A DNA stretch of 64,000 nt. Source: Miscanthus floridulus (taxonomy: Eukaryota > Streptophyta > Magnoliopsida > Poales > Poaceae). Location of the stretch: the NCBI RefSeq assembly GCF_019320115.1, contig NC_089584.1, positions 77,505,260 to 77,569,259 of the forward strand, written 5' to 3'. A program made the translations under genes and the position numbers. This document shows, in pieces, positions 1-64,000 of the stretch. Position 1 is the first letter of the stretch. Each line of letters starts with the position of its first letter. The notes beneath the pieces are model-generated. The model saw only the letters and a list, made by a program, of their open reading frames with translations. It did not search any database and was not told where the DNA came from.

Positions 1-500
1 ATTCAAATTTCTAATGAATTTTCAAATATCAGTTTTCAAGTACTATTTTGAGCAAGAAAATGACTTTTTTTGAAAATGGCCCAAAAATAAAAGTTGTTCC
101 ATTTTTCAAGATCTACAACTTTGCTTTTATGATCAAAGTCCAATTCCAAATAGATTTTGAATTACAAAATAAAATCAATATTAACTCAAAACCCTCATTT
201 TGAAGGATTATTTTTAAAGGCAAAATTTGGTAAAATTTAAATATGAACTTCGCTCCAAATTGTATCCTAAATATTTATAAGCTATCTTAGTGATCAAAAC
301 AAGAAATCATGACATCCAAACATGAGCATGGCATTTCACATTGTTTTAAACATAATGAATTCCAATCAACTTAAGCACCACATGAAATGATACTTCATTT
401 CTTTCGAAATGAAGGGCATGAATGATGCTTATGCATGAGGTGATGATGATTATGCTCATGGGATGAAATGGTAATGCACGCTTAACACCGAGGTGTTACA
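1..500 (-). repeat. Ty3/gypsy (Tekay/Del-like) LTR start, minus strand
   Basis: Read on the minus strand from 500, the sequence begins TGTAACACCTCGGTGTTAAG, nearly the same as the LTR starts at 50341 and 60772. Further in, it carries the AAAGTTGTAG and ACAACTTTTATTTTTGGGCC motifs that also mark those LTRs. This is the first 500 bases of an LTR on the opposite strand whose remainder lies left of the window. I cannot tell whether it is a 5' LTR, a 3' LTR or a solo LTR. Confidence 0.75.
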
Positions 501-2253
501 GGAATGATAAAACTTTGATTGCATATGACATGGATCGCAGAAAGGTTCATGTCATCCATGCCCGTGTCATCCACTTTTGTAGATTAAGAGGGCGTTTCCA
601 TATGAACAGGCCTTACCATCTTCCTTATGTTTCCTTGTTCATGGAGTCTTTAGCAGAGCAGTAAAGGTGCATTTCATGTATTTTGTTGTCACGACAGTCT
701 TTGTTTAGGTAGGCAATTGTTTTCATTCTATCTATGTATAGACCACTTTTGCCTTGTTAACTAAAGGAATGGTATGTTCAATATTATTAATTCTGCTGCT
801 TTGTTCAGGTTGTGGATCAGAGATAAATAAGAGAGGTTCTATGGTATATTGGCTACCAATCCGAAGGGTGCACTAATTATATTTATTTTGTCTTGCAAGT
901 AGGAGTGCCACATAGAAGGAGCATAACTACGTCGTTTCGTTATGCAAGTCTATATAGATCAGTACCTTTAGTGTGCTCTATGTACCGCTTGTGTTGGGAC
1001 ATCATTTGAGAAAGATGTTATGGTAGCGTCCACTGTTATTGTAAAAAGTACTCTTGTTTGTGAATATGATTTATGGATGTAATGATTATATATCTGTATG
1101 CTTTGTGTTCATGAAGCTATTAAGGGCCTAGCTGAATTAGTAACTATTGTGAAACCGGATGAAATTCTGTCACCGTCGCTATACGTATGATGCGGCAGGG
1201 ATCAAAGTATATCACTGCCAAATCCTTTAGTAACCCGACACCGACTAAATGATCATCAAAGGCGGATCGTGGTGCAAGGCGACGGTGACCATGACCTTTG
1301 TACTGGCGGATCATATGTTGAAGCGATGGTGATGTTAACCTCTACACAGACCGTCGGCCGTCGAAGCGACAGTGAACCCACACCGCTAACAGTCGGGTCG
1401 AAGTAGAAGGCGATGGTGCTGGTGACCACTACATAGGCGGTTGATGTGCCCACACGATGGTTTTGATAGCCTCGACACAGGTGGATAATTTGCCAATACG
1501 GTGGTGTTAGTGTACCTCCACAGATGGGTCGTACTCCAATACGATGGAAGTAAGGACCTAATCATAGACGAATCATAAGCCAATTGGCGGTGTTAGTGTA
1601 CACCACGGTCAGTCCCAGATGACGATGGTGAAGGCTATGACCATCACTGTCGACAGCTTACCATCGAGGCCGAAATGTAGCTGCGATGGGGGTTATGACG
1701 TATCTGTAAAAGGTCCGAGTGTAGTAGTGCATGATAAGCCTGGCGTAAGGGACCCCGTGTGTCCTCTCGCCTTGAAGATATCGAATCCAGCCGCAGACTG
1801 CGACGAATCTGGGCACCATCCATAGGGACTAAATGGGGCGCCATAGGAGGGAGGGGCCAAAGGAGAGACCCACCACTACGTTTCGTTGGAGCTAGCAAGT
1901 TGCTTATGCAGCAGCAAGGTGAAGAGACGCCAGGAGGAGAGGGCTAGTAGCGGTGCGATGCAAGCACCACTCGTGTCGCCTTGCCCCTGTGGGCGTAGGA
2001 ATAAGTCATTTCATTGGATTTAAGTCTATGATTTCTATAGTTGTAGATTTAGAGTGACTTTAGCATTTACAAACAATATGAAAAACCCACAGTTTTTTTA
2101 GCAAGCAGTAGCCATACGGAATTCAGACGTTCTAAGTGTATCTATCCTTATAAGCATCTTACACGTGTAGCCTTTTTTTTTGCCTGCTACCATTAGGAGT
2201 GAAGGATACTCGGATGGCCATTTACTGCCACTTGGCCAGGTTTGAGCCTTTTA
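501..2253. other. No gene recognised; GC-rich degenerate subrepeats at about 1150-1990
   Basis: No open frame here resembles a protein family. About 1150-1990 is richer in GC and repeats short motifs such as ggcggt, gacggtg and ggtgttagtgta in both orientations. It resembles the subterminal repeat blocks of grass CACTA elements, but I found no CACTA terminus or transposase, so that is only a guess. The rest is AT-rich intergenic sequence. Confidence 0.3.
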
Positions 2254-2368
2254 GCGTGTTCGGCTGTTCCCTTCTTAACTTGTTTCAGCTTATTTTCTCT
2301 CACAGAATACTATTGAATCATCCAAAATAATTTAAAATCCACTGTGCAAGTGAACACCCGAACACACC
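2254..2368. mobile_element. Short hAT-like MITE
   Basis: The left end GCGTGTTCGGCTGTTC is an imperfect inverted copy of the right end, which read backwards is GTGTGTTCGGGTGTTC. The interior is AT-rich and non-coding. The flanks ccttttag and cctttggg agree only partly as an 8-bp target duplication. The ends look like grass hAT-type MITEs; the exact boundaries are uncertain. Confidence 0.4.
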
Positions 2369-2640
2369 CTTTGGGGAAAGGTGAGGTGAAGGGGACCGAG
2401 TTCAATCATCATTCGACACAAGATTAGGACGACAACGATGCCCTTTCATTTAAAAAAAAGGACGACAACGATCCTAGGAACATCTAGAACCCGTGTTTTC
2501 CATATATTATTACGGACTGCACTGTATACGATGTGAACATGTGGTTTATTCGCTGGTGATTGTATTGCATAATGCCAATTGTTATATGTGGCTATGCCAA
2601 AGTAAGGAGAGAGACTGAAAAGCTAAGAAAAAAAGATATA

Positions 2641-2860
2641 CTCTCTTCATCCTTACAAAAAATACAATTCTTAATTTTCGAGGAGTCAAATGATTAGAAG
2701 TTTAACCAAAGTTATAAAAATTACTGACATTAATTATGAGATATGTTTTATAAACCTAGTTGGAGACATAAATATTAATAATATTTACTTCTAACTGGTC
2801 AAATGTAAGCTAGTTTGACCTGCACAAAATCCTATAATTATATTTTTTTAATGAAGTGAG
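2641..2860. mobile_element. Stowaway-like MITE (Tc1/mariner type)
   Basis: The left end CTCTCTTCATCCTTACAAAA and the right end (backwards: CTCACTTCATTAAAAAAATA) form imperfect terminal inverted repeats of the Stowaway CTCCCTCCGTCC type. TA dinucleotides flank both sides (2639-2640 and 2861-2862), as expected for the Tc1/mariner TA target. The interior is AT-rich with no ORF, and the length of about 220 bp fits the family. Confidence 0.6.
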
Positions 2861-2862
2861 TA

Positions 2863-3065
2863 CTTCTATTGTTCTAAAACAAATGAACTTGTTAAAAGTT
2901 ATCTTAAATCAAGTTTTATAAATTTAACTAAATAGAAACAATATTAGTATGATTAAATACACCATAAAATATATTTTTATTTGGTATCATAGATGTTAGT
3001 ATTCTTTCTAATAATACAAAGTTAATCAAAATTTATAAATATTTTGAATTATTATAATTCTAAAA
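2863..3065. mobile_element. Truncated second Stowaway-like MITE
   Basis: Directly after the TA at 2861 another Stowaway-like start follows (cttctattgttctaaaacaa), with an interior of the common 'ataaatttaactaa' type. A matching right end is not visible before the sequence turns GC-rich near 3100, so the copy is probably truncated. Confidence 0.3.
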
Positions 3066-3907
3066 GTTGAATTTTTTTTAAAGACAGAGACAGACAGATA
3101 TTGACAGCTCTGGTGGAGTGTGTAACGCCGGCAGGTTGCAACCACGGTCCGCGAAATGACGAAAAGGCCGTGTGGAGTAGGAAGCACACCTCTGCGCCGT
3201 GGCTCGCAGGAGAACCGAGACGGACAACGGGAACCGGTGGCACGATGACGAACGCCAAGTCACCTGATCCGGCCGGAGTCGCGGCAGATCCAAATCGCCC
3301 GTATCGTGCGGCGCGCATGACGTCGCCGTGGCAAACAGAAAACGAACAGACGCAAAAATGCCGCCGTGGCGGAAAGCGCCAGCGCGAGGGCGGAGAACCC
3401 GACCGAGCCGCGCCAAGCTGGAAATCGTCGCGCGATGGACGGACGGGGGCCGATCCGCGGCCGCCCAACTGCCGGCCGCCACACGACACGGGCCACGCGT
3501 GGGTCCGGAAAAGAAAAAGATGACAGCCGAATCAAATCAAATTCAAATCCCCAAAACTCAGAAAAACATGGCAGCCGATCAAAATCAAATCCCCAACACT
3601 CCTTACAAACAAAAGCGTGGCATGAAATGGAAGTAAATAGATACACTATCAAATAAAACTCTATAAAAACGAACAAAATGTTTTCCAAATAGGAGGAGCA
3701 AACTGGAAAAAAGCGTGCGGATCAATGGATGGCTCCGCCGTCCCCTCCGGCCCTCCCTTTAAAACCGCTGCCCCTCCGCCTCCGTCTTCCTCCCTCGTCC
3801 GTTCCCCCTCCTCCCCCACACCCATGTCAACGGCCACCCCGCCGTCTCCGTCTCCCTCCTCTGGAACCCGCCCTCTGCTCCGGATCGGCCCGGCCCGTCG
3901 TTTCGCC
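3066..3907 (+). promoter_or_regulatory. Promoter and 5' leader of the GDSL gene
   Basis: The stretch switches from AT-rich MITE sequence to a GC-rich grass-type promoter. Two TATA-like boxes are visible: CTATAAAAAC at 3661-3670 and TTTAAAA at 3758-3764. The second is followed by a pyrimidine-rich leader typical of plant 5' UTRs and is the better candidate. ATGs at 3725 and 3824 lie upstream in the same frame as 3908. They would add a Pro/Ser-rich extension ahead of the signal peptide, so 3908 is preferred. The open frames at 3052-3688 on both strands look like chance products of GC-rich DNA. Confidence 0.5.
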
Positions 3908-6900
3908 ATGGCATTTCCGTCGCGGGCGGCTCTGCTCTTCGCGGGGGTGCTCGTGGTGTTGGCGGCGGTAGCGAGAGCGGGAGGAGGGAGCGTCTGCTTT
4001 CGACCGGGTGTTCAGTTTCGGGGACTCGCTCACGGATACCGGCAACTTCCTGCTCTCCGTGCCCGACGACTTCCCGGACCCCGCGCGGAACCTCCCCTAC
4101 GGCCAGACCTTCTTCGGCCGCCCCTCCGGCCGATACTCCGACGGCCGCAACCTGCTCGACTTCTTCGGTAACCTCCAACTGTCTCCTTGCCTTACGTGTT
4201 TGCTATCAGCGCTTGCTGCTCGTCCTCGCCGTCGTTCGTCCTGATTAATGGGGATGGAATCTCCAGGACTTTTCCGTGCGAATTCAAAACTTACTACTAC
4301 TCCATGGATTTTGTCCCTACAGCAATAGTAAAAATTTGTAGAAATATACTGTATTTGTGGTGTCAAGTCTGCCTAATTGGATTGATTGTTGCCTTCCTCT
4401 TCGCTTTCCTTCCTTGCCGCGTACTCGTCCACCGTATGATGGCAGGGGATGGGAGTCGCTAAGTCGCCGTTTGATTTTTCTTCAAGCAATAGACTGGTCA
4501 ATGATCCTTTTTAGGAGGCGCCGCCAGTGCGGTGGTGGTGAGGCGAATATAGTATGGCCAGTTATGCTATTTTTTTGGCCCCTGTCTCCAGCTAGAACAT
4601 GTTCCTCTTACTGAGGTTCGGAATTTGTTAACTGTGGCGTTTGCACAAAAATAGGCCTTCTAATTGCAGCTGGAAACGTCCATGTGGGGTCAATGAAATA
4701 TTTTCTAAGCACATGCGAGAACATGCTCGGTTTCAGAATTCATGGATTATAAGCAGCTGCAACCATCTCTCTGCCTTTTCTAATATTATATTCTAGTCAC
4801 ATATAATGAAATCTGGAGATCTCAAGAGCTGGGAAGAAGCATTCTACTGCAAATACCCATCTTATACAGGTTGTATCAGCATAAGTTGGTTGCCTTTCCC
4901 AGTTCTCCCCAACCACTAGACACTGGTGGCATCATCTCCTTGAACTAGCACACATTTGGTAGCTCCAACTACCAGTTAAATTGGTGGCACTCATCACGTG
5001 GTCAACACTTATTATATCAGCCTTTCATTTCCCACTCATTTATCATTCTGGGCCTTTTCATGTTTCCACATCTTATTACTTGTCCTGTCCACTGTCCTAA
5101 CTGTGTTCTTGACATGTGTTTGTTCTCTTGTTACATGCAGCGGAGGCATTTGGCCTGCCGTATGTGCCACCATACCTTGGCGGCGGGGACTTCCAGAATG
5201 GTGCAAACTTTGCGGTCGGCGGGGCAACTGCCCTCAATGGCTCGTTCTTCCGTGAACGTGGCGTGGAGCCTACATGGACACCTCATTCCCTTGATGAGCA
5301 GATGCAATGGTTCAAGAAGCTTCTCCCATCCATTGCATCGTCTGAGACAGGTAAGTGACTTCCTGAGTTATATGTTTGGTCACAGTTCCTTTTCCTGCAA
5401 GGTGTTTGATGAAATGGAATCATTACCTGTTAACAGGTTTAGTAATAATGTCAATGAATTAATGAAACATCTGATTGGTTGTTTTGCATTATGCTAATAA
5501 AGATGGCAAAGTAGTGGCAGGCGTGCTGAAAAACATGCTGGCTAACTGGGTAACTGAGCACTGTGTTTTGCTTATTTTATGGTTGATAGAGATTGTAGTT
5601 GACTTGTAGCAAACATTCACCTGATAAATGAGAAGCAAAATTTACTTTGTTGAGCCTTCTATTGGGATGAAACAGTGGCGTCCCGTTGAATTTGGAGTCC
5701 TTGAGCGAAACTTTAAATGAGGCCTAAATATTAAATGTCAAAATAAAAAACAATGTAAAATATAATGTGTTGTATAAAATTGTAGAATAGTATGCATTGG
5801 CAAACAATCGATTAGAACTAGACATCAAGTAACTATCTCTTAGATTCGCCGTTCGTGAGAACCGAGAAGCACAATGCATGGATGTAGAAACCATTGATTG
5901 CCACAATAAACTATGTATTAGACTTAGTTTGGATACTTAAAACAAAGCTTAATTCATAATATATACTTATGGTACTTATATTAGCATTGGGGGGCCCGAG
6001 AGGTCGCACAGCCTGTACGGGCCTAGGGACGCCCCTGGGGTGAAACGTATGTTTTTAAGTTTGAAATCTGATCTGGTGGCTTGCTATGGACTTATGACAG
6101 GCATGCGGTGGGAATTATGGTTGTTTTGAGCACCAAGACATTTGTTACAATTGTCAAGAAATTAGATAGTAATCGTTTGCTGTTTTTTCAAGGGAAAGCA
6201 CAGAATATTTACCAAGTTTTGAAATGAATGTTGTCTCATTTGACTGTTTTAGCTAATACAATTAGCTGTATTAATTAATGATATTGCAAAAACGTCCTCC
6301 AAAATTTATACGAGAATCACTATTGTGTGCCGTAGTTGGTTTCATGGAATTAGTTGTCATCAAACACACACAACACAATTTGGAGTTCTCAAAACTCAAT
6401 CCACTGAAATTTTACTTGTATGTAGGGCAAAAGGAAATAGTGTCCAATTCACTTTTCTTTGTGGGAGAGGTCGGCGGAAATGATTACAACCATTTAATCG
6501 TTAGGGAGAAATCTCTTGATGAGCTACATGAAGTTGTTCCTAATGTTGTTGGTGCCATAAGCTCGGCCATCACGGTATGTATGTGTGTCCCCCTTTCCAG
6601 TGAGGTAATGTTTGGAGCCTGTATGCATTTGCATTAAGAGTTTGCATGTTTTCAGGATCTTATAAATTTTGGAGCAAAGAAGTTAGTTGTTCCAGGGAAC
6701 TTCCCGATAGGGTGTGTCCCATTATATCTTGCAATCTTTCAGAGCCAAAAGGAGGATTACTATGAGGAACAAACAGGCTGCATTAAGTGGCTCAATGAAT
6801 TTGCTGAGTACCATAATAGGATGCTTCAGGAGGAGTTGGAGAAACTCAGGAATCTTCACCCTGATGTGACCATCATTTATGCTGATTATTATGGTGCTGC

Positions 6901-8541
6901 ATTGAACATATTCCGTGCCCCACTCCAGTTTGGTAAGTACCATTTTCAAATCAAAACAAACTAAATAAAAAATAATAATATAAGTGATGTTAACTTTATG
7001 TTGTAAGTGGGTGATTACACCTGTCATATTGTTTGATACATGGAAATGTTTCAAAAATTCTGAAAAAGTGAAAATACTGTCACATGTTCAAGGATCTGGC
7101 ATGATCTAGCTTCCAGATTTCTTGATTGCACAGTACATTGTTTGGGAAAAAAACAAAAGAAGATTCAGCATGTTCCTTATATATATATTATTACTGTTCC
7201 GTGTCCATTTTGTTTCACATGGTGCCATATGTATCCTTTTGTTAGGTTTGGAATTCACATATGTGCATTTTCTATTATGCCCTACATGCATTGTTTTTGT
7301 TGAAGGCTTTGCAATTTGCTGTAGGTCAAGTATTGCTTGGTTCATTTACCTTAGCCTTAGTTCATGAATCTCCAAGTTGAATTTGAACTATGTTACGTTT
7401 TGTTCATGAATGACCTTTAGTTATAGAGAACTGATGCTTAATTGGTTATGCACAAGATATACATGATAGTTTGTGCTAATCAGAACATATAGCCTTTATT
7501 TTTGTTTGGTTTGTGCTATAAGTTGTGAACGATATGCAAGTCTTGCTTAATCTTATGGATCCTCCTTTCTCTTGAGACAGGATGAGCCTCTAAATTGGTT
7601 GTGGATAATATTATTATCACTTTATTGATTAGCTTGTATAACTTGGTAAATAGGCAATGGACTCATCTTAATAATTCATACCTACTCCCTCTGGTCCAGT
7701 TTATAAGGTGTTTACGCATATCAAGATTCAAAACTTTACACTCTTTAAGCAATAATTTGGCTATGTGACTGGACTACTTTATCTGTGTTAGACGTTAACA
7801 TGGCTCAATTACTTGTCAATCCAGTCTGCAACCTACAGGCAGAGCTTCGAATCAACTTTGAACTGCTTCTACAGTGCTTCATTACGTGTGCTTAGCTCTT
7901 ATTAGAGTGGCACCTAAACCAAAATAGTCGGAAATAATCCATGTTTTGTAACTAATTATTGGTCAAAATTTTAGCCTGATTCTGTGTTCTTATTTGACAT
8001 AAATTTCAGTACCATCCTCATCCTTGAATCTATGGTTTTCTTTTTGTTGCCTACACCTGTTGAGCATATCTCATCATCTGAATATTACATAATTGAACAG
8101 TGGCACTGAAGCTCAATCATGTCTAAATAGGCTGCAGTAACCCAGCACAACGAACCTACGTAGAGAGGCTTAGAGAAACAAAGCTATTCTATTTACCTTT
8201 GTTTTATTTACGAAGCAACAAGAGATGCTGTTGCAGGTTTCACAGTCCCACTGAATTCGTGCTGCGGAAGTGACGCTCCGTACAACTGTTCCCCTTCAAT
8301 ATTGTGCGGGCGTCCAGGATCTACAGTGTGCCCTGACCCATCAAAATACATCTCATGGGATGGTCTACACTTCACTGAGGCGAGTTACAAAGTTGTCATT
8401 CAAGGAGTACTAGGGGGGTATGCCAAACCTCCTCTCTCAGAAATCTGCAAGGGTGTGGAATTCAAAGTTTCTCAACTTCACCAATGTACAGATAATCCAA
8501 CAAACAGTGTATCATACGATGCTTTGAGCTCTTTTATTTGA
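3908..8541 (+). CDS. GDSL esterase/lipase, five exons, frameshift in exon 1
   Basis: Exons: 3908-4167, 5141-5350, 6426-6574, 6656-6932 and 8237-8541; every intron is GT-AG and the phases agree. The product is a secreted SGNH/GDSL serine hydrolase that should cleave ester or acyl bonds; the substrate is not predictable. Allowing for one extra base it has 399 residues, normal for the plant family. An N-terminal signal peptide (about residues 1-25) is followed by block I FSFGDSLTDTGNF (Ser40), block II GANFAVGGATAL (Gly107), block III GGNDY (Asn175) and block V WDGLHF (Asp340, His343), so the catalytic set is complete. ATG 3908 lies in GCCATGGC, a good plant context, and starts the signal peptide. 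Oddity: TTT at 3998-4000 carries one T too many, shifting the frame between signal peptide and block I. This is either a sequencing error or a disabling mutation. Exons 2-5 look intact. Confidence 0.88.
5673..6037. mobile_element. hAT-type MITE in intron 2 of the GDSL gene
   Basis: The left end CAGTGGCGTCCC and the right end (backwards: CAGGGGCGTCCC) are terminal inverted repeats of hAT type (CAG-G-GCG). The flanks are ggatgaaa (5665-5672) and gggtgaaa (6038-6045), an 8-bp target duplication with one mismatch, diagnostic for hAT. It is 365 bp long, non-coding and AT-rich inside, and thus non-autonomous. It lies wholly within the intron and leaves both splice sites intact. Confidence 0.75.
7681..7760. 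mobile_element. MITE end fragment in intron 4
   Basis: The sequence tactccctctggtccagttt followed by ataaggtg matches the end of Stowaway-type MITEs. No matching right end is visible within the following few hundred bases, so it is a truncated copy. The rest of this 1304-base intron (6933-8236) shows nothing else recognisable. Confidence 0.35.
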
Positions 8542-10049
8542 TCTGCTGAGCTCAAGCACATTTAGATTTCTGCTGGTAAAGAAGTGCATTTAGAGTTACA
8601 ACGGGCAGTGTAGATGTTGCAGGCCCTATCATCTTGGACACTTCTCAAAGCCGAGAAGAGATCCATCGATCTAGAGTCATGTGTAGTTCTACAATCCACT
8701 GTGCTGCTGTGAGGAGGGGAAAAAAAGGGGAGGGGAGTTTGTAGTGCAGAAATTTGCAATCGTTCAGTGCATTACTTTGCTCTGCTCTTTTTTCTAGCAG
8801 CTAACTGCGACAGGTTGCAGAAGGGACAATGAAAGTTGACAGTCTCTGCAGGTGGTCGTACTATATAGGAACCTAGATCTAAAAATTCAGCTCCTGAGGG
8901 CAATGTATGCAGTACTTGATATGGGCTCAATTGCCTTCTTACAGATATACAAGCATATATACAATGCAGCTTCATTGATTCACATTGTCTCGCTTGATTT
9001 ATAATGCAAGATTATTGTTCGAAACCAAAATTCTAGGATCTCCAGCCTTCACTTAGAGATTACATTTTCCCTTTGTACCGTTCTTGTCATTATCTAAAAG
9101 TTATACCCTATTGCCGGTGCAGCTGTTATCCATTTGTTAGTTATATAATTAAAAACTTATTGATCTTGTGGCATGGAAATCTAGAATAGAAAATTGGCCC
9201 TAGCTACCAAGCACCAGGCGATCCATTGATGAGGATATACAATGTTCCATTCGCAAATTGGTCAAGTGACTGTTAAATGGTAGGTTCCGTTTGTAATCTA
9301 TTCTCAAGCGCAGGAGTTCATCGGAATGTTGGATCTGGATCTGTAAAAAAGGTGGTCACATATATGTACTTGTCTGTTTTGCATTGAATATATCCCTCGG
9401 AGCACACCACCTGTGTGTCGTCCCACTACGTGAAGGATAACATGACAGCAATAAATCGTACATTGTCACACTAAGGGTTTTAATACATACTACTAATTCT
9501 CTATCAGTGAGGGAGCCAGAAAAAAATTATAGGTGGGATTGAAAGGAACCAGCAAAAAGGCACCGTATTCACTATGTACCGCATTCACATACTACAATCA
9601 CACAAATCATGACGAAAACGATGCTATCAAACAATTATGGCGAAAAACTATATGAGAAACACAAGGTGTTACCTCAAATTTCAAGAATAAACCAGTAGTT
9701 CTTGATCATTTGATCCATGTATTGCAAAATACAAATAACTAAGAATGGGTGAACCTATAGATTGAATGAATATCAATTAGTGTCTTGCTGATAATTCTTC
9801 AAGTCTGCACAAAAATTACTTGTCAAATTCTTCAAGTCACGGCGCTAGGTTCCTGTACCTCACGCCCCTCCTCTCCTCCTCCGTCCATCGCCAGATGCCG
9901 CTCCTGCTCGGCTGCTCCTCAGCGGGCACACCTGGGAACCTAGCGGTGACCGACCGCCCATGGGCAGATGGGCGTGGGGCAATGGCTGGCCGGCGACCGC
10001 TAGTGCCAGGGGCGGCCGGTAGATGGGGTAGCGTCGTGGTGCAGGCGCG
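8542..10049. other. 3' UTR and intergenic sequence, no gene recognised
   Basis: The first few hundred bases after the GDSL stop codon are likely its 3' UTR, though no canonical AATAAA stands out at a sensible distance. From about 9840 a short GC-rich stretch carries an 87-codon open frame (9820-10083) that runs into the copia LTR and resembles nothing I know. It was probably split by that insertion. Confidence 0.4.
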
Positions 10050-11956
10050 TGAAAGCCCTAATTTGATTTTGGATAATGGATAAAACCTAAGTACTAACCT
10101 ATGTCATCTAGTGTGATCATGAGCTAGGTTGGTACACACCAAGTGATGGAGCAAGTTGGAAGTCCATGGAGATGGACATGTGATGATGGTGATCAAGCTC
10201 CAACATGGAAAAGAAGAAAGAGAAAAAAAATCAAGGAGATCAAGGCAAATGTATCAAATAGATTTTTGTTTTGGCACTCAAGACACCATAGAGGGTGTGA
10301 GTGTGTTTAGGTTCAATAGCCGTACTATAAAGATGAGAAATCTTTGGCTAAGCGGTTATCGAGTGCCACTAGGTGACATGATTCATGCATATGCATTAGG
10401 GACCTAGTGTGCTAACAATTAACCCTTGTAAAATGCTTTGAAAAATTCTAACACATGTGCATATAAGTTCTACACTTTGTGGTTAGCAACTTGGAAGCAA
10501 GGGCAAAGTGGTTGAAGTGTAGAAAAAAGGAAAGGAGAAGAAGCAGGGGCGTCGAACCCTGGTTCAGGAGGCGTTGGACCCTGCTTGGCCAGGTCCGACG
10601 GCCAACCCTAACTCTCAGGCACGGGCACAACAGCGTTGGACCGCGCAAGGAGGAGACGTCGGACGCGACGGGAACACTATTCCTCGAGTCCGATGGTGGC
10701 CAGCTAACGAGGAGGTTGATGTGAGCGTGACACATGGAGGCGTCAGACCATCGCTTAGGTCCGACGGTAGGCGTCGGACCAGGGTCTGACTCAAAAACTA
10801 GCTCTGGACCCTCTCGGTGTAGTTTTTGCAGGCGTCAGACTCAGGACGTTGGCAGGTCCGACATGGCTCCTGACTGAGTCCGATGGTGCGTTCTTTGGTG
10901 GCAACGGTTGTCTTGTTCAAACAGGACATGTGGAAGCTCTGGAGTGGTCGTGGTAGGGCATTGGACAGTCCTGACGCCCCGTGGAGTTGGGTCCGATGGC
11001 CTTTTCCGAGGTCTAACGGCTAGTAGAGCCTTGAGGGCTCTATAAATAGACTTGGCTTGACTTTGGCTCACACTCTTACACATTTTCATCAGTGATACAT
11101 CCTTGTGAGCCTAAGCAAACACCTCCCACTCATCTCTATCGTTGATTCATCATCATAGTGAGATTGAGAGTGATTCCTAGTGCATTTGCTTGAGTGATTG
11201 TATCTAGTGGCACTTGGGGATCGTTGTGACTGCGGATTTCTTGTTACTCTTGGTGGTTGCCGCCACCTAGACAGCTTGAAGCAGCGGAGGAGGATTGGCA
11301 TGAGTTGGTGATTGTTTGTGGCTATCTCCGGTGATTGTGGGGGGCCTTGTACCTTCCCTGGCGGAGAGCCAAAAGGTAACTCTAGTGGATTGCTTGTGTC
11401 ATTGAGTTACCTCACTTATGGTAGGTTCTTGTGGTGCCTAGTGAAGGCTTGGTGTGGTGCCAATTAACCACCAAACCATCAAGTGTTGGTCGACACAACA
11501 GGGACTAGCGTGCCGGCAAGCATGTGAACCTCAGGAGAAAAATCTTATGTCTATTGTGATTGGCATTCTCCTAGTGTTTGATTGGTATTCACATTGATTG
11601 GTTCATCACTCTTGCCATGGCCGTATAATCACCCTACTCTCTCTTGTATTTACATTCTTTTCTTTCTTGCCTAGTGTCAAGATCTTTAGTGTAGCTAGTT
11701 GTACGAGCTTGTTAGTTTGGTTAGTATGGCTATTTAGTTAGTCTTTGAGAGCACACTAGCTTAGAGAGTAGTGACATAGTTTTTTGTGTGCTTAGTGATT
11801 ATAGCAACTAGAATTGTTGGATAGGTGGCTTACAACCCTTGTAAGAGGTAGAGCAAAACTACATTATGCCGTTTAGTATACTAATTCAATTGCTCTAGTG
11901 AATTTGTAGAGATTTTATAGGCTATTCACCCTCCTCTAGCCATTTAGGACCTTTCA
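10050..11956 (+). repeat. 5' LTR of the copia element
   Basis: It runs from TGAAAGCCCTAATTTG to ...CTTTCA, two bases before the primer-binding site. The start aligns with the 3' LTR start at 18451 (TAAAAGTCTTAATTTG). The middle (about 10550-11000) repeats gtccgacgg and its inverse gtcggacc several times. A TATA box (ctataaatag) at about 11040 is a likely promoter for the element's transcript. Confidence 0.85.
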
Positions 11957-11958
11957 AG

Positions 11959-11970
11959 TGGTATCAAAGC
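11959..11970 (+). other. Primer-binding site, initiator tRNA-Met type
   Basis: TGGTATCAAAGC matches the 12-base complement of the plant initiator tRNA-Met 3' end (TGGTATCAGAGC) at 11 of 12 positions. It lies two bases after the LTR, where reverse transcription is primed. Confidence 0.85.
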
Positions 11971-12028
11971 TGTGGTCACCGTTTGATTAAAGGCTTAATA
12001 ACCTCGGTGTTAAAATATAGCTCAAATA

Positions 12029-15000
12029 GTGTTCAACCATGTTAGGGTCAAACCATCACACTTTGATGGTACATGCTATGATTATTGGAAGAGAAAAATA
12101 AAGATGTATTTGGGTTCAATTAATGACAAGGTGTGGGATGTGACCGAGAATGATTTTGTGATTCTTGATCCCACAAATCCAACCCCAAGAGAACTAGAGA
12201 ACAAGCAATGCAACACAATGGCGCTCAACACCATCTATAATGCCATTGATTCAAAAGTGTTTGAGCAAATCAAGGATCTTGAGAGAGCTAGTGAGGTGTG
12301 GAACAGATTGGAAGAAACATATGAGGGCACACCTGGTGGTCAAGAGTGCAAAATTGTACATTCTCAAGGATAAGTTGACAAGCTTCAAGATGAAGGATAA
12401 TGAGAGAATTCTAGGAGATGTTCCATAGAATGCAAGTGATTGTCAATGATCTCAAGAGTTTGGGTGAGAAAGTATAGAATGATGATTTCTCTCATCGGTT
12501 CTTGATGTGCCTACCTTCAAGGTTTGAAACATTGAGATTGATAATCATAAGAGAAGGATTGAAGGACATAGTCCCTAACCAAGTACTAGGTGATGTCATG
12601 ACACAAGAGACATACCATGTGGAAAGGGAGAGGGTTTACCTGAGATGAGAAGAAGGATGAAGGACAAGAAGAAGAAGAGTGTGGCATTCAAGTCTAGCAC
12701 ATCATCCAAGAGCAAGGGCAAAGCAAAGAAAGAAGAATCAAGTGATGATGAAGAAAGCTAGTGACTTTGACAATACATGGCTCTATTTGTGAAGAACTTT
12801 GGCAAGTTTATGAAGAAGAAGGGCTACAAGTCAAGAAAGAGAAGGGACAATTTCAAGAATAAAGACCAAGTGAGAAGGTGCATTAGATGCAAGAGCAAAG
12901 ATCACATCTTGGTGGATTGTCCATACAATAGTGACAATGAAGAGGATGAGAAGAAGAAGGAAAAAGGAAAAGAAGGAGAACAAGATGTCCTTCAAGAAGA
13001 AGAAGAAGGGTGGCTCTTATGTGGTGACTTGGGATAGTGATGCTTCTTCAGGATAGTGATGAGTCTAGTGATGATGAAGAAGACATCCAAGAATAAGGCA
13101 CTTGCAAGTATCAGCCATCAACAACAAGCCTTCTCTCTTCGACACACCATCATATTTCATGGCTAAGTCCTCTAAGGTAAAATATAATGAAAGTGATGGT
13201 GATGATTGTGAAAGTGATGATTGTAGGAGCGATGATGATGATGAGGAGTACTTCAAAGAGGTGCTCATGGACATGATGGAACAAGCTCATGAGTGTTTTG
13301 AGCTAAAAAGAAAGGAAGTGCAAAGACTTGCGCAAGAAATGCAAATCTCTTGAGAAAGCCTTTGATGAGCTCAATGCTACTCACGAGAGGCTAATGGAAG
13401 CCTATGAGAAGTTTGTTAAAGCTCACTCTAAGCTTGAAAAGGCTCACTCTTCTCTTCTATATCAAGACAAGCATATGGTTGTTGTATCATGTGACGTGGG
13501 CTTGACTTGTGATATTATTGATGAATCTTTCTACAAGCCCATTGTTGTTGCTCCTACTGACTCTTCTTGTAGCACTTTCACTTCTACTTCACCTTTGAGT
13601 GATGGTTTCACTTGTGATGCCTCACTAATGGTGGAGAATGAGACTCTCAAGAAGGAGGTGAATGAGCACACTCGTGCCTTAGGCAATACCTATGGTGGAG
13701 ATGCCCACTTGCTAAAGTGCTTAGGTAGCCAAAGGTTTTCTCTCAACAAAGAGAGATTAGGCTAACCTCTAAGAAAGGCAAGGGCAACTTTGCTACTCAC
13801 AAGACTAGTTTTGTGAAGGATAATGGTCGGTTTTATAATAGATGCAAGCAAGTTGGGCACATAGAACAATATTACAAGAACAAACCAACCAATGTATCCT
13901 CAATTAAATTTGATTCTTGTTATATGCTGACCAAGGGTGTGCAATGGTGTGCATGCTAAGTTCATTGGTACACCAATTATGGGCTCAAAGAAGAAAGTCA
14001 TTTGGGTGCCAAAGGCCTTAGTCACTAACCTTCAAGGGATCCAAGCAAGTTTGGGTACCTAAAAAGAATTGATCTTCTTTGTTGGTCAATTACAAAGCCA
14101 GAGGAAGGCATTAGTGTGCTTGATAGTGGGTGCACACAACATATGACCGATGATTCAAGAATGTTCAATTCAATCAACACCAATGATAGTAGTGGTTATG
14201 ATAGCATCACATTTGGTGACAATAGGCAAAGGCAAGGTCAAAGGGCTTGGTAAGATTGCAATATCCAATGATTTGAGCATTTCCAATGTGCTACTAGTAG
14301 AGAGATTGAACTTCAACCTATTATCAGTAGCTCAATTGTGTGATCTTGGTTTAAGTGCATATTTGGTGTGGATGATGTAGAGATCATAAGTGTAGATGGC
14401 TCTAACTTAATCTTCAAAGGCTTTAGATATGAGAATCTATACTTTAGGTTGATTTCAATGCTAGTGAAACTCAATTGTTAACATAGTTTGCTCTCTAAGT
14501 CTAGCATGGGTTGGTTATAGGCATAGAAGGCTTGGTCATGTTGGAATGAAACAATTGAACAAATTGATTAAGCATGATCTAGTAAGGGGCTTGAAGGATG
14601 TCACATTTGAGAAGGATAAGTTATGTAGTGCATGTCAAGCCAGAAAGTAAGTTGGCAACACACATCCTAAGAAAAGCATCATGAGCACATCTAGAGCATT
14701 TGAGTTATTGCACATAGATTTGTTTGGGCCAACAACTTATACTAGCATTGGTGAAAACAAATATGGATTTTTGATAGTGGATGATCTCACTAGATATACA
14801 TGGGTGTTCTTTCTTGTTGATATGAGTGATGTATTTGCAACCTTCAAGACATTCATCAAGAGAATACACAATGAGTTTGAAATAACCATCAAGAAAGTGA
14901 GAAGTGACAATTGTAGTGAATTCAAGAATACTAGAATTGATGAGCTATGTGCTGAATTTGGAATTAGACATTAAGTCTTGGCCTAAGTATACTCTAGAAT

Positions 15001-17325
15001 CAAATGGACCTTAGTTGAGAGGAAGAATAGAACCTTGATTGACATGGCAAGATCAATGCTAAGTGAGTACAATGTTAGTCATTTATTTTGGGCCAAAGCA
15101 ATCAACACGCATGCTACTATAGCAACCAGTCTCTATTATCACCTAATGTTGGAGAAGACACCATATGAGCTCTTAAATGGTAGAAAGCCCAATATTGCAT
15201 ATTTTTAGGGTTTTTGGGTTGCAAATGCTATATATTGAAGAAAGGCACTAGATTGAGCAAGTTTAAGAAGAAATACTGATGAAGGCTTCTTGCTTGGATT
15301 ACTCTACTACTAGTAAGGCTTATAGAGTTTGAAATTTAGCTAGTGGTACTCTTGAGGAGGTGCATGATGTTGAATTTGATGAAACCAATGGTTCTTAAGA
15401 GGAAGATGAGAATCTAGATGATGTGAAGAGGCACTCAATTAGTCAATGCAATGAAGAAGATGGATATTGTCATGATATAAGGCCTAGAGAGGATGATTGA
15501 TATTGAAGATGACAAGAATCAAGTACTCTCTATCTCAAATGTGCAAGCTAGTGATTCTCATGATCAAAATCAAGCTAGTGCAAGTAATGACAAAGAGCAA
15601 GATCAACAACAAGTGGCTAGTACATCACCTCAACCAAATAATCAACCAAGTGCAAGCAATCAAGTTCAAGTGCTCCAACCAACCAATGTTGCAAGAGATC
15701 ATCCATTGGACTCTATAATTAGGTGATATCTCAAGAGGTGTGCAAACAAGATCAAGATTGGCATCATTTTGTGAACATTTCTCATTTGTGTCATCCATTG
15801 AACCAAAGAAGAGATGAAGCTTTGAAGGATGTTGATTGGGTGAATGCTATGCATGAAGAGCTAAACAACTTCATAAGAAATCAAGTATGAGAGTTAGTTG
15901 AGAGGCCTAAGGATAATAATGTGATTGGAACAAAATAGGTCTTTTGGAACAAGCAAGATTAAGATGGGATAGTAGTAAGGAACAAAGCAAGATTAGTGGC
16001 TCAAGGTTACACTCAAGTTGAAGGTCTTGACATTAGAGAAACTTATGCCCCAGGTTGCAAGATTGGAAGCAATTAGGATCTTGTTAGCCTATGCTTGTGC
16101 CCACAATATCAAGTTGTACCAAATTGATGTGAAGAGTGCATTTCTCAATGGGTATATCAATGAGCTTGTCTATGTTGAGCAACCTACCTAGATTTGAAGA
16201 TGACAAGAAACCCAACCATGTCTACAAGTTGAAGAAGACTTTGTATGGATTGAAACAAGCACCAAGAGCATGGTATGAGAGGTTGAGGGATTTTCTACTC
16301 TCTAAGGGATTCAAGATGGCAAGGTTGACACCACTCTCTTCACCAAGAAGATAGGCAATGACTTGTTTGTGTTGCAAATCTATGCTGATGACATTATATT
16401 TGGATCAATCAATTAAGATTTTTGTAAGGAGTTTAAAAAGATTATGATAAATGAGTTTGAGATGTCCATGATTGGAGAGCTTAATTACTTTCTTGGTCTT
16501 CAATTCAAGCAAATGAAGAATGATACATTTGTGAGTCAAGGCAAGTACATCAAAGACATGCTCAAGAAGTTTGGAATGGATGATGCTAAAGCTATTAGTA
16601 CACCAATGGGGACAAATGAAAGCTTGGATAGTGATGTTAGTGGTAATATGATGGATCAAAAGATGTATCGGACTATGATTGACTCTATATGACCACAACA
16701 TGGCCGGATGTGATGTTTAGTGTATACATGTGTGCAAGATTTCAAACCTCACTAAGAGAAAGTCATTTGAAGGCAATAAAGAGAATTTTGAGGTACTTGA
16801 AGCATATATAAAATGTTGGATTGTGGTATCCCAAAGGAGCTAGATTTGAGTTAATTGGATATTCGGACTCTGATTATGCAGGATGCAAAGTTGAGAGAAA
16901 GAACACATCGGGCACATGTCAAATATTGGGAAGATCACTTGTGTCTTGGTCATCAAAGAAACAAAATAGTATAGCACTTTCAACTGCTAAAGCGAAGTAC
17001 ATTTCGGCCAGTAGTTGTTGTGCTCAATTACTTTGGATGAATGCTACTGAGTGATTTCAGAATCAAATTCAAACAAGTGCCATTGCTATGTGACAATGAG
17101 AGTGCCATGAAGCTCACCAACAATCCAGTTCAACATTTAAGAACAAAGCATATTGATGTTCGTCACCATTTTATTAGAGATCACCAACAAAAAGAGGACA
17201 TTTGCATTAAAAGTGTGGACACCGATGATCAACTTGCTGATATTTTTACCAAGCCACTTGATGAGAAGAGGTTTTGCAAGCTAAGGAATGAATTGAATAT
17301 ACTTGAGTTCTCAAATATGTGTTGA
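12029..17325 (+). pseudogene. Copia gag-pol polyprotein, broken by stops and frameshifts
   Basis: Gag begins near 12029 with the copia UBN2-type domain (FDGTCYDYWKRKIKMYL). A CX2CX4HX4C zinc knuckle (CIRCKSKDHILVDC) follows at about 12873. The segment 13100-13760 encodes an acidic, coiled-coil-like linker. Protease: LDSGCTQHMT near 14120, with the DSG active site. The GAG-pre-integrase zinc region with CSACQARK lies at 14521-14655, and the integrase core at 14681-14974. Reverse transcriptase: ALYGLKQAPRAW-type block near 16240, and YADDIIFG at 16381. RNase H with the terminal LADIFTKPL block ends at the TGA 17323-17325. Many stops and frame changes, such as those near 12370, 12426, 14975 and 16350, mean no full polyprotein can be made from this copy. 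The true start codon is unclear. Confidence 0.85.
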
Positions 17326-18450
17326 TGCACCCTATTATATGACATGTCTCTCCTTCGAGCAAAGCAAGGTAAAATTGATTGACATGTCATTCATCCTTTG
17401 TTAAGGACTTGTTTAGTGCATCTAGTCATTCCTATCATGTCTTAGGCTCATTCATGAAAATTAAATGGATTTGATGCTTGGTACCACTATTGCTTCTATG
17501 TTTGAAATGATCTAGTGGTAGCATATGACATGTTTGTGGGCTTATGAACCTAGTGTTTAATCTAGAAAATGAGCTATAAGTGTTTAACTCAACATGGTCA
17601 AGATAACCCTTGAAATGAGGTGTGAAGAAGCTTGCCCTTAGATCAAACCGAGTTAAATATCTTTTGCAAGTGATCTAGATTGAACCAATTATGGGAAAAT
17701 GATCCTCCCTTAATATGGTTTCACCCCAACCAATCTAAAATTTGAGATCACCTTTTGTGGTATTTTATGCCAAAGGGGGAAAAGTAATTCACAAAGATAG
17801 TAAGATAGGGAGAGCAAATAAAATGAAATGGTAGTGGACGAGGATCAATTAAAATTTGAAGCACACAAGTAGGGGGAGCAAGCTCATAAAACTTGTTTGA
17901 TGCATTTGTATGTGCATTACATATATTTGCTTACATAGCACAAGTTTTTAAATTCCATATCCATGCTTGTGTGGTGTATGCTAGTTGTAGGATTGATTGA
18001 AGAAATGCAAAACTAGCATGCATAGGATGAAAGTTAGATGTGCCTTGCTCACTTTTCTAGTGGTACTAGAACCTTGCTTTTAATGTTGATCTCATGAGGT
18101 ATCTAGTGTTTGTGTTTTGCAAGTGCTATCCAACTAACCATAGTGCTAAGGATGGTATTATTGGCAACTCCAATTGGTATCACGCTTCAAAGGTCCATTC
18201 TTTACACCTTAGAATCATTTGGTAGTCATTACTCTCCCACACTTCCTAATCCATGCATATGTGCAAGCTTTCAAATCCAAACTCTTAGCACATATGTAGG
18301 GGAGCTAATGCTACCAATTTAGGTTTATGAAACTTGTCCATATCCTTTACACATGGTAAAATGCTTGGGCAAGCAATATGAATCCAAAAAAAATATTTCA
18401 TTAAAAATCTTTGTGAAAAGGTTGTCATCAATTACCAAAAAGGGGGAGAT
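17326..18450 (+). other. 3' spacer and polypurine tract of the copia element
   Basis: This is a 1.1-kb AT-rich stretch between RNase H and the 3' LTR without a convincing ORF. In SIRE-type elements this position can hold an env-like ORF, but I see none. AAAAAGGGGGAGA at about 18437-18449 directly before the LTR is the polypurine tract that primes plus-strand DNA. A second purine run (aaagggggaaaag) at about 17773 could be an internal tract. Confidence 0.6.
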
Positions 18451-18726
18451 TAAAAGTCTTAATTTGGTTTTGGATAATTGATAAAACCTAAGTACTAACC
18501 TATGTCATATAGTGTGATCATGAGCTAGGTCGATACACACCAAGTGATGGAGCAAGTTGGATGTCCATGGTGATGGAGATGGAGATGGACATGTGATGAT
18601 AGTGATCAAGCTCCAACTTGAAAAAGAAGAAGGAGAAAAATAAAAACCATGGAGATCAACGCAAAGGTATCAAATAAGTTTTTGTTTTGGCACTCAAGAC
18701 ACCATAGAGGGTGTGAGTGTGTTTAG
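18451..18726 (+). repeat. 3' LTR of the copia element, first part
   Basis: It is collinear with 10050-10313 of the 5' LTR and ends at gtgtgtttag, where the gypsy element begins. The last five bases, TTTAG (18722-18726), are the target-site duplication and recur at 42196-42200. The first dinucleotide is TA instead of TG. Confidence 0.9.
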
Positions 18727-21200
18727 TATAACACCCTAGGTGTTAAGCATGCATTTGGCATTGGTATTGCATGAGCACAAGCATCATTGATCATTCATGA
18801 GCATGAGCATCTCAAATTTTATCTCTATGATTGCTTATATCACATGTGTTGTTACTAAATGCTTCACATATGCTAGGATTTAAATGTGACCAATGTATAA
18901 AATGTTTGTGGGACCATAGGAGTACCTTAAACATGTTTAGAATGTCACATGGAATAACTTTGGTATTCATGACTTGGACCCATTTGGCCTCTAAGTCATG
19001 GTTATAGTGTATGCTTTTATTTTCAAGTTGTATGATTGACCTAAGTTGAACTATACTCTAGAGACTTTGCATAGCAGTGCACCCTTAAGCAAAGTTGTAG
19101 TACTTGACTAGAGTAACAACTTTTATTTTTGGGTCAAGAGTTAATTCAGCTAACATGGTCAAATAGGGCTCACAAGAATCAACAAAATACTGTTTCCAGC
19201 TTAGGAAAAATTGCTAAGTCATGAATTGAGTTTCTGTTTTGATGTACCCTACTTTGAAGCTTTGCCATTTGAAAACTATAGCGAATTAGATGTTACTCCC
19301 TAAAGCAAAGTTGTAGTTTACATGTAGCTCTACAACTTTTAGTAATGGAGTTTTTGTTAACTCACCATGGATTAGGAGATAGAGGTGGATGAACTTGCGC
19401 TGTCTGTCACTGATTTTGGGCCTGATGGCCACGAACACCGCGCCATCAGTGGCCGACCAGGGGTAGACCAGGCATGCCATGTGGCGGCTATACGCCAGTG
19501 CTGACTCGGTCGATCAGGCCAGCGTGGAGGGTTAAGGCACACGCCTCTATTGCTCACTCCATTTCACTATCACACCCCGCTCTCTCTCGCCGATGCCAGA
19601 GCAAAGCAGAGCACCATTCCACCGTGCCATCGCCATCGCTCCGCCGTGCCCGCTCACCTCCATCGTAGCTCCACCGGTTGATTCCTCACGCTAACAGCTC
19701 TACCACCTTCACCTCTACCTCCCCAAACCACTACTACCTGACATCACACCTTGGTAAGGCCCCATTTTGCCTCACTACCACCGTGCTATCACCAAAGCAC
19801 CGCCGTGCTTTTGGCTTGCCGTGGCCAGTCTACACAGAAGCACCTCCGCTCTCTCTCTCCCTCATCTTGTCTTCACCGTAGGTCCTAGCATCTTAACCCA
19901 TCGTCCATTTAAACACTGCCACCAGAGACCTCATCGTCAGTGAGCTATCGCCAGTCAAACACTATCCTCTATTCTATTTCACTGATGGGTGGGTCCCGTT
20001 GACCATGGGCCCTAGCTGTCAGCCTATGTATATTTTGATTTTCTGATTTATTTTCTAGATTTGAATGTATGTTTAAAAAATGCATATCTCAAGCTAGGAG
20101 TGTCCAATTTTGGTGAACCAAATTTTGTTGGATTCATTATGAAGTGTAGTATTTGATAAAAATATGAAATGCACTGTTTCTAGTAGTTTTTTAGGAGAAT
20201 TAAATGGAGCTAAATAAGTGCTTTTAAATCATTTGCAATCTTGTAAAATACATAACTTGAGCTAGGGAAGTGATAAAATTGTGATTCTAATTTTGCTGGT
20301 CTTGTGTTGACATGCTCTAGCTAGGAAAAATACTGAACTTGCAGTAAACTTGATTGGAGTATGGTCTTTCTATTTATCTTTTAATAAATGGTGTTTTTGA
20401 GGAAATTCATAAGGACAAAAATAAGTAACATATTGCCATGCAAATTTTTGTATAATGTTAATGGGTTTTAGGGAAGCTAAGAAAAATATGAAATCTATTG
20501 CTTGGCACTTTTCAATAGGCTAAACTATTTTTTTGCTAAAATAAACCTAAGCAACTTGTCATTTTTGTATAGAGGGCTATACTTATCCAATTGGCATGAA
20601 ATTTGCATAGTAGATTTTGGGGTCATATGTATGCTGCTGTAATTTTCTCTGAATTTATGGAGCACTGGAAATATTTATCTCATAAATCACCTTATTATAT
20701 AAAGAAATTAATAAAGGTATCTAAATACATTAGTTTGGCATAAACATAATATTTTTTGTAGTCCTTGTGATGCATTTGATCTGCTAATAATGGTAGTTGT
20801 GCTTGAAGTTGATTGGTTATAAGCAACTACTTAATTATTGCTTTATAATTCTGCTAGATGGCTGTAGGAGTAGTTTCTATTGTATTGGTAAATTCATGAT
20901 GATAATTACATTTTCTGTGAAACTTGTTATTAACAAAGTTGTAGATAACTTACTGATCTTACTTGTGTCATATTTTCATGGTAATAGACTAAGTGGTTTG
21001 GGAGTTATAGCTATTAGAAGTCTGCTGTTAGAATTTGCTTAGCTACTAGACAAATCTAGATGATTGAATTGTTTAACCTAGATAGCTATTAAATGTTCTT
21101 GTAATTACTAAATGAAATTTGTAGGCAATTTTATGAGCTTTCCAGAAAGTCCTAGATCATAGCAATTGGTTGAGTAAAACTCCAGTTATGATCTAACCTT
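18727..21200 (+). repeat. 5' LTR of element 1, truncated at its 3' side
   Basis: It is collinear with 37860 to about 40310 of the 3' LTR, with small indels such as 21 extra bases near 18820. Collinearity stops near 21195 after gagtaaaactcca. The last 1.9 kb of the LTR is missing, and ORF0 sequence follows at once. It retains the GC-rich leader (about 19400-19900) and the splice-donor-like ttggtaag at 19751-19758. The hairpin AAAGTTGTAG / CTACAACTTT is at 19307-19339. The boundary is accurate to about 20 bases. Confidence 0.8.
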
Positions 21201-21204
21201 TTTG

Positions 21205-22183
21205 GCACTATTTGGGACTCGCACTTTACTGTGGAGGGCACTGCACTATCGGGTATGCTAAACCGCCTCGCTATTTTTGGAGCGAAGTGGTAACTGAGGG
21301 ACAACGGTGGTATGACGTGTGGATCACTATTGCCGCCCATGTGGACAACCCTTAGTGGTAAGGATGGAGTATCGAGTCAGATGGATAGACCCCTTGGGAG
21401 GGTGCCCAAGTGGCCGCTTTTGAAGTTCTTAGCGAAATCTATCAGTAATTTGGTGATGAGCTTGTCAATGGGCCCGTTGGATCTTTCCCTTGAGTAGATG
21501 CATCGTAGACCATTTGGACCTAGCCAGGCGGTAATGCTTTGGTAAGAGACTGGGATGAAAGAGCAGGAAGTAGTAATGCTGCCATGAGTGCCCTGTATGC
21601 AGTTATGAAGATGTTTTACTCTCACTAGGATAGTTACATCAGTTGTATGCAAGAACTCCAAAGAGCATAGGCTGCACAGCGTAGGATGCAAGGACATGTG
21701 TGTAGGCACCGAAGGGCAGTTAGAGCAGCTCGGAATGAGATAGGTAATTAGATGATAGCCTTGGAAGCTCATCGGGGGTAGTTTGTCCATGCTATTGCCA
21801 AAAGAGATGCAACTAGGGTTGAGTTATATGACGTCCATGCTGAGAGAGATGAGGTCATTCGCCTTGCTAAGACTAGGGAGACAGCTAGGATCCAGACTAT
21901 GTTCTAGGCTACTTGGTAGGCAACGGAGTTTGATCTTAGAGAGTAGGAACTCATACGCTAGATTAGGGAGCTTCAGCTAGATGTTCATCATCTCAATAAC
22001 ATGGTGAACCCAATTCTTCCTCTAGCTCCAGCGATGGAAGAAGATTCCAATGTGTTGATTGCTGAGGACGAGGGCATGGAGGTGGACACCGAGGATGAGC
22101 CTGAAGAGGAGGAGATTGAGCCTTTTGAGGACAACCATGGTGATGGTGTGTTTGACATCGACAGCGACCACCCTAAGGAGTAG
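21205..22183 (+). pseudogene. ORF0 of element 1, 5'-truncated and broken
   Basis: This segment is homologous to ORF0 of element 2 (55023-55932). Shared points are a Pro-Pro-Arg-Tyr-Phe-like patch near 21265, a helical charged middle part, and an acidic C-terminus (22001-22183, rich in Glu and Asp) ending in TAG 22181-22183. The N-terminal part, where element 2 has its histone-H3-like tail, is absent because the deletion joins LTR sequence to ORF0 near 21200. Many in-frame stops show decay. The function is unknown; I recognise no known fold beyond the likely coiled coil. Confidence 0.6.
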
Positions 22184-22817
22184 CTTAGCTACAATATCTA
22201 GCTAGATGTGTTAGCTCTTTATCTTCGATCCTTATGTAATGAACTCGTAATGTAGGTTTCAATTTCATGATTGATCCCTTTTGATATTATTGGAACCGTG
22301 CATGTAATACATGTGGTTATTGCACTTTTTAATGAATTCCTAGTTGTTTTTGGCAAGAAATTTTTTTTGGCATGTACGAAACGCGTTGCGAGTATGATAA
22401 GTGGTCCTATTGGTGATGTTATGTTGTGAAAACAAATTATTATGCCTCTATATTATTATATGAATTTAAGATTCTCTCCAGTAATTACAGTATGGCATGA
22501 TTATACAATTCTTTTGTAATCTCTTGACATCATCCAATAATCACTTGTTGTTGTAATTTTGGAGATGACTCGCACTCATGGAGGGGTCGATACCAGTCAT
22601 GATGGTGATGATGATCTCCCACCACCATTGTACCCCATGCCAGTGGAAATGATGGCCTAGATCCTAGAGACCCAACGGTCTATGGGGGAAATACTGTGTG
22701 GGCTTGCGCAGAACACCGATCGTGGACGTGGATGGGACCAACACCAGTGACCTAAACCAAATCAGTACAGTAAATTCAAGCCCTTTTTCAACACTAAACC
22801 TCCTATCTTTAAGGAGG

Positions 22818-24604
22818 TGTTGACACAGAATTTTGTCCCATGCCAAGGGCACACGAGCAAGCTAGAAGGGTCCACTCGATGGAGCTAGAGATCCACCTAG
22901 CTTCAGCGCAGGGATGGTCGATCCTGCGCACTCCTTCTGAGACATGCCAGTCAATTTGACCCTATAATTGACAAGGAGAGAAAGTTTATCAGTAATTTAA
23001 GGTAGAACATGCCGGTGATACCAGACAGTTCTAAATGTGCGGCTCTGAGAGCTGATATGAAAGGAGATAGACTAAATAGTCGATTCTAGCATATTCATAA
23101 GAATAAATCAGTTAAAGCTCGTGGGGTTGTGTAAGAAGAATCGGTTATTATTCAGGATGAATATCATTATTTAGACAAATAGTGGTCAATGGCAATAAGT
23201 TGTCAACAGTAATTAATTCATGCTAAGCCAATGACTACGAGTAACCAAACCTCTTTTTATGTAAAAGAAATAGCTCATCATCATTTAACCATTTAATAAA
23301 GATAAATCTAATGAACATATTAGATCTCATCTATCACTATGACCAGTGGGGCATGAGGCAGAATCATGCAGACTGTAGAAACAACAATAGACTCGACGAC
23401 CCTAACTTATTACTAATATCAGTGGGGCATGAGGCAAAATCATGCAGGCCATAATACAATAATAAGATCATGGGGCTAACACATCTTTCAACCTATCCCT
23501 ACTTCAGCGATGTCATGATGTGAACTATTCGTGAAAGCGCTCGATATCGGCTAAAATAGCTGATTCAGGCATAACGCACAGTTAAGGTCATGCCCTCTCA
23601 AGAACAGATCTATCAAGTAACGATCCCCACTCCATGGTGCTAACAGTGGGGTGTGAGGCAGAATTACACAAGCCATGATAATGGGCCATGGAACAGTTTT
23701 GGCTAGCCAATAAATCTACTCAAGATCAGACACACCTTAACCGCACACTATGCATGATCAAGATTGATATAAAATAGCCGATAAAACATAACTCATTGTT
23801 TAGAGTGCAGATTAGATCAGTTTAGATTAACAAACAATGGTTAAACAAGATATAAGGCCGATCTCGATCAATCCCAATCGAGCGAAGTGATATTGCTGTA
23901 ATTAAATAAATAATGGAAGCAATAAGCAATATCGGTAACTTAATGAATCTATCCGAAGGAACGCCACCCTTAGATAGAGCCGATAACTTGACCTTAATCT
24001 AGTTTGAACAGTGAAGGTAAACCGAATCGATGCGGCCTTACTTGAACTAGACAAGAATCGATAACTAACTTATACCAGAGTCGCAGTGGGGGTTGACCGG
24101 ATCGATGCAGTCATATGAATAGAGGTATAAGCCATGACGGTACTTACATACAAGCAGTGGAGGTCAATCGGATTGATGCAACTGTACTTGTTGAAGAACT
24201 CATCGAGATCTACTCTACTCCTACTCCTACTCCTAAGGGGTGGTCAAAGCCAAAAAATGTAAATAACTTATATTGGATTGATTGTGTCCTTTTTATAATT
24301 GCTGGGCTTTGATATTTATACCCGGGACCTGCGCATGACTTCTATCTAAGCATGACTCATCACAATCTTTGACTCTAGAGAAAACATTCCTGATTTAAGA
24401 TAACTTGGACTCTAATCTTTCCCTTTTTGTAGAATCCAACAGGTCTTGTCCTGGCATCGATCGTAGCCTTTGTCGTTATCTGTTGGCGCTATCTGAAAAA
24501 AGCCGATTCTAGTTTTGCATCCTGCATGCGATTGATTCCTTGATGACATGATCTTGGGAGCTTTTAAGTCCCTACGACTCTTCTTCCAAATTTTGATGTA
24601 AACA
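22818..24604 (-). repeat. 3' LTR of the nested Tat-like element
   Basis: This left-hand LTR (1787 bp) is collinear with 32048-33688 apart from indels. One indel is about 130 bases of extra sequence near 24010-24150. It holds three imperfect copies of a gtggggcatgaggcagaat motif (23346, 23422, 23646). The polypurine tract lies just right of it (minus strand TTGGGGGGCATG, 24605-24616). Confidence 0.88.
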
Positions 24605-25615
24605 CATGCCCCCCAATGTTGGGATAAAAATAATTTTATTCCAAAATTATCACGTCTGTATCCCCGATTGGTCTGTAGTCACGGGTAGAGAATCTTGATC
24701 TAGGGTCTACTGTTTGTCGCCATCTATGTCAGCTCATGAGCTCATGCCTCAAAACTTTTGCGAGAGCATCATTGCTTCACGGGCACTTGGATTTGTCCTT
24801 CTAGGCTGGCTATAAAATGTCTATCCGACCCTAGCGAGAACAATTCAACAATCCAGCTATGTTTCTCTTCCATATGCCCCCTCGAGTGCTTCTGACTCCG
24901 CTGGACCCTCCATGGTCTATCTTTTTGCTATGAAGATCTTGAGCAGTTAGAAGAATTCTTGTGCATAGGGTGATTATGTCGCTTATCTTAGCACCTTGTC
25001 GAGCAAGAGAATTAGCTACTGTGGTTAGAAGAATCCTTGTGATATTGCCTGGGTCTTCTCTCCATGCTCGTAGAGCTGTTCTAGTGTTTGCAAGGGCTAA
25101 AATATGTGGACACCTTCCCCTTGTTTGCTCAATCAAATGCCCATCGGGAAAGCCATAAGCTTCTTTCCAGCAGTTTCCCAGTCACCGAGCAATCAGCTAG
25201 GCATCTATTAGGTAGGCGGCTTTTCCCCTTCTCTATCATAATTTCATTAACGGGCCGACGTGACTCGGTTTATGACGACTTTCGGCCATGTGGGGATTCA
25301 ACTCCCTTCAATCCAAAGAAACCTTGGTGGGCTGATTGCTAGTCAATGTAAACCTTTTGTATCCATCCCACGATATTCTGTAACTTGTGGAAGCAATAAG
25401 TTTGAATTTATTATCTCTTTGTTATTTGTCCCCTGAATTTCTAGAGCATCGATCTGTTTCATATCTAATTTCAATTTCACGCCCCCGGCGAAATCTATCT
25501 CTTCGCCTTCCCAGGCTATATATACGGGCCACGGCTGGGGATCGAGAAACAACTCACTTCGTCTCAAACCTTCCATGTCCTTGGTATAGTTCCTGCTTTT
25601 TCATAGGTTTGAGAT
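24605..25615. other. Polypurine tract and spacer of the nested element
   Basis: The first 12 bases are the minus-strand polypurine tract. The remainder is the likely upstream region of the antisense gene that starts near 25616. Small open frames on both strands show no family resemblance. Confidence 0.4.
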
Positions 25616-26950
25616 CATGGAGAACAGCGAGAGGTTTGCTGAGGAGGCCCTCAATGGACCTACATCATCGCGTTAGTGCCTTCATCGTCAGGAGGGTACA
25701 ACTTGTGATGCCCCCACTACCTTAGGGGATAGGGCCAACTCTGTTCGGCCTTTAGGGTCCTCTTTGTTAATGGCTCGTCGTCAGCTCCCTTGTTATCAAA
25801 GGAAGAGGATTGACAAGGATGATCTGCTTGCCTCCATTGATCAGCATGGCTAGGGTCTCACTGAATGTCTCTCCCTCACAGAATCGGCTCTGGCCATGGT
25901 TCGATGTCGATCACCTCCTGAGGCCGATTTAGTGGAGGATAGGTTGTGATATCTGTCATAACCTTTGCTTCCTCTCAATTTCATTCTCAAGATTCTGATC
26001 ATCTCCCCTTTGATTTTTTTAGATTTGTCCACCCAACTAGAGAGCCTCCGATTGGCTACAAAGCACACGGCAGGATTCGTCAATGCCAGGGGTGTCATCC
26101 CGGTGGTTCACCTGCATGACATCCCAAACCATGTTAGGGAGGTCGCTTTGCATGGCATTCGCCATGGTGCCACCATGGCGTTGGCTTCTGCGCAAGCCCA
26201 TTCTGGCCACGAACTTATGTTCCTTCCCCATGGTTTTCCAGCCATGGTGCACCCTGGTGATTATGAGCGCCTGGTTGAGGAATTCTTTAGCGCTACTAAC
26301 TCCATAGCTTTTATCTCCCAGGCCAATGATATAGTAGCCAAAGTTTTTTGTGGCTCGTAGTTTGTAATAGGTGATATTAGCAAACAATTTCTCCATCTTG
26401 AGTGATTTTTTCTTTTGTTTCATACTTCATACTATATGCATCAGTTTATCTGTATTTGCTTTTCTCCTATAGGCGATACATACCGTACCAGCGTTTACTC
26501 CTTTCGGTTTATTTTTGCACTGAAGGTGATATCCTTTTGGTATCGGCTATCAGAGCCGACGACTGGGCAAATTGGTCATCAAGTATGCACCCAAATGCTA
26601 GGGTAATATTTCTTTAAATATTTCCCATTTGATTGCTCTACCGAATTCTTCTCCCCTTAGTGTTTCCTAGAATTGTCTCGACTAGAAGCTAGGCATGCAG
26701 GACTTGAGAAGGAGCTAGGAGACATGAAAGCTGCCATTGATCATCATAAGTCTATCCTGGCTCAAATACCTGATGCCATTCAACAAAAGAAAATGGGATC
26801 TGCTGGCCAAAGCTAGAGGAAGTAGAGCCATCCGAAGTAGCCTCGAGAGCATTCCTAGATCAGCTGAAGAAGACAAACAATAGATCATAGAAGCTAATGT
26901 TATTCGGCTAAAAGTGTTAAAAGTGATCTAGGATATTCTTAGACTTGTAA
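25616..26950 (+). pseudogene. Antisense additional gene of the Tat-like element, copy A
   Basis: It is coded on the strand opposite to gag. A first exon starts ATGGAGAACAGC at 25616 and has an early stop. After an intron-like stretch, an exon at about 26022-26360 encodes ...QLESLRLATKHTAGFVNARG and a segment with HDIPNHVREVALHGIRHGA. This parallels copy B at 27896-28224. A further segment near 26660-26830 encodes a charged coiled-coil-like helix (LEARHAGLEKELGDMKAAI). Related to the second part of the gene at 46022-48250. Molecular function unknown. Stops show it is decayed; exon borders are approximate. Confidence 0.5.
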
Positions 26951-27378
26951 TCCGTATATCAACATATGTCTTGTATAGAATCAATGACAACAACACTTTT
27001 TGTTGTCTCACTATGTTTTCCTTTGTTCCGGCTAAAGAGCCGATTTTGAAAATAGCCGATTCCAGACTCTTGGTCTTAATCCTATTTAGGTCTAAAAACA
27101 TGGCCTTTATTAAGAGAGCCCTTCGATCTTCTATCCTTAGTCATCCGGCGCCATATCCTCTTCGGTATTAGTGAGGTGACGCTTCGCCTCCTATTAATTT
27201 CGGTTGCCTTTTATGCGACCCGAGGTGTCCACCCCTTCGTTCCGTGCTTTCAAATACCGGCCGAGGGCTCTGGCCTTGAACACATCCGCACTTGCAACTG
27301 TTTAGGTTTCTTTGCTTTTCTCCACCCTCACCAAACTCTATAGCAACCTTCCTCTCTTCCTGTAGATCCGATCAACTT

Positions 27379-28260
27379 CATGGCCAGCGAGGAGAACCGC
27401 GGCAAGCGCGCGGCGGAGGAGATCCTAGAGGAGAACATGTCGATGAACTAGTGCCTTCGATGCACGAGGTAAGATTGACATCCTCTATTCATGATGATGA
27501 TCTCTTCTGATTCGCCTATAGGTTCATCATGAATGACAACCTTTGTCCTCTTCCTAGGGCCGATGAGCCCTCTGAAGCTGCATCTTCCGCATCGGCCTCA
27601 TCGTTGGACTCCTTTGATTTGTACAACGGTGATGACGCCTGGCATTTTCTCTAAGAGTGGAGGGTGGCTCAAAACTTCTATTTTGAGGTGACTCGGGAGA
27701 ATGGCCAGCTCGAGATCCGCCTTAGGGTCTCTTAGGCTACACTTCATGTGGCTGAGGAGGAGGCCAGTGCCGTTTGAGTGTGGCTAGCTAAATCTAATGC
27801 TGTGGTGGCAGGTAAGATGAGTTCCATGAATGCTTCCATTCTGATTTCCACTATCTTTATGTTGATAGTCCTTCTATTCCTATGATCGTTAGCCCTAGCA
27901 ATGCAGTTGGAGTCTCTCCAACTGGCAGCGAACGTGGTCGTGGATGCCGTCAATGCCCGGGGCTCCCTTATCAATGTTTGCCTCAACGACGTTCCAGCCC
28001 ATGTTCAGGAGATCGCCCTCTATGGCGTTCGTCATGGTGCGGCGGTGGTGCTAACCGCAATGCAAGTCTAGACTGGGTATGAGCTCCATGCCATGGAGAC
28101 TGGTTTCCTAATGGGTGATGGCCTCAAGGAGCATGAGGATTTGCTTGAGGAATTTGTCCTCATGGTTGAGGCCATTGTGGACATCACATCTGCTCAAGAT
28201 GTGGTGAACAAGGTCTTCAATTAGCTGTACTTAGGGTAAACTGATGAACAAAGACTCCTG
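27379..28260 (+). pseudogene. Antisense additional gene of the Tat-like element, copy B
   Basis: Starts ATGGCCAGCGAGGAG at 27379 (MASEENRGKRAAEEILEEN), with a donor-like gaggtaaga near 27468 and an acceptor-like cctatag before 27522. A middle exon is Ser/Asp-rich and a second intron runs from about 27811 to 27895. The last exon encodes QLESLQLAANVVVDAVNARG, then a segment matching copy A residue for residue at many sites (VPAHVQEIALYGVRHGA, DVVNKVF). Several in-frame stops. The downstream gccgat-rich sequence is also shared with copy A, so the whole unit seems duplicated in tandem. Function unknown. Confidence 0.5.
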
Positions 28261-28803
28261 CTCTTCCATGAACATATCTCAGTGTAATGCCCCTATATGG
28301 GTCATGAACATTTTTGTTCTTTTTGTTTTTTGCTCTAGAGGCGATACATATTGTATCGGCTTTTATGTCTTTGAAGATTTTTTCATTTTTTGAACTAGAG
28401 TTGATACCTTTCTGGTACCGGCTACTTAGAGTCGATGACTAAACGAATCGGCTATCAAGTGTTGATCAAATGCTAGGATAACATATTTTGCCACAGAACT
28501 TTTCATACCAAAGGTTAAACGATTGATCAACCCAGGTCAAACATCCCATTAAGCAAAACAGAACCTCCTTGAATAGATCTATTATTTATGATTCGACTTA
28601 GCATTCACATATGTCGACCTAAGCCCATTTCTAGGACCAGTGCTTATTCTTCCTTAATCCAATGGCTGACGTGAATCCATGACCATTCACTAAAACAAAC
28701 TCTCAGAGCCGATCGCTTGCATCGACTATTGGCATTCATTGCTGACTTTAATGAAGCCTCCTTACCATAACTTGCCAGAAAAGCCCTCAAAGTCTCCTAG
28801 TTC

Positions 28804-31800
28804 CTAGAAGACTGGATTGGCTGTTGCGATGCTCACAAACTCATCAGCGCAAACTAGTTCAACATCATCTCCATACCATTGAATCAAACACTGATGCATG
28901 GTCGATGGTACACAACAGTTCGCATGAATCCAATCACGACCAAGGAGCAAACTGTACAACCCTTTTCCATCGATGATGAAGAATGTGGTGAGCAGAGTCT
29001 TACTCCCGATTGTCAGTTCGACATTCATTGCCCCCTGTGTCTTAGATGCGTTACCTCCGAAGTCCTTGAGCATCATGTTAGTCTCCATCAGATCTTCTGG
29101 TCATTTGCCAAGTTTACGAAAAGTGGTGTAAGGCATAAGATTGACAGAAGCACCTCTGTCCACTAATATCTTGCTCATCGGGTTCCCATCAACAAAACCT
29201 TTCATATATAAAGCCTTTAAGTGCTGATGCTTGATTGGTTTATCAAATATTGCTTGTTGTACAACCATCAACTTGGCAACTTTCTCTTCATACTCTGATT
29301 CATCAAAATCTGAATACACTTCTTGATCTGTCAGAGCTCTAAATTCTGATGGTAACAGAAAAGCCATTTAGATATTAGCCGATGGTTGCTTTCTATCGGC
29401 TGTTTGCTTAGTACGCCACACTTGAGGTTTACCAGATGCCTGAGCCTATTCCAACTCTTTATTCCTTAGGCGTTGCACCCTTCTCTTCTGGCTTCTTATC
29501 AAACCTCCTGGACACCATTAGCCTTCCTACCAAACATGTTTTCTTTCATTGCCTTCTTCATAATCAGCCTAGTCTTGGTCAACAACTCTCTTTCCCAGTC
29601 GATTATGAACATTTCCATTTTTTATGTGCTGATCCATGTTATTATGATGATATGCATCTTGAGCATGGATAGATCGACGGTTGGTTTGAGATTGCCTAAA
29701 CTCCCAATATTGATTGCTGCATTCTAGATGGTCATGTCTAGTAGGCAACTTCAAACCTTCATTCCAGCAATACCTAAAGAAAGGACAATTCCAATGTGAT
29801 TCGTCTTGTTTCCTTTCATACCTCTCATTTTCCAGTTGATGCTGGTATTCTTGATCTTTTAACCAACGCTGATAATCCTTTTCCTTTTGCCACTGCCACT
29901 TTTTCAATAGGATCCAAGATGTAACTCATGGATTTGTTGCCCCATCTTTTGACGTTTCTTCCTACTCATATCGGCTCTTTTGCTTATCGCGACGTCTCTT
30001 AATTTCCCTGTATTTGTTAGCCAATATTTGCATCTTGGGATCGACTGTTCTAGCTTATCTAGATTTGGTTAATGTTAGGACCGTAGTCTTTTCTTTGATC
30101 AGCCTAGCATCAACCATGTTTTGATCTCCTAGGAAAGGATTATCATCAACTTTCATTTTCTGAGGCTATCAAATTTGAGCGTCCCTTCCTGAATAGCCCT
30201 ATGTATATGCTGCCGGAAAATTCTGCATTCATTAGTGGAATGAGCAGTAGCATTATGGGACTTGCAGAACTTTTTATTCTTCAACTGATCAGGGGGCAAC
30301 ATAATATGATTATCGGGCAACTTGATTTGTCCCTTCTCAAGCAAGAAATCGAAGAGCTTGTCTGATTTTGTGACATCAAAGTCATAGCTCTCCTCGACTC
30401 CTCTTGCCCAAGGATTTAGCACCATTACTGTCTTCTTGCCCCAATTCTATTTAGCCACAACAACCTCTTTTTCTTCATCTTCATAGCCGTCATCGACTGA
30501 GTATGGGTTATAAGCTTCGGCCACTGTGGTACTCTTCTAAAATCGGGTATCTCTGCGCATACTCTAGAATTAGCTATTAAGTGCTACCACTCATTGAGCC
30601 AATTGACCCAAGTTATCAAATTCTTGTCCCAACAACTTTTCTTTCCACATTGGCAGCATTCCCCGAACGGCTAAAGCAGCTAGCTGATCATCAGCCAAGT
30701 TTAAGGAGAAGCACAAATTCCTAGTCTCTCAGAACCTTTGAAGAAACTTAGTGCCCGATTCATTAGTCTTCTGCCTTATAGTTGTTAGATCAATAATCTT
30801 CTTTTCTCCAGTCCTAGTATAAAAATATGTATGAAATTTCTTCTTGAGGTCTGCCCAGTTGGTAATGGAGTTGACCAACAATGATGAAAACCAAGTGAAG
30901 GCTGGCCCTGATTGGGACAAGGAGAAGAAATGAACTTGATGGGCCTCTTCAGCTGATGCCTTGCCCAATTGTGTAAGATACCGACTGACATGTTCTATCA
31001 TGCTTGTACTGTCTTGACCAGTGAACTTGGCAAACTCTGGAAGCCTATAATTTGTAGGAAGAGTGACCAAATCATACCATTCTAGATATGTGTGTTTGTA
31101 CAAAAAGGTCAGCCCTTTTGGCTTTAGACCGAACTGATTCTTCATCATCTCGGTCACCTTTAGCAACAACTCATCAGCATGTGAATTTGGATTTCCCTGC
31201 ACCTGCTAACCCATCTGTGGATTGAAATCCCGTGTGCGTTGATACCCTAGATTCGGAATCATGTGAAGGGTGTTATAATCTATACCATAATGATACCCTT
31301 GTGGAATCTCTATCTGTTGGGTCCTTTGCTGGTTTGCTGCTTGAAGTCTCTGATTATAGACATGAGGATCTATATCTCTACGGATCCTTTGAATTGATGG
31401 TGCTATTTTTTGAGCCAACGATGGTATGTGGCCTGATGTGCCAAAATTAATCACCCAATTCTGACCTTGCCCCACCGGCTATTGTACATGCTGTACTGAT
31501 AGTCTAGGATTATACTATATCTAATTCATAGTAGTACCTTGAGCTTGTTTAGATGAACCCTAAACTACCTGGACGTCACCATTACCAGCTAGCGCTGCTT
31601 CTTGATGGCTGGTACCAACTTGATTAGTCCCTTGGGTCGATGGATCTAGAATGTTATAGTAAGTCGGCCCAAATTGACCAACTAGAAACCCATGAATCGC
31701 TTCTTTCATGGTGTTGTGGAATGTGTCCATGAAAGCTTCATTATGGCTTGATATGGCATCATGAACAGATTTGTCTACAACTTCCATAAAGAAATGCCTA

Positions 31801-32009
31801 TCTTTAGCTTCAGCTGTATCTGTTTGCCCATGTAATAGAACTCTTGGTAGTGAAAATTTCTGAACAATTGTGTTGTCACGTGTTTTGGTGTAGGACAACA
31901 AACATTTGCTCTAAAATTCTTCTGTAGCTTTGTCGATGACATCTTTATCTCCATCAGGTAGATCTTCATAATGTACCATAAGGATGTCGTTGTTGTTGTG
32001 AACCGCCAT
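28804..32009 (-). pseudogene. Gag and protease of the nested Tat-like element
   Basis: Gag starts at the minus-strand ATG 32009-32007 (MAVHNNNDILMVHYEDLPDG), close behind the 5' LTR. The retrotransposon gag core is at 30729-31202 (FAKFTGQDSTSMIEHVSRYL...WADLKKKFHTYF). A Cys/His segment NCPFFRYCWNEGLKLPTRHD at about 29740-29800 is typical of Tat-lineage gag. The aspartic protease follows at 28804-29367: its active site reads Asp-Arg-Gly-Ala-Ser where Asp-Thr/Ser-Gly is expected, and the later hydrophobic block YSLLLGRDWIH is present. Stops and frame changes break the frame several times. No reverse transcriptase, RNase H or integrase follows. Confidence 0.8.
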
Positions 32010-32047
32010 GATGATTGTGGGGTCCCACCAGGCGTTCTAGAAACATG

Positions 32048-33688
32048 TGTCGACACGGAATTTCATCCCATGCCGAGGGCACATGAGCAAGCCAGATGGG
32101 TCTGCTTGATGGAGCTAGAGATCCACCTAGCTTCAGCGCAGGGATGGTCGATCCTGTGCACTCCTCCCGAGATGTGCCAGTCAATTTGACCCTGTAATTG
32201 ATAAGGAGAGAGTTTATTAGTAATTTAAGGTAGAACATGCTGGTGTTACCAGATAGTTCCGAATGTGCGGCTCTAAGAGCCGATATGAAAGGAGATTGAC
32301 TAAATAGTCGATTCTAGCATATTCATAAGAATAAATCAGTTAAAGCTCATGGGGTTGTGTAAGAAGAATCGATTATTATTCAGGATGAATATCATTATTT
32401 AGACAAATAGTGGTCAATGGCAATAAGATGTCAATAGTAATTAATTCATGCTAAGCCAATGACTACGAGTAACCGAACCTCTTTTTATGTAAAAGAAACA
32501 ACTCATCATCATTTAACCATTTAATAAAGATAAATCTAATGAACATATTAGATCTCATCTATCGCTATGACCAGTGGGGCATGAGGTAGAATCATGTAGG
32601 CCATAGAAACAACAATAGACTCGATGACCCTAACTTATTACTAATATTAGTGGGGCATAAGGTAGAATGATGTAGGCCATAATACAATAATAAGATCATG
32701 GGGCTAACACATCTTTCAACTTTTCCCTACTTCAGCGATCTCATAATGTGAACTGTTCATGAAAGCGCTCGATATCGGCTAAAATAGCCGATTCAGGCAT
32801 AGCGCACAGTTAAGGTCATACCCTCTCAAGAATAGATCTACCAAGTAACGATCCCCACTCCACGATGCTAACAGTGGGGTGTGAGGCAGAATCACACAGG
32901 CCGTGATAACGGACCGTGGAATAGTTTTTGCTAGCCAATAAATCTACTCAAGATTAGACATGCCTTAACCGCACGCTATGCACGATCAAGATTGATATAA
33001 AATGGCCGATAAAACATAACTCATCGTTTAGAGTGCAGATTAGATTAGTTTAGATTAACAAACGATGGGTTAAATAAGATATAAGGCCGATCTAGATCAA
33101 TCGCAATCAGGCGAAGTGATATTGCTATAATTAAATAAACAATGAAAGCAATAAGCAATATCGATAACTTAATGAATCTATCTGAAGGAACGCCACCCTT
33201 AGATAGAGCCGATAACTTGACCTTATTCTAGTTCGAGCAGTGGAGGTCGACCAGATCGATGCAGCCATACTTGCTGAAGAACTCACCAAGATCTACTCTA
33301 CTCTACTCCTACTCCTAAGGGGTGGCCAGAGCCGAAAAAAGTAAATAACTTATTTTTGATTGATTGTGTGTCCTTTTTACAATAGTTGAGCTTTGATATT
33401 TATACCCGAGACCTACGCATGACTCCTGTCTAAGCATGACTCATCACAATCTTTGACCCTAGAGAAAACATTCCTAATTTAAGATAACTTGGACTCTAAT
33501 ATTTCCCTTTTTGTATAGTCCAACATGTCTTGTCCCAACGTCGATCGTAGCCTTTGTCGTTATCTGCTGGTGCTATCTAAAGAAAGCTGATTCTAGTTTT
33601 GCATCCTGCACATGATTGATTCCTTGATGACATAATCTTGGGAGCTTTTAAGTCCCTGCGACTCTTCTTCCAAATTTTGGTGTAAACA
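32048..33688 (-). repeat. 5' LTR of the nested Tat-like element
   Basis: This right-hand LTR (1641 bp) on the minus strand starts TGTTTACACCAAAATTTGG at 33688 and ends CCGTGTCGACA at 32048. Differences to the left copy are mostly C/T and G/A changes. The primer site just left of it is degenerate (minus strand near 32020-32045: aacgcctggtgggacc). Confidence 0.88.
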
Positions 33689-36600
33689 GGAGGCAGAGGA
33701 GCCATTGCAAGCTGATGAATGGCTCAATACCATTGAGCAGAAGTTTCGTCTCTTGAGAGTTACAGAGCATATGAAGGCTGAATATGACTCACATTAGTTG
33801 CATGGTCCAATAGGCATTTGGTGGACTCATTACCTGTCTACCCTCCCTGCTAATGCTTAGGTTACATGGAATGAGTTTAAGACTGCTTTTAGGGGACATC
33901 ATATTCCCCCATGTCTTATGAGCATGAAACATACAGAGTTTATGAAGCTTACTTAGGGCACCAAAATTCTCACTAAGTACTTGCATGCCTTCAACAACCT
34001 CTCTAGGTATGCGCCTAAGTTTATGAATATCGATGCTAAGAAGATTGCAAGTTTGAAGAGAGGACTAGGTCCAAAGCTGATGAAGACTCTAGCAAATAAC
34101 AAGAGTGAGACCTACAATGAATTTGTGAGTGATGCGTACACACAAGAGAATCATACTAATATTTATGCTGCATTCGAGAGCCGCAAGGGGGCCTTTGAAG
34201 CTGGTGCATCTTAGTAGAGAACTCCAGTGGTGGCAAGAACCCAATACCGCCCACCTGCTCTAAAATACCAGCCACCTCAGAAGAAGGCCCAGCCAAGCTA
34301 AGCAAATAAAAGGTATCGTCGGGCATACTTTATTGCTCGAACGCCTAAGGGTGGTGTAGGACAAGGTAACTCAAAGGCACTGCCTAACAATCAACCATGT
34401 TTTAATTGCAACAAGACTGAACATTGGGCAAGGGAGTGCCCTTACCCCAAGAAGAATAATAAGAAGCCAACAACTGCAAATGCACGCCTAGGGTATGTGC
34501 ATTACACCACCATGGAAGAGATTCCCTCTGGTGAGGTTGTCACAGCTGGTATGCTTCTTGTGAACCATTACCCTGTAGTTGTTCTGTTTGATTCTAGGGA
34601 TTTGCATTCATTCATGAGTCCAACATTTGCATCCAAGTATGATCATAAAATATTTGTAGTAGACAAAGGTGGTTATTATATAAGTGCAGCCGAGAGTAAC
34701 ATTTCTACCAATCAGATAGTTAAAGATGTATTTATTCAAATAAGGGAATGAGAGTATACTACAAATTTAGTGATATTACCAGGATTGGGTATAGATGTGA
34801 TCTTGGGTATGAATTGGATGAAGAACGATGGTGTCCTTATTGATACATCGACTAGAACCATTATGTTGAGAGACCCTAGGAATAACGATGCTTTTCTAGT
34901 ACCCCTTTCTAGGGAGTTTGATCTCCAAAAGGTGACCAATGCTATCCAGCTAGTGGCCCTTGCTGATATTCCTGTAGTATGTGAATTTCCGGATGTCTTT
35001 CTAGATGAATTACCTAGGTTACCTCCCAATAAAGATATAGAGTTCAAGATTAAGTTAATACCAGGTACAACGCCCGTATCTCAAAGACCTTATAGAATGC
35101 CGCCAAATGAATTAGCAGAATTGAAGACCCAATTGCAAGAGCTCTTAGAAAAGGGTCTCATTCGCTCTAGTTCATCATCATGGGGTTGTCCAGCCATATT
35201 TGTGAAAAAGAAGGACAAGTCTTTGCGGATGTGTGTGGACTATCGACCACTCAATGCTGTTACTATCAAGAATAAATATCTTTTGACTCGCATTGATATC
35301 TTATTTGATCAATTACAAAAGCAAAAGTGTTCTCTAAGATTGATTTGAGGTCAGGTTATCACCAAATCAAGATCAGGACTGAGGACATACCTAAGATGAC
35401 TTTTTCCAGTAGGTATGGCCTTTATGAGTATTTAGTCATGTCCTTTGGGTTGACCAATGCTCCTGCCTATTTCATGTATTTAATGAACTCGATATTCATA
35501 CCCGAGCTTGATAAGTTTATGGTTGTGTTTATCGATGATATCTTGATCTATTCCAAGAATGCAGAAGATCACGCAGAGCACTTGAGAGTGGTGTTATCTA
35601 GGCTGAGAGAGCATAAGTTATATGCTAAATTTAGTAAATGTGAATTCTAGTTGAGGAAAGTACCTTTCCTAGGCCATGTTTTATCTGAAGATGGAATTTT
35701 GGTGGACCCATCCAAGGTGCAGGAGGTTCTTGATTGGAAAGCCCCAACCTTCATTCATGAGGTTCAGAGTTTTCTTGGCTTAGTAGAATATTACCGTCGG
35801 CTTATTCTAGATTTCTCCAAAATTGCCAAGCCCATGACTAGGTTGCTTCTGAAGGATGAGAAATTTGTATGGACACCGGAGTGTGAGGCTGCTTTTCACA
35901 CTTTACGAACATTGCTAACTACTGCTCCTATTTTAGCATAGCCCGATATTGAGAAACCTTTTCATGTGTTTTGTGACGCATCGGGTACTAGTTTGGGGTG
36001 TGTTCTAATGCAGGAAGGCCAAGTAATTGCTTATGCCTCATGGCAACCGAGAAAGCTTGAAGTCAATTATCCAACCCATGATTTAGAATTAGGAGTAGTT
36101 GTCCATGCTCTAAAATTTGGAGACATTACCTGCTTGGTAATGTTTGCCATATCTACACCGATCACAAGAGCCTCAAGTACAATTTCACCCAACCTAAATT
36201 GAACATGAGGCAGAGAATATGGTTGGAATTGATTAAGGATTACAACCTAGAAGTACATTATCATTCAAGAAAAGCCAATGTGGTTGTAGACGCCTTAAGC
36301 CGAAAGTATCAGTGTAATCCCTTGTTGGAAGATGATTTCAACTTATTGCATCCAGTAGTCTTACACAATATCACTGTTAGTTGCTCTCTTGAGTCTAAGA
36401 TCATTGAGCTCCAAAAGACCGATGAGGGTATATTCCATATCAAAAGAAAGATGAAAGAGGAAGAAACTAAACATTTTTGGCTAGATGTGAGGGGTGTGCT
36501 GTGGTTTAAGGATCGGCATGTAGTGTCGAAAGTTAGAGAATTGAGAAACCAAATTCTAGAGGAAGCACACTTTTCTAATTTGTCCATTCACCCTGGTAGC

Positions 36601-37859
36601 AGTAAAATGCACCAAGATCTGAAAACACGCTTCTGGTGGACAAAAATAAAGAAAGAAATTGCAGCATTTGTTGCTAGATGCAATAATTGCTGTTGGGTCA
36701 AGGCCATCCATTTGAAGTGAGCTGGACAGCCACTATCTATCCCAAGTTGGAAATGGGATGACATCAATATGGATTTTATAGTTGGGCTTCTAACCACTAA
36801 AAAGGGTCATGATTCCATATGGGTAATTGTTGACTGCTTGACTAAATCTACACATTTCGTCCCTATTAAGGAAAGATATAAACCCCATCAGTATGCAGAG
36901 TTGTACATTGTCCAAATCATACGATTGCATGGTGTGCCTAAAAGCATTATATCAGATCAAGGATCGTAGTTTGTTAATCATTTTTGGGAACATCTACATA
37001 AGTAGTTAGGTACCCAATTGATTCGTAGCTCTACTTACCATCCTTAGACAGCTAGTCAGACTTAGCAGGTGAATCAGATTCTGGAGGATATGTTGAGAGC
37101 TTGTGTGATTTCTTCTATGGGTTCATGGGAGAAATGGCTACCTTTGGCCAAATTCTCCTACAACAATAGCTATCAAGAAAGCATCAAGATGGCTCATTTT
37201 GAAGCTTTGTATAGTCGAAAGTGTAGGACTCCTGAATTGGATTGAGCCTGGTGAAAGAAGGTATTATGGGATTGACTTTGTCAAAGAAGCTAAAGAACAA
37301 GTTTGAATTATTCAACAACATATTGAAGCTGCTCAATCGAGATAGAAGAGTAATGCAGATAAAAGGAGAAGTCCCATTGCATTTGAAGTTGGGGATTTTG
37401 TATATCTGAAGGTGTCTCCCATGAAGAAAGTGCAAAGGTTTGGTGTGAAGCAAAAGCTTGCACCTAGGTATGTAGGCCCATACAAGATCAATAGACAAAG
37501 GGGACCAATAGCCTACAAACTCTAGCTACCTCTGGAAATGAGAACTATATTCAATGTTTTCTATGTCTCCCAACTCAAGAAATGTCTTCGTGTGCCTGAA
37601 GAAGCTATTGAACCCGCTAGTGTCAAGATCCAGTCAGATTTAACCTGTTAAGAAAGACCTATTCGAGTGCTAGAGACAATGGAAAGAGTGACCCATAGGA
37701 AAGTCGTTAAATTCTACAAGGTGGTATGGAATAACCATAGTGAGCAAGACGCTATGTGGGAGCGAGAGGATTATCTTCGTGAGGTCTATCCGGTTTTCTA
37801 CAAGAGATGGTTAGTCATGCAAATCTTGGGATGAAATTTCTTTAAGGGGGGGGAAGGGC

Positions 37860-40800
37860 TATAACACCCTATGTGTTAAGCATGCATTTGGCATTGGCAT
37901 TGCATGAGTACAAGCATCATTGATCATTCATGAGCATGAGCATCTCAAATTTATCACATGTGTTGTTACTAAATGCTTTACATATGCTAGGATTTACATG
38001 TGACCAATGTATAAAATATTTGTGGGACCTTAGGAGTACCTTAAATATGTTTAGAATGTCACATGGAACAACTTTGGTATTCATGACTTGGACCCATTTA
38101 GCCTCTAAGTCATGGTTATAGTGTAGGCTTTCATTTTGAAGTTGTATGATTGACCTAAGTTGAACTATACTCTAGAGACTTTGCATGGCAGTGCACCCTT
38201 TAGCAAAGTTGTAGTACTTGACTAGAGTAACAACTTTTATTTTTGGGTCAAGAGCTAATTCAGCACACATGGTCAAGTAGGGCTCACAAGAATTAATAGA
38301 ATACTATTTTCAACTTAGAAAAATTTGCTAAGTCATGAACTGAGTTTCAGTTTCGATGTACCCTACTTTGAAGCTTTGCAATTTGAAAACTATAGTGAAT
38401 TAGATGTTACTCCCTAAAGCAAAGTTGTAGTTTACATGTAGCTCTACAACTTTTAGTAATGGAGTTTTTGTTAACTTGCCACGGATTAGAAGATAGAGGT
38501 GGATGGACTTGCGTTGTCAGTCACTGATTTTGGGCCTGATGTTCGCGGACGTCGTGCCATCAGTGGCCGACTGGTGGTAGGCTAGGCGCGCCGCGTGGTG
38601 GCCATACGCTGGTGCCAGACTGGCTGGTCAGGCCAGCGCGGAGGGTTAAGGCACACGCCTCTGCTGCTCGCTCCATTTCGCTCTCGCACCCCACTCTCTC
38701 GCCCACTCCAGAGCAAAGCAGAGCACCACATCGCCTCGCCATCGCTGTCGCTCCACCATGCTACTCGCCGCCGTCGTAGCTCCACCGCTCGATTCCTCAC
38801 GCCAACAGCTCTGCCACCTTCACCTGTACCTTCCCAAACCACTACTACCTCACGTCATGCCTTGGTAAGGCCTCATTTCATCTCACCGCCACCGCGCCAT
38901 CACCGGAGCACGACCACACTTTTAGATTGTTGTGGCCAGTTTACACAGAAGCACCTCCGCTCTCTCTCTCCCTCGTCTGGTCTTTGCTATAGGTCCTAGC
39001 ATCTTAACCCATCGTCCATTTTGATGCTACCAACGGAGACCTCGCCGTCGACGAGCTATCGCCGGTCAAACGCCATCCTCTGTTCTATTTCGCTGACAGG
39101 TGGGTCCCATTGACCGTGGGCCCTAGCTGTCAGCCTGTGTATATTTTGATTTTCTGATTTATTTTCTAGATTTGAATGTATGTTTCAAAAATGCATATCT
39201 CAAGCTAGGAGTGTCCAATTTTGGTGAACCAAATTTTGTTGGATTCATCGTGAAGCGTAGTATTTGACAAAAAATATGTAATGCGCTGTTTATGGTAATT
39301 TTCTAGGAGAATTAAATGGAGCTAAATAAGTGCTTTTAAATTGTTTGAAATCTTGTAAAATACATAACTTGAGCTTGGGAAGTGATAAAATTATGATTCT
39401 AATTTTTCTGGTCTTGTGTTGATATGCTCTAGCTAGGAAAAATACTAAACTTGCATTAGACTTGATTGCAGTAAGGTCTTCCTATTTATCTTTTAATAAA
39501 TGGTGTTTTTTGAGGAAATTCACAAGGATAAAAATAAGTAACATATTGCCTTGCAAATTTTTTGTACAGTGTTAATGGGTTTTATGGAAGCTAGGAAAAA
39601 TATGAAATCTATTGGTTGACACTTTTAATAGGCTAAACTATTTTTGCTAAAATAAACCTAAGCAACTTGTCATTTTTGTATAGAGGGCTATACTTATCCA
39701 ATTGGCATGAAATTTGCACAGTAGATTTTTGGGGTCATATGTATGCTGCTGTAATTTTCTCTGAATTTGTGGAGCACTAGAAATATTTATCTCATAAATC
39801 ACCTTATTATGTAAAGAAATTAATAAAGGTATCTAAACACATTAGTTTGGCAAAAACATAATGTTTTCTGTAGTCCTTGTGATGCATGTGATCTACTGAT
39901 AATGGTAGTTGTGCTTGAAGTTGATTGGTTATAAGCAGCTACTTAATTATTGCTTTATAATTCCGCTAGATGGCTGCAGGAGTAGTTTCTGTTGTATTGC
40001 CAAATTCATGATGATAATTACATTTCCTGTGAAACTTGTTGTTAACAAAGTTGTAGATAACTTACTGATCTTACTTGTATCGAATTGTTATGGTAATAGA
40101 CTAAGTGGTTTGGGAGTTATAGCTGTTAGAAGTTTATTGTTAGAATTTGCTTATCTACTAGATTGATCTGGATGATTGTATTGTTTAACCTAGATATCTA
40201 TTAAATCATCTTGTGATGACTTAATAAAAGTTGTAGGCAATTTTATACGATTTCCAGAAAGTCCTAGATCACAGCAATTGGTTGAGTAAAACTCCATTGA
40301 TGATGTAAACTTGTAGCTGCTATGTTATGGTCTAGAAATGGACTTAGTGTGGATTTCTAAAATTTCTAGAGAAGAGATATGCACCTACGCAGTAAATACA
40401 AATTTAACTTGGTTATCATCTAAGTAACTTGATATAATCATCAGCATAGAATCATGCACATTCTCATGTCATATCATTCACAATTCTTCTTATGCATTCA
40501 TGATACTTACTTTATGCATATGCATGAAAAAGGTGCAGCGGAAGAAATCACATTGGTGGAACTCAAAGCCGATCCACAAGAGGAGAACCAGGAAGCTCAG
40601 CACCAAGATGCTCTAGGCGAAGGCAAGCCTAAAGTTGATCATCTCCTAGAGTGCCCTTATCACTAGCCGGCCATGTTTATGAAAGGCAAGCCCCGGAGCA
40701 ATCTAAGTCTCCCATATTTTATAAAATATTACTTGAGTCCTTTATGTTTGATGCATTAGGTTATAAGAGTTGATTAGAACCACTTGTTGCATATACTTTC

Positions 40801-42195
40801 CTTGTCCAAAAATATCTATCTTGAATCCTATGTAGGTCTAGAATCGACCTTTATGCTTAGCCATACTTAGACCGGTAGAAGTCAGGTGATTTCCTGTCAC
40901 CTATGAGCTATAGGTGGTGACTTGATCATGGTTGGCTATATTGTGCTATCATGGAACATAACCTAGTGATGTTGAACAATTGGAGACCGGGTGGAATCTT
41001 ATATGTTAGGTGTGGTGACTTATAGTGATTCCATCTGTGTCATTGAAGGATCGACCGTTGGAGGACCTCTTGTCATGTTGAACAGATGCCTCTCACATAG
41101 TTGGCCGGATAAGTAATTCTGACTAGAAAGCTGAGTAGCTCAACTCTGGCCGAGGACACGAGCAGTTAAAGTGCATACTCTGGAGGTAGTAAGGATGTGC
41201 GGAGAGCCAATGGCATGAGTCCAAGGGTGGGTTAGAGTCCCGAGCCTCCTAGCAGATTGGTAGTATCTTTGAGGGTGTGGCGCTGGTCTTACCCATGATT
41301 TGGACCTAAGTTGTACCAAAGGTGACCCGATGCGACCCTAACAGGGGGAGTATGGGTGTGTGTTAGGAATAATTCCCTAGTTGGGTAGGAATCAATTCAA
41401 ATCGCCATCTCTTCCGGATAGTGAGAACTTGACATGAGCCCCCTTCATCATTGTAATTGATGAAAGTAATTGTTGTGTGGATTATGGAAATGCTCAACTT
41501 GATATGGTTACTATTGTGATGATTTAGTGGTACCCAACATGTTTGTCATAGGATAGATGCTAATCTAGAATGGGACAAGAATAATAAAGTTGTTATTTCA
41601 AAGTTAAAAGATACTAGATAAACATTGACTTGTAGGCATAGGATGTCAACCAGCTCCACTTATAAGCCTTGAATGATCCTTGGTGTCTCTTATTTTTGGG
41701 TTGTGATGGGTAAGTCTAGCTGAGTTCCTTCTCGTACTCAGGGTTTATTTCCCTATTGTTGTAGATAACATGATGTACCACAGCTATTGTAAGCACTGCT
41801 TTGCTCCTGCAGTGGATGAGGAATAGGACCATAGGCATGGTCATTCTATATATCATCTCACCCTTATGCTTTTGTTGGAGATGACTATGAAAACTGGCTA
41901 TGTATCTAAACTACTGTTGATATCGTTCAGAACTATGTTGCTTCCGCTACTGTTAAACTGATGTTGTAATAACTATGTTGGAACTCCGATGTATGACAAA
42001 CTATTTGTGAACTTGTTGTAACATGTGGCTTGTATGTTGAATCATATATGATCTTGGCTTGTATGTTGGTTGATTTGAGATCCTTCATGATACTCGATGG
42101 ACTATTAGATTTATATGGGCTCAAGTGTGATGGTTTGACTGCCTCGGTGGTTGCTATTGTACTTGTGCTCTTATAAATTGGACAGTTCTATTACA
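37860..42195 (+). repeat. 3' LTR of element 1 (complete, 4.3 kb)
   Basis: Preceded by the polypurine tract AAGGGGGGGGAAGGGC (37844-37859). It begins TATAACACCC, as does the 5' copy, so the usual TG start was already TA in the parent element. It ends TTACA followed by the TTTAG duplication. It contains a GC-rich block (about 38500-39000), a splice-donor-like ttggtaag (38862-38869), and an acceptor gtgcag (40533-40538) followed by a short acidic ORF. Hairpin arms are at 38421-38430 and 38444-38453. Confidence 0.9.
40539..40666 (+). CDS. Second exon of a putative LTR-encoded spliced ORF (element 1)
   Basis: After the acceptor gtgcag, the frame reads EEITLVELKADPQEENQEA and ends ...LLECPYH before TAG 40664-40666. 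The same plan, a hydrophobic EI-L-E start, an acidic/Gln-rich middle and an ECP end, occurs at the equivalent LTR site of element 2 (53115-53266 and 63535-63663). The upstream donor at 38865 leaves phase 1, which joins in frame. The upstream exon in this copy has no clear ATG. Function unknown; splicing is inferred from sequence only. Confidence 0.35.
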
Positions 42196-42934
42196 TTTAG
42201 GATCGATAGCTATACTATAAAGAGGGGAAATCTTTGGCTAAGCGGTTATCAAGTGCCACTAGGTGACATAATTCTTGCATATGCATTAGGGACCTAGTGT
42301 GCTAACAATTAACCCTTATAAAATGCTTTGAAAAATGCTAACACATGTGCACACAAGTTCTACACTTTGTGGTTAGCAACTTAGAAGCAAGGGTAAAGTG
42401 GTTGAAGTGTTAGAAAAAGGAAAGGAGAAGGAGTAGGGGCATCAAACCCTGGCTCAGGAGGCATTGGACCCTACCTAGCCGGGTCCGACGACCAACCCTA
42501 ACTCTCAGGCATAGGCACAACAGCATCGGACTACGCAAGGGGGAGGCATAAGATGTAATGGGAACACTGTTCCTTGGGTCCGACGGTGGCTAGCTAACGA
42601 GGAGGTTGATGTGTGCGTGACACATGGAGGCGTCAAACCATCGCTTAGGTTCGATGGTAGGTGTTGGACCAGGGTCTAACTCAAAAACTAGCTCTGGACC
42701 CTCTCAGTGTAGTTTTTGCAGGCGTCGGACTCAGGGCGTCAACAGGTCTGACGGTGGCTCCTAGCTAAGTCCAACGGTGCATTCTTTAGTGGCAATAGTC
42801 ATCTTGTTCAAATGGGACATGTGGCAGCTCTGGTGTGGCCTCGGTAGGGCGTTGGACCCTACGTTGAACTTTCCGATGCCCCATGGATTTGGGTCCAATG
42901 GCCCTTTTCGAGGTCTAACAGCTAGTAGAGCCTT
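42196..42934 (+). repeat. 3' LTR of the copia element, second part
   Basis: It resumes with the duplicated TTTAG and is collinear with 10309-11030 of the 5' LTR. Many differences are G/A or C/T changes in the gtccgacgg motifs, consistent with methylation decay. It stops after gtagagcctt, where another LTR begins; the last 0.9 kb is not in the window. Confidence 0.85.
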
Positions 42935-43468
42935 TGTTGATGGTCCTTAACACCTCATTTTGGACCATCAACCATGCCTAATTTGGTCATATAAATGACA
43001 TAAACCATAGTCATAGGGCTTATTTCTAGCCATTGCCACAAAGTTGTGATGACTACGTGGGTGTAGGAGCAAGAAGGTTACATACATGCAAAAATACATC
43101 ATCAAATGACCATTTTGACTACACCATTTCGAAGAGCTCATCGAGATACACAAAATTGAGTTTTGATTCACCCAATTCATAGTTCGGATGACAAAGTTAT
43201 GCCTTCCAGAAGATCGCAAGACGGGTTAGGGCTAAATTTGGGCACAGCTGGACACCGAGCGGCCCCACTTGACACCGCCTAGCCTTGAATTGTGTCCAAT
43301 GGCCACCGAACTTTGTCTAGGGCCTCTACACTCACCTAGGAGCCCATGGGAGGCCTTGTTCATCACATTGGATCACATGGGGTTTAGGAAAAGCCCAGAC
43401 AATGTGACCCAATACAACACAAGTCAAGACAATTCCACAACCCAAAGAAGGAAAGCTCCAAATGTGAC
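42935..43468 (+). repeat. Fragment of an unassigned LTR retrotransposon
   Basis: It begins with TGTTGATGGTCC exactly where the copia LTR is broken, as an LTR would. The first 39 bases hold an inverted repeat (GATGGTCC / GGACCATC). No coding sequence is present. It is cut at 43468 by the next insertion, and its remainder is beyond the window. The family is not recognised. Confidence 0.5.
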
Positions 43469-45071
43469 TGTCGGTGTTTCGAGTTGCCACCAACAAGTAA
43501 ATTTCTAATATTGCGTGTTTGGCTCAGATGGTGTGCTATGAGGACATGAGGTTTATACTAGTTCAGGCAGAATGTCCCTACGTCTAGTTAGTTGCTGCTG
43601 CTCGTGTTACTAGCACTAAAAGTTCATAGTAGGGGTTACAAATGGTCGAGCGAGGGATAGGTCCCAAGTCTCTAGTGAGAGGAACGAAGGGGTGCCAAGA
43701 GCTTGGTCACCTCTAGGTTGTGTGCTTGTGCATTCTAAATGGTTTGGCGTTCGAGTCCGAATCATTGTGATGTGTTTCGATGAGATCGATTTGAGTCGAG
43801 AGTTGAGTCCCATGCATGGGACACCCTACTTTCCCTTTTATACACCAAGGGAAAGCATAGGTTATAGTCAAGGGAAAAGGGGAGAACAAGAAGGAGAAGA
43901 AGTCCTCTAGGATTGTCGGGCTCTTCTTTTCCTTCATGCGGGTCCCGCTGACCCTGTAGACATCAATAGGGATAGCTCCACATCGTGGCCCTATCCATCA
44001 ATGACGCCATGTGTAGGCATCATCTCCTAGTTGTGGCACTCCACTCCATCCTGACGGACGTCATGGTGAACTGATGTGCCTGTTAGTGCCTATACGAGGG
44101 TTAGGCAGAACAACACCGTTAGGCCCGATGTTGTTCATGATGTGAAACCCTAGGTATAGCCTATCATAGCCATGGGTTATATCAAGGCATGCTGGTCACC
44201 TCCTTGGTGTCACATTTTGACCTAGGCCCATTCGCTTGGACCTAGAGTGGTTGGCGGTGGTATGGTCTCTATCGGGTGAGATAGATCCCCTGGCCTTAAT
44301 GCTAGGCAAGGCGGAGTCCTCCCCCAAAGGCCGGGTGAGGTAGAGTGTAGACTCAATGGTCAAGCAAAGTGGAGCTCATGGCCTTGGGGTTAGGTGAGGT
44401 GGAGTCCTCCCCCAAGGGTTAGGTGGAGTCCTCCCCCAAGGGTTAGGTGAGGTGGAGCATAGACCCAAGGGTTGGGCAAGGTGGAGCCCATGACCTTGGG
44501 GTCGGGCGAGGTGGAGTCCTCCCCTAGAGGCTGAGCGAGGCAGAGCATACACCCAAGGTTTAGGAGAGGTAGAGCGTAGACCCAAGGGTTGGGCAAGGTG
44601 GAGCCCATGGCCTCAGGGTTGGGCGAGGTGGAGTCCTCCCCTAGAGGCTAGGCGAGGCGGAGCGCAGACCCAAGGGTTGTGTGAGGCAGAGCGTAGCCCA
44701 AGGATTGGGCAAGGCAGAGCCCATGGCCTTTGGGGTATAGAGAGGCAGAGCCCTCCCCTAGAGGCTAGGTGAGGCAGAGTGCAGACCCAAGGGTCGGGCG
44801 AGGTAGAGCATAGACCCAAGGGTCGGGTGAGGCAGAGCCCATGGCCTCGAGGTTGGGCGAGGTGGAGTCCTCCCCTAGAGGCTAGGCGAGGTGGAACCAG
44901 CCCTTAGAGGTCAGGCGAGGCAGAGCCCATAGCCTTAGAGGTTGGGCGAGGTGGAGCTTGTGTACCTAGGGGTCAGTTAGAGCTGTAGTTGCGCTCTTGA
45001 CTACTTGGATATATCGATGTTGATGGTTATTAGCTCAGCCTCTTTGGGGACCCTAGTATTGTTCCCCAACA
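43469..45071 (-). repeat. 3' LTR of the second Tat-like element
   Basis: Plus-strand ends are TGTCGGTGTTTCGAG and ...GTTCCCCAACA, i.e. TG...CA in both directions. It contains the minisatellite at 44225-44990. The bases left of it are gtgac (43464-43468); the matching duplication is not in the window. Confidence 0.7.
44225..44990. repeat. Minisatellite of GC-rich units inside the LTR
   Basis: About 25 imperfect units of 28-33 bases vary around 'ggttgggcgaggtggag' followed by 'cccatggcc', 'tcctcccctagag' or 'cagacccaag'. The alternation of these variants gives a higher-order pattern. The minus-strand open frames here (44376-44819) are artefacts of the repeat. Confidence 0.85.
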
Positions 45072-46021
45072 GTAGCCCTCGAGCCTATAGAGGAGTAGAA
45101 AACTCCTTTGGTGGGTTTTCCGAATGGGAGGACTCTGAAGGCCTTGGCCTTCTTTTGTTGCCCACAGCGTGACTTGAGGGCAGTGATTCCATTTCCTTGA
45201 GCCCCCTCCTATAGCAGGGTCTCGATCGAGGATTGGTTCGTCTTTGTGATTGTCTTCCATCAAGCATTTTTTCTGATAAAAATGGAGGGGCCAAGCCGTG
45301 CCACGATTTTCTTCTAAGGACAAATCATGGCACCCGATGAGCTATTAATGGGCTAGTCTGAGTGGGGCCCCTAGTATCCCATTTGTGGGGATTTGTCTTG
45401 GGTCAGCTTGGCAACTAACCCTAGATTCTCAGCGGTCAATGTATATAATTCTCGAGTCCGTTTGACCAATCCTGAGGGCTAAGTATCTTTCTTCGAAGAA
45501 AAAACCATGGATCGTAATCATCCAAGACTTGATCGTGGGCCGAGATGCCCACGGTGCTTGTGTGCCTAGGTATTGGCCACTAGCAAGCCCCATCCCTTTC
45601 CACCTCTCACCCTAAAGGTGCCTGGAGTGGTTGTCAAACCCATCGATGGGCCAACCTATGAACTCCTAGGCCTAGTTAGGCCATAGAGACACTTTTAGTT
45701 CCATATTCCTCTTACTCATGATGAGTAGTGGCCCATCCAGAGAGGTGAAATGTTCAATGAGTTTTTCGAGGGAACGGACAGAGATTGCTTGCGCGCATCC
45801 AGCAGCGAGATGTGGTGGCAGATCATGGCAGGTGCAGAGATCTAGGCAGGTGGTTCGTTTCCTCACACCCATCGACCCTATAAAACCAAAGGGTTCACCC
45901 CTAGGGTTCCATACCTTGCATCCTTGCCTTCGTAGCCATGACCACCACCACCAATCGCTTAGGTTTCCTGCCTCAGCATCCCCATCATCGTCGAGCTCAC
46001 ATCCGTCCACCCCCACCTCCA
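45072..46021. other. Spacer between the Tat LTR and its antisense gene
   Basis: The first 15-20 bases are the minus-strand polypurine tract candidate. The rest should hold the promoter and leader of the antisense gene. A TATA-like cctataaaac lies at about 45878, 140 bases before the ATG. Open frames on both strands (45030-45323, 45672-46110) resemble nothing known. Confidence 0.4.
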
Positions 46022-48250
46022 ATGGATCCATGGTGCCGCTCCGACATCACCTTCTAGCGCATGGAAGGCCTCATCTATCGTGGTCTTCTCTATGCATGGG
46101 CCTCGGCTAAGGAGTGGCTGCTACCTAGTGAGGAGGATCTGCCATCGCCGCCCGATGGCTATGTGGTGTCATTCGCCCACTTCCATGAGCATGGGTTCAC
46201 AACCCTGACCCACAAATTTCTTCGAGGGCTACTGCATTATTACAAGATCGAGCTACAACATCTCAACCCCAACAGGATCCAGCACATGGCGGTGTTCATC
46301 GCCCTATACGAGGGGTTCCTAGGGATCAGCCCCCCACTTCAATCTGTGGAGGTACTTCTTCGCTATCACCCTCTAGAAGAAGAGGGAGAAAAGTAGTAGG
46401 TCAAAGCTACATATGCCAATGGGGTGCACCGGCATCTAGCTCTAGAACAATTGGGTCGATGAGTACCCACCCATGCAGCTCTTAATGTCCAACAAGGATT
46501 GGCACTCATAGTGGTTTTACCTCAAGAACGACAACGCCACCCCTCTGTCGGAGTTCACCGGGTGCTTGATCGAAGAGGCCTCAGAGTCGTGGAGGAAGTG
46601 GGGCATCTCAGAGAAGGACAAGAAGAAGATCTGGGACCACATTGTTGCCATCCACATCCTCAAGGAGAATGGCCTAAAGGGGTCAGGCATCATCGGGGCC
46701 TACTACACAAGGAGGGTGGCACCATTGATGATGTGTGCACTCCCGCTATACGTGATGGCGACCAAGGCATCATTTGATGGAATGGTGCTCGCTGAGGGGG
46801 TGCTCCCCAACTCCAAGATCATGCAACGCATCAAGGAGGACATGAAGCCCTCCCGGGATGATGTGGGTGCCCCCTTTGATTTTGTCTTCCCAGTGCCGGT
46901 ACATCCTCCGATGTGGCTAGAACCAGGCCATGTCGTCTTTGTAAGTTTCCCCTTCTCCTGTCTTCTCTTCAATCGATTTCCTAAACTATTGATACTAACT
47001 TTGAGAGAGCTAGGACCAGCCGAGGACCTCATCTTCATGGATCACCTAGCGCCATTGCCGAGGGATTCATCTATGAGGGTGGTGAATCATGCCGAGGGTG
47101 AGCGGCTGAGGAAGGTGAAGGAGGACAAGAGGAAGAAGAAGAAGCGGAAGCTACATGTGTGGGAGATAGGGGAGGACACCAATAGCAACAATGATGATGA
47201 TGATGGAGACAATGATGAGGTAGTCAATGACATCGAGTGGGACAACCTAGAGAACAAGGATGTGCTGTTAGGTATCAGTTCATCCTTGTAGGAGTCATGA
47301 CCCTTTCGATTCCACTATGAGGAGGGCACATCCGAGGAGCCGGTGGAGTTGGGACATACCGTCGGCCTGCCCTAGGAGCCAATAGGGGTGGACGCTCTAC
47401 CACCGCACCTGAGGTGCTAGCAGAGGTGGGTGGCTCTACCATCATTCCCCAAGATCCAAGGGGAGCAAGCCCCTCTACCTAGGAGCAAGGGATAGGCTTG
47501 AAACAGCCTCACCCTGATGAGGTAGAGCAGAGGTCAGAGGGTTCGCCCCCCAAACATATCTGCTACCCAATGACGTAGAGGTGAGTTATCAGCTCATCTA
47601 TTTTTCCCTGTTTTGGTTAGATTTCATCATGATTTATGCTTTTCATCTCTTACAGCATTGGGAGACAGTGTAATCCTTTGGCACTAGCGCCAAAGAAGAG
47701 CGTTGCCCTTCAAGCGATGCAGTAGCCGTCCGCTGGCATCCCACCCATTTTGGGTGGGAGGGGTGCTAGTGTGACTGTGTCGCTAGCTAGTCAGGCGCTA
47801 CCCATGGTGGTGCCTATGCCCTCGGTGGGACGGGCAGACACAGGGACTCAAGGGACGCGAGGAGGAATCTTCAAATGGAGAGCAATGAGCTCGGTATCCT
47901 AAGTGCTTCCCTTAGAGTGGTATACGATGACCTTGAGGTGGTGCGGTCGGAGGGGACTAGCTCACCCAAGGCCCGTGCCATCGAGATCACGGCTCGGGTG
48001 TGCCAGCTTGAGAGGAATGCCCTTCATGCCGTGGTTAATCAATCCTTTGCGATTGCTTGTTCTCATATAGGGACAACATCGACCTAGAGACGATGAGCCA
48101 CAGCTTTGCGCCTGGCTATGAAGCCCACAAGCTAGAGGAGATGGAGACAGTGGTGGCTCCCCTTTCATAGGACTTGGCGGATAGAATAGAGAGCATAGTT
48201 CTCCCTCAGAGGAGTTAGTTAGCAAGATAGGTCGGGCAATCATTCATGTA
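46022..48250 (+). pseudogene. Antisense additional gene of the Tat-like element with Transposase_28-like domain
   Basis: Starts ATGGATCCATGGTGC at 46022 with a stop twelve codons in (TAG 46055). Residues from 46061 on (GYVVSFAHFHEHGF, FLRGLLHYYKIELQHLNPNRI) match the plant 'putative gypsy-type transposon' domain PF04195. After frame changes the frame runs 46566-46940. An intron follows, GT 46941 to AG 47013, then an acidic/basic segment to 47291. A second intron runs from about 47581 (gtgagt) to 47654. The last exon (about 47870-48250) has a long helical segment related to copies A and B of the other Tat element. The domain name is historical; no transposase activity is established. Probably nonfunctional because of the stops. 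Confidence 0.65.
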
Positions 48251-48369
48251 ACAAGTGGATAAGCTCTGACCCCTCTGTACTATCCAAACAAACTTATCAT
48301 TTTGTTTTGTTTGATCGAATTTGTTTTTCCTCCCTTTTTATGTGTGAAAAGGGGTTCATGTGTTCCAAC

Positions 48370-50340
48370 CCTTCCATTTGTTAAGACCATAGGGCCCAAG
48401 GTGTAGGAGAGAAACTCTAATCACGTTGGTAAGCAAGAGTGCTATAGCCGCTGGGGTGTAGGTTTCTTAGTCTGACCAGCCTTGCTCAGTCATTCATTTC
48501 CGCAGAGCAACCGCATGTTCGGTCTCCATGTGAGTCTAACTTTTCTCAAGCCCCTACACATAGTAGGGGTCTGATTGATCGTTGGCTCATCTTTGTGATC
48601 ATCGCCCCATCCACGGTTTTCACAACTAGAGGGGTTGAGCTAATGTCACTTGCATCAATGGGTCAAGTGACACGCTCGGTGAGCTCGCTATTAGGCATGT
48701 TCGAGTGGAATTTGGGTTCACCATTCATGATGGGGTCAGCATAGCCCTCATGTGGTATTCCACTGCTCCTAAACTCACCTCCTACCAGATGCTCGTGTCG
48801 CTCTGAAGAGCGACTTAGGTGGTCTACTAACCTCTCCTTGATGGAGATTCTATGGGCTCGGCTCGAGGTTAGGATCAAACGAGTAGGTCATGCAAAGGCC
48901 GTGGGGGCTCATCTACATTTTCTCCCCTGGCTCTATTCTACGCAAGGCGGTTTTAGGCCCTTCATGGGCTAGCATTTGAACCCTGGTCCGGTGGATTCCC
49001 AAGTTTGGGTCAGGCGGCTCGAGCCTCTGAGCTCATGGGGGTTGGCCAGATTTCATGCATCACCCTATCCTCAGTTTCTACAACTAGAGGGGCTGAGCTA
49101 ATGACACTTGCCTTGATGGCTCAAGTGTCATGCTCGGTGAGCTCGCTAACGGGTATGTCCGAGTGGAATCTGGGTCCGTCATTCGCTGATGGGGTCGGCA
49201 TAGCCCTCATGTGGCATTCCACTGCTCCTTAACCCGCCTCCCGGTAGATACCCAAGCCATTCGATTGGCTTGGGTGGCCCACTAGCCTCTCCTAGATGGA
49301 GATTCTATGGGCTTGGCTCGAGGTTAGGATTGAACAAGAAAGGTCAAGATGTCCCTGTCTGCTTTTGAGTGGGGTCAGGCAAGGGTCATTGGGGCTCATC
49401 TCTGTTTTCCCCTGACTCTATTTGACACGAGGCGGCCTTGAGCCCTTCATGGGCCAACCTTCGAACCTCAGTCGGTTGCCGCTCAAGTTGAGTGAGACGA
49501 CTACCGCTTCATGACACGACGCGAAGCATTGTGATGTAATAATTGCATATGCAATGCTTGGATGTATGAGATGAATGTATGAATGAATGAATGTATGAAT
49601 GCATGCATGAGAATGGATGAATGAATGCTCATGTACTAGAAAAGTAAAGTGGGGGTTGGTAAAGTGACCTCGATGGCTCGAGTGATGGGTTCGGGGAGCT
49701 TTTACTAGATATGTCCATGTGGGGTCTAGGTCCGTCATTCATGACGGAGCTAGTGTAATCTACATGGGGCATCCCACTGCCCCTACCCATCTCTTGGCCA
49801 TGACCTGAGCCCTTCGACCGGCTCAGGCGGCCTGTCGGCCTCTCCTTGATGGAGATTTTGCCGGTGGGTCCCTCCAAATCCTTCTAGGGAAGGCAGAGGC
49901 TAAAGCTTAGGGTGTGGGGACAAAAACTCTGATCACACTAGTGAGTAAAAATGCCATAGCCGCTGGGGCATAGGTTTCTAGCGATCTGACCAGTTTTACT
50001 TAGAGTTTGTTTCTACACACCTTGCCTCTAGGTTTTAGCATGAGAAAGGGGTCAGGCATCAAGAATGTCTACCGAATAGACACTCTTGCGAGCCTCCCGA
50101 GCGAGACCCGACCCCTTGCCGTTGCTAGGGTCGGGGGCTCGATAGCAAAATTAATGCGTGTAAAGTAAGGGTGACGCATCTCTCGGCAGCAGCCCTAATT
50201 GTTTGATTGATTTGGGTGGCCCGCTGGCATAAGACTTACCTTGATGGCATGAATGACGTGTTCAGGGAGCTCTTACCATATATGTTTGCGTGGAATCTGG
50301 GCCCGTTGTCCGTGATGGGGTTGGCATAACCCATGTGGGG
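48370..50340. repeat. Four-copy diverged tandem array in the Tat-like element
   Basis: A unit of roughly 460-570 bases recurs. Anchors are 'gctcggtgagctcgct...gagtggaatctgggtc...catgtggcattccactgc' at about 48670, 49130, 49685 and 50250. The fourth unit is cut by element 2 at 50341. A second shared block, 'gctatagccgctggggtgtagg', appears near 48450 and 49955. No long ORF; reading frames through it are not conserved. Confidence 0.75.
49561..49628. repeat. ATGA-type microsatellite
   Basis: A run of gaatgaatgaatgtatgaat-like tetranucleotide repeats about 68 bases long, with interruptions. Confidence 0.8.
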
Positions 50341-53300
50341 TGTAACACCTCAAGTGTTAGCCTTGCATAACTTGACTTGCATAACATGAGCATGATCATC
50401 AAGCATTCATAAACAAGCATTTACAATTGAAACATTGGATTGAAACATCTACAACGTTTGCTTGTTATTGCATGTTTCTTAAACATATGCAACTTTTCTC
50501 GTTATTTCATGTCTCCATGTGTCTATGCATATGATCATGAGTGGACACATGTACTTAGTGGATGTGAGTCACACAAACATGTAGCAACACCTAGGGTAGC
50601 AAATAGGACTTTGTTCATGGTCACCTTTCATGAACCAACACTTAAGCTTTCATGTGATTAAACTACATAGCACTATGAGTGACTAATACATGAAATGATT
50701 GAATGACCTTGCAAATTGCTTAAACATGTTTAGAGTATCTTTATGAACAACTTTGATATTCATGGTTAGGGGTAATTAGGTCATTAAGCCATGATTTGAA
50801 GTATATCATCATTTAAAAGTGACATGATTGACCAAATTTGAACTAGGTGTTAGAGACCTTGCATGGAGGAGATCACTAAAGCAAAGTTGTAGTATTTGAC
50901 ACAAGGAACAACTTTTATTTTTGGGTCATTGACTGATTTAGCTCCTAACATGCTTGAATTGAGATCACAAAAATCAGCAAAATCATCATCTCATGACTTA
51001 TGAAATTTTGCTAAGTCCTGGTTCACTGACAGCCTGACAAACCCATCTTGGTGATGATATTACTCGTTATTGGTTGAGAATTAGAGCATGATCTTTGAAC
51101 AAGAATTGTAGAGGGAACTTAGGGCTACAAATTTTGTTTTGGGATCATTCACTAGTTTGCTTTGTATCGTGAGATATTTCAAACGAAAAACTCATCGTCA
51201 GGCTCGGCTTGCTTAACTGAATGAACTGAATGGAGAGCTTCAGTGGCTGAACGGTTTAGACCTTGGCCACCATGTGGATGCGAGGTTGGCCGTGCGTCAT
51301 CGGCGCCCTGCCCAATGTGGTAGAGCCTGGCCAGAGAGCTCGTTTAAGTCGCCTGCGCTCGCCCGCTCCATCTCGCGCTCCATTTTCCTTTCCCAGCTCC
51401 TCCTTCGCTGGCCAAAGCACCACCGCAGCCGCCGAGCACCTCCTCGCCTCCACCATCGCCATAGCCACGCCAAGCCTCGCTAAGCCGCCCATTCATCACC
51501 ACAGCGGCACCACCATCACCCCAGCAGCTCACCACCTCCACCAGTGCCCGCTGTCGGTGCTTGGTAAGCCACAGCAATGTGCACGAGCTTGCTGGAGCTC
51601 TGCCGCTAGCCCTGTCACCGTGGCCACGTCGCCACCGACCACCCCAAGCCATGATAGGGCGCTAGCTAGGTCTGCCGTAGCTCGGTGATGCTTGGCATAG
51701 CATTCGATCGAGTTGCCGTAGCCTCCACCGGCGCCTCGCCGTCGTCCAGCGCCACCGCTCCGCCATGAGCGCCACCGCCGTTGCTAGCACCGACGAGCAG
51801 TCCCACCAAGTAGATGGTTGTGTGCGCAAAGTCGAGTAGAACATCTAGTGAAGATGTCACCGTCGGCGAACTCACCACCGTTGAGTTCTGGCCGCGCCAG
51901 TAGAGTAGCGCCGCCAGCCCTGTTTTCCTCTCGATGACATGTGGGGTCCCCTGACTGACGGGTCCCACTGGTCAGCGACTCTGTAGTTGAAAGCTAGGTC
52001 ATTTGATTCCAGATTTTGATTTGTTTTGTGATTTTTATATCTTTAGTTTGGTAGCTTCAAAAATTGTGAAATAAAAATTGTTAGTGTTCCTTAGGAAGAG
52101 TAGTATTTAGAAAAAATATGTTCTTAACATTTACAGTCGAAATTTTGAGAGATTTAAATAGAGATTTGAAATGTGTTTTTGAATGCATGCAAACTTGTTT
52201 ATTTTATATCTAGAGTTACTGTGCTCTGAAAATTATGAAATTTTTGTGGTACGCTGGTCTTAGCATATATGAGCTCTGGTAAAAATTTGAGGATCAGTGC
52301 ATGTGTAGATTTATAGTTATAGATTTTTCTTTTATAAATAGTGAATCCTTGTATGAATTTCTATAAATTATTTGTGAATCCTTTATTCTTGAAATTTGTT
52401 GGAGGTAATCCTAGTACCATAAGGGTGCTAAGAAAAATAGGAAATCTATTGCTTGACACTTTTCACTAGGGTTTTCTATTTATGCTATTTTAAGCCTTTA
52501 TGCTTTGTCTTTTTGTATAGGGTGTTTTACTGAATAAAACAGCATGAAACTTTTACAGTAGTCCTTTGATAGCATTGGTAAGGCACTGTAAATTTTTAAG
52601 AATTTATGATGCACATTTGATATATATTTATTATTTAACCTATGTATCTAAATAAAATAATACAGGCATATAAAGAAATAGTTTGGGCTTCACCATTATA
52701 TTTTCTTGGATGTATTTGGTATGCTTAAACTGTTGATAGACTTTGTGTTGTCAAACTTTGACTGATTACATGAAGTAGAAGTATTGTTACTTTGTATTGC
52801 AAATTGAATAGTTTCCAGACAGATTCTGGAGTTTGATAAGTTGCATGATAATGCTGATGTGTACTGTAAAAATGGTTAACAACAAAGTTGTAGAGAATTT
52901 GATAAGCTTTCCAGAAAGTCTAGGATCACTGTATTTGGATTAGTAGAACTCCAGTTATGAGTGAAACAAATAGATGTTGTTTTGTGATATAGTAGATGCA
53001 TTGGTGGAAGTAGTAATTAAATAATCGAGAAGAGATATGCACCTACTCAATAAACATGATGTACTTGTTAACATATATGCATTCATAATACTTATGCCAT
53101 ATGCATGCATCTAGGTTCGGAGGAAGAGATAATGTTGCTGGAATTCGAAGAAGCAGAGGAAGGGGACCAGCAGGAGAATCCTCAAGTTGCAGCTCCCGAA
53201 TGCGCGGAGCAGAATCCTGAAGAGCTTTTGGAGTGTCCTGACCACCGCTCTACTTCCTTTCTGTGAGGCAAGCCTCAAGCATTCTAAGTCTCCTAGTATT

Positions 53301-54980
53301 TTACAAATGTTTACTTGAGTATTTATGATTGATGCATTAGGTTATAGAGTTGAATGGAACCACTTGGTGCATGTACATTCTTGTCCAGATATTACACCTT
53401 TAACCGATATAGGTCAAGGATCGATATATTGCTTAGCCTTGCTTAGACTGGTAGAAGTCGGGTGATGTCCTGTCACCCTGCGAGATATAGGTGGATACCG
53501 AGCAACGGTTGGCTATATTTGCTATCGTGGAAATAGAACCATGGGGTGAAAGAAAATCGAGACCCGGGGCGGGATGACGATAGAGAAGCAACAAGACATG
53601 GAGGTCTTGGGTGTGGATCTATCCCCGTATATGTAGATTAAGGACCGTACCATTATTGGCACTTCTGATAAGATTGAACGCACTGCCTCTCACTTAGCTG
53701 GCTGAATAACTCGTTCTGACCGCGAAGCCGAGTAATTCAACTCAGGCTAGGACCTGTTCTGTTGTGCGCTCCTTCCGAGGAATGATCAGACTGAGCCCAA
53801 GGGCAGGCTAGGCCTAAATGTCCTGGCATCTGGTGTTCTAGATTGTGCGGCACGGTACGGACCCATGAAATGTGTACCTGAGTTGTACCAAAGGTTGACC
53901 TAAGGCTATCGTGGCTGGTAGACCTGGGTTTGTGTTAGGAATAAATTCCTAGCTGGTTGAAATTGATTCGAATCGCCGTCTCTCTCCCGGATAGTGAGAA
54001 ACTTGGCTAGTCCCAACATCATAGTAACTATGTTATGGAACATGATGGTTCGGATGAATATGGAATTACAGTACCTGCTATGTTTACTATTGTATGCTTC
54101 TCAATTAATATACCACATGTTTGGCACAGGATAGTTGCTAATCTAGAAATGGATAGTTATAATTAACTTGATAAAGAATTGTAACTATACAATGAGTCAA
54201 TTGCTTTTATGCAAAATGTTGTTGAGTTACGTCCACTTATACAGCCTTGCATAATCCTTGGAGTCATTTTATTTCTGGTTCATGACGGGTAAGTCTAGCT
54301 AAGTACCTTCTCGTACTCAGGGTTTTATTTCCCATTATCTAATAGTTATATAATAGGTATTTAAAATATAAAGTGTGCCAATGATCACTTTCCTTATGCC
54401 CAAATTAAGGACTGTTAGGTGGCTATTTAAGTACTAACATGGGGGTTTTTACTTCGTCGTCCATACGGCATGCTATTGTATGGATACCATTCACTTGAGT
54501 GGTAATGTATGGATCAAATGCCTCTACACCAAGGTAAGCTGATGAGTGTATGACCGCAAGAGGTGAGCATGCGGTCGGGAAGAGTTAGCTTTGGTACGGC
54601 TATGTATGCATTCTTGCATGTGTATATGGTACGTATTTAATTGTGGGTTTAAATTATTGTCGGGTAGATTGATATGGAAGTATATGTATGGGTATACATA
54701 TATGGAAGTATTTACAATTACATTCCGCATATTTCATTATGGGTTTAGGGCTGAAATGAAATTCCTATGCAGGTACACTAACAACGAAACTTGTAGCTCG
54801 ACTAGTTACCGCTATTTATGAGGGAACATATATATGCCACCGTGTCCACCATTAGAAACAAATTTTTCCTAAGTTTGTGAGGACGTATGGAATGAGCATG
54901 TATCATGATAATTACCATTCACATAACTACATTGTTCCTCCTCTTATAAAATTCTTACTTGGTTAAGTAACTCTTATCCA
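50341..54980 (+). repeat. 5' LTR of element 2
   Basis: It starts TGTAACACCTCAAGTGTTAG. The right end is uncertain: 'ctcttataaa' near 54942 matches the same motif 31 bases before the end of element 1's LTR, placing the end at about 54960-55000. I find no clean tRNA primer site; the best is a weak tggtac at 55002. It holds a GC-rich block (51260-51960), a ttggtaag donor (51561-51568), an acceptor ctag (53111-53114) and a short acidic ORF. Confidence 0.8.
51272..53266 (+). CDS. Putative spliced ORF inside the LTR of element 2 (147 residues)
   Basis: Candidate exons are 51272-51563 and 53115-53266. The ATG lies in gccaccATGt, an excellent context. Exon 1 encodes a Pro/Ala/His-rich segment ending HHLHQCPLSVLG. 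The donor g|gtaag leaves phase 1, and the acceptor ctag joins in phase to SEEEIMLLEFEEAEEGDQQ ... LLECPDH and a TGA at 53264. Both ORF and donor recur in the 3' LTR (61705-61996, 63535-63663; the latter has one extra A) and partly in element 1. If transcription starts downstream near 51370, as the tttaag box at 51343 might suggest, the ATG would be lost and exon 1 would be leader only. Function unknown; expression unproven. Confidence 0.35.
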
Positions 54981-55022
54981 TTATGGCATTGTCTCACCAA
55001 GTGGTACATGTTAATGGTGCAG

Positions 55023-55932
55023 ATGGCATGCACAAAGCAGACCGCTCGCAAGTCCACCGGAGGCAGAGCTCCCAGCCGTCAGCTTGCTCCATGTACCCAT
55101 CAACGTCACACGTTTCTTGGAGAGTTTGGGATGCCTACACTCTTATGGAGAGTGCTCAGCTATGTAGGCTATCCTGATGGAATGGAACCCCCGCTACTTT
55201 CTGGGCGAATGAGCAGTTGGGAGAAGGTCTCTTGGTTACTGTGGAGGCCATTGTTCATCCTCGAGGTGATGATTCTAAGTGGACAGGTTGGTGTTACGAG
55301 TCAACTGGCAGGGACTGCTGAAGAAGTAGCTGGCAGGGCATCCTTTGGGATCCTGAGGGATATCATGGATCATTTTTTGTCAGGAGTTGGCAGCTGCTTT
55401 GGTTGGAGTCTTTCTAAGGGGCAACCCCCCCACTGACTCATGGCAGCAGGCAAGAGAAAGATCTTTGGAGATTGGTGCAGTAGAAGGGCAGAACAGTGAT
55501 AGCCCTACCATGAGCGCCATGTTTGCAGTGATGAAGGTGTTAGATGGAGTAGAAGGTAGCCTCAGATGTGTGTCTGGTGCTCTTGGTCATGCCCGTGAGG
55601 ACCGACGTCAGCTTCAGAGGGAGCACGATGCTGAGATTGAGAGGCTCAATGTAGAGATGGTTCGGTTAACTCACTAGAGGAGTGCAGCCTGGTCCAGGGA
55701 AGATGTTCTGAGAGCTTGATAGTTTGAGCTGGAGCAGCAGCTGGCCAATGCGGAAGAATACAACGATAACCTACATGAGGAGGTTCATCTGCTGAATAAC
55801 CAGCTCCACCCTTATGTTCCACCTAGAGCCACAGAGATGGATCTAGAAGGGGACAAGGAAGAAGAAGAAGTGGAGCCTGAGGAAGGAGATGATCCTACGT
55901 CTGACCTCGATAGTGATCATGATGAGGATTAG
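55023..55932 (+). pseudogene. ORF0 of element 2: histone H3-tail-like N-terminus, coiled-coil-like middle, acidic end
   Basis: ATG 55023 opens MACTKQTARKSTGGRAPS, continuing RQLA. Over the first 21 residues after Met it equals plant/animal histone H3 except at positions 2 (R to C), 14 (K to R), 17 (R to S) and 18 (K to R). K4 with its neighbours and ARKS around K9 are kept. No histone fold follows; from about residue 23 the protein is homologous to ORF0 of element 1. A net frameshift in a run of C near 55188-55192 and later stops (for example in the 55210 region) break it. The downstream frame (55387 to TAG 55930-55932) encodes a charged helical part (REDRRQLQREHDAEIERLN) and a Glu/Asp-rich tail ending SDLDSDHDED. 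It lies upstream of gag as a separate ORF. Role unknown; chromatin-related function is inference. Confidence 0.7.
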
Positions 55933-56298
55933 ATCGCTTAGTACTTAGTGGAAGGGCTAATGTATCACCTTTATTCATGTAATGGACCTGTAGCTCAAAT
56001 TTGGTAGTAGTAATCCGACTATCATGTAATGTTGTCAATCACACGACTATCGCACATTTGGTTGAACATCAATGCAATTCCAGTCCTTTATTGGTGATCA
56101 CGATTTAAATTTGCATGCATTATGAGCACGATAAGTGGTCAAATTGGGGATGTCATGTTGTGAGAATGAATTGTTATGCCTCTGTTTTTATTGTGATTTT
56201 GAGAATTTTCTCCAGTAATTTCAGTTTGGCATGAGTACATAATTCATCTGCAATCTCTTGACATCAACCAATAATCGCTTATTGTTGCAACTTCGTGG
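55933..56298 (+). other. Conserved spacer between ORF0 and gag
   Basis: This is AT-rich non-coding sequence. Its last 70 bases are closely similar to 22490-22564 of element 1 (for example atctcttgacatca and ccaataatc), more than expected for free spacer. It might contain a splice acceptor or translation signal for gag. Confidence 0.45.
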
Positions 56299-59200
56299 AT
56301 GACGCGCACCCGTGCTAGAGCTGGTGGCAGCCAGGATGGCAACCATGATGACTTGCCACCCCCACCGCCACCATCCGCTCAGGAGTTCTTTACCTAGTTC
56401 CTAGGGAGCCAGAGGACAATGGAGGAAGCGTTGCGCCTCATCGCGCAAAACACCGCTCGGGGCCACCCACATCAACCAGGGGCCGAGCCAAATTAGCACA
56501 GTACATTCAAGGAGTTTCTGGATACGAAGCCTCCAATCTTCAAGGTGGCTAAGGAACCACTGTAGGCTGATGAGTAGCTAAATACCATTGAGCAGAAATT
56601 TCATCTGCTGAGGGTCACAGAGTATCTGAAAGCTGAGTATGCTTCTCATCAGCTACAAGGACCAGCAGGGATCTGGTGGACACATTTCCTGTCGTCTTTG
56701 CCTGCTAATGCATGAGTGACCTGGGAATAGTTCAAGCTGGCTTTTAGGGGATATCATATTCCCCCTGGGCCTGATGCGCATGAAAGCTACCGAATTTATG
56801 AGGCTCACTCAAGGAACAAAGACTCTCACAGAATATATGCACGCATTCAACAACCTTTCTAGATATGCTCTAGGTTTTGTGGATACTGAGGAGAAAAAGA
56901 TAGAGAGTTTCAAGCGAGGGTCTGGGTACCAAACTAATGAAGACCATGGCCAATTCTAGGTGTGCCACATACAATAGTTTATTAGTGATGCCTTGACCCA
57001 AGAAAACCACAACAACATGCATGCAGTTGCTAAGGGTCGCAAGAGGGCATATGAGGCCGGTGCCTCCGGATCTTTCTAGTCAAAAGTGCCTATCATAGCT
57101 AGGCCATAATTCCGTCCACCTGCACCCAAGTTTAGGCCTCCAATACCTAAAGCTCAGAATAACAGGCCCCAGAAAACCATTCCATAAGGTGTTCACTATT
57201 GCCTTGCCAAAAGGAAATGGCAGTCAGGACAGCTCCACAGGATTCAGAAATAATCAACCATGTTTCAACTGCAACCAACTGGGTCATTGGTCCAAGGAAT
57301 GCCCCCACCCTAAGAAGAATGGCAACCAGAATCAGAACAATCAGAGGCAGGCGAATGCCAGGGCACGTCAGGGACACGTGCATTATACCGCTGTTGAAGA
57401 AGTGCCCGCCGGAGAAGTTGTCACGGCTAGTATGTTTCTCGTCAACAAGCATCCCGTTGTTGTTTTATTTGATTCGGGAGCTTCTCATTCATTTATGAGT
57501 CAAGCATTTGCATCTAGACATGATCAAGAAATAATTGAAGTAAGTAAAGGGGGTTATAACATAAGTTCAGCAGGGGGTACTATTACTACCAAAAAGATAG
57601 TCAAAAATGTACTCATCTCTATACAAGGGAGGGAGTACACAACGGATTTGATAATATTGCCCGGGTTATCGATAAGTGTAATCTTAGGCATGAATTGGAT
57701 GAAGGATCATGGTGTTCTTATTGACACTAGCACCCTATACTATTATGTTGAGAGGAACCCACGGGAGGGAATGCTTTTCTAGTACCACTCTCCCCGCAAT
57801 TTCAAACTCCAACATTTAGCCTTGTGCTATCCAAACCACCACACTTTGTGATATTCCTAGTGGTTTGTGAGTTTCTAGATGTATTTCCTAGAGGAATTAC
57901 CAGGTCTACCACCGGATAGGGACGTGGAATTTAAGATCGAGTTAGTGCATGGTACGTCACCCATATCAAGAAGGCCCTATAGAATGCCACCCAATGAGTT
58001 AGCGGAACTTAAGGTTCAATTGCAAGATCTATTGGACAAGGGTCTTATCCAACCTAGCTCATCTCCGTGGGGATGTCCAGCCTTGTTTAGTGAAAAAGAA
58101 GGACAAGTCACTGAGAATGTGTGTAGATTATAGACCACTCAATGCTGTGACCATCAAGAACAAATATCCATTGCCCCACATTGACATCTTGTTCGATCAG
58201 CTAGCGAAGGCAAAGGTATTCTCCAAAATTGACTTGAGATCAGGCTACCATCAGATAAAGATCAGACCAGAGGATATACCTAAAACTGCTTTCTCTACTA
58301 GGTATGGCTTATACGAGTATTTGGTTATGTCTTTTCGGACTAACAAATGCTCCAGCCTACTTCATGTACCTGATGAACTCAGTATTCATGCCCGAACTTG
58401 CACAAGTTCATGGTCAGTGTTTATCGATGATATATTGATTTATTCAGAAAATGAGACAGATCATGAAGAACATCTGAGGATTGTTTTATCCAGACTGAGG
58501 AAGCATAAACTTTATGCAAAGTTTAGCAAATGTGAATTTTGGTTGAGCAAAGTACCTTTCTTAGGTCACATTTTATCAAGAGATGGAATCTCTATAGACC
58601 CATCAAAAGTACAAGAGGTCATGGATTGGAAAGCCCCAACTTCGGTTCATGAAGTTCGGAGTTTTCTAGGGTTAGCAGGATACTATCGTCGTTTCATTCA
58701 GATTTCTCAAAGATAGCTAAGCCTATGACCAGACTACTTCAGAAAGATGAGAAGTACAAATGGACACCAGAATGTGAAGCAGCTTTTCACACCCTCAGAA
58801 CTTTGTTGACTACAGCACCTATGCTAGCACAACCAGACATTGAAAAGCCTTTTGATGTATTTTGTGATGCATCAGGAATAGGTTTGGGATGTGTGCTTAT
58901 GCAAGAAGGAAGAGTTATTGCATATGCTTCTCGGCAATTGAGAAAACATGAAGTCAACTACCCTACACATGATTTAGAACTTGCAGCCAGTTGTTCATGC
59001 ATTAAAGATATGGAGACATTACTTGTTGGGCAATGTATGTCATATATATACTGACCACAAAAGTCTCAAGTATATCTTTACCCAAGCCAGAACTGAACAT
59101 GAGACAACGAAGATGGTTGGAATTGATTAAGGACTACAATTTAGAAGTGCATTACCATCCGGGTAAAGCAAATGTAGTAGCCGATGCACTTAGTCGAAAG

Positions 59201-60728
59201 TCCCATTGCAACACTGTGGAAGCATTGTTGGAAGATGGATTCAACTTGTTACATCCTGCTGTACTACACAATATCACGATCAGTTGTTCACTTGAGAGCA
59301 AAATCATAGAGCTACTAGCAGACCGATGTAGGAATAAGTCACATCAAGAGAAAAATGCAAGAGCAAGAAACCAAACATTTTAGATTGGACGAAAGAGGTG
59401 TATTATGGTTTGAGGACCGACTGTGGTACCAAAAGACCGTGAGCTAAGGAATCAAATTTTAGATGAAGCTCACTCATCCAAATTGTCTATCCATCTGGGT
59501 AGTAGTAAGATGTATCAAGATTTGAAAACCCATTTTTGGTGGACTAAGATGAAGAAAGAGATCGCTAGCCTATGTTGCTAGGTGTGATAACTGCAGTAGA
59601 GTAAAAGCTGTCCATATGAAATCTGCCGGACTACTTAGCCATTGCCTATTCCAGGATGGAAATGGGAGGAAATCAGCATGGACTTTATCACAGGCCTTCT
59701 AATGATGCCACAAGGTCACGATTCAATATGGGTTATTGTTGATCGTCTCACCAAGTCAGCACACTTTATACCCGTGAACACACTGAGTATATAGTTGGAA
59801 AATACGCTGAGATATATGTTTCCCAGATCATGAGACTGCATGGAGTACCTAGGACTATAATCTCAGATCGAGGACCATAGTTCATAGCTCGTTTCTGGGA
59901 GCACTTACACCAGGCTTTGGGAACCAAGCTAATCAGAAGTTTGGCATACCATCCGCAAACTTCAGGACAGACTAGAGCGAGTGAACCAAATCCTAGAAGA
60001 TTTACTTAGAGCTTGTGTTATATCTTCAAAGGGTTCATGGGAGAAATGGTTACCTTTAGCTGAATTCTCCTATAACAACAGTTATCAAGCGAGTATCAAG
60101 ATGGCTCCATTTGAAGCCTTGTATGGCAGAAAATGTAGAACTCCATTGAATTGGATTGAGCCCGGTGAAAGGAGATACTTTGGTATTGACTTTGTCAATG
60201 AAGCCGAAGAGCAAGTACGTATCATCCAACAACATATGAAGGCAGCTCAATCAAGACAAAAGAGTTATGCCGACAGAAGAAGAAGACCACTGACTTTTGA
60301 AGTGGGTGACTATGTATACTTGAGAGTATCACCCATGAAAGGTGTGAAAAGATTTGGGATGAAAAAGAAGCTTTCACCAAGATATGTAGGGCCATACAAA
60401 ATTTTGGAACAAAAAGGAAATGTTGCGTATAAGTTACAACTTCCACCTAGAAATGAGTGCAATATTTGATGTGTTCCATGTTTCTCAGTTGAAGAAATGT
60501 CTTCGAGTACCTGAAGAAGCTATTGCACCCACCAACGTGCAGCTTCAATCGGATTTGACCTATGAAGAAAAGCCAATTCGAGTATTAGAGGAGATGGAGA
60601 GAGTGACATGGAGTAAGATTATTAAGTTCTATAAGGTGGTGTGGAACAATCATAGTGAACAAGATGCTACGTGGGAAAGAGAAGATTATCTACGAGAAGT
60701 TTATCCTGCCTTTTTCCAAGAATGGTAG
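56299..60728 (+). pseudogene. Gag-pol of element 2 with C-terminal chromodomain
   Basis: Gag starts ATG 56299 (MTRTRARAGGSQDG). The CX2CX4HX4C knuckle CFNCNQLGHWSKEC is at 57261-57302, and protease DSGASHS at 57471. Reverse transcriptase covers about 57900-58650 with [14 protein letters not shown] and the catalytic FIDD near 58420. RNase H follows ([15 protein letters not shown], about 58858), then the integrase HHCC region (59470-59600) and core (from 59677, MDFITGLL...). A long intact stretch at 59981-60469 includes the GPY/F motif RYVGPYKIL. The chromodomain (60560-60725: RVLEEMERVTWSKIIKFYKV, then ATWERED) ends at TAG 60726-60728. Stops or frameshifts near 56392, 56960, 57780, 58085, 58345, 58715, 59000 and 59580 break it. 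The integrase chromodomain of chromoviruses steers insertion to chromatin. Confidence 0.88.
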
Positions 60729-60758
60729 GTCTTGCAAATCTCGGGAGGAGATTTTTAT

Positions 60759-60771
60759 AAGGGGGAGGGGC
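60759..60771 (+). other. Polypurine tract of element 2
   Basis: AAGGGGGAGGGGC directly before the TGTAACACC start of the 3' LTR; it primes plus-strand synthesis. Confidence 0.85.
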
Positions 60772-63700
60772 TGTAACACCTCGGGTGTTAGCCTTGCATA
60801 ACTTGACTTGCATAACATGAGCATGATCATCAAGCATTCATAAACAAGCATTTACCATTGAAACATTGGATTGAAACATCTGCAACGTTGTGCTTGTTAT
60901 CGCATGTTTCTTAAACATATGCAACTTTTCTCGTTATTTCATGTCTCCATGTGTCTATGCATATGATCATGAGTGGACACAGGTACTTGGTGGATGTGAG
61001 TCACTACAAACATATAGCAACACCTAGGTTAGCAAATAGGACTTTGTCATGATCACATTTCATGAACCAGCACTTAAGCTTTCATGTGATTACACTAGCT
61101 AGCCCTATGAGTGACTACTACATGAAATGATTGAATGACCTTGCAAATTGCTTAAACATGTATAGAGTATCATTATGAACAACTTTGATATTCATGGTTA
61201 GGGGTAATTAGGTCATTAAGCCATGCTTTGATGTGTATCATCATTTAAATGTGACATGTTTGACCAAGTTTGAACTAGGTGTTAGAACCTTGCATGGAGG
61301 AGATCACTAAAGCAAAGTTGTAGTATTTGACATAAGGAACAACTTTTATTTTTGGGTCATTGACTGATTTAGCTCCCTAACATGCTTGAATTGAGATCAC
61401 AAAAATCAGCAAAATCAACATTTCAACACTTAAGAAATTTTCTAAGTCTTTGTTCGACTGACAGCCTGACAAACCCAACTTGGTGATGACATTACTCGTT
61501 ATTGGTTGAGAATTAGAGCATGATCTTTGAACAAGAATTGTAGAGGACACTTAGGGCTACAAATTTTGTTTTGGGATCATTCACTGGTTTGCTTTGCATC
61601 GAGAGATAATTCGAACAAAAAACTCATCGTCGGGCTCGGCTTTGCTTAACTGAATGAACTAAATGGAGAGCTTCAGTGGCCTACCGGTTCAGACCTTAGC
61701 CACCATGTGGACACGAGGTTGGCCGCACGTCGTCGGCGCCCTGCCCAGCGCGGCAGAGCCTGGCCAGAGAGCGCGTTTAAGTCACCTGCGCTCGCCCGCC
61801 CCATCCCGCGCTCCATTTTCCTTTCCCAGCTCCTCCTTCGCTGGCCAAAGCACCACCGTAGTTGCCGAGCACCTCCTCACCTCCACTGTCGCCATAGCCA
61901 TGCCAAGCCTCGCTGAGCCACCCATTCGTCACCATAGCGGCACCACCATCACCCTAGCAGCTCATCGCCTCCACCAGTGCCCGCTGCCGGTGCTTGGTAA
62001 GCCACAGCAATGCGCAGAGCTCACCGGAGCTCCACCGCTAGCCCGTCACCGTGGCCACATCGCCACCGACCACCCAAGCCACGATAGGGGCTAGCTAGGT
62101 CGCCAGTAGCTCGGTGATGCTCGGCGTAGCATTCGATCGAGTTGCCATAGCCTCCACCGGCGCCTCGCCGTCGTCCAGCGCCACCGCTCCGCCATGAGCG
62201 CCGCGCCATTGCTAGCACCGACGAGCAGTCCCACCAAGTAGATGGTTGTGTGCGCAAAGTCGAGTAGAACATCTGGTGAAGATGTCACCGCGCGAACTCA
62301 CCGCCGTTGAGTTCTGGCCGCACCAGTAGAGTAGCGCCGCGGCCTTTTGTCTCTCGATGACATGTGGGGTCCCCTGACGGGTCCCACCGGTCAGCGACTT
62401 GTAGTTGAAAGCTAGTTCATTTGATTCTAGATTTTGATTTTTTGTGATTTTTATATCTTCAGTTTGGTAGCTTCAAAAATTGTGAAATAAATTTGTTAGT
62501 GTTCCTTAGGAAGTGTAGTATTTAGGAAAAATATGTTCTTAACAATTTACAGTAGAAATTTTGGGAGATTTAAATAGAGATTTGAAATGTGTTTTTGAAT
62601 GCATGCAAACTTGTTTATTTTATATCTAGAGTTACTGTGCTCCAAAAATTATGAAATTTTTGTGGTAAGCTAGTCTTAGCATATATGAGCTCTGGTAAAA
62701 ATTTGAGGATCAGTGCATGTGTAGATTTATAGTTATAGATTTTTCTTTTATAAATAGCTGAATCCTTGTATGAATTTTCTATAAATTATTTATGAATCCT
62801 TAATTCCTGAAATTTGTTGGGGGTAATCCTAGTACCATAAGGATGCTAAGAAAAATAGGAAATCTGTTGCTTGACACTTTTCACTAGGGTTTTCTATTTA
62901 TGCTATTTTAAGCCTTTATGCTTTGTCTTTTTTGTATAGGGTGTTTTACTTAATAAATAGCATGAAACTTTTACAGTAGTCCTTTGATAGCATTAGTAAG
63001 GCACTGTAAATTTTTCAAGAATTTATGATGCACATTTGATATATATTTATTATTTAACCTATGTATCTAAATAAAATAATAAAGGCATATAAAGAAATAG
63101 TTTGGGCTTCACCATTATATTTTCTTGGATGTATTTGGTATGCTTAAACTGTTGATAGACTTTGTGTTGTCAAACTTTGACTGATTACATGAAGTAGAAG
63201 TATTGTTACTTTGTATTGCAAATTGAATAGTTTTCGGACAGATTCTGGAGTTTGATGAGTTGCATGATAGGAATGATGTTTGCTGTAAAAATGGTTAATA
63301 ACAAAGTTGTAGATAATTTGATAAGCTTTCTAGAAAGTCTAGGATCACTGCTATTTGGATTAGTAGAACTCCAGTTATGAGTGAAACAAGTAGCTGTTGT
63401 TTTGTGATATAGTCGATGCATTGTGGAAGTAGTTAATTAAATAATCGAGAAGAGATATGCACCTACTCAATAAACATGATGCACTTGTTAACATATATGC
63501 ATTCGTAATACTTATGCCATATTCATGCATCTAGGATCAGAGGAAAGAAATAACGTTGCTGGAATTTGAAGAAGCAGAGGAAGGGGACCAGCAGGAGAAT
63601 CCTCAAGCCGCAGCTCCCGAAGGCGTGGAGCAGAATCCTGAAGAGCTTCCAGAGTGTCCCTAACCACCGCCCTACTTCCTTTCAACGAGGCAAGCCCCAG

Positions 63701-64000
63701 AGCATTATAAGTCTCCCAGTATTTTACAAATGTTTACTTAAGTACTTATGATTGATGCATTAGGTTATAAGAGTTGAATGGAACCACTTGATACATATAA
63801 ATTCCTTGTCCAGATATTACACCTTTAACCGGTATAGGTCCAGGATCGAATATATGCTTAGCCATGCTTAGATCGGTAGAAGTCGGGTGATGTCATATCA
63901 CCTACGAGATATAGGTGGGTACCAGAGCACGGTTGGCTATATTTGCTATCGTGGAACAGAACCATGGGGTAAAAGAAAATTGAGGCCAGGCGGGACTGAC
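60772..64000 (+). repeat. 3' LTR of element 2, first 3.2 kb
   Basis: Collinear with 50341 to about 53570. It contains the GC-rich block (61660-62400), the ttggtaag donor (GT at 61997-61998) and the short acidic exon after ctag (from 63535). The open frame 61663-62094 is longer here because the stop found at the equivalent of 51255 is absent. Confidence 0.9.

Follow-up and report, generated by a model that had tools for sequence, protein, structure and literature searches.

The 64,000-nucleotide stretch of Miscanthus floridulus DNA analysed here (the window) raises the question of why a protein encoded by a retrotransposon should begin like histone H3, and what this beginning could do for the element. 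Histone mimicry occurs in viruses, bacteria and some host proteins. The protein concerned is ORF0, an orphan reading frame in grass elements whose LTRs are very long; through this tail it may gain a concrete and testable function. In the available parts of its description for Retrosat2, RIRE3 and RIRE8, ORF0 is confined to grasses, fast evolving and of unknown origin and function, and has been modelled as metabolic enzymes (PMC3485330).

The H3-like tail and its host element

The frame that opens at position 55023 of the plus strand reads MACTKQTARKSTGGRAPSRQLA, that is, Met followed by H3 residues 1–21 (55023..55088). Translation bore out what an earlier note on this DNA had claimed, with 18 of 22 positions identical to H3 and with exactly the four substitutions R2C, K14R, R17S and K18R. 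When the window was searched with H3 by tblastn, this segment was the single match at E <= 0.01 (E 1.15e-6), and the best six-frame match to H3 amounted to 18/22 in the real window versus a maximum of 10/22 in 100 base-shuffled windows. In a PDB sequence search with the tail, the best 60 of 135 sequences were histone H3, H3 variants (including Cse4) and H3-like peptides, the lowest E value being 1.6e-6. The similarity to H3 ends by about residue 21–26 and no histone fold follows the tail; the ORF0 protein is not a core histone H3, and the domain that comes next is predicted to be dsRBD-like.

ORF0 spans 55023 to about 55932 in the window, upstream of gag-pol, and it is broken there: the family frame is lost after ~56 codons, and the tail-initiated frame is closed by a stop codon at 55434..55436 (+). 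Behind the tail, on the same strand, lie a variable linker (55089..55112), the dsRBD-like domain (55113..55425), whose frame is broken here, with homologous pieces in two frames and a fold predicted on natural homologs, and a remnant of the coiled coil and acidic end (55484..55932, limits approximate). This remnant was recognised in a three-frame translation and by a match to the homolog P0061, stands in a different frame from the tail and has stops inside. The cysteine at codon 2 looks like decay in part of the subfamily, because 30 of 40 copies of the window's subfamily (class B) keep CGC (Arg) at this codon; TGC stands in 9, the window copy among them, and CAC in 1.

The element is framed by a direct repeat of ~3.24 kb, made up of a 5' LTR at 50341..53578 (start set by the TGTAACACC motif, end approximate) and a 3' LTR at 60772..64000, which runs to the window end, both on the plus strand and 92.95% identical over 3264 columns. 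At the rate used for LTR dating, about 1.3e-8 substitutions per site and year, this divergence corresponds very roughly to 2–3 million years. The same strand carries the gag zinc knuckle and protease (57099..57782; Pfam zf-CCHC and RVP_2), a piece of reverse transcriptase (58117..58716; RVT_1, E 5.5e-24), the C-terminal part of integrase (60101..60469; SH3_Tf2-1, E 1.2e-16) and a degenerate, chromodomain-like integrase end (60390..60728; Chromo, E 0.004, 17.5 bits for a cut-off of 25.1). The host element belongs to a long-LTR, chromovirus-like retrotransposon family.

In common with Retrosat2, RIRE3 and RIRE8, as the accessible text describes them, it has the extra ORF before gag-pol and LTRs longer than 3 kb (PMC3485330). 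According to that text, only RIRE8 and Retrosat2 have the terminal inverted repeat TGTCACACCC...GGGCGTGACA in identical form (PMC3485330). Neither this repeat nor near variants of it were found in the window element, whose LTRs start TGTAACACC, and for this reason the element is called a likely relative of Retrosat2/RIRE3/RIRE8 and not a member, on a comparison by description only.

In the chromodomain-like frame a TWE motif is visible, which is a Tekay-like feature in the part of the chromodomain literature at hand (PMC3350952). By eye, Trp is kept and the other residues of the aromatic cage seem to be missing; the same source describes an incomplete cage in group II chromodomains, Tekay among them (PMC3350952). 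The idea that the tail is bound by the chromodomain of the element itself was considered and ranked low, since this cage looks incomplete.

Occurrence of the tail across the family

Homologs from environmental sources were retrieved with the window ORF0 protein (81 homologs), with an ORF0 profile (2704 homologs, the best 120 listed) and with residues 1–140 of the homolog P0083 (3 proteins, the query itself included). The tail is present in 51 of the 149 retrieved homologs, counting those with 8 or more of 22 residues identical to H3 ahead of the FL..EF anchor; most of the others have a predicted start downstream of the tail, and P0133, P0141 and P0146 are of a tail-less sister type. By eye, two environmental homologs, P0080 and P0081, seem to have their tail DNA translated in a different frame, which points to frameshift decay.

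A genome search of the window's own assembly (2.68 Gb, 2420 contigs) with a tail-containing query gave 150 scored matches of 8868 candidates, nearly all reaching residue 1 or 2 and many with an open frame of more than 320 codons. As a check that does not select on the tail, P0061 was used as a domain-only query without it and the first 20 of 150 matches were read: the tail is found in 19 of these 20 top copies, the start being disrupted in one of them and the tail interrupted by stops in some, and the remaining copy has unrelated sequence upstream of the domain. It was thereby confirmed that ORF0 does carry an H3-like tail at a free N-terminus, and that this tail is conserved in homologs and genomic copies and family-wide, being no peculiarity of the window copy; the one-off capture that the earlier note had weighed is ruled out.

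The same note had also raised an assembly chimera with an H3 gene. To this, or to chance similarity, we give virtually no credence, as the genome matches that reach the first residues, the base shuffles and the database tests all speak against it and nothing at the window locus speaks for it; the environmental homolog P0022 (161 aa) may, for its part, be a chimeric contig. P0022 had been considered as a recombinant of a window-type tail and a sister-type domain, a reading that was rejected on 0 of 150 scored genome matches spanning the junction. When viral contigs and bacterial/archaeal genome contigs were scanned with alignment A1, no relative was confirmed among 22 and 13 pattern matches, respectively.

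Origin of the tail DNA

Eight intron-containing H3 loci are present in the genome, with a first coding exon that runs from Met to K23 and is followed by GT. At four of them (two near-identical pairs) the ATG stands directly after an AG that a T-rich stretch precedes, in the manner of an internal exon start. For the comparison with host H3 genes, 38 loci were examined, the 29 with the exact 24-residue tail being compared and 9 left out. Twenty window-type tails agreed with each of the eight intron-containing genes at a mean of 50.4–53.6 of 66 bases, and with the 21 other loci at 46.3–50.0 of 66, always lower; among 62 copies, 61 were nearer to an intron-containing H3 gene and one was a tie. Five codons show disjoint usage, of which T6, A7, G12 and A15 match the intron-containing H3 genes and R2 mostly the others. 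The changes that T6, A7, G12 and A15 would need from the other H3 type are transversions, not C-to-T decay.

The tail DNA likely derives from a host intron-containing H3 gene, and it looks captured because it is closest to coding exon 1 of these genes. Capture of exon 1 in one piece is compatible with these data but not proven, since the match to H3 is gradually lost over residues 21–26 and the exon ends after K23.

The tail-less sister and exchange of ORF0

A sister subfamily, class C, begins its ORF0 with MATPVGCENFL or a close variant in 29 of 30 loci, the readable ones, and has the tail in 0 of 29. In a comparison of modules with one locus for each of classes A, B and C, class B and the tail-less C showed 92.4% identity across the 1008 columns that precede the ATG, diverged at the tail and became alike once more farther downstream (76% identity across 464 columns). 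The ORF0 of class B was 88.9% identical to that of class A over 397 columns, and the class B leader gave no match to the class A leader, which comprised 72 bases only. The sharp similarity break lies at the acceptor-like CAG directly upstream of the ORF0 ATG (55020..55022, +), the apparent exchange point of ORF0 among related elements. Eight ORF0 starts were inspected (L004, L009, L078, L109, L117, L130, L131 and L132), seven being CAG|ATG and one, L132, TAG|ATG. The tail-bearing ORF0 seems to have been swapped onto the 5' part of another element at CAG|ATG, and template switching or splicing could lie behind the swap; splicing to this CAG is putative. A resemblance was also observed between this splice-acceptor-like CAG and the AG|ATG of the four intron-containing host H3 genes.

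On these unrooted class relationships the tail may have been either gained or lost, and the tail-less sister demonstrates that elements of this kind are able to multiply in its absence. The two subfamilies constitute a natural experiment, as tail-bearing and tail-less elements, ~92% identical upstream of ORF0, share one genome, and their methylation, expression and insertion sites are directly comparable.

Conservation of and selection on the tail

Residues were counted in 49 of the 51 tail-bearing homologs, P0010 and P0015 being left out for a one-residue deletion after residue 12 (K9 is present in both), and in 62 genomic copies (class A 18, B 40, D 3, E 1). Class A loci came from the domain-only query (first 20 of 150), class B loci from the tail-containing query, and classes D and E from the top of 123 genome matches. 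For classes A and B, 58 of 60 loci were scored; dropped were L120, which has no tail, and L121, whose tail was missed by the scoring pattern although K4 and K9 are visible there. By demanding K at position 9 this pattern could in principle introduce a bias; only L120, with its unrelated upstream sequence, failed it on that residue.

Leaving Met aside, K9 alone among the tail residues is invariant both in homologs (49/49) and in genomic copies (62/62), and it is the modifiable H3 lysine kept family-wide, across seven linker types. The claim that H3 residues such as K4 and K9 are kept thus stands for K9 and only partly for K4, which is found in 62/62 genomic copies and in 35/49 homologs (Arg in 13, Trp in 1). 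R8 is kept in 43/49 homologs (His 3, Cys 2, Trp 1) and the Ala after Met in 48/49, and Q5 is Leu in 23/49. The earlier note had also thought of acetylation as in H3, which is largely excluded at K14 (1/49 homologs, Arg in 43; 1/62 genomic copies), K18 (0/49, His in 35 and Arg in 11; 0/62) and K23 (0/62 genomic copies), where Arg, His or other residues stand almost everywhere.

H3 tails bind importins, and the tail could be a basic nuclear-import or DNA/chromatin-binding segment for which the reading of histone marks is irrelevant. The mostly Arg or His replacements of K14, K18 and K23, which largely keep the positive charge, and the predicted disorder of the tail before a folded domain would suit such a segment; we nevertheless regard it as rather unlikely, given that the uncharged T6, A7, S10, G13, P16, L20 and A21 are kept in 45–48 of 49 homologs (T6 46, A7 45, S10 46, G13 46, P16 47, L20 48), which exceeds what a basic import signal would call for, and that the linker behind the tail is free to change.

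The extent of this freedom was seen in six of the seven linker types, each represented by one analyst-chosen protein, with the P0128 type left out. Between pairs of representatives, 14–19 of 21 tail residues agree, compared with 1–5 of 8–9 in the linker and 23–39 of the first 50 in the domain. The tail is more conserved than the linker in 15/15 pairs and more than the domain in 12/15, the three exceptions all involving S5.

All dN/dS values are limited by few codons, saturated dS and decaying copies; within these limits, the tail value between classes A and D is 0.135 at a dS of 1.06 (bootstrap 0.05–0.33, 119 of 2000 resamples undefined) and that between B and D is 0.17, close to the domain (0.16 and 0.18, respectively). 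Between A and B, the tail at 0.42–0.45 (bootstrap 0.12–1.84) exceeds the linker (0.28) and the domain (0.25). Against the lone class E copy, the tail gives 0.30–0.39 and the domain 0.17–0.20, D–E being undefined. Tail and domain values are 0.92 and 0.37 within class A, whose copies were ranked by domain, and 0.27 and 0.32 within class B, where 31 of 40 copies, those with the domain in frame, were used for the domain. The case for constraint on the tail would rest on the deep class comparisons; the purifying selection raised in the earlier note is supported for A–D and B–D and not for A–B, within A or against class E.

The A–B and within-A values, together with the existence of a tail-less sister, would agree with a harmless relic of gene capture that provides merely a start codon and leader. 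This we consider very unlikely, as the amino acids persist between A and D even where dS is saturating, with an upper bootstrap value of 0.33, and K9 does not vary with linker type.

Possible function of the tail

Beyond the tail, ORF0 is predicted to consist of a dsRBD-like protein-interaction domain, then a long coiled coil and finally an acidic end; in the homolog P0083 the predicted helix covers 161–296 and the acidic end follows. The fold predicted on natural homologs is alpha-beta-beta-beta-alpha. The domain is termed dsRBD-like because ten natural ORF0 homologs gave no dsrm match in Pfam, only weak matches, all below cut-offs. In dsRBDs, helix 2 starts with an RNA-contacting KKxxK; this motif is absent at that place in the homologs, which by eye read TAEEAAERAA or similar. 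Foldseek returned nothing at E <= 0.001 for the ORF0 domain, the DRB7.2 chain of the DRB7.2:DRB4 complex (PDB 8igd) having an E of 0.023 and 19% identity, and a fold common to the two would show no function.

The reading that we favour is that the tail mimics methylated H3K9 and serves as an anti-silencing decoy. Roughly coding exon 1 of an intron-containing host H3 gene would have been captured long ago at the start of ORF0 and kept by selection. Removal of Met would expose a free H3-like site, A-R-T-K-x-T-A-R-K-S-T-G-G, whose K9 could be methylated like H3K9, the acetyl-acceptors K14, K18 and K23 being gone. The coiled coil would multimerise the tails into a multivalent H3K9 mimic, which could engage the proteins that write and read H3K9 marks, such as SUVH/KYP and CMT3-type proteins in plants, and would keep them off the element's own chromatin. 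A multivalent mimic is the best fit because of the Ala after Met, the invariant K9, the lost acetylation sites and the coiled coil. These features suggest that the element may imitate chromatin to handle the plant silencing machinery. That ORF0 attracts or titrates chromatin readers, as the earlier note proposed, is likewise putative.

We hold the decoy reading tentatively, at somewhat short of an even chance, for several observations weigh against it. The sister subfamily proliferated without the tail (29/29 loci read); the tail dN/dS values for A–B, within A and with class E do not support constraint; and the domain is the better conserved in the three pairs with S5. The codon AAG of K4 and K9 has no CpG and so decays more slowly than Arg codons, Q5 is often Leu, and the Arg or His at positions 14, 18 and 23 would also be in keeping with a segment that is simply basic.

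The invariance of K9 would equally serve a tether, in which the methylated tail, bound by heterochromatin readers, brings particles or integration complexes to heterochromatin and compensates for the incomplete cage of the chromodomain. The retained Trp, the seemingly missing cage residues and the parallel with group II chromodomains described above agree with it; the sister without a tail does not. With the nuclear-import segment, the tether is a main rival of the decoy, and we judge it distinctly unlikely. An extension of the decoy reading, in which the captured H3 exon would make ORF0 an antagonist on two fronts, with an acetylation-proof H3K9 mimic directed at the heterochromatin machinery and a dsRBD-like domain directed at DRB/Dicer partners, the whole ORF0 being exchanged between lineages at CAG|ATG, is likewise unlikely in our estimate.

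Relation to known systems

No report of an H3 tail on a retrotransposon protein, or of the capture of a histone H3 exon to form the N-terminus of a protein, was found in open-licence PMC full text. The accessible portions of five papers make no mention of such a tail on a retrotransposon protein (PMC3485330, PMC13317346, PMC12859917, PMC12786077, PMC7264820), and the words "histone" and "chromatin" have 0 occurrences in that of the first. Compared by description only, ORF0 here differs from the account in that paper in its H3-like tail, dsRBD-like fold and coiled coil (PMC3485330).

Known mimics of H3K9, such as the automethylation site of G9a, likewise carry an ARKS/T-type lysine in an H3-like context outside histones, and are short motifs in the text at hand (PMC10611923), whereas the tail of ORF0 has ~21 residues of apparent H3 DNA ancestry. 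Unlike those mimics, it stands at the free N-terminus of a mobile-element protein, and its methylation is putative. The VANC proteins of Arabidopsis VANDAL transposons are likewise transposon proteins proposed to counter epigenetic silencing; unlike ORF0, they belong to DNA transposons and bind DNA sequence-specifically, according to the parts of the reports available (PMC5735166, PMC10398659). A functional likeness between VANC and ORF0 is offered as a proposal only. We know of no H3 tail on VANC proteins.

Other repeats in the window

A second, degraded relative of the element is present in the window, with a sister-type ORF0 domain at 21196–21616, upstream of which no tail was found in the three plus-strand frames. 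Its body, at 22383–22817 and 33688–37887, is 70–72% identical to the element described here and is split by ~11 kb of DNA that looks like an insertion. Stretches within 40007–40813 are 68–88% identical to the end of the element's LTR and are probably another LTR remnant. Further along, a tandem array with a period of 117 bases occupies 44304–44888, its copies being 61–76% alike to the reference, and a local direct duplication joins 48600–48883 and 49058–49338, which are offset by about 455–458 bases and 82–87% identical.
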